Positions 1 to 64,000 of a stretch of DNA of 64,000 nt are shown one piece after another. The DNA lies in the NCBI RefSeq assembly GCF_025698545.1, contig NC_068567.1, positions 2,232,001-2,296,000 of the forward strand. Direction: 5' to 3'. A program made the position numbers and the translations under genes. The notes beneath the pieces were generated by a model, which worked only from the letters and a program-made list of their open reading frames with translations, made no database searches and was not told the DNA's origin. The stretch comes from Gossypium raimondii. Its lineage: Eukaryota; Streptophyta; Magnoliopsida; Malvales; Malvaceae. How positions within the stretch are numbered: position 1 is the first letter of the stretch; the number at the start of each line of letters is the position of its first letter.

Positions 1-72
1 CATGAAGTTCGAATGGGTATTTTTAAGGAAAAATTGACCTCAACATTTTGACTAGAATAATTAAAGGTAACA
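1..72. other. Left flank, part of the UGT-1 upstream duplication
   Basis: This short tract matches the sequence starting near 7624, upstream of UGT-2 (for example GAAGTTCGAATGGGTATTTT). It shows that UGT-1 and UGT-2 lie in copies of one block. The block is interrupted here by the Mutator-like element that follows, and the same flank resumes after 1876. No gene is visible. Confidence 0.75.
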
Positions 73-287
73 ACTATTTCAGGGTTTTTTTACATAAATA
101 GGTTGAAAAAAAAATTACTGAAATAGGGTGTCAGAAAAAGTATTTACCAAAATGTGTTACTTTTTTCATTGGAGCCTATTAGATAGGCGCCAATGAATAA
201 AATAATAATAAATTTTTTTTTTGAATAAAATATAATTTTATACTTTTTCGGGTTAGTATAGAACCCGTATAATACATAGTATTGGCG

Positions 288-388
288 CCTATCTGGGAGG
301 CGCCAATGGTGGTGCTTACCTGGGAGGCGCCAATGGTGGTGCCATTCTGAGAGGCGCCAATGGTGGTGTCATTCTGAGAGGCGCCAAT
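288..388. repeat. 27-bp minisatellite, four units
   Basis: Four successive units of the form CCATTCTGAGAGGCGCCAAT plus GGTGGTG lie inside the Mutator-like element. The first two units carry CTGGGAGG where the last two carry CTGAGAGG. The repeat opens a reading frame that looks like a protein of IGASQ repeats, but I treat that frame as a by-product of the repeat. The palindromic core GGCGCC also recurs near 1590-1640 and 1756. Confidence 0.8.
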
Positions 389-535
389 GGGCCGGGCCGG
401 GCTGGGCTTGGGCCTATGATTTTTGCCCGGGCCGGGCCTGGACAAAATTTCAGGCCCATATTTTGGGCCGGGCCCGGGCCTAGGAGTCGGGCTGAAAATT
501 TTTTTTGGGCCCGGCCCGGCCTATGGACAGGTCTA
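388..535. mobile_element. GC-rich nested insert, partial (hAT-like end)
   Basis: A tract dominated by GGGCCGGGCC blocks ends in ATGGACAGGTCTA. The same end occurs at 1571-1583 and, inverted (TAGACCTGTCCATGGGC), at 1190. I read these as copies of one non-autonomous element whose terminus resembles those of plant hAT elements. The class is inferred from the end sequence only, because no clear 8-bp target duplication could be seen. Confidence 0.45.
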
Positions 536-544
536 GGCGCCAAT

Positions 545-1182
545 GAAGGCCTCATAAATTTAGGATTATGTTATAAATTTTTGTGTTTGTAATTATTTAT
601 TAGTAATAAATTACTAAATTACAAATAAGTTACTAATAAATTTATAACATAATCCTAATTTACTAACAAATTAATTATAAAATAATTACAATATTCATAC
701 AAAAATTACAATATTACAATATATACCGACATTACAATATTCATACAAAATTATAATATTACAATATTCATACAAAAAATTGCAATATTCATACAAAATT
801 ATAATATTACAATATTCATACAAAAAATTACAATATTCATACAAAAAATTACAATATTCATACTAAATATAGATAATTTATAATTAATAATTAATAACAA
901 AAATATTGCAATTTTATATGAATATTGTAATTTTGTAATTTTGTATGAATATTGTAATATTATAATTTTGTATGAATATTGAATGTCGGTATATATTGTA
1001 ATATTGTAATTTTTGTATGAATATTGTAATTATTTTATAATTAATTTGTTAGTAATTTAAGATTATGTTATAAATTTATTAGTAACTTATTAGTAATTTA
1101 GTAATTTATTACTAATAAATTAAATTTTAAATAATTACAAACACAAAAATTTATAACATAATCCTAAATTTATGAGGCCTTC
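545..1182. repeat. Large AT-rich hairpin (inverted repeat arms of about 300 bp)
   Basis: The left arm begins GAAGGCCTCATAAATTTAGG and the right arm ends with its exact complement. The arms match through most of their length and meet near 864. Inside each arm is a tandem array of a unit close to TTACAATATTCATACAAAAA. A transcript through this region would fold into a very long double-stranded stem. It lies wholly inside the Mutator-like element. Confidence 0.85.
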
Positions 1183-1189
1183 GGCGCCA

Positions 1190-1583
1190 TAGACCTGTCC
1201 ATGGGCTGGGCGGCCCGGCCCGATGGCCCACTCGAAATATAGGAGGGTTTCGGGTAAAAATATAGGCCCGAAATATGGGTTTGAGCAAAAAAGTTAGGCC
1301 CGTTTAGAAAACGGGCCGGGCCTCGGGCACAACTTTTTTGGCCCGGGCTCGGCCTGGCCCGAATACAATAAATATATTTTTATTTTTTATTTTTAAAATA
1401 CTTTTTTTTATTTTTAAAAATTTTTTGGTGTTTATTTAAAAAATGGGCCGGGCCGGGCCGGGCTTGGGCATATGATTTTTTCCCGGGCCGGGCCTAGACA
1501 AAATTTTAGGCCCATATTTCGAGCCGGGCCTAGGAGTCGGGCCAAAATTTTTTTGGGCCCGGCCCGGCCCATGGATAGGTCTA
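1190..1583. mobile_element. GC-rich palindromic insert with hAT-like ends
   Basis: It starts TAGACCTGTCCATGGGC and ends GCCCATGGATAGGTCTA, which are near-complementary termini. Between them are GGCCCG-rich tracts separated by an AT-rich spacer near 1365-1440. It looks like a non-autonomous DNA transposon, nested in the Mutator-like element. No coding frame is present. Confidence 0.5.
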
Positions 1584-1867
1584 GTAATGGCGCCTCTCTA
1601 TAAGGCACCTTCATTGGCGCCTACCTGATAGGCGCCACCCGACCCGACCCGACCCGACCCGTTGACCGTATTTTGACCCGTATTTTTTTTAAAAAAATTA
1701 TTAAAAAAATATAAAAAAATATTTTATTCAAAAAAAAATTATTATTTTATTCATTGGCGCCTATCTAATAGGCTCCAATGAAAAAAGTAACCCATTTTGG
1801 TAAATACTTTTTCTGACACCCTATTTCAGTAAATTTTTTTTTTGCAACCTATTTATGTAAAAAACCC

Positions 1868-2329
1868 ACTATTTCAACTAACTAATATTATTATGTAGAG
1901 GAACCAAATTATATAAAATTAAAGAATAGATATTAAATTTTGTATTTAAACATAGTAGAGAGACCATAACCATAATTTAATCTAAAACAAATTATCCTTA
2001 ATACAATATGAAGATATTAACTATAAGAAATTAAAATTCCATTCGATCCCTAAAAATTATTCGACTTCATCCTTTTCTATTATAATTTTCAAACTTTACG
2101 TTACATTGTTTTCTTAAATATTGGGTATACTATAATATATATATTTGGTTTTGCAATTGTTTTGAACTTCGGCTTTTAATTTGTCACAAATAAAATTTTT
2201 AACTTTGTTATTAATAATAAAAATAGATAATTTTAAAAAATTTAATTTATCTTGTGTGTGACAACGTGATGAAAGTTTGTCCACACAAAATCCGAAAGGA
2301 TTTTAAGGATCTTCAACTTCGTCAGCCCA
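1868..2329. other. UGT-1 upstream region
   Basis: After the transposon the block shared with 7695-8190 resumes. It contains an element common to all the UGT promoters (TTTTGCAATTGTTTT followed by CTTCGGCTTTTAATTTGTCA, near 2150-2190) and GTGTGTGACAACGTGATG at about 2254, which contains an AACGTG core. It is AT-rich, and no gene was found. Confidence 0.6.
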
Positions 2330-2369
2330 AACGTCACCTTTTTTCAGTGCCTCCCATCACTTACAAAAA
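2330..2369 (+). promoter_or_regulatory. UGT-1 core promoter: TGACG element kept, TATA box altered
   Basis: AACGTCAC (TGACG on the other strand, the core recognised by TGA-type bZIP factors) lies at 2330-2337. The position equivalent to the TATA box reads TACAAAAA at 2362-2369, exactly 94 bp before the ATG. UGT-3 and UGT-6 have TATAAAAA at the same spacing. Confidence 0.6.
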
Positions 2370-2455
2370 CCCTTTGATTTCCTTTCTTAGTTACTCCAAA
2401 TCCGACGTTCGTAGAGAAAGACCAAGTGAACTACCTACGAGCCGCCATCACCACC

Positions 2456-3865
2456 ATGTCACAGCCTCATTTCCTCCTAGTGGCCTCCCCTGCACAAGGC
2501 CACATAAACCCAACCTTGCAATTTGCCAAGCATCTTATACGTATTGGCGTACGTGTAACTTTCATCACCTGCATCTCCGCTCGCAGCCGCATGACCAAAG
2601 TCCCCACTGCTCAAGGCCTAACGTTTTTACCCTTTTCCGATGGCTACGACGACGGTTTTCAACTCCGCGATGACATCGACCATTACCTATCTGAATTGAG
2701 GCGACGAGGCAAAGAAGCTATCTCCGAGTTTTTAACAAGCAGTGAAAACGAAGGCAAACCCGTCACTTGCATTGTCTACAGCCCGTTCAACCATTGGGCC
2801 ACGGAGGTGGCGCGTAAACATCACATCCCGACAACTTTACTTTGGATTCAACCCGCCACCGTTTTTGACATCTATTATTTTTACTTCAACGGATACGAAT
2901 CCACCATTAAAGCTCAAGCTGATGAAACAAACCCCAAGCGTGCAATAAAATTACCAGGTCTGCCGCTACTCGCTACCCGCGACCTTCCGTCGTTCGTAAC
3001 CGCTTCAAACGTTTACCGTTGGGGACCGTCGTTGATCCAAGAACAAATGGACATCCTCGCTGATGAATCCAACCCCAAAATCCTTGTTAACACCTTCGAT
3101 GCTTTGGAACAAGAAGCATTAAACGCCATTGAAAATTTCAACATGATCGGCATCGGACCTTTAATCCCATCTTCTTTCTTGAACTCAAGTGACTCCTTGG
3201 ATAATTCCTTGAGAACCGATCTTTTTCAACCCGATTCAAAAGATTACCTCCAATGGTTAGACTCCAAACCAAAATCGGCCGTCGTTTACGTTTCCTTCGG
3301 GAGCATTACGGTGTTAACGAAGCAACAAGTGGAGGAAATCGCTCGAGCTTTAATATCCAGCCGGCGACCTTTTTTATGGGTGGTGAGGAACCGGAAAGAT
3401 GGAGGCGAAGAAGAGAAAGAAGAAGATAAACTGACTTGCAGGGAAGAATTGGAACAGTATGGGAGGGTGGTTCCATGGTGTTCGCAAGTGGAAGTATTGT
3501 CTCATCCGTCGTTGGGTTGCTTCGTGACGCATTGTGGGTGGAACTCGACGTTGGAGAGCATGGTGGCCGGTGTACCGGTGGTGGCTTTCCCTCAATGGAC
3601 GGATCAAGGGACTAATGCGAAGCTGATTGAAGATGTGTGGGGGAATGGGGTGAGAGTGAGTGCTAATGAAGAAGGGATGGTGGAACGTGATGAGATCGTT
3701 AGGTGCTTGGATTTGGTGATGGGGGATGATGAGAAAGGGATGGAAGTGAAGAAAAACGTAGAGAAATGGAAAGGGTTAGCCAGGGAAGCCTCCATGGAAG
3801 GCGGCTCCATGGATATGAAGCTTAAAGCTTTTGTGGATGATGTTGCTCAAGGTGGTTGTAAGTAA
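2456..3865 (+). CDS. UGT-1: UDP-glycosyltransferase, UGT75 type (full length)
   Basis: This is a family-1 UDP-glucosyltransferase of 469 residues in a single exon, as usual for UGT75 (group L). Family members glucosylate phenolics, anthocyanins or carboxyl groups in the cytosol; the acceptor here is unknown. The N-terminal domain opens with [18 protein letters not shown], whose His16 is the expected catalytic base. The C-terminal PSPG donor box spans residues 341-384, starting WCSQVEVLSHP, with HCGWNS in the middle and closing in WTDQ. The chosen ATG has ACCACCATG context and is shared with all paralogs; the frame is open about 30 bp further upstream, but only from a GTG. The C-terminal half is almost identical to UGT-2 while the N-terminal half is more divergent, which suggests gene conversion. 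The TATA box is mutated, so expression may be weak. Confidence 0.93.
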   Translation: MSQPHFLLVASPAQGHINPTLQFAKHLIRIGVRVTFITCISARSRMTKVPTAQGLTFLPFSDGYDDGFQLRDDIDHYLSELRRRGKEAISEFLTSSENEGKPVTCIVYSPFNHWATEVARKHHIPTTLLWIQPATVFDIYYFYFNGYESTIKAQADETNPKRAIKLPGLPLLATRDLPSFVTASNVYRWGPSLIQEQMDILADESNPKILVNTFDALEQEALNAIENFNMIGIGPLIPSSFLNSSDSLDNSLRTDLFQPDSKDYLQWLDSKPKSAVVYVSFGSITVLTKQQVEEIARALISSRRPFLWVVRNRKDGGEEEKEEDKLTCREELEQYGRVVPWCSQVEVLSHPSLGCFVTHCGWNSTLESMVAGVPVVAFPQWTDQGTNAKLIEDVWGNGVRVSANEEGMVERDEIVRCLDLVMGDDEKGMEVKKNVEKWKGLAREASMEGGSMDMKLKAFVDDVAQGGCK

Positions 3866-4041
3866 ATTTATCATTTTCAAATAAATTCACTGTTATAATA
3901 GCAGCTATAAAGATTGTAACTTCTTTAATTTCTAAGTTTATTTCTTTTTTTTTTTCCATATCTTTTAAAAAATATATGTAAGATTGAAAGGCCCAAACAA
4001 AAACTCCTGTTTTAAGGACCCAAGAAGAGCTGGTCTGTTTA
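3866..4041. other. UGT-1 3' flank
   Basis: This tract is probably the 3'UTR and downstream region. It matches 9727-9900 after UGT-2 closely. It ends at TTA (4039-4041), the left target duplication of the inserted element that follows. Confidence 0.7.
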
Positions 4042-4838
4042 GGCTGTGCTATTTATTACTTTTTAGATGAGTTTTTGCATGTAAAAGTATTTTTTTTGAA
4101 AAATAATAAAGAATAGACATCATTTCAGAAATATTTTTAACTTAAAAAAATACTTTTTGGCAGATGGAGAAATTAAAAATTTTAACTTTTCCGTCTGCCA
4201 AAAGTGCTTTTGACTTCTATTTACATTTTTAACCTTTTTCTTCTCCCAAAATTTTTAGTATTTATATTTGGTATATAAATGTTATCCATTTTAAATCTTT
4301 AATCTAAATATATGTAATATTTTAATTTGTTAGGTTTATATTTTCTATGTTACGTTAATATCTAATAAGAGTTATATATTAAAATACATTTTAAAATAAA
4401 ATAATACAAATGTGTTAAAAGCATTAATTAAAAATAAAAATAAATTTTAAAATAATACAATTGTGTCAAGATCTAATTACAAATATTTAATTATTATATT
4501 TAAATATAGTTTATATATTCTAATTAAATTTAATAAATAATTAATATTAATTACTTAGAAAAATTTAAAAATAATATTATATATTAAAATATTAACAATA
4601 AGTTATAATAAATTATTTTTATAATTTTGCTAAAATATCATAATATTAACTAATTTGAACATTATTTAAATACATATTTGTTACTTTATAATATCATGTC
4701 TAAAATGGACATTTTATTTCTCAAAAGCACTTTTTGACAGCAATATCAAACACTCAAATTTTTCGAAAGCATTTTTTAAAAGTACTTTTCCACAACACTT
4801 TTCAAAAATACTTTTCAAAAGCAATGAAGAACTGACCC
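4042..4838. mobile_element. PIF/Harbinger-like non-autonomous element, 797 bp
   Basis: It is bounded by TTA at 4039-4041 and 4839-4841. The ends are imperfect inverted repeats: GGCTGTGCTATTTATTAC at the left, while the right end read in reverse is GGGTCAGTTCTTCATTGC. The UGT-2 downstream copy lacks it: GAGCTGGTCTG runs straight on to TAGTCTTTG near 9890-9910. A 3-bp TTA duplication fits PIF/Harbinger. Inside, near 4156-4203, a perfect-looking hairpin occurs (TTTGGCAGATGGAGAA ... TTTTCCGTCTGCCAAA). No transposase is present. Confidence 0.7.
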
Positions 4839-4841
4839 TTA

Positions 4842-5204
4842 GTCTTTGTGCCCCATCTATCCATCTCAATCTCAATCAATGCTTTCCTTTCTTGCCTCAA
4901 GCACTCACTCGTTTCATGACCTATCCTAGTCTTCCCTTTCTTAACTTCATGATCTCAAAAAAAAAAAAAAACCCCAAAGTTTGAATTCCGTCTATGAACT
5001 TCCTAAGCAGAATCAGGATATTTGATTAAACATGGATGCTTCCATTATCATATGGATTAAGGGTGCCAGTCAGTCTTATTACGCCCCTAATCCAACTTTC
5101 ACCATTCGATATATGATTATAACCTATACAACAACAGTCAAATGTGTTGTTGTCGTACCTCTGTCCCTTCAAAATTATCTTTACTGTTGCTATTCATGTC
5201 TTCA
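4842..5204. other. UGT-1 3' flank, continued
   Basis: The homology to the UGT-2 downstream region resumes here (about 9905-10300), including the block starting ATGGATGCTTCCATTATC at 5032 and 10133. The short open frame from 5032 is not preserved in the other copy, so I do not call a gene. Confidence 0.6.
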
Positions 5205-5375
5205 TTTGAATTGATTTGTTTATGGTTATATATTGCCGAATTTGATTTGTATATGGATATACATTGCTGAATTAATTTATATATTGTTATACATTACCAA
5301 ATTTGATTTGTATATAGATATACATTGACAAATTTGATTCGTATATGGATATATATCGCCGAATTGATTTGAGCT
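5205..5375. repeat. Degenerate minisatellite, units of about 35-40 bp
   Basis: About five imperfect units share the core GAATTTGATTTGTATATGGA followed by TATACATTG. It starts exactly where homology to the UGT-2 downstream flank stops, so it belongs to an inserted element, probably the LTR-like sequence that follows. Confidence 0.65.
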
Positions 5376-6781
5376 TTGGATTACTAGTTTTGTGCATGAA
5401 TTGATTTAATTACGAAGTCGAAAGCTCCGAATGAACCTTAGTAAATGTATTGGATATTGATGTCATGATATTAGGACTTTCAGGGTGTAATTTCGCGTAA
5501 GACCATGTCTGGGATATTGGCATCGAAGTAAGAAAACGTGTAAGACCATGTCTGGGACAGTGGAATTGATATGTGTTAACATATAAGACCATATCCGAGA
5601 TATTGTATTGTACGAGTTTTATATGATTTTCGTATGATCTTAACTATTTCGAATGTGAATTTGAGTTGAATGGTTCAGGTATGTGTGAAGTTATATGTTC
5701 ATGCAATATTAAGGTAAGTTTAGCACTTAATGTGATAATATGCAATTATATGAGTTAGTTAAATGTTTATGTGTTTGAGATTTATTTGAATTCAACCTAG
5801 TTGAATTGAATTATAAATATCATTGAGATGATTGAGTAAGAGGTTAGTACGAGATGATACAGGTACATACAGAACCTATTCGAGTATTTAATAGAGAAAG
5901 ATAATGAAATGGTATTTGATCATGTTTTAAGACATTGAGAAAGGTTTGTTGTAATTGTATATATGGTGATGTTATGTACAATTAGTTGAATTGTATGTAT
6001 TTGATGTATTGAATTATTCATTTACGAACTTACTAAGCTATGAAGCTTACTTCGTGTTATTTTCTTATGTTTTATAGAGAATCAAGGCTAGCTCGGATCC
6101 AAAAGTCGTCGGGAACATCATCGCGCTATCGAACATCTAAGTTGGTACTTTTGAATTGTATATATATGATATATGAGATGTATAGGCTAGTGTCATTTTG
6201 GTATGTTTTGAGTTATGATATTAGCCATGAGATTTGGCTTTTAAAGGTTGGTGTGTATTTGGCCATATGAATTGGTTGTTTAAGTGTTGAGAAAATGCAT
6301 ATTTGAACCTAAGATGAATTGATGGTTATAGTAAGTTAAATTGACATATTTTTGAGTTAATTTGGTACTAAAATTGAAATGAAATGAACGAAGTTTATTA
6401 GTTAACTTTTATATAGTATTATGAATGTTGTTGATCAATTTGATAAGTAAATGTTTTAGGCATGATTTAAATATGTTTAAATGTGAAAATGTGTTGGTTT
6501 CCATATTGATTGTAAATTGGTTGCAGTTGAAATTGCAGGGAATGTTAGATATTTATAAAGAAGTTATATTGAGTTCGCAAAAAGAAAAATTCTCCGAGTT
6601 TCCGAATTAGTCCCGAATCATTCTTAACTCGTATTATGGACCTTGAGGGTTTATCTAAGGGACTTTAAGATTATTTTATATTATATTTGATAATTATTTG
6701 TATATTAATTGTAAATTGTCCGATAGGTCTAGTAATGCTCCATAATCCTATTCCGGTGACGAACATGGGTTAGGGGTGTTA
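5376..6781. mobile_element. LTR-like fossil, about 1.4-1.6 kb, probably Ty3/Gypsy type
   Basis: The right end (GCTCCATAATCC ... GGTTAGGGGTGTTATA) is the reverse of the TGTAACACCCCTAACC type of LTR start that also appears at 63897. The body has the repeated TAAGACCATGTCTGGGA phrase (near 5500 and 5545). It is absent from the equivalent place after UGT-2. I see no coding domains and read it as a degraded solo LTR or LTR fragment. The left border is uncertain and may include the minisatellite. Confidence 0.55.
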
Positions 6782-7623
6782 TAATAAGCAATTTTTGGTG
6801 AAAGTTATAGTGAAAGTTATCATATTGATGGTTAGGTGTGATTGACCATAGAGTTATAATTATTATAGTACAAAGAAAAGTTAACTGAGTTGATTAGGGT
6901 GTGAGGTGAATAAATTAACTCTTCGAAATTTTAATAGCAGGAACGGAAGAATATTTAAAAAAATTAATTTGTTATTTGATTTAACATATAGAGACCGATT
7001 TATCTATTTTTAGTATAGCTAGAGGATAAAATGCAATCGACATCTAATACAATGACCTCAATAATACTTTTACCTACAGTTGCTAAATTTATAACTATAA
7101 TCGTAAATTTTCAGTTTTGGTTCTTCTATTATGGTTACGTTTAAGATTTAATTTTTAAAGTAAGATTTAATCTTTATAATTAAATTTGGCATAATTTGAT
7201 TGTCTATTTTACAATGATATTAGGTAGTCGAAATAATTAACATATTTTTAACTATTCTAATTAAGTTTTTAATTTTTTAAAAATACTATTCTATAAAAAA
7301 TTACTTTTACATAATGAATCGAATAAATGTTATTAAAATATTCACATCTACTACAAAAATATTAAGGGTGCTAATTATTTGAGTTAACTAATGATACGAC
7401 CTTTTTTCCGACATTATAAGATAATGATAAAATTATAGTTTTATATCTCTATTATGCTCACATTTGAGATTTAATATTTATATTTTAAATTAACATCGTT
7501 TGATCCTCTACTTTTATAATGATATTAGTTATCCTAAATAATTAATATTTTTAACTATATCGATTAAAATGATTACATGAATTTCTCTTAAAACACCTTT
7601 CAATACAATATATATATTTCTAC
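6782..7623. other. AT-rich intergenic stretch
   Basis: This is low-complexity AT-rich sequence with no convincing reading frame and no recognised element. Confidence 0.6.
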
Positions 7624-8316
7624 ATGAAGTTCGAATGGGTATTTTAAGGAAAATATTGATCTCGACATTTTGACCACGATAATTAAAGGTATCAACTATT
7701 TCAACTAACTAATAGTATTATGTAGAGGGACCAAATTATATAAAATTAAAGAATAGATATTAAATTCTATATTTAAACATAGTAGAGACCATAACCATAA
7801 TTTAATCTAAAACAAATTATCTCTAACATAATATAAATATATTAACTATAAAAATTTAAATTTTATTCTACCCTAAAAATTATTCTGACTTTACCTTACC
7901 TGCTACAATTTTTAGACCTTACATAAGATTGTTTTCTTAAATAGTGCATATTATAATATATATTTGGTTTTGCAATTGTTTTTAACTTCGGCTTTTAATT
8001 TGTCACAAATAAAATTTTTGACTTTATTAATAATAATAATAATAATAATGGATAATTTAAAATAAAATATATTTATATTTTAATTTATTGTATTGGAATT
8101 AATGAGAGAAAATTTATGGTCCTTATAGCGCAAGAATGTGTGTGACAACGTGTTGAATGTTTATCCACACAAAATCCAAAAGGATTCAAGGATCTTCAAC
8201 TTCGTCAGTGCCTCTCATCACTTCTAAAAACACTTTGCTTTCCTTTCTTACTTACTCCAAATCCGACGTTCGTAGAAAAAGACCAAGTTAACTACCTACG
8301 TGCCGCCGTCACCATC
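7624..8316. other. UGT-2 upstream region with the unoccupied Mutator target site
   Basis: It is homologous to 1-72 plus 1868-2455. ACTATTTCA at 7695-7703 is the single-copy target site that flanks the Mutator-like element upstream of UGT-1. Near 8030-8050 there is a short AAT repeat. GTGTGTGACAACGTG is kept at about 8140. Confidence 0.75.
8223..8230 (+). promoter_or_regulatory. UGT-2 TATA-position site (TCTAAAAA)
   Basis: The site lies 94 bp before the ATG, where UGT-3 and UGT-6 have TATAAAAA; here the second base is C. About 22 bp present in the other copies, including the AACGTCAC (TGACG) element, are missing just upstream. GTCAG joins directly to TGCCTCTCATC, and the loss lies between two CAG repeats. 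Confidence 0.55.
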
Positions 8317-9726
8317 ATGTCACAGCCTCATTTCCTCCTGGTGACCTACCCTGCACAAGGCCACATAAACCCAACCTTACAATTTGCCAGGCATCTTATA
8401 CGTATTGGCGTACGTGTAACTTTCATCACCTGCATCTCCGCTCGCCGCCGCATGACCAAAGTCCCCACTGCTCAAGGCCTAACGTTTTTACCCTTTTCCG
8501 ATGGCTACGACGACGGTTTTCAACCCGGCGATGACGTGGACCATTACCGATCTGAATTTACGCGACGAGGCAAAGAAGCCATCTCCGAGTTTATAACAAG
8601 CGGTGAAAACGAAGGCAAACCCGTCACTTGCATTGTCTACACCCTGTTCATCCATTGGGCCACGGAGGTGGCGCGTAAACATCACATCCCGACAGCTTTA
8701 CTTTGGATTCAACCCGCCTCCGTTTTTGACATCTATTATTTTTACTTCAACGGATACGAATCCACCATTAAAGCTCAAGCTGAAGAAACAAACCCCGAGC
8801 GTTCAATCAAATTACCAGGTCTGCTGCTACTCGCCACCCGCGACCTTCCGTCTTTCTTCACCGCTTCAAACGTTTACCGTTGGGCACTGTCGTTGTTCCA
8901 AGAACACATGGACGTCCTCGCCGATGAATCCAACCCTAAAATCCTTGTTAACACCTTCGATGCTTTGGAACACGAAGCATTAAACGCCATTGAAAATTTC
9001 AACATGGTCGGCATCGGACCTTTAATCCCATCTTCTTTCTTGAACTCAAGTGACTCCTTGGATAATTCCTTGAGAACCGATCTTTTTCAACCCGATTCAA
9101 AAGATTACCTCCAATGGTTAGACTCCAAACCAAAATCGGCCGTCGTTTACGTTTCCTTCGGGAGCATTACGGTGTTAACGAAGCAACAAGTGGAGGAAAT
9201 CGCTCGAGCTTTAATATCCAGCCGGCGACCTTTTTTATGGGTGGTGAGGAACCGGAAAGATGGAGGCGAAGAAGAGAAAGAAGAAGATAAACTGACTTGC
9301 AGGGAAGAATTGGAACAGTTTGGGAGGGTGGTTCCATGGTGTTCGCAAGTGGAAGTATTGTCTCATCCGTCGTTGGGTTGCTTCGTGACGCATTGTGGGT
9401 GGAACTCGACGTTGGAGAGCATGGTGGCCGGTGTACCAGTGGTGGCTTTCCCTCAATGGTCGGATCAAGGGACTACTGCGAAGCTGATTGAAGATGTGTG
9501 GGGGAATGGGGTGAGAGTGAGTGCTAATGAAGAAGGGATGGTGGAACGTGATGAGATCGTTAGGTGCTTGGATTTGGTGATGGGGGATGATGAGAAAGGG
9601 ATGGAAGTGAAGAAAAATGTAGAGAAATGGAAAGGGTTAGCCAGGGAAGCCTCCATGGAAGGCGGCTCCATGGATATGAACCTTAAAGCTTTTGTGGATG
9701 ATGTTGCTCAAGGTGGTTGCAAGTAA
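8317..9726 (+). CDS. UGT-2: UDP-glycosyltransferase, UGT75 type (full length)
   Basis: A 469-residue single-exon UDP-glucosyltransferase with complete hallmarks: PAQGHINP with His16, and the PSPG box at residues 341-384 from WCSQVEVLSHP through HCGWNSTLES to QWSDQ. Family knowledge gives transfer of glucose from UDP-glucose to a small acceptor in the cytosol; the acceptor cannot be read from sequence. The C-terminal half is nearly identical to UGT-1, and about 300 bp (9050-9330 against 3190-3470) show no difference by eye. The donor-box end WSDQGTTAK instead matches UGT-5. This mosaic suggests conversion between copies. Its promoter has lost both the TGACG element and a canonical TATA box. 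The coding frame has no defect. Confidence 0.93.
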   Translation: MSQPHFLLVTYPAQGHINPTLQFARHLIRIGVRVTFITCISARRRMTKVPTAQGLTFLPFSDGYDDGFQPGDDVDHYRSEFTRRGKEAISEFITSGENEGKPVTCIVYTLFIHWATEVARKHHIPTALLWIQPASVFDIYYFYFNGYESTIKAQAEETNPERSIKLPGLLLLATRDLPSFFTASNVYRWALSLFQEHMDVLADESNPKILVNTFDALEHEALNAIENFNMVGIGPLIPSSFLNSSDSLDNSLRTDLFQPDSKDYLQWLDSKPKSAVVYVSFGSITVLTKQQVEEIARALISSRRPFLWVVRNRKDGGEEEKEEDKLTCREELEQFGRVVPWCSQVEVLSHPSLGCFVTHCGWNSTLESMVAGVPVVAFPQWSDQGTTAKLIEDVWGNGVRVSANEEGMVERDEIVRCLDLVMGDDEKGMEVKKNVEKWKGLAREASMEGGSMDMNLKAFVDDVAQGGCK

Positions 9727-10586
9727 ATTTATCATTTTCAAATCAATTCACTGTTATAATAGCAGCTATAAATATTGTAACTTCTTTAATTTCTAAGTTT
9801 ATTTCTTTTTCTTTTCCATCATCTTTTGTAAAAAAAAAAATGTAAGATTGAAAAGCCGAAACAAAAACTCCTCTTTTAAGGACCCAAGAGGAGCTGGTCT
9901 GTGTAGTCTTTGAGCCCCACCTGTCAATCTCAATCTCAATCAATGCTTTCCTTTCTTGCCTCAAGCACTCACTCGTTTCATGTCCCATCCTCGTTTTCCC
10001 TTCATTAATATCACTCCACCTTCTAACTTAATAATTGATACATGATCTCAAAAAAAAAAGAAAAAAAAAAAACCCAAAGTTTGAATTCGGTCTATGAGCT
10101 TCCTAAACAAAATCAGGATATGTGATTAAGCATGGATGCTTCCATTATCATATGGATTAAGGGTGCCAGTCGGGCTTATTACGCCCCTCATCCAACTTTC
10201 ACCATTCGATATATGATTATAACCTAACCAACAACAGTCAAATGTGTTGTTGTCGTACCTCTATCCCTTCAAAAATCTCTTTACTGTTGCTACCCATGTC
10301 TTCTTTGATATATATGCATATTTTTAACCTTACTGAGCTGTGGACTTCATTTGACGTGTAACCAAGTTTTTGCTTTCTTTTCTTTCTTCTTCTTATGTTT
10401 CCTGAATTTATAAATTTTTTTCCATTGGCTTCTATTTATGTTTTTTCAAAGATTAATAATTGAATTTAATTAAAAATAATTAAATTGGTAAAATATATAA
10501 ATGTTGAGGACAAAATTCAGTATTATCCCTTTTAATACCTTTCATCGTACTAGATCAGGTATTATCGTACCATGAAACTTGAATAA
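9727..10586. other. UGT-2 3' flank
   Basis: The first part matches the flank after UGT-1 (3866-5204 without its inserts). From about 10555 it matches the flank after UGT-3 (TATTATCGTACCATGAAACTTG at both 10560 and 15625). No gene is visible. Confidence 0.65.
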
Positions 10587-10696
10587 GGGTGGGTTTGGAT
10601 GGGCGATTGGGTGCGGTGCGGTGCGTTTAGCCTACTTTTTGTCTCACACTACAGTATTGCTACAGTGGTAAACGCACCGCCCATCCAAACTCACCC
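10587..10696. mobile_element. Small PIF/Harbinger (Tourist-like) MITE, 110 bp
   Basis: Terminal inverted repeats GGGTGGGTTTGGATGGGCG and CGCCCATCCAAACTCACCC enclose a GC-rich interior (GCGGTGCGTTTA and its inverse). TAA flanks it at 10584-10586 and 10697-10699. The related flank after UGT-3 (near 15640) has no insert. A 3-bp TAA duplication with 15-20-bp inverted repeats is typical of Tourist-like MITEs. The repeats are nearly perfect, so the insertion is probably recent. Confidence 0.85.
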
Positions 10697-10699
10697 TAA

Positions 10700-10990
10700 G
10701 CCACCACACAAGTTTATGCGCATGTGGTTTTTTCTGGTTTAATTCTGCTTCTAGTCCTTATACTTTTTGAAAGTGATGGATTTAGTCCCAATACTTCAAT
10801 TTGATCACTTTTAGTCCTGAACTTTTCAAAATGTTCAATTTTAGTCCCTATATTTTTAGTCTTTTGAAATTTTTGTCCTAAACCAAATAATAGTAGTTAA
10901 ATTTGTTTGTTTAAATTCAATTACTAGCATGTAATTGTAGATTTAATATATATTATCCATTTTCTTTGCAAAGTCTGTGAAAAACAAAAA
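10700..10990. repeat. Dispersed AT-rich repeat (TTTAGTCCCTATACTTTT type)
   Basis: This segment is shared with 15725-15960 after UGT-3. It contains several copies of the phrase TTTTAGTCCCTATA or TTTAGTCC. It is a common repeat-like intergenic sequence with no coding frame. Confidence 0.6.
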
Positions 10991-11039
10991 GGATTGTTGA
11001 GAACAATCCAAACACTATCAAACACAGTTTAAAAAAAAA

Positions 11040-12230
11040 TAAAACAGAACAGCCTAACAAATACTACTAAGCAGACAAAAACACTTTAACAACAGATTTC
11101 CCCGTTGTATTCTGCTGCAGAAAATAGCAGACCATCCCAGCATCATCCATTCTGCTTCAGCAGCAAATCACCAAGCAGCTTTAAAGAAGTTTTTCCTTGA
11201 CATGCCTGCCTTTGCTAAAGTTTCCGCCATTCCACTCTTTTTTTGATTAGTGATTGCAAACTGGATTTCGGCAATATGTCTACATTCATCTTCAATTTCC
11301 GCAAACAACTTCCTTAGCGACCATTGACGAAGATTCCTATATTTCAACTAATTCAATACCGTATTCAAATCAAGCTCTATAATCAAAGGAAGTTGCACCT
11401 TATGAAACAAATTTGAAAACATCTCTATTGCTACTTTTATAGCCATCAGTACTACCATTTCCAAACCCTCCACTGCACAGTTACCTGAAAAAGAGCTGAA
11501 ACAACCCCTTTCTCGTCCCGCAACACCCCTCCGCAGCCCGCTCTTTCATCCAAAGAAACCCCAGCCACATTAAATTTCATCCAACCGCAAGGAGGTGGTT
11601 CCCTATCCATAACCCGCACATTCCCCACCCTTTTTAACCGGACTGCTCTTCCTTGGCCACCCCCACCAATCACTCTCTGTGAAAATACATTCCTCATAGA
11701 CCACTCTTGCCCATACAAACGATCTCAATTTTGTTTGGTAAATTAACAAGTCAAGTGTTGTAGCCTTACCTTCAAACACTTTCTCATTACGAGAAATCCA
11801 TCCTGACCAACATGCTGCTGATACTGCCAGTAACCATAGACTTTTTTGAATGCCAGACAAAGACACTCTCCAGCACAAGGAAAAGAATTCCTCAAAGTTT
11901 GCTACGACGTCCTTCCATCTCAACCCCCACCAGCAAAATATACACGACCAGAATCTTTTCACAAAGGAGCATTCAAAAAAAAGTGATTGGTAGATTCCGC
12001 CACTCTCTCGCACCATGGACACCCACTATCCGAAGAGTCGATAATAATTCCTCTACTAATAAAAAATTCTTTCGTTGGAACACGATTAATCGCCATCATC
12101 TATAAGAAGCTACGCTTTCTTGGTGGGACTTTCAATTTCCAGATTCTATCAAACTGAAATTCTACCGTTCCCATCCCATCACACATTCACGACATTAGTT
12201 GCACGCCCAGCTACAAACGAACCTGGCTCG
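11040..12230 (-). mobile_element. LINE (non-LTR retrotransposon) 3' remnant: zinc-binding RT tail and RNase H
   Basis: Read on the minus strand, 12190-11780 encodes the zf-RVT region typical of plant LINE-derived open frames: IWKLKVPPRKRSF, then NRVPTKEFF, GCPWCERV and FFECSFVKRFW. From about 11610 to 11160 comes an RNase H fold: PPCGWMKFNV, GCGGVLRDEKG, then LIIELD with a later MAETLAKAGM. The frame is interrupted by several stops and shifts, and the reverse transcriptase core is absent, so this is a 5'-truncated dead copy. No poly-A tail is obvious at the lower-coordinate end. It abuts the inverted UGT fragment, which is on the same strand. Confidence 0.75.
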
Positions 12231-12548
12231 GATAGCAAAAATGTAGGGAAAAAATAGTCACAGAAGACTATAGTCAAACAACGTGTATGCAAGGAAAATA
12301 CTAAACTAGAAAATTTAAAAAGAAAGAAAAGCTGAACTCAAAATGACTGAAGTTGCTGTATTATTCACACACAAAATGAAATAAACGTAGGCCTATAAAT
12401 AGCCTTTACACCATAACAAACTAACGTAAAAATGTGCAACACTATTGCACGATCATAACAAAAAATAGAGAAATAAGGAAAATAACAAACTAAGCATAGC
12501 ACAGCAAATCTAAATTTAGAAAAACTGACTTTGAATCATTCTCCAACA
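12231..12548. other. Unassigned stretch between LINE remnant and UGT fragment
   Basis: AT-rich sequence without a convincing frame, including TAGGCCTATAAATAGCC near 12390. It could be part of the inserted element or of an LTR. I see nothing firm. Confidence 0.4.
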
Positions 12549-12962
12549 TCGAAAATGGTGGAGGGTTGAATCCAGAGTAAAGTTGACGGGATGTGATGTT
12601 TACGCGCCACCTCCGTAGCCCAATGAAGGAGCAAATAGTAGACAATGCAAGTGATGGGTTTACCTTCGTTTTCACTACTTGTTATAAACTCAGAGATGGC
12701 ATCTCTGCCTCGTCTCTTGAATTCAGACATGTAATTGTCTGTGTCATTGCCGGGTTTAATTTCGTCGTCATAGCTATCCGAAAAAGGTAAAAACGATAGG
12801 CCTTCAGCAGTGGGGGACTTTGGTCATGCGACTGCTGGCGGAGATGCTGGTGATGAAAGTTACACGTACGTCGATAGGTACAAGATGCTTGGCGAATTGT
12901 AAGGTCGGGTTTATGTGGCCTTGTGCAGGATAGGTCACTACGATGAAATGAGGCTGTGGCAT
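12549..12962 (-). pseudogene. UGT N-terminal fragment, inverted
   Basis: The minus strand from the ATG at 12962 reads like the start of the UGT array genes: [19 protein letters not shown], later EFITSSENEGKP and TEVARKHHIP, up to WIQPSTIFD, where homology stops near 12549 (about residue 140 of 469). The sequence is more diverged than the other copies and is frameshifted internally between about 12780 and 12830. It has no PSPG box, so it cannot make an active enzyme. It is the only UGT copy on the minus strand. Its break point faces the LINE remnant, which suggests that insertion or rearrangement removed the 3' part. Confidence 0.85.
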
Positions 12963-13014
12963 GATGGTGACGGCGGCGCGTGTTGGCGCGTAATTCGTGA
13001 AGGAAATTAATGGG

Positions 13015-13053
13015 TTTTTATAGTGAAGAGAGGCATTGATAGAAGGTGACGTT
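13015..13053 (-). promoter_or_regulatory. Promoter of the inverted UGT fragment (TATA and TGACG intact)
   Basis: On the minus strand TATAAAAA lies at 13022-13015 and AACGTCAC (TGACG) at 13053-13046. These are the same elements as in the array promoters, but the TATA box is only about 60 bp from the ATG because part of the leader is missing. A promoter driving a dead fragment could produce RNA antisense to none of the + strand genes but homologous to all of them. Confidence 0.55.
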
Positions 13054-13099
13054 TGAGCTGACGAATTTCAAAGATTCCTAAACCTTGTTGGACTTATCT

Positions 13100-13620
13100 A
13101 GTGTTTTTTCAATGCTTAGGTTGCAGCTTGATGCATGATGCTGTTAGAGACAGTTTCATACTACACGACTCTTGGGGGTTTGAATTTAATTCACGAATTA
13201 TAATTTAGGTTAAACTAAACCCCAACACTAAACTAGTCAGTTTATATTTGGTTAAACTACCTACCAAGTTATCCATCTATGCCTAAACTTTCAAAATGGT
13301 CATTCAACTAATTGGGTTTCAGTTTTTTATCCATTTCCCTTAAGCATAGATAAATGCCTTACCTTTGCATACTTGGTAGGGTTAATTTTTAAAAATTATG
13401 ACTAAATTGATACAATATGTAAAATTTGAGGAAAAAAATTGTTATTATCCTAATATTTAAACAGTCACTTCAACTTTCTATCAAACACTTAATGGAAATG
13501 GACCAAAAAATAAATCAGAATAGTTAGGTGACCATTTTGAAAGTTTTAAAAGTTGAGTGATAAAAAAAAAACTTAAACATGTTTAATAGTATTAATGTGT
13601 CGAACAATTAAAGTATCCAC
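13100..13620. repeat. Inverted-repeat (MITE-like) sequence within intergenic DNA
   Basis: The phrase ACTTTCAAAATGGTCA near 13288 returns inverted near 13530 (TGACCATTTTGAAAGT). GGTTTCAGTTTTTTATCCATTTCC is answered by GGAAATGGACCAAAAAATAA. Inner arms around ACCAAGTT and ACTTGGTAGG also pair. I read a fold-back MITE of about 280 bp at 13283-13560. No clear target duplication could be set. Confidence 0.5.
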
Positions 13621-14034
13621 TTGTCATTGTTTTCTTGAATATTGTGTATATCATATATAATAAAGGATTGTATAACGCTATTTGTCATTTTACATCATAC
13701 CTTTTCTTCTCCAATAAGAGAATGATAAATTAAATTTTTCTCTTAAAAATTCAAATTCAAATAAAATGTAATATAAAATCATAATTTCATATAATCACAG
13801 TTTCATACAATATTTTCTCTTAGAATATATATTTATAATGTATATATATATTCCATTTTTCAATTGTTTCTAACTTTGTTCTTTTAGTTTGTCACAGACA
13901 AAAATTTTGACTTCGATATTATTAATAAAAAATTATTATTGTCCTTGTAGCGGAAGAATGTGTGTGACAACGTGATAAGTATTTTTCCAAACAAAATCCA
14001 AAAGGATTTAGGGATCTTCAAATTCGTCAGCCCA
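13621..14034. other. UGT-3 upstream region
   Basis: AT-rich sequence with the shared upstream motif CAATTGTTTCTAACTTTG and GTGTGTGACAACGTGATA near 13960. No gene is visible. Confidence 0.55.
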
Positions 14035-14074
14035 AACGTCACCTTTTTTCAGTGCCTCTCATCACTTATAAAAA
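14035..14074 (+). promoter_or_regulatory. UGT-3 core promoter: TGACG element and TATA box both intact
   Basis: AACGTCAC lies at 14035-14042 and TATAAAAA at 14067-14074, 94 bp before the ATG. A start site about 30 bp after the TATA box would give a leader of roughly 60 bases, so open frames further upstream are not in the transcript. This is the only array copy on the + strand that keeps both elements. Confidence 0.65.
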
Positions 14075-14160
14075 CACTTTGATTTCCTTTCTTAGTTACT
14101 CCAAATCCGACGTTCGTAAAAAAAGACCAGGTGAACTACCTACGTGCCGCCGTCACCACC

Positions 14161-15570
14161 ATGTCACAGCCTCATTTCCTCCTAGTGACCTTCCCTGCAC
14201 AAGGCCACATAAACCCAACCTTACAATTTGCCAAGCATCTTATACGTATTGGCGTACGTGTAACTTTCATCACCTGCATCTCCGCTCACCGCCGCATGAC
14301 CAAAGTCCCCACTGCTCAAGGCCTAACGTTTTTACCGTTTTCCGATGGCTACGACGACGGTTTTCAACCCGGTGATGACATAGAACATTACCTATCTGAA
14401 TTGAGGCGACGAGGCAAAGAAGCCATCTCCGAGTTCATAACAAGCAGTGAAAACGAAGGCAAACCCGTCACTTGCATTGTCTACACCCTGTTCATCCATT
14501 GGGCCTCGGAGGTGGCGCGTAAACATCACATCCCGACAGCTTTACTTTGGATTCAACCCGCCACCGTTTTCGACATCTATTATTTTTACTTCAACGGATA
14601 CGAATCCACCATTAAAGCTCCAGTTGATGAAACAAACCCAAAGCGTTCAATAAAATTACCAGGTCTGCCGCTACTCGCCACCCGCGACCTTCCGTCGTTC
14701 GTCACCGCTTCAAACGTTTACCGTTGGGCACTGTCGTTGTTCAAAGAACAAATGGATGTCCTCGCTGATGAATCCCACCCCAAAATCCTTGTTAACACAT
14801 TCGATGCTTTGGAACACGAAGCATTAAACGCCATTGAAAATTTCAACATGGTAGGCATCGGACCTTTAATCCCATCTTCTTTCTTGAACTCAAATGACTC
14901 CTTGGATAATTCCTTGAGAACCGATCTTTTTCAATCCGATTCAAAAGATTACATCCAATGGTTAGACTCCAAACCAAAATCGGCCGTCGTTTACGTTTCC
15001 TTCGGGAGCTATGCTGTGTTAACGAAGCGACAAGTGGAGGAAATCGCTCGAGCTTTAATATCCAGCCGGCGACCCTTTTTATGGGTGGTGAGGAACCGGA
15101 CAAATGGAGGCGAAGAAGAGAAAGAAGAAGATAAACTGACTTGCAGGGAAGAATTGGAACAGTTTGGGATGGTGGTTCCATGGTGTTCGCAAGTGGAAGT
15201 ATTGTTTCATCCATCGTTGGGTTGCTTCGTGACGCATTGTGGGTGGAACTCGACATTGGAGAGCATGGCGGCCGGTGTACCGGTGGTGGCTTTCCCTCAA
15301 TGGACGGATCAAAGGACTAATGCGAAGCTGATTGAAGATGTGTGGGGGAATGGGGTGAGAGTGAGTGCTAATGAAGAAGGGATGGTGGAACGTGATGAGA
15401 TCGTTAGGTGCTTGGATTTGGTGATGGGGGATGATAAGAAAGGGATGGAAGTGAAGAAAAATGTAGAGAAATGGAAAGGGTTAGCCAGTGAAGCCGCCAT
15501 GGAAGGCGGCTCCTTGGATATGAAGCTTAAAGCTTTTGTGGATGATATTGCTGAAGGATATCGTAAGTAA
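14161..15570 (+). CDS. UGT-3: UDP-glycosyltransferase, UGT75 type (full length, best preserved)
   Basis: A 469-residue single-exon UDP-glucosyltransferase. PAQGHINP holds His16; the PSPG box at residues 341-384 runs from WCSQVEVLFHP through HCGWNSTLESMAAG to QWTDQ. Just after the box it reads RTNAK where UGT-1 has GTNAK, a Gly to Arg change in a region that is usually tightly kept. It also has SYAVLTKR where the other copies have SI(T/A)VLTKQ or, in UGT-6, SIAVLTEQ, before the donor domain. The C-terminus DDIAEGYRK resembles UGT-6 (DDIAEGCRK), in agreement with the block duplication that links 14-18 kb with 27-31 kb. With an intact promoter and frame, it is the copy most likely to be expressed. 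Confidence 0.93.
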   Translation: MSQPHFLLVTFPAQGHINPTLQFAKHLIRIGVRVTFITCISAHRRMTKVPTAQGLTFLPFSDGYDDGFQPGDDIEHYLSELRRRGKEAISEFITSSENEGKPVTCIVYTLFIHWASEVARKHHIPTALLWIQPATVFDIYYFYFNGYESTIKAPVDETNPKRSIKLPGLPLLATRDLPSFVTASNVYRWALSLFKEQMDVLADESHPKILVNTFDALEHEALNAIENFNMVGIGPLIPSSFLNSNDSLDNSLRTDLFQSDSKDYIQWLDSKPKSAVVYVSFGSYAVLTKRQVEEIARALISSRRPFLWVVRNRTNGGEEEKEEDKLTCREELEQFGMVVPWCSQVEVLFHPSLGCFVTHCGWNSTLESMAAGVPVVAFPQWTDQRTNAKLIEDVWGNGVRVSANEEGMVERDEIVRCLDLVMGDDKKGMEVKKNVEKWKGLASEAAMEGGSLDMKLKAFVDDIAEGYRK

Positions 15571-16680
15571 CATTACCACTTTCAAATCAATTCACTGTTT
15601 CAATAGTAGTTATTTAAACAGTTATTATCGTACCATGAAACTTGATTAGGTTTTGCCTTGTAGTAAACATGCGAATGACGACCCACCACACAAGATTATG
15701 CAGATATGGTTTTTTTTTTTTTTTGTTTAATTTTGCTACTAGTCTCTGTACTTTATATGAAAGTTATGGATTTAGTTTCAATACTTTAATTTGACCATTT
15801 TTAGTCCTGTACTTTTTAAAATGTTCAATTTTAGTCCCTATACTTTTAGTCTTTTGAAATTTTAGTCTTGAACCAAATAATAGTAGTTAAATTTTTTGTT
15901 TAAATTCAATTACTAGTCATGTCCTATGTGTACAATTATAGATTTAATAAATATATTTCCCAATTGAAACATTTTAAGTCCCTATTTTTTCAATTCTAAA
16001 ATTTCCGTCTAAACACAAATGATAGTCACTAATCCATTAACTAAAATTTCAGTAAGTAATATGTGAAAATATCAAACTGAAATGCCATTACACATATGAT
16101 AATATGTTTGTTGCATCAAATTTTGAAAATAACAGAATTTAATAAATTTAACAATTATTGTTTAGTGAAGGCTGAAATTTTAAAATTTAAAAAGTAAGAG
16201 AATTAAAATGACCAAATTAAAGTATAAGTATTAAATCTACAACTTTTGTAAAGTAAGAATAATAATAAAATTTAAACTTGTTTTTTCTTGAAAGAAATTG
16301 AAAGTATAATATGTGATAGGGATGGGAGAATATGAATGGTGTGATAGATTTTGAATGTAGGAAACAAAGTATCATTTTATCAGTTTAATATGTATAACTA
16401 TTTAAATATGTAGAAATGTGAAAATGTATTATAGAAAAGCCTTTATGTTTAATTTTTTTAATTTTATGTATCTAAAATTATTAGTAAATTTATGTTTTGA
16501 TTACTCAACCTCAAAAAGTTACAAAATGGTCATGAGTTATTAGAAAATTTTCATTTCAATTGTTCAACTATTCAAAAATTTTTTTGTTTAAGTTATTACG
16601 CTGTTAAGTTCTTTCTAAGTTCAATTAATGAGCTCCAACCGATGATTTAACAATCGTATGGTGGATTAGTACTCATCGAC
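15571..16680. other. Flank between UGT-3 and the UGT 3' fragment
   Basis: AT-rich sequence. The section 15880-16680 matches 28430-29285 downstream of UGT-6, including the last bases before the pseudogene fragment. It includes the TTTAGTCCCTATACTTTT repeat near 15830, also seen after UGT-2. No gene. Confidence 0.6.
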
Positions 16681-17189
16681 TAGTAGAGGAAATCGCTTGA
16701 GATTTATTATCCAGCCGGCAACCATTTTCATGGGTGGTGAGGAACTGGAAAGATGGAGGCTACGAAGAGAGAGAAAAAGATAAACTGACTTTCAGGGAAG
16801 AATTGGAACAGTTAGGGATGGTGGTTCCATGGTGTTCGCAAGTGGAAGTATTGTCTCATCGTCGTTGTGTTGCTTCGTGACGCAATGTGGGTGAAACTCG
16901 ACGTTGGAGAGCATGGTGGACAGTGTATCAAGGGACTAATGCGAAGCTGATTGAAGATGTGGGGGGAATGGGGGTGAGAGTGAGTGCTAATGAAGAAGGG
17001 ATCATGGAACGTGATGAGATTGTTAGGTGCTTGGGTTTGGTGATGGGGGATGGGGAGAAAGGGATGCAAGTGAAGAAGAATGTTGAGAAATGGAAAGGGT
17101 TAGCGGGGGAGGCCGCCATGGAAGGTGGTTCCTTGGATATCAACCTTAAAGTTTTTGTGGATGATGTTGCTCAAGGTTGTTGCAAGTAA
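16681..17189 (+). pseudogene. UGT 3'-terminal fragment 1
   Basis: Homology to the array genes begins abruptly at GTAGAGGAAATCGCTTGAG (VEEIARAL region, about residue 290) and continues to the normal stop. It includes a remnant of the PSPG box with losses (for example around 16860-16930), so the frame is broken. The last part, 16930-17189, is open and ends with a normal-looking DDVAQGCCK. The break-in point is identical to that of fragment 2 at 29286, so the truncation happened before the block was duplicated. It cannot encode an enzyme. Confidence 0.88.
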
Positions 17190-17938
17190 ATTTATCTTTT
17201 CATATAATTATCTACATTTATATCTTGAATTCTTAAATCAAGAAATAATATGTTTAAAAACGATCAAATTCCTCTTGTTGTAATAATAAAAATATCAAAT
17301 GATCTAAAATTCGATGGAATGTTACAAATAAATTTCTAATTTATGTTTGTATTAAATTTACGCTTAAATTAATTTTGGCCTATGGTGTAAGTTTTTTAAA
17401 AATAATTTTAATGGTCAAATTTAATTAATAACACCATCAATTGGATTTTAAATTTTAAGTCAAACAAGAGACTAAAGTTTAAAATTAAAAGTAGCGGATT
17501 AAATTTTAAAAAAATTGCAAAAGAGTACAAGAATTGGGGTATACTTAGAAAAATATTAAAATTTTCTTTTCTCCTCTAATAGTAGAATCTAAAGTTACGC
17601 ACATTTATAAAAATTAAAAAGAGTTAATTGTCCAAGATAAATATTAAATAATAATATTTACAGACTCGAGTACATGAAATTTATTGTTGGTCATTGAATT
17701 TATCATTTAACAATTACTTTTGTTTTGGCTATTGAGAAAATTTTCTAGCCCTTATAATGTATATATATATATATCTCCATATTATTGGATGTGTTACTTT
17801 TTATTAAATTAGATTGCCTAAGGTTGCTTATTGCGATTATGGTAATTTGCTGCATCATCCCCTGACTAATTCTTCTCATTTCTAGTGTTAGCATTCTTCT
17901 GCTTAAAATCTGGGTCTCATGTTGCTTTTTGAGCATCA
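17190..17938. other. Duplicated spacer between UGT 3' end and peptide gene
   Basis: This is collinear with 23130-23890 after UGT-5 and 29822-30557 after fragment 2. There is a short TA repeat near 17760. On the minus strand it would be the 3' region of the small peptide gene. No independent gene is supported. Confidence 0.65.
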
Positions 17939-18139
17939 CTATACCATTCTCCTCTTTAACCCGCCGAAAAATCCAGTAGGAGCTTCTGCTTTCGATTCTG
18001 GAGAAGTTGGCTCCCTCAAAAGTACCCTATCGGCTTCAGGAGATGCTGTCTCATCAAAAGCCTTCTCCTCTTGCCCTATTACGGATTGGATTGAGAGCAC
18101 TAAAGCCAATGAGAACACAACCAAAAAAAACTTTTGCAA
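17939..18139 (-). pseudogene. Small secreted peptide copy A (start codon lost)
   Basis: The frame encodes about 66 residues. It has a hydrophobic leader (FFLVVFSLALVLSIQSVIGQ), an acidic middle (EEKAFDETASPEADRVLL) and a basic C-terminal end, EAPTGFFGGLKRRMV. I do not recognise the family. The leader looks like a signal peptide cleaved near GQ, so the mature part would be about 44 residues and secreted. At the place where copies C and D have ATG, this copy has ATT, followed by one extra T in the T-run; the frame as read begins at TTG and a stop lies just upstream. Either it is dead or it uses a non-AUG start. A W-box core (TTGACT) lies about 125 bp upstream. Confidence 0.6.
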
Positions 18140-18811
18140 TCCTTTTTATTTTCTAAAAAGGTTAAGAAATAAGTAAAGATATATTTTTATTGATGCTTAA
18201 GGATGAAGATGAGACAAAATTTAAAGATATTAAAATGAGACATTTTGGGCGAATTTAGGGGTCGTTGACTAGTCCAGTGCCTAATAGCCATACACGACAA
18301 AAATACATATAACTTCTCTCCACATTTTCAATGGTGAAGTTTATCACTATTATTGGCGAGTTCAATTTACTTCACTTTGTTTCACTTGAAGACATTGTGG
18401 GTGATCATTAATCTGTTTTAAAATCATTCTGACCTTCTCTGTTTGCATCATCTGCACCAATAAAAAACACTCCTTCGCCTTTTATAGGTCAATTTTTTTC
18501 ATGAAGCAACTTTGAACGTTACTAATTTGTGGACCAAAATCTAAATAGCTTTCTTCTTCTATAATGAATATTGACTGTTAAAAATGATGTTCTTCTACTT
18601 GTCTATAGGTATCGATCATATATAGTACTGATTGCCAAATCATCACTTAGAGCTTGCTACCTAGACTTTTCAAAAAAAAAAAGTCAAATGACTAGGCTCT
18701 TTCTTGACATTTTTAAGACCCTAGGCGGAACAATAAATTGGGGCCCCTTTTAAAAAAATTAAAAAAATGTTATGCAACAAATAAAAAAAATTGAGGCCAT
18801 TTTTTGATCCG
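18140..18811. other. Peptide gene A upstream region and dispersed repeat
   Basis: It is homologous to 30765-31440 upstream of peptide C. TTGACT at 18265-18270 is the conserved W-box core. Near 18720-18800 a dispersed repeat occurs (CCTAGGCGGAACAATAAATTGGGGCCCC), also present at 31360, 45870, 56800 and 61685. The homology then breaks off into peptide copy A2. Confidence 0.6.
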
Positions 18812-18965
18812 GTAAGAGCTTCTACTTTCGATTCTGGAGAAGCTGCCACCTTTGAACTCAAAAGTACCCTGTCAGCTTCCAAAGATGCTGCCTCATCAAA
18901 AGCCTTCTCCTCTTGTCCTACTACAAATTAGATTGAGAGCACCAAAGCCATTGAGAACACAACCA
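18812..18965 (-). pseudogene. Small secreted peptide copy A2 (5' part, broken)
   Basis: A second copy of the peptide coding sequence lies 0.7 kb from copy A, in the same orientation. The leader part is recognisable (KVFLVVFSMALVLSI) but is followed by a TAA stop where the others have CAA or CAG. The start position reads ATT and the C-terminal motif is cut off at the lower-coordinate end. Its upstream flank (18966-19480) matches that of copy B (24083-24590), so it came from a B-type block by unequal exchange. Confidence 0.7.
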
Positions 18966-20333
18966 AAAAAACCTTCACAATCTTTTTTATTTTCTAAAAT
19001 GGTTAAGAAAAAAAAGTAAACATATATTTTTATTTATGCTTAAGGTTGAAAATGAGACGAAATTTAAAGAGTTTAAAATGAGATATTTTGGGCGAATTTA
19101 GGGGTGGTTGACTAGTCTAGTGCCTAATAACCATACACGACAAAAATACATATAACTGTTCTCCACATTTTCAATGGTCATGTTTGTCACAATTATTGGT
19201 GGTTTAAATTTACTTCTTTTTGTTTCACTTGAATACGTTGCGGGTGATCGTTTCAATTTTTTTATTTTATAATTTTCACATATTTTTTCATTTATTTAAA
19301 ATTTCAACCAAACAAATTTTCTGAATTTTTTTCTACTTTTAGAAAAACAAAAAAAAAGAAATCTTTAATTTTTGAAACTAAATATACCCTAAACCTTTGC
19401 CTCCGACTCATAAGATATTAAGAATAAGGTAATTATTTGGTACACACGAAATGTAAGTTTTTATTCCACATATGAAGTTGGGATTTTGCCTCTTATCATA
19501 TATATATATATATATATAATTTTTGAATATAAATTAAATAATAAATAATAAAATCTCAATTATATTTATGAAATAAAAACCTTTCACTGTCACACCGAAC
19601 ATTTCCCCTCGTGATATCACAGTAGTCTTTGTAATCATACTGACAATCATAATGACAAAAGAAAGAAAAAGCTATGCGATATGATATTCACTAGCTTGGA
19701 AGAAATCGAATTCATAAAAAATCCTACAAACTTAATAGGTGTTTTTTTCAAGCAAGAATAATAAATTTAGGGTCGAAATTAAATAGTAATTTTTATGATA
19801 ATAAAAATGTAAATTTTAAAAGATTAAATCAAAATTTTATCATTTTAGAAAAGTTATCTTTTACTAATTTAAAATTTTAAAAATTTCTAAAAGGTCTAAA
19901 AATAAATGATAGTAAAATAATTCTAAAATCTGTCATATGCGCCAACTTGAGTTCTTGCGTCAAATATTTCGTGCTATCTACATATCCGCTCATTTCTCGA
20001 CACATTGCATAATAATTATAACTACTTAGAACATGATTAAATGCCAAATTAGATAAAATTCATGTCAAAAATAATCAAAATAAATAATAAAAATATATCG
20101 ATTAGCTGCATTATCAATGTGTAAACCTAATTTAATGTCAAACTTAAAAGTTAAAAATTTTCTTATATATAATGGTCAAACTAAATTATTGTTAAATATT
20201 ATAAATATTGATAATTAATAATAGTGTCCACACATGATTTTAATATTAATGGTCATAATGTGTCAAACAATTAAAATATTGACTTGTAAGATTGTTTCCT
20301 TAAATATTGTATATATTCGAGTTTTGCTATTGT
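18966..20333. other. Peptide A2 upstream flank and AT-rich intergenic DNA
   Basis: 18966-19480 matches 24083-24590, including TTGACT at 19108-19113. A TA microsatellite follows near 19498-19519. The part up to 20330 is AT-rich and partly shared with 24640-25100. No gene is visible. Confidence 0.6.
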
Positions 20334-21390
20334 TGGGAGAAAAAAGTGAAAGGGCCTCGGCTGTCAGTAGTGTTGTGTAACTAAACCTTAAATGTGGCTA
20401 ATTGTCTTGCAAGCCCTCCTTATTTATTATTTTCTTTTTATTCCCCTTCAACTCACTACATTGTGTTTAAACAAACCCTTAATCTATTTTTGTAGTTAAA
20501 TAAGCCCTTAAATTGATTTTTACTCATAAAATCCCTTTATTTTAATATTAAAGTAAATATGTTTTACCTATATTAAAGGGCTTTTTAGTATTTTAGCCCT
20601 GCTAGACTGTATGTTGTTGAACCTGGCACCTACATTGCAGAAATTGTTTGATTATTTTCAATGCATAAGAACCAATGAAAACATAGATGGAAGGCTAATA
20701 TACTAAAAGGTGCTTAATCTATTACACTTTGTTTAAACAAGCTTTTATCTTTTTTTGTAGTTAAATAGGCCCTCAAACTATGATTTTTACCCATGAAAGT
20801 CCTAAATTTTAATATTAAAGTAATACTATTTAAAAACATATAAATTAATTCGTATTCTATGTTGATATGAATTTGATGAGAATAGTTTATTAAAAAAATA
20901 AAAATTTAAAATTTGTTGAGAGTGCTTATATACATGACATGCTTAATTACTATTTTGAAATTGCTAATTACTTTTTAGATTTTATGTTTATGTTAAAGTG
21001 TATATAATTTTTATTGCATCAACAAGAAATTAAGATAAGAGCTTGAAATTCAAAATATATTTACTTTAATATTAAAATAAAGGGCTTTTATGTGTAAAAC
21101 CCATAGGTTAAGAGCTTAGTTAACTACAAAAAAAAGTTAAGGGCTTGTTTAAACATAATATAATGAGTTGAAGGGGAATAAAAAGAAAATAATATATAAC
21201 GATGGTTTACAAGGCAATTAGCCACATTTAAGCGGCACCCTTTCACTTCTTTTTCCAGTAGTCACTTAAAATGGGAATTTACACTTCAAATCCCTAAATA
21301 CTTTAACTTATTACATCTCCATTTGATACCACTTGACACTAACAAAACAGTACAGTAAAAAACATACCATTTTGATGTATATATATATTC
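20334..21390. mobile_element. Long-inverted-repeat element upstream of UGT-5
   Basis: The left arm (TTAAATGTGGCTAATTGTC ... TTTTTATTCCCCTTCAACTC ... TTTTGTAGTTAAATAAGCCC) is repeated inverted near 21050-21240 (GAGTTGAAGGGGAATAAAAA ... GCAATTAGCCACATTTAA). A third, partial arm lies near 20720-20830. There is no coding frame. It looks like a non-autonomous DNA transposon with long terminal inverted repeats. The left end is cut relative to the copy at 25520-26690. It is part of the block duplicated in front of UGT-6. Confidence 0.6.
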
Positions 21391-21590
21391 GGTTTTGTTA
21401 TTGTTTTTAACATCGGCTTTTAATTTATCACAAAATTTTCGGATAATTTTTTAAAAAAATTAATTATATTTTAATTTAAAATATAGAAATTAATGAGTCC
21501 TTGCAAAGCAAGAATGTGTGTGACAGCGTGATGAATTTTTTCCCACACAAAATCCAAAAGGAATTACGAATCTTCAAATTCGTCGGCCCA

Positions 21591-21630
21591 AACGTCACCC
21601 ATTTTCATTGCTTATCATCACTTGTAAAAA
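21591..21630 (+). promoter_or_regulatory. UGT-5 core promoter: TGACG kept, TATA box altered
   Basis: AACGTCAC lies at 21591-21598. The TATA position reads TGTAAAAA at 21623-21630, 94 bp before the ATG. The upstream ACAACGTG motif found in other copies is ACAGCGTG here. Confidence 0.55.
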
Positions 21631-21716
21631 CACTTCGATTTCCTTTCTTAGTTACTCCAAATCCGACGTTCGTAAAAAAACACCAGGTGAACTACCTACG
21701 CGCCGCCGTCACCACC

Positions 21717-23255
21717 ATGTCACAGCTTCATTTCCTCCTAGTGACCTTCCCTGCACAAGGCCACATAAACCCAACCTTACAATTTGCCAAGCATCTTATA
21801 CGTATTGGCGTACGTGTAACTTTCATCACCTGCATCTCCGCTCGCCGCCGCATGAGCAAAGTCCCCACTGCTCAAGGCCTAACGTTTTTACCCTTTTCCG
21901 ATGGCTACGACGACGGTTTTCAACCCTGCGATGACATAGACCATTACCTATCTGAATTGAGGCGACGAGGCAAAGAAGCCATCTCCGAGTTTATAACAAG
22001 CAGTGAAAACGAAGGCAAACCCGTCACTTGCATTGTCTACACCCTGTTCATCCATTGGGCCTCGGAGGTGGCGCGTAAACATCACATCCCGACAGCTTTA
22101 CTTTGGATTCAACCCGCCACCGTTTTCGACATCTATTATTTTTACTTCAACGGATACGAAACGACCTTTAAAGCTCAAGCTGATGAAACAAACCCCCAGC
22201 GTTCAATAAAATTACCAGGTCTGCCGCTACTCGCCACCCGCGACCTTCCGTCGTTCCTAACCGCTTTAAACGTTTACCGTTGGGCACTGTCGCTAATCCA
22301 AGAAAAAATGGACGTCCTCGCTGATGAATCCAACCCCAAAATCCTTGTTAACACATTCGATGCTTTGGAACACGAAGCATTAAACGCCATTGAAAATTTC
22401 AACATGGTCGGCATCGGACCTTTAATCCCATCTTCTTTCTTGAACTCAAATGACTCCTTGGATAATTCCTTGAGAACCGATCTTTTTCAATCCGGTTCAA
22501 AAGATTACCTCCAATGGTTAGACTCGAAACCAAAATCGGCCGTCGTTTACGTTTCCTTCGGGAGCATTGCAGTGTTAACGAAGCAACAAGTGGAGGAAAT
22601 CGCTCGAGCTTTAATATCCAGCCGGCGACCGTTTTTATGGGTGGTGAGGAACCGGAAAGATGGAGGCTACGAAGAGAAAGAAGAAGATAAACTGACTTGC
22701 AGGGAAGAATTGGAACAGTTTGGGATGGTGGTTCCATGGTGTTCGCAAGTGGAAGTACTGTTTCATCCATCGTTGGGTTGCTTCGTGACGCATTGTGGGT
22801 GGAACTCGAGGTTGGAGAGCATGGTGGCCGGTGTACCAGTGGTGGCTTTCCCTCAATGGTCGGATCAAGGGACTACTGCGAAGCTGATTGAAGATGTGTG
22901 GGGGAATGGGGTAAGAGTGAGTGCTAATGAAGAAGGGATCGTGGAACGTGATGAGATCGTTAGGTGCTTGGATTTGGTGATGGGGGATGATGAGAAAGGG
23001 ATGCAAGTGAAGAAGAATGTTGTGAAATGGAAAGGGTTAGCGGAGAGGCCGCCATGGAAGGTGGTTCCTTGGATATCAACCTTAAAGTTTTTGTGGATGA
23101 TGTTGCTCAAGGTTGTTGCAAGTAAATTTATCTTTTCATATAATTATCTCCATTTATATTTCGAATTCTTAAATCAAGAAATAATATTTTTAAAAACGAT
23201 CAAATTCCTCTTAACTGTTGTAATAATAATAATAATAATAATAATATCAAATTAA
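21717..23255 (+). CDS. UGT-5: UDP-glycosyltransferase, UGT75 type, with frameshifted C-terminus
   Basis: Residues 1 to about 442 match the other UGTs: PAQGHINP with His16, and the PSPG box at 341-384 ending QWSDQ, with SRLES in place of STLES. At about 23043 one base is missing (TTAGCGGAGAGG against TTAGCGGGGGAGG in the 3' fragments), so the final helix (normally EAAMEGGSLDINLKVFVDDV) is replaced. The new frame continues for about 70 residues through the 3' flank and an AAT microsatellite that reads as a run of isoleucines, to a stop at 23255, giving 512 residues. The C-terminal helix packs across both domains in family structures, so stability is doubtful. The frame is open upstream to an ATG at 21531, but that lies before the TATA position. 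Confidence 0.85.
   Translation: MSQLHFLLVTFPAQGHINPTLQFAKHLIRIGVRVTFITCISARRRMSKVPTAQGLTFLPFSDGYDDGFQPCDDIDHYLSELRRRGKEAISEFITSSENEGKPVTCIVYTLFIHWASEVARKHHIPTALLWIQPATVFDIYYFYFNGYETTFKAQADETNPQRSIKLPGLPLLATRDLPSFLTALNVYRWALSLIQEKMDVLADESNPKILVNTFDALEHEALNAIENFNMVGIGPLIPSSFLNSNDSLDNSLRTDLFQSGSKDYLQWLDSKPKSAVVYVSFGSIAVLTKQQVEEIARALISSRRPFLWVVRNRKDGGYEEKEEDKLTCREELEQFGMVVPWCSQVEVLFHPSLGCFVTHCGWNSRLESMVAGVPVVAFPQWSDQGTTAKLIEDVWGNGVRVSANEEGIVERDEIVRCLDLVMGDDEKGMQVKKNVVKWKGLAERPPWKVVPWISTLKFLWMMLLKVVASKFIFSYNYLHLYFEFLNQEIIFLKTIKFLLTVVIIIIIIIISN
23220..23250. repeat. AAT microsatellite read as coding in UGT-5
   Basis: A run of TAA/AAT units, longer than the one or two units at the equivalent place near 17280 and 29918. 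Because of the UGT-5 frameshift it becomes translated as an isoleucine-rich tail. Length changes here would alter the tail length but would normally lie in the 3'UTR. Confidence 0.75.
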
Positions 23256-23890
23256 TGATCTAAAATTCGATGGAATGTTACAAATAAATTTTTAATTTAT
23301 GTTTGTATTAAATTTATGCTTAAATTAATTTTGGCCTATGGTGTAAGTTTTTTTAAAATTTTAATGGCCAAATTTAATTAATAACATCAACAATTGAATT
23401 TTAAATTTTAAGTCAAACTAAGAGACTAAAATTTAAAAATTAAAAGTAGCAGATTAAATTTTTAAAAAATTGCAAAAGAGTACAAGAATTGGGGTATACT
23501 TAAAAAATATTAAAATTTTCTTTTCTCCTCCAATAATAGAATCTAAAGTTACGCACCTTTATAAAAATTAAAAAGAGTTAATTGTCCAAGATAAATATTA
23601 AATAATAATATTTATGGACTCGAGTACATGAAATTTATTGTTGGTCACTTAATTTATCATTTAACAATTACTTTTGTTTTGGCTATTGAGAAAATTTTCT
23701 AGCCCTTATAATGTGTATATATATATCTCCATATTATTGGATGTGTTTCTTTTTATTAAATTACATTGCCTAAGGTTGCTTATTGCCATTATGGTAATTT
23801 GTTGCATCATCCCCTGACTAATTCTTCTCATTTTTAGTGTTAGTATTCTCCAACTTAAAATCTGGGTCTCATGTTGCTTTTTGAGCATCA
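23256..23890. other. Duplicated spacer between UGT-5 and peptide gene B
   Basis: It is collinear with 17300-17938 and 29940-30557. AT-rich, no gene. Confidence 0.65.
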
Positions 23891-24079
23891 TTATACCACT
23901 CTCCTCTTCAACCCGCCGAAAAATTCAGTAGGAGCTTCTGCTTTCGATTCTGGAGAAGCTGCCACCCTTGAAGTCAAAAGTACCCTGTCAGCTTCCAAAG
24001 ATGCTGCCTCCTCTTGTCCTACTACAAATTGGATTGAGAGCACCAAAGCCAATGAGAACACAACAAAAAAAACCTTCAC
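23891..24079 (-). pseudogene. Small secreted peptide copy B (open frame, start codon lost)
   Basis: The frame encodes about 62 residues: leader KVFFVVFSLALVLSIQFVVG, a short acidic middle (QEEAASLEADRVLL) and the C-terminal motif EAPTEFFGGLKRRVV. Relative to copies A and C it lacks the KAF-DE stretch after QEE and the AF-SS region differs. The aligned start codon is ATT at 24082-24080, and the frame as read begins at GTG. Frame preservation without an AUG is odd for a simple relic. TTGACT at 24211-24216 lies upstream at the same place as in the other copies. Confidence 0.55.
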
Positions 24080-24587
24080 AATCTTTTTTTATTTTCTAAA
24101 ATGGTTAAGAAAAAAAAAGTAAACATATATTTTTATTTATGCTTAAGGTTGAAAATGAGATGAAATTTAAAGAGTTTAAAATGACATATTTTGGGTGAAT
24201 TTAGGGGTGGTTGACTAGTCTAGTGCCTAATAACCATACACGACAAAAATACATATAATTTCTCTCCACATTTTTAATGGTCATGTTTGTCACAATTTTT
24301 GGTGGTTTAAATTTACTTCTTTTTGTTTCACTTGAATACGTTGTGGGTGATCGTTTAAATTTTTTATTTTATAATTTTCACATATTTTTTCATTTATTTA
24401 AAATTTCAACCAAACAAATTTTCTCAATTTTTTTCTACTTTTAGGAAAACAAAAAGAAAAGAAATCTTTAATTTCTGAAACTAAATATACCCTAAACCTT
24501 TGCCTCCGACTCATAAGATATCAAGAATAAGATAATTATTTGATACACATGAAATGAAATTTTTATTAAGTTGGGATTTTGCCTCTT

Positions 24588-24624
<37 letters not shown>

Positions 24625-25519
24625 TGAATATAAATTAAAAAACAAATATTAAAATCCCAACTCGATTTATGAAATAAAAACCTTTCACCGTCATACCGAA
24701 CATTTCCCCTCGTTGTATCACAATAATCTTTGTAATCATAATGACAAAAGAAAGAAAAAGCTGTGGGGTATGATATTCACTACCCTCCAATTATGAGACT
24801 CATAACAGAGGGGAATTAAGAAAAAAAAATTTTAGAGTCGAAATTAAATAGTAATTTTTACGGTAGTAAAATGTAAATTTTAAAGGATTAAATCAAAATT
24901 TTATTGTTTAAAAAAAAGCTAAAGTGCAACTTTCCTTTTACTAATTTAAAATTTTAAAAATTTCTAAAAATTCTAAAAAATAAATGATAATAGAATAATT
25001 TTAAAATCTTTGTCATATACGCCAACTTGAGTTTTTGCGTCAAATATTTCGTGCTATCTGCATATCCGCTCATTTCTTGACACATTGCATAATAATTATA
25101 ACTACGCCGTCACCACAAAATCTTTTATATTCGGTTCTACAATTGCTTTTAACTTCGGTCACAAACAAAATTTTTTTTCTTAGTTATTAATAATAAAAGT
25201 GGATTATTTTATTACAAAATTAATTTATGTTATATTTTCGTTGTATAATAATTATATCTACATAAAAATAATCGATTAAATTTCAGATTAGGTAAAATTT
25301 ATTTCCAAAATTACTTAACATAATTCATAAAAATACTTCACATTATCAATGCGTCAACTTAGTTAAATGTCAAACTTAAAAAAATGTATAATGTGAACAT
25401 GGCTAAAAATTTTCTTTTTTAGATAAAACCTTAAAATAATATTTTATGGATTTTTACTTATATAATATAAAAAATTGAAATTAATAACTGAAATGGCATG
25501 CCCATGAGATTATTTACCA
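24080..25519. other. Peptide B upstream flank and AT-rich intergenic DNA
   Basis: It contains the W-box core at 24211-24216, a TA microsatellite at about 24590-24618, and segments shared with 19000-20000. No convincing gene was found. Confidence 0.6.
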
Positions 25520-26690
25520 AAATGGTATGTTTACTATGGTGTTTTACTGGTGCCGCTTGTCAAATTAGCGGTACCAGATTGAAATGTAATGATCTAAAGT
25601 ATTTAGGGACCTGATATGCAAATTTTTCATTTTGAGTGGTTGTTGGAGAAAAAAGTGAAATGGTGTCGGCTGTAGTAGTGTTGTGTAACTAAACCTTAAA
25701 TGTGGCTAATTTCCTTGCAAGCCCTCTTTATTTATTATTTTCTTTTTATTCCCCTTCCACTCATTACATTGTGTTTAAACAAACCCTTAACCTATTTTTG
25801 TAGTTAAATAAGCCCTTAACTTGATTTTAACTCATAAAATCTCTTTATTTTAATATTAAAGTAAATATGTTTTACCCATATTAAAGGGCTTTTTAGTATT
25901 TTAACCCTGCTAGACTATATGTTGTTGAACCTGACACCTACATTGCAGAAATTGTTTGATTATTTTCAATGCATAAGAACCAATGAAAACATAGATGGAA
26001 GGCTAATATACTAAAAAATGCTTAAACTAATACACTTTGTTTAAACAAGCTTTTATACTGTTTTTGTAGTTAAATAGGCCCTCAAACTATGATTTTTACT
26101 CATGAAAATCCTAAATTTTAATATTAAAGTAAAACTATTTAAAAATATATAAACTAATTCGCATTTTATGTTGATATGAATTTGATGAGAATAGTTTATT
26201 AAATAAAAAATAAAATTTAAAATTTGTTGAGAGTGCTTATATACATGATATGCTTAGTTATTATTCTGAAATTTCGATTACTTTTTTAGATTTTATGTTT
26301 ATGTTAAATTGTATATAATTTTATTGCATCAACAAGAAATTAAGATAAGAGCTTGAAATTCAAAATATATTTACTTTAATATTAAAATAAAGGGCTTTTA
26401 TGAGTAAAACCCATAGGTTAAGAGCTTATTTAACTACAAAAATAAGTTAAGAGCTTGTTTAAACACAATATAATGAGTTGAAGAGGAATAAAAAGAAAAT
26501 AATATATAACGATGGTTTACAAGGCAATTAGCCACATTTAAGCGGCACCCTTTCACTTCTTTTTCCGGTAGTCACTTAAAATGGGAATTTGCACTTCAAA
26601 TCTCTAAATACTTTAAATTATTATATTTCAGTCTGATATCACCTGACACCAACAAAACAGTACAATAACAGACATACCATTTTGATGTAT
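25520..26690. mobile_element. Long-inverted-repeat element upstream of UGT-6 (fuller copy)
   Basis: The left end near AAAATGGTATGTTTACTATG pairs with its complement near 26660-26685 (ATACCATTTTGATG). The similarity continues inward through ATCTAAAGTATTTAGGGACC, CATTTTGAGTGG, GTGAAATGGTG and TTAAATGTGGCTAATTTCC to about 25880 on one side and 26340 on the other, so the arms are about 350 bp. No coding frame is present. The class is uncertain; long terminal inverted repeats suggest a MULE-like non-autonomous element. The inner part is shared with 20334-21390. Confidence 0.6.
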
Positions 26691-26874
26691 ATATATTCGG
26701 TTTTGCTATTGTTTTTAACTTCGGCTTTTAATTTGTCACAAAATTTTTGGATAAATTTTTAAAAAAATTAATTATATTTTAATTTAACATATAGAAATTA
26801 ATGAGTCCCTACCACAAGAATGTGTGTGATGACTGTTTTTCCACGAATTTGGAATCTTCAAATTCGTCAGCCCA

Positions 26875-26912
26875 AACGTCTCCCTTAAAGTGCTTCTCAT
26901 CATTTATAAAAA
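26875..26912 (+). promoter_or_regulatory. UGT-6 core promoter: TATA intact, TGACG element mutated
   Basis: The element reads AACGTCTC at 26875-26882 in place of AACGTCAC, which removes TGACG. TATAAAAA is intact at 26905-26912, 94 bp before the ATG at 26999. The spacing argues against using the in-frame ATG at 26801, which lies before the TATA box. Confidence 0.6.
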
Positions 26913-26998
26913 CACTTCGATTTCGTTTCTTAGTTACTCCAAATCCGACGTTCGTAAAAAAAGACCAGGTGAACTACCTACGCGCCGCCGTCACCACC

Positions 26999-28396
26999 AT
27001 GTCACAGCCTCATTTCCTCCTAGTGACCTTCCCTGCACAAGGCCACATAAACCCAACCTTACAATTTGCCAAGCATCTTATACGTATTGGCGTACGTGTA
27101 ACTTTCATCACCTGCATCTCCGCTCACCGCCGCATGAGCAAAGTCCCCACTGCTCAAGGCCTAACGTTTTTACCCTTTTCCGATGGCTACGACGACGAGT
27201 GTCAACCCGGCGATGACATAGACCATTACCTATCTGAATTGAGGCGACGAGGCAAAGAAGCCGTCTCCGAGTTTATAACAAGCAGTGAAAACGAAGGCAA
27301 ACCCGTCACTTGCATTGTCTACACCCTGTTCATCCATTGGGCCTCGGAGGTGGCGCGTAAACATCACATCCCGACAGCTTTACTTTGGATTCAACCCGCC
27401 ACCGTTTTCGACATCTATTATTTTTACTTCAACGGACACGAATCCACCTTTAAAGCTCAAGCTGATGAAAAAAACCCCAAGCGTTCAATAAAATTACCAG
27501 GTCTGCCGCTACTCGCCACCCGCGACCTTCCGTCGTTCCTAACCGCTTTAAACGTTTACCGTTGGGCACTGTCGTTGATCCAAGAACAAATGGACGTCGT
27601 CGCTGATGAATCCAACCCCAAAATCCTTGTTAACACCTTCGATGCTTTGGAACACGAAGCATTAAACGCCATTGAAAATTTCATCATGGTCGGCATCGGA
27701 CCTTTAATCCCATCTTCTTTCTTGAACTCAAATGACTCCTTGGATAATTCCTTGAGAACCGATCTTTTTCAATCCGATTCAAAAGATTACCTCCAATGGT
27801 TAGACTCGAAACCAAAATCGGCCGTCGTTTACGTTTCCTTCGGGAGCATTGCGGTGTTAACGGAGCAACAAGTGGAGGAAATCGCTCGAGCTTTAATATC
27901 CAGCCGGCGACCCTTTTTATGGGTGGTGAGGAACCGGAAAGATGGAGGCGAAGAAGAGAAAGAAGAAGATAAACTGACTTGCAGGGAAGAATTGGAACAG
28001 TTTGGGATGGTGGTTCCGTGGTGTTCACAAGTGGAAGTATTGTTTCATCCATCGTTGGGTTGCTTCGTGACGCATTGTGGGTGGAACTCGAGGTTGGAGA
28101 GCATGGTGGCCGGTGTACCAGTGGTGGCTTTCCCTCAATGGACTACTGCGAAGCTGATTGAAGATGTGTGGGGGAATGGGGTGAGAGTGAGTGCTAATGA
28201 AGAAGGGATGGTGGAACGTGATGAGATCGTTAGGTGCTTGGATTTGGTGATGGGGGATGATGAGAAAGGGATGGAAGTGAAGAAAAATGTAGAGAAATGG
28301 AAAGGGTTAGCCAGTGAAGCCGCCATGGAAGGCGGCTCCATGGATATGAACCTTAAAGCTTTTGTTGATGATATTGCCGAAGGTTGTCGTAAGTAA
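26999..28396 (+). CDS. UGT-6: UDP-glycosyltransferase, UGT75 type, lacking the PSPG Asp-Gln
   Basis: A single exon of 465 residues. The N-terminal part is normal (PAQGHINP, His16), with DECQPGDD in place of DGFQPGDD. The PSPG box starts at residue 341 (WCSQVEVLFHP) and contains HCGWNSRLES, but ends FPQWTTAK. Four residues, equivalent to SDQG in UGT-2, are missing through a 12-bp in-frame deletion at about 28140, between two GG dinucleotides. The lost Asp and Gln are the last two positions of the box and contact the glucose of the donor in plant UGT structures. The protein is otherwise intact to DDIAEGCRK. I infer loss or change of catalysis with the fold perhaps kept. Upstream, the frame stays open to an ATG at 26801, which I reject on promoter grounds. 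Confidence 0.9.
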   Translation: MSQPHFLLVTFPAQGHINPTLQFAKHLIRIGVRVTFITCISAHRRMSKVPTAQGLTFLPFSDGYDDECQPGDDIDHYLSELRRRGKEAVSEFITSSENEGKPVTCIVYTLFIHWASEVARKHHIPTALLWIQPATVFDIYYFYFNGHESTFKAQADEKNPKRSIKLPGLPLLATRDLPSFLTALNVYRWALSLIQEQMDVVADESNPKILVNTFDALEHEALNAIENFIMVGIGPLIPSSFLNSNDSLDNSLRTDLFQSDSKDYLQWLDSKPKSAVVYVSFGSIAVLTEQQVEEIARALISSRRPFLWVVRNRKDGGEEEKEEDKLTCREELEQFGMVVPWCSQVEVLFHPSLGCFVTHCGWNSRLESMVAGVPVVAFPQWTTAKLIEDVWGNGVRVSANEEGMVERDEIVRCLDLVMGDDEKGMEVKKNVEKWKGLASEAAMEGGSMDMNLKAFVDDIAEGCRK

Positions 28397-29285
28397 AATT
28401 ATCAGTTTCAAATCAATTCACTGTTTCAATTCAATTACTAGTAATGTGTTATGCATATAATTATTGATTTAATATATATTCTCCAATTGAATCATTTTAA
28501 GTTCCTATTTTTTTTCGAATTCTGAAATTTTCTTCTCGATACAAATAATAATCACTAATCCATTAACTAAAATTTCAGTAAGTAATATGTGAAAATCGCA
28601 AACTAAAATGCCATTACACATATCATAATATGTTTGTTACATCAAATTTTGAAAATAATGAATTTAATAAATTTAACAATTATCGTTTAGTGAAGACTGA
28701 AATTTTAAAATTTAAAAAGTAACAAGATTAAAATGACCAAATAAAGTATAAGTATTAAATCTACAATTTTTATAAAGTAAGACTAATAATAAAATTTAAC
28801 CTTGTTTTTTCTTGAAAGAACTTGGAAGTGACCATTAAGTATAATATGTGAATCATGTGATAGATTTTGAATGTGGAAACAAACTTTTTGAAATGTGGTT
28901 GTAAGATGGAGTGGGTTGGATTTTGTGTGTGTAGTCAATGTGTAATTCTTTGCCTTTATACTATATAAAAGTATCATATTATCCGTTTAATATGTATAAC
29001 TATTTAAATATTTAGAAATGCGAAATGTATTATAGAAAAGCCTTTAGGTTTAATTTTAAAATTTTATGTTTCTAAAGTCACTAAATTATTAGTAAATTTA
29101 TGTTTTGATTACTCAACTTCAAAAAATTACAAAATGGTAATGAGTTATTAGAAAATTTTCATTCAAGTAGTTGAACTATTCAGTTTTTTTATTATTTAAG
29201 TTATTATGCTATTAAGTTCTTTTAAATTCAATTAATGAGCTCCAACTGATGATTTAACAATCGTAGAGTGGATTAGTACTCACCG
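28397..29285. other. Flank between UGT-6 and UGT 3' fragment 2
   Basis: It is collinear with 15890-16680. Compared with the UGT-3 flank it lacks the roughly 300-bp TTTAGTCCC repeat section. No gene. Confidence 0.65.
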
Positions 29286-29821
29286 ACGAGTAGAGGAAAT
29301 CGCTTGAGCTTTATTATCCAGCAGGCAACCGTTTTCATGGGTGGTGAGGAACTGGAAAGATGGAGGCTACGAAGAGAAAGAAGAAGATAAACTGACTTGC
29401 AGGGAAGAACTGGAACAGTTTGGGATGGTGGTTCCATGGTGTTCGCAAGTGGAAGTATTGTCTCATCGTCGTTGGGTTGCTTCGTGACACATTGTGGGTG
29501 AAACTCGACGTTGGAGAGCAGCCAGTGTACCGGTGGTGGCTTTCCCTCAATGGACGGATTAAGGGACTAATGCGAAGCTGATTGAAGATGTGGGGGGAAT
29601 GGGGTGAGAGTGAGTGCTAATGAAGAAGGGATCAGGGAACGTGATGAGATTGTTAGATGCTTGGGTTTGGTGATGGGGGATGAGGGGAAAGGGGTGCAAG
29701 TGAAGAAGAATGTTGAGAAATGGAAAGGGTTAGCAGGGGAGGCCGCCATGGAAGGTGGTTCCTTGGATATCAAACCTTAAAAGTTTTTGTAGATGATGTT
29801 GCTCAAGGTTGTTGCAAGTAA
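29286..29821 (+). pseudogene. UGT 3'-terminal fragment 2
   Basis: It begins at the same point of the UGT coding sequence as fragment 1 (GTAGAGGAAATCGCTTGAG) and ends with the normal stop context GGTTGTTGCAAGTAA. It carries its own extra damage, including loss around GAGAGCAGCCAGTG near 29515 and a TAA inside the former donor box (GGATTAAGGG). It is the block partner of fragment 1 and is non-coding. Confidence 0.88.
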
Positions 29822-30557
29822 ATTTATCTTTTCATATAATTATCTCCATTTACATCTCGAATTCTTAAATCAAGAAATAATATGTTTAAAAACGATCAAA
29901 TTCTTCTTAACTGTTGTAATAATAATATCAAATGATCTAAAATTCGATGGAATGTTACAAATAAATTTCTAATTTATGTTTGTATTAAATTTATATACTT
30001 AAATTAATTTTAGCCTATGGTGTAAGTTTTTTTAAAATTTAATGGTCAAATTTAATTAATAACACCATCAATTGGATTTTAAATTTTAAATCAAACACGA
30101 GACTAAAATTTAGTAATTAAAAGTGGCGGATTAAATTTTAAAAAATTGCAAAAGAGTACAAGAATTGGGGTATACTTAGAAAAATATTAAAATTTTCTTT
30201 TTCCTCCAATAGTAGAATCTAAAGTTACGCACCTTTATAAAAATTAAAAAGAGTTAATTATCCAAGATAAATATTAAATAATAATATTTACGAACTTGAG
30301 TGCATGAAATTTATTGTTGTTCAATGAATTTATTGTTTAATAATTACTTTTGTTTTGGCCATTGGGAAAATTTTCTAGCCCTTATAATATATATATCCAT
30401 ATTATTGGATGTGCTTCTTTTATTCAATTACGTTGCCTAAGGTTGCTTATTGCGATTATGGTAACTTGATGCATCATCCCTTGGCTAATTCTTCTCATTT
30501 TTAGTGTTAGAATCCTCCTCCTTAAAATTTGGCTCTCATGTTGCTTTTTGAGCATCA
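29822..30557. other. Duplicated spacer before peptide gene C
   Basis: It is collinear with 17190-17938 and 23130-23890; a section from about 30190 is also found at 60540-60896. No gene. Confidence 0.65.
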
Positions 30558-30764
30558 TTATGCCATTCTTCTCTTAAACACGTCGAAAAATCCAGTAGGA
30601 GCTTCTACTTCTGATTCTGGAGAAGTTGCCTCCTCTGAACTCAACAAAACCCTATCGACTTCCGGAGATGCTTCCTCATCAAAAGCCTTCTCCTCTTGTC
30701 CTACTACGAATTGGATTGAGAACACCAAAGCCAATGAGAACAAAACCAAAAAAACCTTCGCCAT
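30558..30764 (-). CDS. Small secreted peptide C (intact copy, unrecognised family)
   Basis: A 68-residue frame with a proper ATG at 30764 (AAGATGGCG context). It has a hydrophobic N-terminal leader, MAKVFLVLFSLALVFSIQFV, ending VGQ, so a signal peptide is likely. Then comes a Glu/Asp-rich middle (EEKAFDEEASPEVDRVLL), a Ser/Pro segment (SPESEVEAPT) and a basic end, GFFDVFKRRMA. There is no cysteine, no second membrane segment and no GPI signal. I infer a secreted peptide precursor whose conserved last 15 residues may be the active part. It converges on the UGT 3' end of the same block. A W-box core, TTGACT at 30889-30894, suggests WRKY control. I match it to no named peptide family. Confidence 0.65.
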   Translation of the reverse strand: MAKVFLVLFSLALVFSIQFVVGQEEKAFDEEASPEVDRVLLSSEEATSPESEVEAPTGFFDVFKRRMA

Positions 30765-30888
30765 CTTTTTTATTTTCTAAAAAGGTTAAGAAATAAGTAA
30801 AGATATATTTTTATTGATGCTTAAGGATGAAAATGAGATGAAATTTAAAGAGTTTAAAATGTGGTATTTTGGGCAAATTTATGGGTCG

Positions 30889-30894
30889 TTGACT
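30889..30894 (+). promoter_or_regulatory. W-box core upstream of peptide C
   Basis: TTGACT lies about 125 bp before the peptide C start and is preserved at the same place before copies A (18265-18270), A2 (19108-19113) and B (24211-24216). In copy D the site reads TTGATC (about 61229). Such a short core is common by chance; the positional conservation partly reflects shared ancestry. Confidence 0.35.
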
Positions 30895-31570
30895 AGTCCA
30901 GTGCCTAATAGCCATACATGACAAAAATACATATAACTTCTCTTCCCATTTTCAATGGCCATGTTTATCACTATTATTGGTGGGTTCAATTTACTTCACT
31001 TTGTTTCACTTGAAGACGTTGTGGGTGATCGTTGATGTATTTTAAAATCATTCTGACATTCTCTGTTTGCATCACCTGCACCAATAAAAAACACTCGTTC
31101 TCCTTTTATAGGTCAAGTTTTTTCCTTGAAACAACTTCGAACGTCACTAATTTCTGGACTAAAATCTAAATAGCTTTCTTCTTCTATATCGAATACTGAC
31201 TGTTAAATTGCCTTGGACTTAAGGTATGTTCTTCTACTTGTCTATGGTATCGATCACAGTACCGATTGTCAAATCGTTGTTTGGAGCTCGCTAGCTAGAC
31301 TTTAAAAAAAAAAAAAACAACAACCAAGTAACCATGCTCTTCTTGACATTTTTAGGACCCTAAGCGAAACAATAAATTAGGGTCCCTTTTTAAAAAAATA
31401 AAAAATATTATGCAACAAAATAAAAAAATTGAGGCCTTTTTTTCCGCCTGCAATAAATCGAAAGATTTAAATGGTTGAAATTTTCTTTTTCCACGTTGAA
31501 AACTAAAAAAAATGGGCCCCTTCCGGTCCAGGCCCTGGGCCCTAGGCGGGCGCAATCTCAAACTACCCCC
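30895..31570. other. Peptide C upstream flank with dispersed repeat
   Basis: It is homologous to 18271-18780 and 61235-61860. Near 31350-31560 it holds the repeat marked by ACAATAAATTAGGGTCCC and a GC-rich end (GGCCCTGGGCCCTAGGCGGG). No gene. Confidence 0.55.
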
Positions 31571-32393
31571 AGGGGTGAGCTTGCAAGTGACTTAAATAAA
31601 AATCTTCAGAATAGTTCAGTAATCATTTCTAAAGTCAAGTAAATAATTAACCATAATTCTTTAGAAAAATATTTGAACATAAAACATATAAAATTTTCTA
31701 TAATATATTATTACATTTTTTTAACCTTTTCAATAGTTATATATAGAAGGATAAAATGATAATTTAATCTCGTGGAGCAGGGTGCAGTAAACAATTACCA
31801 TAATTGCTCCATACTCACTATAAAAAAATAAATCCACCTCGCCCTTCTCCATATCCACTTTTTAAAAAAAAATTATCTCCATCTGGAGCGGATAGATTCG
31901 GAATCCATGGAGTGATTCGGGTTTTACCATCCTTAGTTACACATCTATACTATTACTTTAATCTCATTGAAGCCAATCTCACTGCCCATCCAAAAGGATC
32001 TGAAAGTTTCAAATGGTAACAACAACAATGGTTTAGATAAATGGATTTGTACGTGGATGTGGGTTTTTTAAATGAAAAATGAAAGTGAAAGTGTAAGTAC
32101 TATAGTCCTATCTAACATAAGTCATCTTGTTAATTGAGTTTTAGTTCGATTCGTAAGTTGCTAATTGCAACAACCAATAAAACATTGGTTTAAGCACAAT
32201 TAAATGCATTTTTAATCTGATTTAAGAGTTGAGCATGAATTATGAATAGAAGTAAGCATTTTTATATTAAAAAAAATTATGTTAACTCTTCGCGCATTTA
32301 TTGTTCCGAAATAATGTTGGAACACTATAAATATTTGAAAATGTTCCAACATCTCTATCCTTTCTTAATAGGAGAATGACAAATTAAATTTTT
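31571..32393. other. Intergenic block shared with 61861-62552
   Basis: GAGCTTGCAAGTGAC to GAATTATGAATAGAAGTAAG is collinear with the copy near the right end of the window, so the peptide-gene block and its far flank were duplicated together over at least 2 kb. No gene is supported. Confidence 0.65.
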
Positions 32394-32505
32394 CTAGAGT
32401 TGACTCAATGGTTGTATTCCTTCTTCATTTGCTAATTTGAGCAATCTGGTCCTCAGGGACAACAGGCTTTTTGGTCCCATTCCTGAAGAATTAGAAAATA
32501 GTAGA
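32394..32505 (+). pseudogene. LRR coding scrap
   Basis: TTTGCTAATTTGAGCAAT and GACAACAGGCTTTTTGGTCC give NLSNL and DNRLFGPIPEE, typical of extracellular leucine-rich repeats. It matches the tandem scraps at 38895-39255. It is too short and broken to be functional. Confidence 0.65.
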
Positions 32506-33310
32506 AAATAATTGAGTAATGACCGGACAACAGGAGTCATTTGCAAGTAAGCATGGCAAGACTAAGTCAAAGACTCCATTTGATAAAAACCCATGCATAC
32601 TATCGTTTCTTTGTTAGTCCTACACTAAAAACATATAATTTCCTAATTAGAAAATAAATCTATGAGCTTTGTCTCTAAATACATTGTGTTGTTATACACT
32701 CAATGTTGAGCTTTGCAAAGCTTTGGAGGGATTTCAAATTACTTAGAGATTAGGTTTTCAATAGATTGTGCTTGAGATAAATAATATGACTACAATTTAA
32801 TTGATTCAAGATGATTAGTTGAGTTCCACCATTCAGCTGTGTTACAAATTATTAAAGAAATTATTTAACGTCTTTGGATGATTAGGGTGACACATATATT
32901 CAAATAGGGTAATTGAGTAGTCGATGGATCGGAAGCAATGATATTTTTAAGGTGTCTAAGCAATGATATTTTCAACTTTTAGATAAAATTCTTCAAAAAT
33001 TATATGATTATTGCTCTGAAATAACCTGACCCGACTTAATCCAATTATAATTTTATCTTTGCTCATGTAAAAAAAAAGAAAGATAATAAATTTAAATAAT
33101 TGAAGAAAAAATAACAATTAATTATGTAAATCACCGATAAAAAAAATCTAATTTTCGACTTAAAAAACTATATGCTCATTGCATTTCAATTGGTTGGACA
33201 AACTTTGAAAGTGTAAAGGATTGAAAAGTAGCTAATATTATAAGACACTTCAACTAATCTGTGAACATCATTTTCAGTCAACCCAAAGTAAATTTCAGAA
33301 GAACCCCACA
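32506..33310. repeat. Intergenic block present three times in the RLP region
   Basis: The segment starting near TAATGACCGGACAACAGGAG is repeated at 42620-43060 and 58980-59760. The 42.6-kb copy is cut off where RLP-2 coding sequence begins. No reading frame is conserved. It is probably old RLP-flanking DNA spread by block duplication. Confidence 0.75.
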
Positions 33311-33984
33311 CTTTTTATCATCAAAATTTCCACCCATAAGTCATACGTGGTGTCCATCAATCCATCTCATGCAGTATTGATCGGGCAAACAGACTTAACT
33401 ATTTTTTAAACTGTTCAAATTAGTATTGTTAAATGTCTTTTTCCAAGGTGCCTACAGCCTACATTGTTAAATTTCTTTAACAATAGTAATTTACCCTACA
33501 GTATTGATACGACTTTCAAAATACCAACGCCATGGATTCCAAGGTGCCTACTGCCTACATTGTTTTCTCCTTCACATTTCTATATCATTTCGTTGATACT
33601 GCCTTTTTTTGCTCTTTCTCACATGATTAAGATATATTCGGTTGGGGGTCTTCTAGTTGGGGTTTGAAAATTACATCTACCTAATGCTTTGATTCTAAGG
33701 GAACGGCTGCTTTTCATTACGTCTTTTCTGCTCTTCATTCCTCTCTACGTGTTCAGTGGGAAGCAAAGTTGAGCTTCATGTAGGTTGGAAGATTGATTTA
33801 GTTTTCATTTGTCTCCTTATAGGCTAATACAAATAATATGAATTGTTAAAATGATTTATGAGTTAGATATATATATTATTTGAAGTGTTAAATATACAAT
33901 CATTTCTTTCACCCTTATATTCTTAATTTAATATGATGATTCACTCTAAATTTATGTTATTTTTTGTTAGTCTTGATGGTACTA
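33311..33984. other. Intergenic stretch
   Basis: The first part (CATCAATCCATCTCATG) resembles segments near 48540, 49070, 58030 and 60050. The rest is AT-rich, with two copies of CAAGGTGCCTAC(A/T)GCCTACATTGTT about 90 bp apart (33445 and 33540). No gene is visible. Confidence 0.5.
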
Positions 33985-34345
33985 AAAGCTTAAAATTTTG
34001 CGTTGGAGTTGTGACTCAAATTCTTTTTAAAATAAAATACAAGTGGTAAGATAGGGTGATCCACAAGGGCGAAGGTCAAGGTATGATACAGGTTGGACAA
34101 GAAGAATCCATATAGAAGTTTATTTCCACTGTTTGATATTGATTTGAATAAGATCTTTCAATCTTACTGCAATACTTCTATTTGAGGTTGATTAGAATAA
34201 GGTTTTCTAAACCTATAAATAGACATAGTTCATACTTCTTGTGTTCTAAACCTATAAATAGAAGAGGTGATTTAGCCTACGCGTGGTTTTCCTCCCGAAA
34301 GGATTCAACCTATAAATAGAATTTCAATAATGATAATAATTGAAT
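33985..34345. mobile_element. Copia-type LTR fragment (fossil)
   Basis: GATTTAGCCTACGCGTGG followed by TTTTCCTCCCGAAAGGATT is a phrase I associate with the ends of Copia-type or TRIM LTRs. ACCTATAAATAG occurs three times (about 34202, 34249, 34308). It is a degraded fragment without coding domains or clear borders. Confidence 0.5.
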
Positions 34346-34851
34346 CTATATTTTTAAATTTTAAAAAAATAAAAAATCATATTTTTAAAAATAAAAAATT
34401 TAAATTTAAACTTAAAAAAAATTAAAACATATTTTAACCTTCAAATATTTTACTGTATAATTGTGACTTCCACTTTATCTTTGTTAATTTCCTACTTATT
34501 TCCATAATCTAAACAGAGAAAACAAAGGACAAAGAAAGAAAGAAAGGAATGAATAGAATGAATTAAAATATTTGCTGGTACTCCTCCAATAAATAATAAA
34601 TAATTTATGCATCATGACTAACAGCTTTAAATAATAAATTATTATCCCTTGCTTTAATATGTTGGAAAAAATTGACCAAAAAGACTTAACTAAATTGGTG
34701 GAACAGTATTTTGATGGAGTCTGGATTTGGCAAAATGACTTAGAAATTGCATGCATTGCCGATCACTCATGAACATTGTTCTATGGAAACTACACGTTTG
34801 TGTATAAATATGTTGTATGCCAAACACAATCCTCCTTCACACCCACCAAAC
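34346..34851. other. RLP-1 upstream region
   Basis: 34560-34851 matches 49690-49987 upstream of RLP-3. It contains a W-box and a TATA box (listed separately). Confidence 0.65.
34672..34810 (+). promoter_or_regulatory. RLP-1 promoter elements: W-box and TATA box
   Basis: TTGACC at 34672-34677 is a full W-box core, about 175 bp before the ATG. TATAAATA lies at 34803-34810, 42 bp before the ATG, which implies a very short leader. Both are kept at equal spacing in RLP-3 (49808 and 49939). Confidence 0.5.
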
Positions 34852-37800
34852 ATGAACACCCTTCATTCCCTTATTTCTTCACTCTTTCTCTTCTCATGCT
34901 TCCTTCCTCTTCTCTTGTCTTTTTCACCTCCTCAAACTCATCTCCCAATGCAATGCCTTGATGACCAGAGATCTCCTCTGCTGCAATTGCAACATCATCT
35001 TTACTATGCCCCTCATTTTACTTTCTCTTCCAAATTTGACCTCTGGGATGTCAACACTGATTGTTGTTCTTGGGAAGGAGTCACTTGTGATGCTTATGGT
35101 CATGTCATTGGCATTGATCTTAGTTACAAAAACCTTTCAGGCAGCTTCCACTCCATATTCTATCTCCATCATCTTCAACACCTGAATCTTGCTGGAAACA
35201 ACTTTAATACGACTCTGTTTTCCTATAGGTTTGATAAACTCCAAAATCTAACTCATCTCAACCTTTCAAGCTCATGTTTCCATGGCCAAATTCGAGTGGA
35301 GATCTCACACCTAACAAGGTTAGTCTCTCTTGATCTATCCAATCAAGATGATTGCTATTGGAGAAATGGTTACTATTATAATTCAGCTACTTTAAAATTG
35401 GAGAAACCAAACTTCAAGACATTTATTAAGAATTTGAAGTTTCTCACGGAGCTTTATTTGGATGGAGTCGACATTTCAACTCAAAGTACTAAATGGTGCG
35501 AAACCACATCTCTTGTACTTCCAAACCTGCATGTGTTGAGTCTGTCAAGCTGTGGTTTGAAAGGTCCATTATGTTCTTCACTCTCAAGACTCTCTTTTCT
35601 TTCCAAACTTATCCTTGATGGGAACCCGATCTCTTATTTACCTCCCAATTTCTTGGTAAATTCCTCTCGTTTGGTTTCTCTCAGTTTGAGTGGCTGCAAT
35701 TTGAATGGGCAATTTCCAACCGGAATTCTCTTATTGCCACAAATTCAAAGCATTCACATTTCATCTAATGACCAACTTAAGGGTCAGTTGCCAGAATTTC
35801 CAGTAAACAATGCATTACTGAGTCTGTCACTTTTTGAGACAAATTTCAGTGGAAAACTACCTCAATCAATTGGTAATCTCAAGTTCTTGACTAATTTAAA
35901 GCTGTCTAGTTGCAATTTTTTTGGACCCATTCCATCGTCAATTGCAAATCTTAGTTACCTGGTGAACTTGGATCTAAGGTCAAACAAGCTTTCTGGATCA
36001 ATACATTCTTCTTTATTTACTCTTCAATCGTTGAAGACCTTGATTCTTGGAGAAAATCAATTGGTTGGGAAAATTGATGAGTTCCCCAATGCATCTTCTT
36101 CTTCGATTCAAGAATTATATATAGGCAATAATTATTTAACAGGACCAATCCCGAAGTCAATCCTTCAACTTCCAAGGCTTGAAGGGCTTTATATTGGAGA
36201 AAATAGCTTCAGTTCCATGAAGCTTGACATGTTTGTCCAACTCAAGAACTTAAAGGGTCTCCACTTATCCAACGTAAGCTTGTTAACTGAAAGCGACAAC
36301 AAAAGTCTTACTTTTCCCCAATTAGAGAGCCTAAGCCTAAGGTCATGCAACCTTACTGAATTTCCAGAATTCATTAAAAGGCAAGACAAGTTGAAATATC
36401 TTGACCTTTCAAATAATAAAATAAGTGGTGCAATACCAAACCAGGTGTAGAAGAAAAGTTTGCGGTATCTGTTTCTTGCTAATAACCATCTCTCATCTTT
36501 GGACCAACTTTTACCCAATCAGAGTTCAACTTCTTCACAAACCTCCTTGACTAGACCTATTTGCAATTTGAGTCAACTTAGAAATTTCAATGCATCTCAT
36601 AACAATTTGAGCGGCCCGATTCCAAATTGCTTAGGCAAAATGAATGATCTCAATTTGTTGGATCTGCAAGGAAATAACTTCAGTGGAATGTTACCAAAAT
36701 TTTCAAAAGCAACCCAATTATATATTCTCAAAGTTAGTGAGAATAGATTGGAAGGGAAGTTGCCTAGATCATTAGTGGAATGCACTCTGCTTGAAGTTTT
36801 GGACGTGGGAAACAACATGATGAATGATACATTCCCTTTTTGGTTGCAGAAATTGCCTTACTTGATGGTTCTAATATTGCGGGAAAACAGATTTTATGGT
36901 CAAATTAAACATTTCAAACATAAATTTGTTTTCCCAAATTTGGATGTGTTGGACATTGCTTCAAACCAGTTTTCTGGTGAACTATCCATTAATTTCCTTC
37001 AAACCACTCGACTAAGGTCACTCAAAATAGGTGGGAATAAATTAGAAGGGAAGTTGTCGAGATCATTAGCCAATTGTAAAGCACTTGAGGTTCTGGACCT
37101 TGGAAATAATATGGTTCATGATACATTCCCATTTTGGTTAGAGAAACTGCCTTCTTTGAAGGTTCTCATTTTGCGAGCAAACAGATTCTACGGCACAATT
37201 GCAGAATTCAACACAGAACGTGGGTTTCCAAAGCTACGCATATTGGACATTGGTTCCAACAATTTTTCAGGCAACTTGTCCATTGAATTTTTGCTAAGCT
37301 TGAAGGCAATGATGCAGTTAAGAAATGACGACAAAGCTAAGCTGGATTACATTGGAGAGGATTATTATCAAGATTCAGTAACAATTTTCAACAAAGGGAT
37401 TGAAATGTTCTACCAAAAAGTCTTGACAATTCTTACTTGTCTCGACCTTTCCAACAATAGTTTCCATGGGAGAATACCAGAAGAAATACAAATGCTGAGG
37501 TCACTCAAAGTGCTAAACTTGTCCTATAATAGCTTCTCCGGTGAAATCCCGGTAGCACTTGGAAACCTAAAAGATCTCGAGTCTTTGGATCTCTCACAGA
37601 ATGAGCTGTCAGGGAAGATTCCTCCACAACTTACAAGTTTAACTTTCTTAGCAGCATTGAACTTGTCTTACAACCAACTTGAAGGGAGCATACCACAAAG
37701 CAACCAATTCATTACATTTTCAAATGATTCCTACCATGGGAACCCAAAATTGTGTGGGCTGCCACTGTCAAGGAAATGCAATGAAGTTGGTCTTCCAATG

Positions 37801-37992
37801 CCACCACCTCCAAGGGGAGATGAAGAATCATGGTTATATGCTATGACTACTTGGAAAATTGCGTTGATGGGTTATGCTAATGGATTGGTCGTTGGGCTAT
37901 GTATCGGATATACAGGGCTGAATGAGTTGGGAAACAAATGGGTTGACAGGCTCAAAAAACACGGGGAAAGAAACAAAAGAAGATCTAGGTGA
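34852..37992 (+). pseudogene. RLP-1: Cf-9-like receptor-like protein, one internal stop
   Basis: One frame of 1047 codons, broken only by TAG at 36448 (codon 533), where RLP-3 has TGG (Trp) in an aligned NWLWKSSL context. Parts in order: signal peptide (MNTLHSLISSLFLFSC...), LRRNT cap with DCCSWEGVTCD, a long run of extracellular LRRs, an island near codons 829-850 (LDYIGEDYYQDSVTIFNKG), four last LRRs, a Cys cap (GNPKLCGLPLSRKC), an acidic/proline stretch (PPPPRGDEESW), one membrane helix with GLVVG (GxxxG type), and a basic tail (KKHGERNKRRSR) without kinase. Cf-9-like RLPs sense apoplastic ligands and signal through SOBIR1. As read, the product is a secreted 532-residue LRR fragment. An ATG-less open stretch upstream from 34747 is not the start. 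Confidence 0.88.
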
Positions 37993-38894
37993 CTCCATCA
38001 GGATTCATTTTTTTTCAAAATCAGCGGTTATGCAGTGCACCACCTTATTTCTTTTTTTATCTGTGGACAAAGTTAACTATCATATGGTATTTGTACTTGT
38101 AGCTTGTAACATTGACATTCGTTTTTCAGTCTCTTCTAATTTAATGTTACCATTTCGCAATGCAGAAGGTACTTAAAACAGACAGGCTCAAGCAAAAATT
38201 TTTGATGAAAATGGTAAAAGTGTCTAACAAATATGAGCATATTTTTCCTTAAAATTGTCTTTTCCTTGACATTGGCTTTATATTTTATCAAACACGTGTT
38301 GGGCTTTAGGTCCGGGTGTAAAGGGTGGACCTATTAGTTCGGGTTTTAGTGCAGTTCGACACTTGTTTTCATACTAGTCAATTTGTTCTTTTAATGATAG
38401 TTTTATTTCTTTAAAAAATATCATTCAATTAGACCTTGTATGTAATAATATGATAAAATAATAATTAAAACATAATGAAAGAAATAAGTCTTAGAATCTG
38501 GTATGCTTGCCAATGTTAGCCAAAGGCCAACAATATCTCATACTATTTTTTTTTGTTAGTCCAAAATTAAAATTTATTTACAGTTCAAGGATTTAATTAA
38601 AATTTTAAAAGTTTAGACCCATAGTTTAGGGACATCAAATGAATTAACCCTTTGGTAAATCTTAACATATTTGTGGACTAAAAATACGCATAGTTAATTT
38701 ATTCTTTTGGGGTGCTATACTTAAAGTTTAATTAAAAGATATTGTTAATGGTGCATTTTATATTTAAAAATAATAAATTATATAGAAACAATTATGATAT
38801 AAAATGGATCATAATTTGCGATAGATTAGTCCGAATCTAAAATATTTTTCAGCATCAAATAAAAGGGAAAAAATTCCAAACCCAAATATTGCTA
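37993..38894. other. RLP-1 3' flank
   Basis: The early part aligns with the 3'UTRs of RLP-2 and RLP-3. The acceptor-like TTTCGCAATGCAG at 38164 corresponds to the RLP-3 intron end, but the donor is weaker here (GCGGTTATG). From 38290 a repeat shared by all RLP flanks (GTTGGGCTTTAGGTCCGGGT ...) occurs, also at 44913, 53882 and 63284. Confidence 0.6.
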
Positions 38895-39255
38895 TAATTT
38901 TATTCCTACTTCATTTGCTAATTTGAGCAATTTGGTCCGCAGGGACAACAGGCTTTTTGGTTCCATTCCTGAAGAAGTAGGAAGCTTGAAATTATTGATT
39001 TTTCTAGAGCTGACTCAATGGTTGTATTCCTACTTCATTTGCTAATTTGAGCAATTTGGTCCTCAGGACAACAGGCTTTTTGGTCCCATTCCTGAAGAAT
39101 TAAGAAGCTTGAAATTATTGATTTTTCTAGAGTTGACTCAATGGTTGTATTCCTACTTCATTTGCTAATTTGAGTCCCGTCCCATACCTCAAGAAATAGC
39201 TAACTTTGTGAAAATATGGATGTTGAATCTACTTGGGAATAGCTTCAGTGGAACC
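38895..39255 (+). pseudogene. LRR scraps in tandem, left part
   Basis: Two and a half direct repeats of about 125 bp each encode LRR text such as DNRLFGSIPEEVGSLKLL. The last stretch (NSFSGT) runs to the GAACC at 39251-39255 that borders the solo LTR. LRR-like sequence resumes after the LTR at 41826. The repeats carry stops and are non-functional. Confidence 0.7.
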
Positions 39256-40525
39256 TGTAATTGCCCAATAATAAACCAGTATAAAAATAAAAATATATAA
39301 CATGAGCCCATTTTTGAATGTCCATTTACAAACAACGGACCCAATAGCCCAAACTAACCTAAACCTAATGGCCCAATGGCCCAGCACCTAAAGACAGTTA
39401 ACAGAAACCCTAGCAGCAAGCAAACCCCAGCGCCGCAGCAGCCCCAACTCCTCCGCGTATGCTGCGCCACGTCCACCACCTCCGTACGCCAGCTGGCCTC
39501 CGTACCTGCAAAGAAGACGAAGACAGCACAACAAAACAACAACAATAGGCCAGCATAAGAAAAAACAAAGGAAATAATAGAAAAAAATAAAAAAGGATAA
39601 ATGATTTTTGTAATATTCGGCAATATAAAAGCCGATTGATTCACTTTTGTAAATTTTTACACACAATATCAATACACAAAAAGAATCAAAAGCAAATTAT
39701 TTTGAGTTTTTGAAGGTGATTCTCCGATTTCCTTTTTTTTTCTTCTTCTTTTATTTCTTTGAATTTTTTTTTCTATTATGAACAAAAAAATAATAATAGA
39801 TTGATTTTTAAAAGAGTAATGGCAGATTTCATTTTCTGATATAATGCAAATCATTTTTGCTCCCCTACGAAATCCAAAAAGAGAGAAAGTGAGAGGATCT
39901 CACCATTGTAGGCGTCGTCGGAGTTCCCATTCATTCCGTCTAAATCAGAGTCGAAGGGGTTCGAACGATGAAGAGAGACATAGGTTTTGCGGCCTGAGTT
40001 TTGAAAATGGTGGGGGGTTTCAGGGTTTGAAGTGGTCTTTATATTGTCTAAAAAACGACGTCGTTTAAGCCCGGTTCCAATGGCTCCAAAACGACGCCGT
40101 TTGGTGGTTTATGGTTAGCACGGTGACCCGACTCGGGGAGGATCCGCGCATTTTTGTTGTGTGGTCTATTTGCGCCTTCGATCACTCCATTTTACTCCAT
40201 CTTTTTAATTTCATTTTTGTTTTTCTGTGAATTTCCCGCATGAATTTTGAATTTGTTTCAATTCAGTCTTGATCTAAACGCCGCGTTTTCAGGGAAGGGA
40301 GTATTTCCCGCTTGGTCCCCCAATTAATTCGTGCATTATATTTTGGCCCTCTGTTTTGTTTTATTCTCATTTTTTCCTTTTAATTTTGTTTAAAACTCAA
40401 TTTAATCCTCTTTGTTATTTGTTATTTTTTATTAATTAGTTTAATCTTCTTTATTATTATTATCATTGTCGCCACTAGCCTTATTGGTATTGTAATTATG
40501 TTATTTATATTTTATTTATCTATTT

Positions 40526-40558
<33 letters not shown>

Positions 40559-41825
40559 TACTTTACGTACTACACTTTAATTTTTTTTCATATATATTAC
40601 AATCATATATATTAGCATTAAATTTCATTATGTATTATTTTTAAATTAAAATATACTATTAGCATCATAAATTTTATGTATTATTAGCTTAAATTTATTA
40701 TATATTTATTTTAAATTCATTATGTATTATTATTTTAGATTTATTAGGCATTATTTTAAAAGAAAAATATTATGTATTGTATATATATATATTGTTCATT
40801 TTAAGACTTTGGCATATATAATTTATTGATTGTGATTTCCTTTGTTGCCACTGTTTTCTTAGTATACATTTTAAAATCGATTATTAATTCATTTGATGTT
40901 TAATTGGTAATATTGATGTTTGCATAATAGGATTAAAATTATTGTTGCTATTCTTGTTAACATTTATCTATTGCTTGGTCATTATTTTTTTAGTGTGTGT
41001 TCGGATTGCCAATTATCTCATACTTTACCATTCAATCGTGCTACATTAAAGATTACGTTTGATATCATTCAAGTATCGAGAGCATTTTTATTCAAAAAGT
41101 TTTTCATAAATAATGCGACACTCGGAGTCTGGGATCCTCGAAAAGATTGTGTCCTAACTTACTAGATTCCAATCTTCCTCGTTGAATCTAAGAAACCGAG
41201 TATCCTTTTTAATTAACACACAAATAAAAAGCTCATTCTCGGGAATTCGATACGTTGTATCCTAACGCATTGGATATGACATGTTATTTTCTCGAGACGA
41301 GGATTCTTCTAACAAATGAAAATAAAAGCAATATTCGATATTTAGGAATTTTGTGAAATCGAACCCTAACTTACTGGGTTTTGATTTTCTCATTTGACCC
41401 AAATAATTAGATATCCTTCTCAAAATGCATAGGTTTTAAAAGTCAAAAGATAAACTTAATTTTGAGGATTTAAAATGTTGCACTCTAACTTACTGAGTAT
41501 GACAATTTATTTCTTTGAAATAAGCGAGTCTCGTCATCCACTTCATTTTATTCAAATTTTCTTTTCAAAGGATCGTATTTTAAAATCTCTTCAAATTCTT
41601 GACACCAAGACGTTAAACAATCAATTCGGTACCAATTTTGGGCGTTACGAGGGTGCTAACCCTTCCTCGTGCGTAACCGACTCCCGAACCTATTTTCTCA
41701 AAATTCGTAGACCTAAAATCGTTTTTAAGGTGATTCGATCGCACCTCAAAGATCGGTGACGACTCCAATTTTTATTTTTAATAAGTCGACAACTAAATTT
41801 TTGTTTACAAAAAGTGGTTTCGACA
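39256..41825. mobile_element. Solo LTR, about 2.57 kb, probably Ty3/Gypsy type (fossil)
   Basis: It begins TGTAATTGCCC and ends GGTTTCGACA, so it has TG...CA ends. The direct repeat GAACC flanks it at 39251-39255 and 41826-41830. There are no gag or pol domains, so this is most likely a solo LTR left by recombination between two LTRs. It contains a TA repeat near 40525-40550. It lies inside an LRR pseudogene; the clean borders and intact target duplication suggest a fairly young insertion. Confidence 0.8.
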
Positions 41826-41930
41826 GAACCTTACCAAAATTTTCCCAACTACGGTTAGTCAAAGTTAGAAGGGGAATTACCAAGATCATGGGTGAAATGC
41901 ATTCATCTTAGAACTTATACGTGTTGGTTG
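41826..41930 (+). pseudogene. RLP/LRR scrap, right part
   Basis: TTACCAAAATTTTCCCAACT, CAAAGTTAGAAGGGG and CCAAGATCATGGGTGAAATG match RLP-2 around 43270-43365 (PKFSKTTQL ... LEGKLPRSLAEC) with gaps. The same degraded piece is at 54318-54400. Non-functional. Confidence 0.65.
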
Positions 41931-42182
41931 TTAAACCTCAATAAACCAGCAAATACCATAATTTTTGTTCTTATCGTCCATTGCAGCACCTACGGGTTTC
42001 TTCATCTTTAATTCTGCTAAAGAAGACGGGATTTTTATAGCTTCAATTGTTTTATCAAACCCATAGTCCTCATCTTTTACAATCTTCTTCACCACTCTCC
42101 CTAGTTCCTTCTTTTTAACTTTGTTTCTTCCCTTGTTTCTACTGACTCCTTTTTTTCAGCCGTTGAAACAATATGGTAGCTT
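41931..42182 (-). pseudogene. Unidentified coding remnant, copy 1
   Basis: It is homologous to the open minus-strand frame at 54411-54662 but has a 2-bp insertion near 42112 that breaks the frame. The recognisable part reads KIVKDEDYGFDKTIEAIKIP and AELKMKKPVGAAMDD. I do not know the family. It looks like the last exon of a host gene that was carried along with RLP-flanking DNA. Confidence 0.5.
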
Positions 42183-43047
42183 CTTTAGGAACAGAAAGGA
42201 ACAAGATTTTGATACCCAATGAAGAGAAACAAAGATGAAATCTTTCTAAGAAGACTATGAAAAAGAAAAAGCTTGAAAAAGGAGTCTGATCTAATGCATT
42301 TTCTTGTACTTCCTTTCTAGGATTCTAACTAGGAAGAGAGAAGAAAAATAAGTAAATGAAAAATGGGAGTGAATTTCATTTTCATAAAAAATAGTATTCG
42401 TATATAAAATCGGGTATTTTACTAAAAAACCCATTTCAAACTAAAATAAATTAATTAAAAGCATAAATTTTAATTTTTCACCATAAATATTTCATCTTTT
42501 AGGCATAAAATATGTTTAGCTTTTATTGCATTATATTTTATATAATTTAAAAAAATTCTAATTTATTGTTTGCTTGGAACCCAAAAATATTAAGAACTGG
42601 CTCAGAAATTAGTAGAACATAATTAAATAATGACCGGACAATAGGAGTCATTTGCAATTATACATGCCAAGACTAAGTCAAAAACTCCATTTGATAAAAA
42701 CCCATGCATACTATAGTTTCTTTGTTAGTCCTACAGAGAAAATATATAATTTCCTAATTAGAAAATAAATCTATGAGCTTTGCCTCTAAATACATTATGT
42801 TGTTATACACTCAATGTTGAGCTTTGCGGAGCTTTGAAGGGATTTCAAATTACTTAGAGAATAGGTTTTCAATGGATTGTGCTTGAGGTGAATAATATGA
42901 CTACAATCTAATTAATTCAAGATGATTAGTTGAGTTCTACCATTCAGCTGTGTTACGAATTATAAAGAAATTATTCAACATCTTTGGATGATTAGGGTGA
43001 TACATGTATTCAAATAGGGTAATTGAGTAGTCGATGGACCGAAAGCA
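42183..43047. other. Region upstream of RLP-2
   Basis: 42183-42420 matches 54663-54850. 42440-43050 matches 58800-59410 and, in part, 32510-32945. There is no promoter like those of RLP-1 and RLP-3, because the homologous upstream DNA is replaced. Confidence 0.6.
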
Positions 43048-44562
43048 ATGATATTTTCAAGGCCTATTTGCAATTTGAGTCAACTTATATATTTCAATGC
43101 ATCTCATAACAATTTGAGTGGCTCAATTCCAAATTGCTTGAACAATATGAGTCAAATTTACACTTTCGATGTATCTTATAACAATTTGAGTGGCCCAATT
43201 CCAAATTGCTTGGGCAATATGAGTGCTCTGAGTTGGTTGGGTTTGCAAGGAAATAACTTCAGGGGAATGATGCCAAAATTTTCAAAAACAACCCAACTGC
43301 GCTTTCTGAAAGTTAGTGAGAATAGATTGGAAGGGAAGTTGCCCAGATCATTAGCTGAATGCACTCAGCTTGAAGTTTTGGACGTGCGAAACAGCAAGAT
43401 GAATGATACATTCCCTTTTTGGTTGGAGAAATTGCCTTACTTGACGGTTCTAATATTGCGGGAAAACAGATTTTATGGTCAAATTAAACATAGATTTGTT
43501 TTCCCAACTTTGGGTGTGTTGGACATTGCTTCAGACCAATTTTCTGGTGAACTATCCATTGATTTCCTTCAAGCCACTCGACTAAGGTCACTCAAAATAG
43601 GTGGGAATAAATTAGAAGGGCAGTTGTCGAGATCATTAGCCAATTGTAAAGCACTTGAGGTTCTGGACCTTGGAAATAATATGGTTCATGATACATTCCC
43701 ATTTTGGTTAGAGAAGCTGCCTTCCTTGAAGGTTCTCATTTTGCGAGCAAACAGATTCTACGGTACAATTACAAAATTCAACACAGAACATGGGTTTCCA
43801 AAGCTACGCATATTGGACATTGCTTCCAACAATTTTTCTGGCGACTTGTCCATTGAATTTTTGCAAAGCTTGAAGGCAATGATGCAGTTAACAAATGACG
43901 ACAAAGCTAAGCTGGATTACATTGGAGAGAATTATTATCAAGATTCAGTGACAATTTTCAACAAAGGGATTGAGCTGTTTTACGAGAAAATCTTAACCAC
44001 TCTTACTTGTCTTGACCTTTCCAACAATAGTTTCCATGGGAGAATACCAGAAGAAATACAAATGCTGAGGTCACTCAAAGTGCTAAACTTGTCCTATAAT
44101 AGCTTCTCCGGTGAAATTCCAGTAGCAGTTCAAAACCTAAAGGATCTGGAGTCTTTGGATCTCTCACAGAAAGAGCTATCAGGGAAGATTCCTCCACAGC
44201 TTACAACTCTAACTTTCCTAGAGGCACTGAACTTGTCTTACAACCCACTTGAAGGGAGCATACCGCAAGGCAACCAATTCAGTACATTTTCAAATGATTC
44301 TTATCGTGGGAATCCAAAATTATGCGGTCAACCATTGTCCAAGAAATGCAATGAAAACTGTCTTCCAGTGCCACCGCCTCCAGGGGAAGAGGAACAGTCA
44401 TGGATATATGCTATGTCAACTTGGAAAATTGTTTTGATAGGTTATGGTAGTGGTTTGGTCGCTGGGCTATGTATCGGATATACAATGTTGAATGAGTTGG
44501 GAAACAAATGGGTTGACAAGTTCAAAAAACATGGGAAAAGAAACAGAAGAAGATCTAGGTGA
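43048..44562 (+). pseudogene. RLP-2: Cf-9-like RLP, N-terminally truncated
   Basis: An uninterrupted frame of 504 residues covers only the C-terminal half: LRRs from RPICNLSQL, the island (LDYIGENYYQDSVTIFNKG), the last four LRRs, the Cys cap (GNPKLCGQPLSKKC), the acidic stretch (PPPPGEEEQSW), a membrane helix with GLVAG, and the basic tail (KKHGKRNRRRSR). Signal peptide, LRRNT and about 500 residues of LRRs are missing. RLP homology starts at about 43060, where the threefold intergenic block stops. The ATG at 43048 is a chance in-frame codon in that block. Without a signal peptide it would not be a normal receptor. The frame is otherwise clean, so truncation may be recent. It has a strong 3'UTR intron. 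Confidence 0.85.
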
Positions 44563-44594
44563 CTGTGTCGGAATTCATGTATTAAAGTCAACAG

Positions 44595-44770
44595 GTAAAC
44601 ATTTCCTATTGAAACTAAAGTCTTTAGATTTTCAAAAGATTGATGTTACAAACTAATTTTGGATCATATACAACATTGCAACTCCTTAATTTAAGCAGCA
44701 GGAGTGGTGACACAGTGATTTTGTTTGCTTATGAGAAGTTATATTCTTGGTGTTTCTTATTTTGTCACAG
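44595..44770 (+). other. Candidate 3'UTR intron of RLP-2
   Basis: Donor CAACAG/GTAAAC and acceptor TTATTTTGTCACAG/GG lie 32 to 208 bp after the stop codon. As I recall, the tomato Cf-9 gene also has a short intron in its 3'UTR, so this would be a shared trait. It is seen only as splice-site text; no transcript evidence is available. Confidence 0.5.
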
Positions 44771-46050
44771 GGAAATGACCTCTGTCCTTCTAAGCTTCAA
44801 GTCATTGCATGTAATTGGTGGCAATGAATCACTTTAAGTAGAAAACCATGCAAAGTATGATACGTTTTGTCTTTTTTGTTTGGGTTTTTGTGCTATATAT
44901 TTTATCAAACAGATGTTGGGCTTTAGGCTCGGGTGTAATAGGTAGACCTATTGGTCCGGATTTTAGTGTAGTCTGACATTTGTTTTGTACAAATAATTTA
45001 TTTATCTTTTAATAACAAATAAGTAAATAAAATATAATGAAAAATTAGATATATTAAAATATGGTCCTTTTTCCGGAGTTAGTAAACAATGTAAAACACT
45101 ATAAATATGATAGCTTTTTCAAATGGTTCTCCCATTATGAAACATTTAAACGAATTTACAGAAATGAAATATTTATTTACAAGAAATAAAAATTAGCCAT
45201 GTTATGCATATGAAAAACATGATAATTGCAAATGGAATGAGAAGCTTCATATTCTAATTTTCAGACCAACAGTCTGAGAAGAAAGCACAGATTGGCAGAA
45301 TAAGGTTGAGAAAAGGAGAAGCATATGGTGAAAAGGTTAATCCCAAAACCAATATGCTACACTCGACGTTCTCTTACATATAGTTTGCATCATACGTGGA
45401 TGGTTCGATCTTATTATCTTAGGATTTAGTTTACCCAACTGTGAACTTCTGCCTTAAATACAATAATCCTATTCTAAATTGGTATTGAGATTAGTCTATT
45501 TATTTTTTCAATGATAGTTTTATTATTTTAAAAAAATACCCTTCAATTAAACATGTAATAATATAATAATAATTAAAAGATAATGAAAGAAATTATGTCT
45601 TACAGTCTAGGCCAACAATGTGCGACACTATCATTACAATGTACACATACTTTGTAGGGAAATTTATCCAATGAAACAGAGGATTAAACTAGTTTCCCAG
45701 ATGCAGGGAAGATTTGGTATGCTACAATACTAACAAAAATACTAATAACAAAAAAACGAATCACCCTTGTTACTTTTTAGTGTTTTTTTTTTTAGGTATT
45801 ATATATTTGTATTTGAACTATGTTTATAATGGTGACCAGACCCGTTTTTGATATATTTGAGACCTAGGCAAAACAATAAATTGACGTCTTATTTAAAAAA
45901 TTATTAAATGTAAAACAATAAAACAAAAAATGATCCCTTTTTATTTTTATATTTTTTCTGCCTGCAATAAGTCGAAAGACTTGAAAAGTTACAAAAATAA
46001 TTTCACGTTAAAAATTGAAAAAAAAGAAATTTTTTGTGCCCTGGACAGCC
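44771..46050. other. RLP-2 3' flank and intergenic DNA
   Basis: The common RLP flank repeat lies at about 44913-45010. 45780-46050 matches 56700-56968, including the dispersed CAAAACAATAAATTGACGTC repeat. It ends in CAGCC (46046-46050), the left target duplication of the solo LTR. Confidence 0.65.
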
Positions 46051-47576
46051 TGATTAAATGCTAAAGTTACATATTTTATGTAATTAAATTGGTTAATTTA
46101 TGAGAATGCACCACTAATTTTGCCATATTTATTGAATTTTGTGCAGGAATGCAATTTGGGGCTAAATAGAAGAAGAAGGAAACAATTGGGCTAGATTGAA
46201 GAAAGAAACAAAGAAGGAGGGTCAGAGCAGAATTTTTCCAAGAATAATTAGCTGAAATTGTTGACTTAGTGGGAGATTATTTTGGGATATTTTTTGTCCT
46301 TAATTTTCTATGACTAGTTGGCTCCTAATTTAGTAAAGCCACTAGTATAAATAGAGGCTACATTGTTCATTTATTCATCAATAAAAAATATTAAGCTTTT
46401 ATCTTTCAATTCTCTCCTTTCTCACGTAGCATTTGTTGTTTCTTGAGTTTCCTTTCCTTCAATTTATTAATTTCCAATAGCCAACCACCCATTTACCTTA
46501 CTTTCAACTATTCACGAATATATTTATTGTCTTCAGTTTTCTTTACTTTCAATTCCTTAAAACTTCTAGCTTGTTACCACTCACAATTTACAATTTTTTT
46601 TTTTCAAATTCCCTTTCCATTCCCAATAGTCAACCACCCCACTTTAATATATTTTTCCAACCCCCACAATCAATCACGTCACCCATCTTTTCACCCATTT
46701 ACCTTACTTAATTTATCAAATACCAACATGCCCCAAACCTTAGCCAACTAAACCCATTTTCAGCTTTAGGTCGAAATTAACCTTGTCAAAACCCTTGAGT
46801 TACGAACCCAAGCGATTTAACTCCTAAATTCTAGTACTTATTATTTCTCCGGATTAAGAGTATGATTTTGTCAACTCACAAAGTCAGATCAACATTAAGT
46901 CAAAAAGACGTCATTTGATTTAGTGTGGTTAGATGTACAGTTGGAATTCCGAAAGGAACGTTTCTAATCGGTTTTCTGTGAACACATTGGCGTGCCAAGT
47001 GGAGATAGCTGTTTGGTTCCGTCAAGGGAAGTAGTAACCGGATTTAAATGTCCCACGCAGTTGAGGGCATTGGTTCGAGCTAGGTTCTTCTAGAACGCAA
47101 AGCTGCCGGAGTTCTAAATCACGAACATTTCGTGATTGTTCGATCGGTAAGGGTTAGTTATTGGACGTTCCATAACTAATTTACACAAGGAAGAGTTAGT
47201 GTCCGAGGCGTCCTTGGTGCTATAACTAGCTTATTGGAGAAGAGGAGTTCATTTAATTTCGAGGATCGGTTCAAAGACGAGGGAAAATCCATGCCTAAGG
47301 CTGAGCTTATTTTAATTAATTCTCCTTCATATTTTATTTAACTGTTTTTATTATTCTGTCTTCAACTTTTACTTTTTACGCTTTTTATTTATTTATTTCA
47401 GGTTTCAGATTTTATCCCCCCGAATTTTTTGGGCACGACAACTGCCCCGACAAAAATCTGGTCAAGAGAGGAACAATTTGCAGTAAACCCAGTCTCTGAG
47501 GGATCGACCCTACTCCCTATACTGCTTAAATTGCAAGTTAGGCGTAGGTTTATATTGGTGGATTCGACACCCATCA
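46051..47576. mobile_element. Solo LTR, about 1.5 kb (fossil)
   Basis: TGATTAAATGC at the left and GACACCCATCA at the right give TG...CA ends. CAGCC flanks it at 46046-46050 and 47577-47581. The paralogous locus at 56964-56968 (CGGCC) is unoccupied: GCTCTGGACGGCCACACTCC runs through there. A TATA-like GTATAAATAG occurs near 46347. There is no coding domain, so I read it as a solo LTR inserted after the block duplication. Confidence 0.85.
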
Positions 47577-49807
47577 CAGCCACACTCTCAAACTACCCTA
47601 AAATCAGGCTGATGGTGACTAGAAAACAACCCAACAAATTCCAATCAAATCTCATGCTCCGAAATTGGAATTTACTAATGGAAAAACAAAAAGACATTGG
47701 TAAAGCAAAATAAGTGTGAAACATGAAGAAATTGATATGAAGACTAAGAAGAGAGCATGAAAAATTTGAAAATTGTAATTTAGGATGACTTTAAAATATG
47801 GGGAAGATTCATGGAAATTAAATGGGTTTGAAATCAATGATTTTGCAGCTTCTCTTTGTTGATTTGGTGGATGTTTCCCACTACTTTTGCTTTTAATGGT
47901 TCCCATTATATACTTGGAAATTGGAATTACTTTTGCCACTCATTTCTCATGTTTGTTTGGCCAATAAAAGATTTTTTGCATAAAGCAACAATGGGGCAAT
48001 AAGCTGCAACATTTCCACATGCCTCTCAAACATTTTACTCCAATTTTATGTTTTTAAAAAAAAAAAATTAACATATTTTTAAATTTTTAAATTTGATATT
48101 TGATCCCTATACTTTAAAAGTTAAAATTTTAATTCTTTTACTTTTTCAATTTAAAAATCACAATCAAACCATTATCGTCGTTGATAGTTTTTGTCAAAAT
48201 TTCTCAATTTAATATGTTTATTTCTATCAATCATATGTGACGCCATAAGATGACACGTTAATCAATATTTCAAGTTGACAAGTTTTATAGAAAGTACTTG
48301 CGATTTAATTATTGCACTGAGATTTTTAACTTTTAAATATATGAACTAAATCTTAAAAATATTTAATAATATAAAATATTAAAATATTAAAATTAAATAA
48401 TAATATAAAATGAAAATTTTTCTTCAAATTTCTCATCCAAATACAATCTAGAAAAGTTTTAAAGATAAAATTTAAATATGTTTGTTTCAAAAGTGGAAAA
48501 TTCTATATATTGTATCATCAAAATTTTCACTTATTGTGTGCATCAATCCAGCTAAGACTTAACTTGTGCACAATAGTTCAACGTTGTTTTTGTGCATGAT
48601 TAATTACTTGGGCATTTGCATGCAATGCCAAAGACTTAATACTTAGGGCCTATAATATTTCCACACTATCTTTTTGGTCCAAAATTAAAGATATTAAAAG
48701 TTTAAATTTAAACCATTATGATAATTTAAAATTCGATGTATAATTTTGAGATATAAAGTGATTTAATTCTTTGATAAATTATAACATATTTACAAATTCG
48801 ATACTCATTAACAAATTAATTTTACATTATTCGAGTTTTCATTATAAAATTCAACTCGAAACTCGAATTGTAAACATTTTTAAAAATATAAAACATAAAA
48901 ATATTAAAATAAAATAATAATTAAATAATGATATAGAAATGAAAATATTTCTCCAAATTTCTCACCCCTATATGCTCTAAGGAAGTTTCAAAGCTGAAAT
49001 TTAAATATGTTTCTTTCAAAAGTGAAAAATTCTGTATATTTTATTATAAAAAATTTCACTCATTGTGTCTATCAATCTATAATGTGACTTGACTCGTACA
49101 CAATAGTTGAACGTTGTTTTTGTGCAATAAAAACTTAGACATTTGCCTGCAATGCCAAAGGCCTAAGACTTAAAAGTCCTATAATATTTCTAACTATCAT
49201 TTTTTCTGGTCCAAAATTAATCCTTTGATAAATCATAACATATTTACAAGTTGGATACTCATTAACAAATTGAATTTATATAAGTTAAATTTTATTCTTT
49301 TGGTGCTATAACAAAATTAACTTAAAAATTAAATAATGTAGAAATAATTATATATAACATACAAAATGATAAAATTTACGAGTTTGAAATAATTTAAAGT
49401 TCAAATATTTGTAACATCGATTTTTGTTCCTAAAAGTTCATACCTAAAATATATAATTTAAACTCAAAATATCCGTTTAATTATTATCTTTGCTCATTCT
49501 ATGCGTAATAATGATTCTAATAGGGTTTAAAGTACATTATTATTGCTATAATTTTGTCTTTTAATGACTTTGATTTAGTAAGGAGTGGGCAAGAAAACTA
49601 AAACCTTGGCATTAACAAGAAAAAGAGATGAATAAAATATTAAAATCTCATTCTTCAAAATTAAAATTAACAAAAAGAAAGACGTAAGGTAAATTTAGTG
49701 TGAATTTAACAACTTATTTCTAATACTAACAATAAATAATTTATGCATCATCACTAACATCTTTACATAATAAATTATTATCCCTTGCTTTTGTATGTTG
49801 GAAAAAA
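47577..49807. other. Intergenic DNA upstream of RLP-3
   Basis: 47577-48060 matches 56965-57420. A direct repeat of about 500 bp is visible: GTGAAAAATTCTGTATATT... to ACTTAGACATTTGC near 49020-49150 resembles 48495-48620. Related pieces lie near 57840-58110 and 60040-60190. AT-rich, no gene found. Confidence 0.6.
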
Positions 49808-49946
49808 TTGACCAAAAAGACTTAACTAAAGTGGTGGAACAGTATTTTGATGGAGTCTTGATTTGGCAAAATGACTTACAAATTGCATGCATTGCCAATC
49901 ACTCTTAAACATTGTTCCATGGAAACTACACACTTGTGTATAAATA
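49808..49946 (+). promoter_or_regulatory. RLP-3 promoter elements: W-box and TATA box
   Basis: TTGACC lies at 49808-49813 and TATAAATA at 49939-49946, 42 bp before the ATG at 49988. The arrangement is the same as for RLP-1. Confidence 0.5.
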
Positions 49947-49987
49947 AGTTGTATGCCAAACACGATCCTCCTTCACACCCACCCAAC

Positions 49988-52900
49988 ATGAACACTCTTC
50001 ATTCCCTTATTTCTTCACTCTTTCTCTTCTCATGCTTCCCTCCTCTTCTCTTGTCTTTTTCACCTCCTCAAACTCATCTCCCAATGCAATGCCTTGATGA
50101 CCAGAGATCTCCTCTGCTGCAATTGCAGCATCATCTTTACTATGCCCCTAATTTTACTTTCTCTTCCAAATTTGACCTCTGGGATGTCAACACTGATTGT
50201 TGTTCTTGGGAAGGAGTCACTTGTGATGCTTATGGTCATGTCCTTGGCATTGATCTTAGTTACAAAAACCTTTCAGGCACCTTCCACTCCATATTCGATC
50301 TCCATCATCTTCAACGCCTTAATCTTGCTGGAAACAACTTTAATACCACTCTGTTTTCGTATGGGTTTGATAAACTCCAAAATCTAACTCATCTCAACCT
50401 TTCAAGCTCATGTTTCCATGGCCAAATTCCAGTGGAGACCTCATTCTTAAAAAGGTTAGTCTCTCTTGATCTATCCAATCAAGATTCTTGTTATTTTAGA
50501 TATTACAAAGTTCTCTACCCTGGCTTCTACAACTATTACGAACCTCAACAGCCTCTTAAATTAGAGAATCCAAACTTCAAGACATTAATCAAGAATTTGA
50601 GGTTTCTCACAGAGCTTTATTTGGATGGGGTGAACATTTCAACTCAAAGTGCTAAATGGTGTGAAACCACATCTCTTGTACTTTCCAACCTGCGTGTGTT
50701 GAGTCTGTCAAACTGTGGTTTGAAAGGTCCATTATGTTCTTCACTCTCAAGACTCTCTTTTCTTTCCAAACTTATCCTTGATTGGAACCCAATCTCTTAT
50801 TTACCTCCCAATTTCTTGGAAATTTCCTCTCGTTTGGTTTCTCTCAGTTTTAGGAACTGCAATTTGAGTGGCCATTTTCCAACTGAAATTCTCTTATTGC
50901 CAAAAATTCAAAGCATTGACATTTCATTTAATCTCCAACTTATGGGTCAGTTGCCAGAATTTCCAGCAAACAATGCATTACTGAGTTTGTCGCTTTTTTA
51001 TACAAATTTCAGTGGAAAACTACCCCTATCAATTGGTAATCTCGAGTTATTGACTAATTTAGAGCTGTTTGGTTGCAATTTTTTTGGACCCATTCCATCG
51101 TCAATTGCAAATCTTAGTCACCTGGTGAACTTGGATCTAAGTTCAAACAAGCTTTCTGGATCAATACATTCTTCTTTATTTACTCTTCCATCGTTGAAGA
51201 CCTTGGATCTTGGAGAAAATCAATTGGTTGGGAAAATTGATGAGTTCCCCAATGCATCTTCTTCTTTGATTGAAGTACTATATATAGGCAATAATTATTT
51301 AACAGGACCAATCCCGAAGTCAATCCTCCAACTTCCAAGGCTTGAAGGGCTTTATGTCGGAGACAATAGCTTCAGTTCCATGAAGCTTGAGATGTTTGTC
51401 CAACTCAACAACTTAAGGACTCTCTGGCTAAACAATATAAGCTTGTTAATTGAAAGCGACCACAGAAGTCTTACTTTTCCCCAATTAGAGAGGCTAAGCC
51501 TAAGGTCATGCAACCTTACTGAATTTCCAGAATTCATTAAAAGGCAAGACAAGTTGGTTGACTTAGATCTTTCTAGCAATCATATCCATGGTGTTGTGCC
51601 TAATTGGTTGTGGAAGAGCAGTCTTTCATCCTTAGACCTTTCTTTCAATGTGATTGATTTTCCAGAAAAACTTCCTTTAAGTGATGCAAACTTCTCTTTC
51701 CCAATGTTGAGGGGATTGTATCTGGGATCTTGTAACATAAGTGCATTTCCGGAGTTCTTAAAGAGTCAAGAAAATTTAGAAGCACTCGAGGCATCTTCTA
51801 ACAATTTGAGTGGCCCAATTCCAAATTGGTTATGCAATATGAGTCAACTTCAAACTTTCAATGTATCTTATAACAATTTGAGTGGCTCAATTCCAAATTG
51901 CTTGGGCAATATGAGTGCTCTGAGTCGGTTGGGTTTGCAAGGAATAACTTCAGAGGAATGATACCAAAATTTTCAAAAGCAACCCAACTGCAATTTCTGA
52001 AAGTTAGTGAGAATAGATTGGAAGGGAAGTTGCCCAGATCATTAGCAAAATGCACTCAACTTACGGTTTTGGATGTAGGAAGCAACATGATCAATGATAC
52101 ATTTCCTTTTTGGTTGGAGAAATTGACTTACTTGAGGGTTCTAATATTGCGGGAAAACAGATTTTATGGTCAAATTAAACATTTCAAACATAAATCTGTT
52201 TTCCCAACTTTGGATGTATTGGACATTGCTTCAAACCAGTTTTCTGGTGAACTATCCATTGATTTCCTTCAACCCACTCGACTAAGGTCACTCAAAATAG
52301 GTGGGAATAAATTGGAAGGGAAGCTGTCGAGATCATTAGCCAATTGCACAGCACTTGAGGTTCTGGACCTTGGAAATAATATGGTTCATGATACATTCCC
52401 ATTTTGGTTAGAGAAGCTGCCTTCCTTGAAGGTTCTCGTTTTGCGAGAAAACAGATTCTACGGCACAATTTCAAAATTCGACACGGAACGTGGGTTTCCA
52501 AAGCTACGCATATTGGACGTTGCTTCCAACAATTTTTCAGGTGACTTGTCGATTGAATTTTTGCAGAGTTTGAAGGCAATGGCGAATATGACTAATGACG
52601 AAAAGGCTAAGCTGGATTATATCGGAGAGAGTTATTATCAAGACTCTGTGACAATTGTTAACAGAGGGATTGAAATGTTCTACCAAAAAGTCTTGACAAT
52701 TCTTACTTGTCTTGACCTTTCCAACAATAGTTTCCATGGGAGAATACCAGAAGAAATACAAATGCTGAGGTCACTCAGAGTGATGAACTTATCCAACAAT
52801 GGCTTCTCTAGTGAAATCCCATTAGCACTTCAAAATCTAAAAGACCTCGAATCTTTGGATCTCTCGAGAAACAAGCTGTCAGGGAAGATTCCTCCACAAC

Positions 52901-53259
52901 TTACAAGTCTAACTTTCCTGGCAGCATTGAACTTGTCATACAACCAACTTGAAGGGAGCATACCACAAAGCAACCAATTCATTACATTTACAAATGATTC
53001 CTACCGTGGGAACCCAAAATTGTGTGGGCTGCCATTGTCAAGGAAATGCAATGAAGTCGGTCTTCCAGTGGCACCACCTCCACGGCGAGATGGAGAATCA
53101 TGGTTATATGCTATGTCTACTTGGAAAATTGCGTTGATAGGTTATGCTAGTGGATTAGTCGTTGGGCTATGTATTGGATATACAGTGCTGAATGAGTTGG
53201 GAAACAAATGGGTTGACAAGTTCAAAAAGTGTGGGAAAAGAAATAGAAGATGTAGGTGA
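49988..53259 (+). pseudogene. RLP-3: Cf-9-like receptor-like protein, one frameshift
   Basis: The first 657 codons are open (49988-51961): signal peptide, LRRNT (DCCSWEGVTCD) and the LRR run up to SALSRLGLQG. One A is missing at about 51943 (AAGGAATAAC against AAGGAAATAAC in RLP-1 and RLP-2), which shifts the frame to an early stop. The remaining part (to 53259) is clean in the next frame: LRRs, island LDYIGESYYQDSVTIVNRG, Cys cap GNPKLCGLPLSRKC, membrane helix with GLVVG, basic tail KKCGKRNRRCR. The full length would be about 1090 residues, roughly two LRRs longer than RLP-1 in the middle. As read, the product is a secreted LRR fragment. An upstream in-frame ATG at 49871 precedes the TATA box and is not used. 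Confidence 0.88.
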
Positions 53260-53291
53260 CTCCATCAGAATTCTTGCTTCAAAATTAGCTG

Positions 53292-53434
53292 GTAAGCATT
53301 TGTCTTTCTAATTTGAACAGATAGTTGTTGATATATATATATATATAGGTTTTCATAACCTCATTTTTTGCTGTCTTTACCAAGTTCACTATCATATCGT
53401 ACTTGTAATTTTATGTTACCATTGAGCAATGCAG
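53292..53434 (+). other. Candidate 3'UTR intron of RLP-3
   Basis: Donor AGCTG/GTAAGC and acceptor GAGCAATGCAG/GAGG lie 33 to 175 bp after the stop. The interior has a TA repeat (53333-53346). The donor position corresponds closely to that of RLP-2. Confidence 0.5.
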
Positions 53435-54317
53435 GAGGTATACTTGAAGCAGGACATGGAATGCACAGTTGTGAGGTACATGAAGAATGTAGGCAATTAA
53501 TGATCCTAACAAGATCAATCCACTGGTTTGTAATTTTGCTTTATATGCACTTTTTTCCTGTTGTAGTTTTCCATGAGTATAAATAAGTGTTTATTCATTT
53601 TGCATCCAGGTCCCTGTGGATTTGGGGGATGCAATGTTTCACTGCTACTGAATTTCCATGCTAATAATGATATTATAAACATGGCTGCCCAAGCTTTCTT
53701 TTATATGCAATTTACTTTTACTTCAATTTTTTTTTTATCTTCAGAATATTTATACAACTGAGGAGATTTGATGGCATGATGTTGATGAAAGCCATATCTG
53801 ATGGACATTGGACTGATTGTGTAAAGAGACGCAGATGCTGCTACTCTAATCCTTTGCTCTTCCAAATAGACATTAGCACGCGTTAGGCTTTAAGACCGGG
53901 TGTAAAGGGTGGACCTATTGGTTTGGGTTTTGGTTCAACCCGACACTTATTTTTATACTAGTTTATTTATTCTTTCAATGATAGTTTTATTAATTTCAAA
54001 AATATGGTTGAATTAAGTAATAATATGATAAAAATAATTAAAATAATTAAAATATAAGAAAGAAATGATGCCTTACAATGTGGTGTGGTTTTTAGTATTA
54101 GCAAACAATCTAAAACATTAGAAATAAAAAAAATATATATTTCAATTCTCTTATTGTAAAACATTTATAAGAATTTATTTAAGGGAAAGGATGGTATCAA
54201 ATTGTGATTTCACGTTATCTCTTAGTACATCCTCGCACTTATTTTGTACCAATCTGTTTCGCGAAAATTGTGTGGTCATCATAATTTCCACTCCATATCC
54301 CCATCAATCCATCTCAA
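53435..54317. other. RLP-3 3' flank
   Basis: 53768-54215 (from TTTGATGGCATGATGTTGAT) is repeated at 63170-63670, so a further RLP block end lies at the right of the window. It contains the common RLP flank repeat (near 53882). No gene is supported. Confidence 0.65.
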
Positions 54318-54400
54318 GAGCAACCCAACTACGGTTGGTCAAAGTTAGAAGGGAAATTACGAAGATAATGGGTGAAATGCATTCATCTTAGAACTTATAC
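54318..54400 (+). pseudogene. RLP/LRR scrap, second copy
   Basis: AGAGCAACCCAACTACGG and CAAAGTTAGAAGGG match the scrap at 41840-41930 and the RLP coding region PKFSKATQL. Non-functional. Confidence 0.6.
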
Positions 54401-54410
54401 GTGTTGGTTG

Positions 54411-54662
54411 TTAAACCTCACCAAACCAGCAAATACCATAATTTTTGTTCTTATCGTCCATTGCAGCACCTATGGGTTTCTTCATCTTTAATTCTGCTAA
54501 AGAAGACGGGATTTTTATAGCTTCAATTGTTTTATCAAACCCAAAGTCCTCATCTTTTACAATCTTCTTCACCACTCTCCCTACTTCCTTCTTTAACTTT
54601 GTTTCTTCCCTTGTTTTTACTGACTCCTTTTTCTCAGCCGTTGAAACAAAATGGTAGCTTCT
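54411..54662 (-). pseudogene. Unidentified coding remnant, copy 2 (open frame)
   Basis: On the minus strand an open frame of about 83 codons ends at TAA (54413-54411). It is rich in Lys and Glu, with phrases EKKESVKTREETKLKKEVGR, VVKKIVKDEDFGFDKTIEAI, KIPSSLAELKMKKP and NKNYGICW. There is no ATG at its 5' end, but TTTCTGTTCCTAAAG just upstream could be a splice acceptor, so it may be a terminal exon. The family is not recognised. Copy 1 (41931-42182) differs mostly at silent or conservative positions plus one 2-bp shift. Confidence 0.45.
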
Positions 54663-54845
54663 TTAGGAACAGAAAGGAACAAGATTTTGATACCCAATGA
54701 AGAGAAACAAAGATGAAATCTTTCTAATGCATTTTCTGATGCATCCTTTCTAGGATTCTAACTAGGCAGAGAGAAGAAAAATAAGTAAATGAAAAATGGG
54801 AGTGAATTTCTTTTTCTTAAAAAATAGTATTCGTATAAAAAATTG

Positions 54846-55330
54846 GGTATTTTACTAAGAAAAAGAGAGCCTATTTCCAACATTATTTACGGAATGGGCC
54901 ACTTAAAACATTATTTACGGAATAGGCCACTTAAAACATTATTTATAGAAATAGATCACTTAAAAAATATTTACTGAAATGGTCCAAAAAACACAAAACC
55001 CACCTACGTAAAAGTGTTTTAAGCGGAAATTTTAGAAAAGCAACTTCTCGTGGGAGCGTTTTTGCCATGTCAGCAAAAGCGGGTTGACATGGAAGTGCTT
55101 TTGCTGACATTGCAAATAACATACAAATAACCTAAATTCCCTAGAAATAACACGGGCTAAAGAGCTCCCATGAGAAAGCGCTTTTCTGAAATTTCCCTTT
55201 AAAATGCTTCCACGTAAGTCCACGTAGGTGTATTTTGAGTTTTTTTTGACTCATTCCAATAAATAATCTTTTAAATGACCCATTTTTGTAAATAATATTG
55301 GAAAGGGTTTTTTTTTTAGTAAAATGTTCT
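54846..55330. mobile_element. Long-inverted-repeat MITE, about 480 bp
   Basis: Left: TATTTTACTAAG, then AGCCTATTTCCAACATTATT, GGCCACTTAAAA, CCCACCTACGTAAAAG and TTTTAGAAAAGC. The right end repeats these inverted (CTTTCCAATATTATTTACAA..., ACACCTACGTGG, TTTCAGAAAAGCGC). The arms are about 200 bp with a short loop. There are no coding frames; the class is not certain and is perhaps MULE-like. Confidence 0.65.
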
Positions 55331-56088
55331 ATAAAATCACCTATATAAACTATTTTCATCAAAATTTAATTTCCAAGAAATTCTCTTTGTTGCCAAAATT
55401 TCAAAGCATTTGACATTTTAAGCAATGATGATCAAAAGTAATTTCGAATTCCCAAAATCTTCTTCTACCATAAATATTCAAATAATTGGAAATTTCATTA
55501 TTTATGATAACTCAGTCAACAAACTCTTTAATCCTATTTGGTTTGAAAAAATAGATATATTTATGATCATAAATCTTAAGAATAGAATGATTTTACTATA
55601 AAAAATTTCAGGTTTATAGGACTTTATCATCAATGTAACTATTTTTAATGTGGTTATAGGAGAGGGTGTGGCTGAATTATCATTAGCTAATCATGGTCGA
55701 GCCATAGTTGCAGACATGGAACCTGAATAATGTGCAACCATGGGTTGTCTTTCCTGTGGATCATACAGCCTTGCAATTCCTTAAATTAACCGGCAGGAGT
55801 GGTGACACAGTTCATTCTCTGCGAGGTGATGACTCCAACAAGGTTTTATGTTATTATTGCTACTATTTTGTCTTTTTAATAATTTAGATATAAGAAAATT
55901 TTCATATATATATAGAATAAGGATGAGACAGAAAGACCAAAATATTGGCATCAATAAGAACACTAAGACCAATAAAATCTCATATTTCAAAATTAGAGTT
56001 GAAAAAAATAGAAAAAATTGAAGATGCAAAGCAAATTAAGTGTTAATTGAAAACCTTAATGCTAAGACTAAGAATAAATAATTCATCC
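55331..56088. other. AT-rich intergenic stretch
   Basis: No gene or element could be supported. TGGTCGAGCCAT occurs here (55695) and again at 56175. Confidence 0.5.
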
Positions 56089-56272
56089 ATTAAGACTAAT
56101 AGCTTCATCATCACCCTCTGCTGTGATATGACTCTGGCTTGAATTTAAAGAAGCAAATATGAAGAACTCATCATGGTCGAGCCATTAAGACTGATAGCTT
56201 CATCATCATCCTTTGCTGTGATATGACTCTGGCTTGAATATAAAGAAGCAAATATGAAGTACTCATCATGCG
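56089..56272. repeat. 95-bp tandem duplication
   Basis: ATTAAGACTAATAGCTTCAT to CATGGTCGAGCC (56089-56183) is followed directly by a second copy (from 56184) with few differences. Two units only; no coding frame. Confidence 0.85.
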
Positions 56273-58111
56273 AGAGAAAATTACTTAGCTAAGAGAAGAA
56301 ATCATTTACTTCAACCAAACTATCCCCGGTAGAAATAAAAGCCAAAAGAATTAAATTCATTCAAAACAAATATTGTAGGGATTAGTTTTATAATTCTACT
56401 TAAATTTTCATTTCAACAGGAGGACGCATGTTCGAGTACATTGAAGTGCATTATCCTCTTATTTATGGGTTGGGGAGAGACTATGGGTAGTTTTAAGGCA
56501 TTGTATCAAAATAATAGATTTAATCAAAACCTATAATGTAAAAAGTTGCTACTAAAAAGTTTAAAAAATAGAATTTTTAGTTTCCTTTTGTTTATTTATT
56601 TATTTTTTCATAATATCTTTTATGTATATTTGAAGTGTTTTGGGTTTGATTTTTAATCATTATAATCAAAACCCAATTTTGTACTAATAAATCACACCAT
56701 TGTTAGTTTTAGTGTTATCTTTTGAGGTATTATATATTTGTATTTGACCTATGTTTATAATGGTGATCAGACCCGTTTTTGATATTTTTGAGACCCTAGG
56801 CGAAACAATAAATCAAGGTTTTGTTTAAAAAATTATTAAATGTAATACAAAAAATAAAAAAATTGAGCCTTTTTTATTTTATATTTTTTCTGCCTACAAT
56901 ACTAAAGAAGTTAAAAGAATTTTCACGTTAAAAATTAAAAAAAGAAACTTTTTGAGCTCTGGACGGCCACACTCCAAAACTACCCTAAAGTTGGGCTGAC
57001 TCCAACAAATTCCAATCAAATCTCAAGCTCCAAAATTGGAATTAACAAATGGAAAAACAAAAAGACATTGGTAAAGCAAAATAAGTGTGAAACATGAAGA
57101 GTAAGAAGAGAGTATGAAAAATTTGAAAATTGTAAATTAGGATGACGTTAAAATATGGGGAAGATTCATGGGTTTGAAATCAATGATTTTGCAGTTTCTC
57201 TTTGTTGATTTGGTGGATGTTTCCCACTACTTTTGCTTTTAATGCTTCCTATTATATACTTGGAAATTGGGATTACTTTTCCCACTCATTTCTCATGTTT
57301 GTTTGGCCAATAAAAGATTATTTGTATAAAGCAACAATGGGGCAATAGGCTGCAATATTTCCACATGCCTCTCAAACGTTTTACTCCAATTTTATGTATT
57401 TTTTTAAAAAATTAACATATTTTTCTACCTTTCTTCTTTCTCTTCTCATCCTCTCTTTCTCAATCTCACCTCCCCAAAAAATGCAAAAATAATAAAAAAT
57501 TATTTTAATTTTTAAAAATATAAATTTTGGAATTTTTATGAATATTTTGAATTTTATTTTAAATTATTTTGTAATTTGTGTTGAGAGAGATTAATTTGTT
57601 AAATTTTAAAATTGACAGGGACCAAAGGAGCATGTACACCAATTTATTGTTTGAATTATTTGAGTTATTTAAATTATAAAATTCATCTCGAAACTAAAAT
57701 TATAAATAATTTTAATATTATAAAACATAAAAATATTAAAATTAAATAATAATATAGAAATGGAATTTTTTTCTCCAAATTTCTCATCCAAATATAGTCT
57801 AAGAAAGCTTGAAAGCTGAAATTTAAAAATATTTCTATCAAAAGTGAACAATTATATATTGTATCATCAAAATTTTCAACATGAAAATATTAAAATTAAA
57901 TAATAATATAGAAATGGAATTTTTTCTCCAAATTTCTCATCCAAATACAGTCTAAGAAAGCTTGAAAGCTGAAATTTAAAATATTTCTATCAAAAGTGAA
58001 CAATTTCTCATCAAAATTTTCACTCATTGTGTCCATCAATCTAGCTAAGAAACTTACTATAATTTTGTCTTTATAATGTGACTTGATTTGTACACAATGG
58101 TTGAACGTTGT
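56273..58111. other. Intergenic DNA, duplicate of RLP-2 downstream region
   Basis: 56700-57420 is collinear with 45780-48060 without the solo LTR; the unoccupied site is CGGCC at 56964-56968. 57700-57850 and 57880-58020 are a direct repeat (AATAATATAGAAATGGAATT ... GAAAGCTGAAATTTAAAA). No gene. Confidence 0.65.
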
Positions 58112-58755
58112 TGATAATACTCTGAAATGACATATTTTTATGTATTAATTATGTATTTATTTTGAGTATGAACCCACGAAATTGAGCTATTTATGGTTTT
58201 TATCTTGTAGGGACTAAATTGAAGGCAAAAGGAAATTTAGGGGAAAAATCATGAATTTTAAGATAAAATGGGTCAGGATGCGAAGAAGGAATGAAGTGGT
58301 GCCGAAAAATGCAAAGTATGGAAGACTTGGGGGCAACCGTTCAAAGGAGAGATTTTATAAACACAAGGCTCTATTTAAATTTTAATTATATTAGGATTAT
58401 TGTTAAGATTATTATTTAGATTTAATTTTAGCTTTTATCTTTATTTATCTTTTAGAATTTAGATAGGAATAAACTAGGTTTTTTGAGTACTATAAATAGG
58501 GGATGGAGTGACACAAATTTAACTCATCTTTTCTATAAAAGCTCCCTCTCCCAAAAAGCTCTAGCTTTCATATATTTTTTTCAATTAAACCAAGAAAGTT
58601 TAAAAAGTTCAATCTTTTTCAAGTTGTGTTGAAATTGCACTGCTTCTCTACTACTTGATTTATATATTTCTGTGGTTTTTAATGAAACTAGCAACCCTGG
58701 CAATCGGGTTATTTAAGAGTACAATCGTCTAGGATTAAAAGGGCTTAAATATATA
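58112..58755. mobile_element. LTR fragment (fossil)
   Basis: The homology to the other RLP flanks (GGTTGAACGTTG) stops where TGATAATACTCTGAAATGAC begins. The interior has CTATAAATAGGGGATGGAG. The right border is unclear. No coding domains are present. It is probably part of an LTR of the kind that starts TGATA. Confidence 0.5.
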
Positions 58756-60540
58756 TATTTTTTCAGTTATTAATGTAAGGAAAAAAATTAAGTAAAATAA
58801 ATTAATTAAATACATAGGGTTTTCTATTTTCACTATAAATATTTCATCTCCTAGACCGCAAAATATGTCCAGCTTTTATTGCATTACATTTTATATAATT
58901 TTTAAAAAACCTAATTTATTATTTGTCTGAAACCCAAAAATATTAACAACTGGCCTGAAAATTAGTAGAACATAATAATTAAGTAATGACCGAACAATAG
59001 GAGTCATTTGCAAGTATGCATGGCAAGACTAAGTCAAAGATTAAATTTGATAAAAACCCATGCATAGTATCGTTTCTCTGTTAGTTCTACACTAAAAACA
59101 TATAATTTCCAAAATAAATCTATGAGCTTTGTCTCTAAATACATTGTGTTGTTCTACACTCAATGTCGAGCTTTGTGGAGTTTAGGAGGGATTTTAAATT
59201 ATTGAGAGATAAATTTTCAATGAATTGAACTTGAGATGAATAATATGATTACAATCTAATTGATTCAAGATGATCAGTTGAGTTCCACCATTCAGCTGTG
59301 TTACGAACTATTAAAGAAATTATTCAACGTCTTTGGATGATTAAGGTGACAAATGTATTCAAATAAGGTAACTGAGTAGTCGATGGACCGAAAGCAATGA
59401 TATTTTCAAGGCGTCTAGGCATGTATAGTTATATGCAACCCTTGGATAAATTTCTTCAAAAGTTATATGATTATTGCTCTGGAATGACCTGGCCCGACTT
59501 AATCCAATTATGATTTTATGTTTGTTCATGTAAAAAGGAAGAAAGAAAGATAACGAATTTAAATAATTGAAGAGAATAAAAATTAATTATGTAAATCACC
59601 GATAAAAAGAATCTAATTTTGGACTTAAAAAACTATATGGTGGTTGCATTTCAATTGGTTGGACAAACTTTGAAAGTGTAAAGGATTGAAAAGTAGCTAA
59701 TATTATAAGACATTTCAACTAAGCTCTGATCATCATTTTCAATCAACCCAAAATATAAATTTTGGAATTTTTATGAATATTTTAAAAGTTTTGTTGAGAG
59801 ATAATTTTTTAAGTTTCAAAATTTATAGGGATCAAATGAGTATGTATACTAATCATTGTATGAATTATTCAAATTATTTGAGTTATTCAAATTTTAAAAT
59901 TTAACTCGAAACTTGACTTATAAATATTTTTATGTTTTATATTTAATAATATAAAACATAAAAATTATTTAAATTAAAAATAATGTAAAAATGAAAGTCT
60001 TTCTCCAAACTTCACCCAAAAACACTTTAAGAAAATTTCACTCCTTGTGTCCATCAATCCATCTCAACCAACTAACAAATTTACTATAATTTTGTCTTTA
60101 TAATGTGACTTCACTTGTGCACAATGGTTGAACGTTTGTTTTTGTGCAATCAAAATTTGGACGTTTGTATGCAACGCCAAAGACTTATGATATTTCATAC
60201 TATCATTTTTTTCGATCCAAAATTAAAGATATTAAAAATTTCAAATTAGAACATTATTTATAATTTGAGCACTTAATTAGAACATTATGAAATCTAGATA
60301 CTTTAAAAAATTTTATAATTTTTAAAATAGATTTTTAATTTTAAAATTTTAAAATTATTAAATGATGAGGTGTCATCCATGTGACAATTCATGTGTATGC
60401 CACATTAGCAAAGTTAAAAAATCGTTAACATTTCTATCCATTTTGGGAGATTTGATAAAACACAAGTTTAAAGATTAAAAACATAAAAAAATAAATGAAT
60501 GACTAAAATAACTTTTTTTGTAAACTGGAGGCCAAATAAG
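58756..60540. other. Intergenic DNA made of RLP-flank repeats
   Basis: 58800-59410 matches 42440-43050. 58980-59760 matches 32510-33310. The part after 59760 resembles 57530-58110. No gene is supported. Confidence 0.65.
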
Positions 60541-60896
60541 TCATTACGACAAAAAATTAAAAAGTATTTTCTCCTCCAAAAGTAGAATCAAGTTAAGTGG
60601 ATATTAAATAATAATATTTACAGACTCGAACATCAAAATGTATGAAATTTATTGTTGTTCAATAAATTTATTGTTTAATAATTACTTTTGTTTTGGCCAT
60701 TGGGAAAACTTACTAGCCCTTATAATATATATATCCATATTATTGGATGTGCTTCTTTTATTCAATTACATTGCCTAAGGTTGCTTATTGCGATTATGGT
60801 AACTAGATGTATCATCCCCTGACTAAATCTTCTCATTTTCAGTGTTAGAATCCTCCTCTTTAAAATTTGGGACTCATGTTGCTTTTTGAGCATCAC
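60541..60896. other. Spacer 3' of peptide copy D
   Basis: It is collinear with 30190-30557, without any UGT sequence beyond it. The peptide block was therefore copied here without its UGT neighbour, or the UGT part was lost. Confidence 0.6.
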
Positions 60897-61104
60897 TATA
60901 CCATTCTCCTCTTAAACACGTCGAAAAATCCAGTAGGAGCTTCTACTTCCGATTCTGGAGAAGTTGCCTCCCTTGAACTCAACAAAACCCTATCAGCTTC
61001 CGGAGATGCTATACCTCATCAAAAGCCTTCTCCACTTGTCCTACTACGAATTGGATTGAGAACACCAAAGCCAATGAGAACACAACCAAAAAAACCTTCG
61101 CCAT
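60897..61104 (-). pseudogene. Small secreted peptide copy D (frameshifted)
   Basis: The ATG is kept at 61104 (ATGGCGAAGG) and the leader is as in copy C (MAKVFLVVFSLALVFSIQFV). Two extra bases near 61012 (GCTATACCTC against GCTTCCTC) shift the frame and give a stop after about 31 residues. The C-terminal motif is still readable out of frame. It is a pseudogene, or makes only a signal-peptide-sized product. Confidence 0.7.
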
Positions 61105-62552
61105 CTTTTTTATTTTCTAAAAAGGTTAAGAAATAAGTAAAGATATATTTTTATTGATGCTTAAGGATGAAAATGAGATAAAATTTAAAGAGTTTAAAAT
61201 GAGATGTTTTGGGCGAATTTATGGGTCGTTGATCAGTCTAGTGCCTAATAGTCATAACAACAAAAATACATATAAATTCTCTCCCCATTTTCAGTGGCCA
61301 TGTTTATCACTATTATTTTCGGGTTCAATTTACTTCACTTTGCTTGACTCAAAGACGTTGTGGGTGATCGATGATGTGTTTTAAAATCATTCTGACCTTC
61401 TCTGTTTGCATCACCTGTACCAATCAAAAACACTCATCCTTTTATAGTTTAATGTATTTTCCATGAAACAACTTCGAACGTCAAGCAAAATCTAAATAAC
61501 TATCTTCTTCTATATCGGATACTGACTGTTAAATTACCTTGGATTTAAAGTATGTTCTTCTACTTGTCTATGGTTATCGATCATAATACCGATTGCCAAA
61601 TCGTCGCTTGGAGCTTGCTACCTAGGCTTTTCAAAAGAAAAAAAATTAATAGCCAAATGACCAGGCCAGTTCTTGGCATTTTTGGGGCCCTAGGCGAATC
61701 AATAAATTGGGGCCCCAGATTATAAGATGTAATACAATATAACAAAAAAAATTGGGGCCTTTTTTTTCTGCATGCAATAAATCAAAAGATTTAAAAGGTT
61801 GAAGATTTTTATTTGAGACCCTTCCAGCCCTGGGTGATTACACTCTGAAACTACCCTTAGGGTCGAGCCTGCAAGTGACGTAAATAAAAATCTTCTGAAT
61901 AGTTCAGTAATCATTTTTAAAGTCAAGTAAATAATTAACCGTAATTCTTCAGAAAAATATTTGAACATAAAATTTATGAATTTTTCTATAATACATTATT
62001 ACATTTTTTTCACATTTTCAATAGTTATATATACAATGATAAAATGATAATTTAATCTCGTGGAGTGGGCAAGGTAATAATTTACCATAATTGCTCCATA
62101 CTTGCTATTTTAAAAAAAAAATCCACCTCGCCTTGCTCTACACCCACTTTTGAAAAAAAATCCTCTTTATCTGTAGTGGATTGATTCGGGATCCATAGAG
62201 TGGTTCGGGTCTTACCATCCCTAGTTACACATCTATACTATTATTTTAATCTTATTGGAACCAATCTCATTGCCCAACCAAAAGGACCCAAAAGGCTTTA
62301 AATGATAATAACAACAATGGTATAGATAAATGGATTTATACGTGAATGTGGTTTTTTTTAAAAGAAAACTGAAAGTGACAATATAAGTGCTATATTCCTA
62401 TCTGACATAACTCATCTTGTCAATTGAGTTTTAGTTCGATTAGTATCATTGCTAATTGCAACAATCAAGAAAATGTTGGTTTAAGCACAACTAAGTAAGT
62501 GTATTTTTAATCTGATTTAAGAGTTAAGGGTGAATTATGAGTAGGAGTAATG
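61105..62552. other. Peptide D upstream flank
   Basis: It is collinear with 30765-32270. It holds the dispersed repeat CCTAGGCGAATCAATAAATTG near 61688. It ends at GAGTAGGAGTAA, where an LTR begins. No gene. Confidence 0.6.
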
Positions 62553-63068
62553 ATAAGTGATAAAAGTAACATATTTTAATCTCGTTCTTAATGCGTTTTT
62601 GGATGATTATTTATGCAAATTGGTAAATTTTATGCTCCTGATCCTTTAAATTAATGTTTTTATACTTAAAAGAGCATTTGGGAGCAAAAGGAGCGAAAAA
62701 ACAAGTAAAAATCAGACAAATAGAGCATATTTCAAGAGCCACATAGGCTAGACACACGACCGTGTAAGCCACACAGGCTGGCACACGGCCATGTGCCACA
62801 CAGGCTGGCAGACTGTGTCAATTATGCGATTTGTATCCCAAACATGCGGAAAAATGCAATTTTTATGATTTCGTGGCATTCTAAAGTCTATAAATACCAA
62901 ATATAATATGAGAAGTGGGGGAGATCAGAGAGTATTGAAGGAAACAACTCGAAGAACTCTATTGAAGCCAACTTTGAAGTAGATTTCTATCAAGATTGAA
63001 GATCTTCTTTTAATTTCTTTGAAGCTTTTATGAGTTTCTTTATCTCTTATGGTTATATTGACTTTGAG
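62553..63068. mobile_element. LTR fragment with ACACGGCC repeats (fossil)
   Basis: It starts TGATAAGTGATAAAAG at the break in homology to 32270. It contains three related units (CACACGACCGTGTAAGCC, ACACAGGCTGGCACACGGCC, CACACAGGCTGGCAGAC) and CTATAAATACC. This unit type is what I associate with cotton Gypsy LTRs. The right side is cut by other sequence; no coding domain. Confidence 0.6.
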
Positions 63069-63167
63069 ATTGTAATACCCCGAAAATTTCTACAGTAAGA
63101 AAGTAAGATAATATCTATGATATAGTAAAATAAGGAAATAAATTGATAAAAAGGGTAATTTTGAGAT
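63063..63167. mobile_element. Short LTR-like end (fossil)
   Basis: TGTAATACCCCGAAAATTTC resembles an LTR start; about 100 bp follow before RLP-flank sequence takes over at 63168. It is a short fragment and the family is uncertain. Confidence 0.35.
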
Positions 63168-63680
63168 TTGATGGCATGATGTTGATGAAAGTCATATCTG
63201 ATCGACATTGGACTGATTGTGTAAAGAGACGCAGATGCTGCTACTCCCATCCTTTGCTCTTCCAAATAGACATTAGCACGTGTTGGGCTTTAGGAGCGGG
63301 TGTAAAGGGTGGACCTGTTGGTTCGGGTTTTAGTTCAGCCCGACACTTATTTTTATACTAGTTTATTTATCCTTTCAATGATAGTTTTATTAATTTCAAA
63401 AATAAGGTTGAATTAAGTAATAATATGATAAAAATAATTAAAACAATTAAAATATATGAAAGAAATGATGCCTTACAATGTGGTGTGGTTTTTAGTATTG
63501 GCAAACAATCTAAAACATTAGAAATAAATATGTGACCTTAATTAAAAAAATCAATTCTCTTATTGTAAAACATTTATAAGAATTTATTCAAGGGACAATT
63601 CTCTTATTGTAAAACATTTAAAAGAATTTATTTAAGGAAAGGATGGTATGAAATTGTGATTTCACGTTATCTCTATCCCT
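63168..63680. repeat. RLP 3'-flank block, second copy
   Basis: It matches 53768-54215 closely, including GAAAG(T/C)CATATCTGAT and the common repeat GGGTGTAAAGGGTGGACCT. No RLP coding sequence is attached within the window on the upstream side. Confidence 0.75.
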
Positions 63681-63896
63681 TCTTAATAGGAGGAGAATGA
63701 CAAATTAAATTTTTATTCCTTTGATTTGTCTGATTTCTAGCATTTTTAATTGGGTTTGAATTTTTTCAAGAATTGAGAAAAAAACTTTTGAAATTGAAAT
63801 TAGTTTTTTCAAAGAATTAAAAAATTGTTAATAATATAAGACATCTCGTCAGTCTCATTTATCTTTGATAATTTCAATTAAATCTAAAAAAATATT
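63681..63896. other. AT-rich stretch
   Basis: Nothing supported beyond a short match to 32350-32390 (CTTAATAGGAG...GAATGACAAATTAAATTTTT). Confidence 0.4.
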
Positions 63897-64000
63897 TGTA
63901 ACACCCCTAACTCGTATCCTTCGCCGAATTAGGGTTACGAGGCATTACTGAACAAACACAACCATTTTTTTTGCAACCAAACAGATCACAACATGAAAAT
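63897..64000 (+). mobile_element. Start of an LTR element, continuing beyond the window
   Basis: TGTAACACCCCTAACTCGTA with CGCCGAATTAGGGTTACG is a typical start of a plant Gypsy-type LTR that I associate with cotton. Only the first 104 bases are present, so the element type and state cannot be judged. Confidence 0.6.

What the first reader, a model, noticed from the sequence alone, without database searches (positions are those of the whole stretch)
30558..30764. Candidate new secreted-peptide family tied to the UGT array
Five copies of a short gene (near 18.0, 18.9, 24.0, 30.7, 61.0 kb) share a signal peptide, an acidic middle, SPES-type segment and a basic end (EAPTGFFGGLKRRMV in copy A). 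The C-terminal end is better kept than the middle (the middle has indels), the pattern of a processed peptide hormone or amphipathic defence peptide. Copies follow UGT 3' ends in convergent orientation in three blocks. It fits none of the CLE, CEP, PIP, RGF, PSK, IDA or SCOOP motifs known to me.
Basis: partly seen in the sequence, partly recalled or inferred. Interest (0 to 1): 0.75.

Follow-up and report, generated by a model that had tools for sequence, protein, structure and literature searches.

The report
Decaying short secreted-protein gene copies
The short secreted-peptide gene is real and belongs to a gene family found at other places in the same plant genome, but it looks like a cut-down, mostly broken leftover of a longer secreted protein rather than a new peptide hormone.

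Summary
The 68-residue ORF at 30558-30764 (-) exists, with a signal-peptide-like start; five copies lie in the window and a sixth about 31 kb beyond it. Only 1 of 6 is intact: three lack the ATG, two carry 2-nt frameshifts. Three of six follow UGT ends, because they share a duplicated block. Homologues exist elsewhere in the genome: a 12-copy tandem array (8 open) plus a fragment, longer relatives (one intact, 225 aa), and more distant intact genes. The end KRRMA/KRKMA-stop is the long form's SRKMGKDGLVD cut by a frameshift; ancestral C-terminal codons are still readable behind the stop in another frame. Maximum-likelihood dN/dS is 0.85-1.08 on C3 and 0.92-1.00 on C1, 95% intervals about 0.45-1.7 and 0.6-1.4; cruder NG86 gives 0.74 on C1. 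The C-terminus is not better kept than the middle on C3. Best reading: truncated, near-neutrally decaying duplicates of an uncharacterised small-secreted-protein family. Transcription and other species could not be tested.

The parts
30558..30764 (-). copy d: intact 68-aa ORF (signal-like aa 1-22, acidic middle, end APTGFFDVFKRRMA)
   Evidence: only intact copy of six
17939..18139 (-). copy a: homologous frame without ATG, 6-nt deletion
   Evidence: tblastn 73%
18807..18981 (-). copy b: no ATG, in-frame TAA, 3' end lost
23891..24082 (-). copy c: no ATG, 15-nt deletion
60896..61104 (-). copy e: ATG present, 2-nt insertion frameshift at CDS position 91
30765..31050 (-). upstream region of copy d; matches 24 other places in the genome: 21 on C3 and C1 at 75-95% (the long forms over part of it) and three on C5 at 69-74% (partial)
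30350..30557 (-). 3' flank of copy d holding out-of-frame remnants of the long form's C-terminal codons (EPNFKEEDSNTKNEKN), followed by homology to the long form's own 3' flank
28968..31443 (.). duplicated block (UGT 3' fragment + copy d), 88% to 16366-18805 (copy a)
22586..24366 (.). duplicated block (UGT 3' part + copy c), 88-89% to 16679-18420 and 29286-31044
58790..63057 (.). block holding copy e, 90% identical to the block with copy f about 28-33 kb beyond the window end

Best explanation
The ORF is the one still-open C3 copy of a 3'-truncated subfamily of single-frame genes for small, cysteine-free secreted proteins. Shown: a longer relative (225 aa; signal sequence, then two units of the type GEQLKKIITDPNFQSGVAKLVEKFKSSVGDDSxSVDGxTSxLxDEVAASPES, then SRKMGKDGLVD...NTENEKN) is intact at one locus; in the short form the frame breaks just after KRKM/KRRM so that a stop follows, and old C-terminal codons remain in the 3' flank in another frame. 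Shown: the short form was multiplied in two places, a tandem array on C1 and, inside duplicated blocks of UGT parts and other sequence, on C3; in C3 five of six copies are disabled, and maximum likelihood finds no purifying selection in either array. Inferred: the C3 copies, including copy d, are non-functional or nearly so, carried along by unequal crossing-over of the blocks; if copy d is transcribed it would give a secreted, mostly unstructured acidic peptide of about 46 residues with no dedicated receptor-binding end. The functional members, if any, are more likely the long form and the C5 genes.
For: Disabled copies 5 of 6 on C3; codon positions 1/2/3 change evenly, for example 8/7/10 between a and d; omega 1.08 (GY94) or 0.85-0.88 (MG94) for six C3 copies and 0.97 or 0.92-1.00 for eight open C1 copies, none different from 1, profile intervals about 0.45-1.7 and 0.6-1.4; coding start no better kept than the upstream region between C3 and C1 (mean p 0.188 and 0.157); long-form homology and frame-shifted remnants behind the stop; duplicated blocks explain the UGT linkage; a substitution-only neutral simulation gives 5.7 of 12 open C1 copies against 8 observed, P(>=8) = 0.19.
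Against: If the copy broken only by indels (917579) is counted as open for the substitution-only simulation, 9 of 12 are open and P(>=9) = 0.08. The 60 nt before the ATG are better kept (0.035) than the coding part (0.082-0.116) within C3, and the upstream region is shared by long and C5 genes, so transcription may matter. Copy d itself is intact. An omega of 0.5 is not excluded for C3, nor about 0.65 for C1. No transcript data.
Confidence: 0.7

Rival explanations
1. The short form is a functional, fast-evolving secreted peptide family (defence or signalling); the truncation created a new product, the C1 array is the working set and copy d is its one active C3 member. Relaxed or diversifying selection would then explain maximum-likelihood dN/dS near 1.
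For: 8 of 12 C1 copies open, slightly above the neutral mean; NG86 pN/pS about 0.5 in the signal and in the last 12 columns of C1; upstream region kept, with a recalled W-box core (AGTCAA, TTGACT on the other strand) about 130 bp before the ATG in 11 of 13 copies examined; LRR receptor-like genes nearby.
Against: C3 copies disabled 5 of 6; no excess conservation of the end on C3; maximum-likelihood omega not different from 1 in signal (1.17, or 0.75-0.86 with C3 and long forms added) or mature part (0.97); a 6-base motif shared by duplicates is weak evidence.
Confidence: 0.22
2. One reading: a peptide hormone processed from the C-terminus of a precursor and functionally linked to the UGT array.
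For: Signal-like start, acidic middle and KRR-type end in copy d; position behind UGT 3' ends in three blocks.
Against: The end is the relic of a longer coding region and not better kept than the middle on C3; UGT ORFs at 2456, 8317, 14161 and 26801 have no copy directly behind them (behind the last two a UGT 3' fragment intervenes); copies e and f lie in a block without UGT similarity; no UGT was seen in the fetched C1 stretches (by eye); two of the three UGTs in question are 3' fragments.
Confidence: 0.04
3. The unit works as a non-coding transcript or is a small dispersed repeat, and the ORF is incidental.
For: Upstream part as well kept as the ORF; 25 upstream matches genome-wide, copy d included.
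Against: Relatives keep 121-225-aa frames with a similar N-terminus at separate loci; no Rfam match in 29800-32300; most copies are in two local clusters.
Confidence: 0.04

Closest known systems
Lineage-specific small secreted proteins (SSPs) of plants, e.g. the Populus effector-like SSPs (PMC5428498, seen in search listing only)
   Same: small, secreted-looking plant proteins without a named domain here; the comparison rests on the listing and recall
   Different: no expression evidence here; the short form is a truncation and mostly disabled on C3
Post-translationally processed peptide hormones (CLE, CEP, PIP, RGF/GLV, PSK, IDA, SCOOP; motifs recalled)
   Same: signal-like start and acidic middle
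   Different: no matching recalled pattern, no better-kept C-terminal block on C3, no constraint by maximum likelihood
DUF1216 family of Brassicaceae (PMC11020792, title and abstract start in search listing only)
   Same: a lineage-specific plant family expanded by duplication (its title)
   Different: no DUF1216 match among the proteins of this family scanned against Pfam
UGT family 1 (PF00201) tandem array in the window
   Same: physical neighbour in three duplicated blocks
   Different: the short form's largest array lies elsewhere, with no UGT seen in the fetched stretches (by eye)

Membership tests
Plant processed peptide hormone precursor | N-terminal signal peptide | tested here: inconclusive
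   Hydrophobic aa 4-22 (mean KD 2.5) and predicted helix 2-26; copies a, b, c lack the ATG; no signal-peptide predictor was available
Plant processed peptide hormone precursor | C-terminal (or internal) block more conserved than the rest of the precursor | tested here: not met
   C3: C-term 0.213 against middle 0.183 amino-acid difference, p 0.68. C1: pN in the last 12 columns 0.138, the highest of five segments, though pS is high there too
Plant processed peptide hormone precursor | Purifying selection on the peptide | tested here: not met
   omega 0.85-1.08 on C3 and 0.92-1.00 on C1, not different from 1; NG86 0.74 on C1 leaves weak constraint possible
Plant processed peptide hormone precursor | Release of a defined mature peptide and receptor binding | not testable with these tools
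   needs apoplast mass spectrometry and peptide assays
CLE/CEP/PIP/RGF/PSK/IDA/SCOOP | family-specific motif (patterns recalled) | tested here: not met
   no pattern matched in copy d
Truncated derivative of the long secreted-protein family of this genome | shared N-terminus and upstream region with long members | tested here: met
Truncated derivative of the long secreted-protein family of this genome | remnants of the long C-terminal codons behind the short stop | tested here: met
   (EPNFKEE / NTKNEKN-type remnants in another frame); blastn E 3e-19 to L016 and 6e-22 to C1:687k behind the stop
Pseudogene array | disabling changes in most copies and no constraint | tested here: met
   5 of 6 C3 copies disabled; for the C1 array this is not so clear: 4 of 12 disabled plus one fragment
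Any Pfam, NCBIfam or PDB family | score above cut-off | tested here: not met
   Pfam and NCBIfam: nothing at a cut-off (lowest NCBIfam E-value 0.0017, 17.8 bits against a cut-off of 255); PDB: nothing below E 0.047

The most novel reading that the evidence does not exclude
A lineage-specific family of secreted helical proteins (C1 long form, C5 genes) repeatedly gives rise to truncated secreted peptides whose weakly constrained sequences diversify quickly while the upstream region is kept, a birth-and-death reservoir of candidate immune or signalling peptides, with copy d a live member beside a cluster of LRR receptor-like genes.
Probability: 0.12. Interest if true: 0.6.

Novelty: new member of a known kind. 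Interest (0 to 1): 0.27.

Why it matters
It replaces a peptide-hormone claim by a traceable history: a longer secreted protein, a frameshift that made a short form, and duplication in two arrays, one decaying. It also points to the loci worth studying: the intact 225-aa gene on C1, and the 164-aa gene and three 121-aa genes on C5, none of which matches a Pfam or NCBIfam family above cut-off.

Tried and rejected
UGT-linked function: rejected on the block structure and on copies without a UGT. C-terminal conservation: rejected for C3. Known families: Pfam, NCBIfam, PDB and Rfam searches gave nothing above cut-off (the Pfam matches of the UGT and LRR neighbours apart). Weak hits treated as noise: leghemoglobin at E 0.71, a de novo protein at E 0.047, bacterial nqrC at E 0.0017 with 17.8 bits against a cut-off of 255, CGI121 at E 0.71. 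A single-sequence AlphaFold model of copy d is confident only for the signal helix (mean pLDDT 68, pTM 0.32), so no fold search was made. Literature: five searches listed no paper whose listing describes this family; in the review PMC11756074 only the passages for four terms were seen.

Weak points of my own analyses: the combined N-terminal test has three long-form rows shifted by one codon over the last ten codons, so only its signal-only row (omega 0.75-0.86, p 0.32-0.61) should be used. In one search the tree was built on an alignment that includes poorly aligned 3' flanks (branches c919931 and c924969 look inflated), so the neutral expectation of open copies is, if anything, too low; the simulation has no indels, while copies e, f and 917579 are broken by indels only. 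In one search copies c and f are locally misaligned (deletion in c; f cut two bases off), which inflates the C3 values. hhalign of the C5 proteins against the C1 long form found no mature-part homology (probability 0.2-0.3%), so C5 is linked to C1 and C3 only by the upstream region (68% over 236 nt, E 6e-19) and the signal sequence. The two C5 groups match each other (hhalign E 1.7e-5, probability 78%). The 121-aa genes' NG86 ratios (0.68, 1.35 and 0.41 on 14, 12 and 10 changes) show no clear constraint either.

Full report
What is there. The window lies at G000:C3:2232001-2296000 of a 750.8-Mb genome in 281 contigs. The 68-aa ORF at 30558-30764 (-) is present. tblastn and blastn give five copies in the window, tblastn E 3e-40 to 2e-20, and a sixth at C3:2326611-2326805, about 31 kb beyond the window end.

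State of the copies. Aligned to copy d: a (17939-18139), b (18807-18981) and c (23891-24082) read ATTG in place of ATG; b also has a TAA in the signal sequence and loses homology near position 174; c lacks 15 nt; e (60896-61104) has a 2-nt insertion at position 91 and f a 2-nt insertion at position 10. So 1 of 6 is intact. Substitutions fall evenly over codon positions (for example a against d 8/7/10; c against d 8/12/10).

Linkage to UGTs. Self-comparison of the 98.4-kb C3 stretch (matches of 350 nt or more) shows that copies a, c and d lie in one duplicated block type (16679-18420, 22586-24366, 29286-31044; 88-89%), each beginning in a UGT 3' part; e and f lie in another block (58790-63057 and 92450-96753, 90%) without UGT similarity, and b shares its flank with c (18812-20025 and 23928-25105). 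UGT ORFs at 2456, 8317, 14161 and 26801 have no copy directly behind them. The linkage is best read as hitch-hiking.

Homologues elsewhere in the genome. A tandem array on C1 (889872-927553, spacing 2.2-2.4 kb from 903499 to 919931) holds 12 copies with the start region plus one 3' fragment; 8 of 12 are open (97-123 aa; seven end KRKMA, one KRKRA) and 4 are broken (908231 stop and 1-nt deletion, 910454 late stop, 917579 indels, 919931 stop). Long relatives lie at C1:676-702 kb and C1:14.57 Mb: 686825-687499 is intact with 225 aa; 691875-692369 and 14570657-14571160 have one stop each; the others are broken or partial. The upstream region as probe gave 25 places, copy d included, among them C5:52914670 (in front of a gene for 164 aa, intact) and two at C5:40.88-40.90 Mb; a third copy there was found by protein. 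The three genes at C5:40.88-40.92 Mb are intact with 121 aa, two of them 93% identical to the third. The genome search scores only the best candidates, so these counts are lower bounds (tool note).

Origin of the short form. Alignment of the 3' parts puts the short stop within the long coding region: the long form reads ...SPESEVEIDTEIVGGLSRKMGKDGLVDLKEM...NTENEKN-stop; C1 short forms read, for example...SPESEVEFATESVGGSKRKMA-stop and continue out of frame as GIVDPDDV-stop-KVTLDPIFFKEVSKAV; the C3 copies read ...SPESEVEAPTGFFDVFKRRMA-stop (copy d) and continue out of frame as EPNFKEEDSNTKNEKN. Protein alignment A2 shows the same. blastn from copy d matches the long forms behind its own stop with E 3e-19 and 6e-22. 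The KRRMA end is therefore read as the cut edge of an older protein.

Selection. NG86 over 28 pairs of the eight open C1 copies: pooled pN/pS 0.74, pairs 0.47-1.32; by segment (pN/pS) signal 0.064/0.136, then 0.125/0.116, 0.051/0.079, 0.105/0.073 and last 12 columns 0.138/0.259. The signal and the last segment thus lean towards constraint, against my reading. Maximum likelihood with omega free against omega 1: C3 six copies 1.08 (GY94) and 0.85-0.88 (MG94, three frequency settings), C1 eight copies 0.97 and 0.92-1.00; smallest p 0.62 and 0.68; d, e, f alone 0.71, p 0.58; C1 signal alone 1.17, p 0.74, mature part 0.97, p 0.90. Profile likelihood puts omega between about 0.45 and 1.7 (C3) and 0.6 and 1.4 (C1), so strong constraint is excluded and weak constraint is not. 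A substitution-only neutral simulation predicts 5.7 (sd 2.1) of 12 open C1 copies, observed 8 (P(>=8) 0.19) or, counting the indel-only copy 917579 as open, 9 (P(>=9) 0.08); on C3 it predicts 3.1 of 6, observed 1, or 3 if e and f, broken by indels only, are counted as open. The simulated chance that copy d stays open is 0.44, so its open frame is no evidence of function.

Upstream region. About 280 bp before the ATG are homologous in all six C3 copies and 12 C1 copies and in part in the long and C5 genes. Mean divergence there and in the first 105 coding nt is 0.157 and 0.188 between C3 and C1, 0.091 and 0.082 within C1, 0.101 and 0.165 within C3, the last inflated by misalignment. Within C3 the 60 nt before the ATG differ least (0.035). 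An AGTCAA (recalled W-box core TTGACT on the other strand) stands near -130 in 11 of the 13 copies examined.

Structure and families. A single-sequence model of copy d is confident only for the signal helix; a short terminal helix 60-67 has low confidence. No match above cut-off in Pfam or NCBIfam for the window ORF, short and long C1 members or the C5 genes that were scanned, no significant PDB match, no Rfam match around the locus.

Verdict. The interpretation as a new processed peptide family tied to UGTs is mostly wrong: it is best read as a truncated, decaying branch of an uncharacterised secreted-protein family. What cannot be excluded is that the C1 array, and with lower odds copy d, makes a weakly constrained secreted peptide. 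On rechecking, the NG86 segment values and the 9-of-12 count moved my odds slightly (main reading 0.72 to 0.70, functional rival 0.20 to 0.22).

Noticed in passing
L055:1501-2175 (-), G000:C1:686825-687499: Intact 225-aa secreted-looking protein with two copies of a unit of the type QLKKIITDPNFQSGVAKLVEKFKSS...DEVAASPES, no Pfam or NCBIfam match above cut-off; possibly close to the ancestral form.
   Followed up: partly
G000:C5:40875216-40875578, 40894772-40895134, 40919962-40920324 (L065-L067) and C5:52914147-52914638 (L045): Four intact small secreted-looking, cysteine-free proteins (121 and 164 aa) sharing the signal sequence and, in three of the four, part of the upstream region with this family.
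   Followed up: partly
G000:C1:903499-925337: Array members of 122-123 aa carry one more 25-26-codon unit (type GPHSSLADEIAVSPESEVEVATESVD) than those of 97 aa, so unit number varies by internal duplication.
   Followed up: no
window 34783-37992, 43048-44562, 49871-53259: Cluster of LRR receptor-like protein ORFs, some split into two frames, duplicated several times in and beyond the window.
   Followed up: no
window 21531-23255: UGT ORF whose C-terminus is replaced by a frameshifted tail, unlike the UGT ORFs at 2456, 8317, 14161 and 26801.
   Followed up: no
window 30765-31050 (-): AGTCAA motif (TTGACT on the other strand, recalled W-box core) near -130 in 11 of 13 copies examined.
   Followed up: partly
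G000:C1:903681-925486: Antisense frames of 142-198 aa are also open over several C1 copies, and one of 80 aa over copy d (30538-30780 +); probably codon-composition shadows.
   Followed up: no
G000:C3 about 2298.3-2302.3 kb (window coordinates 66.3-70.3 kb): Copia-like (recalled likeness) retroelement frames just outside the window; observed only.
   Followed up: no
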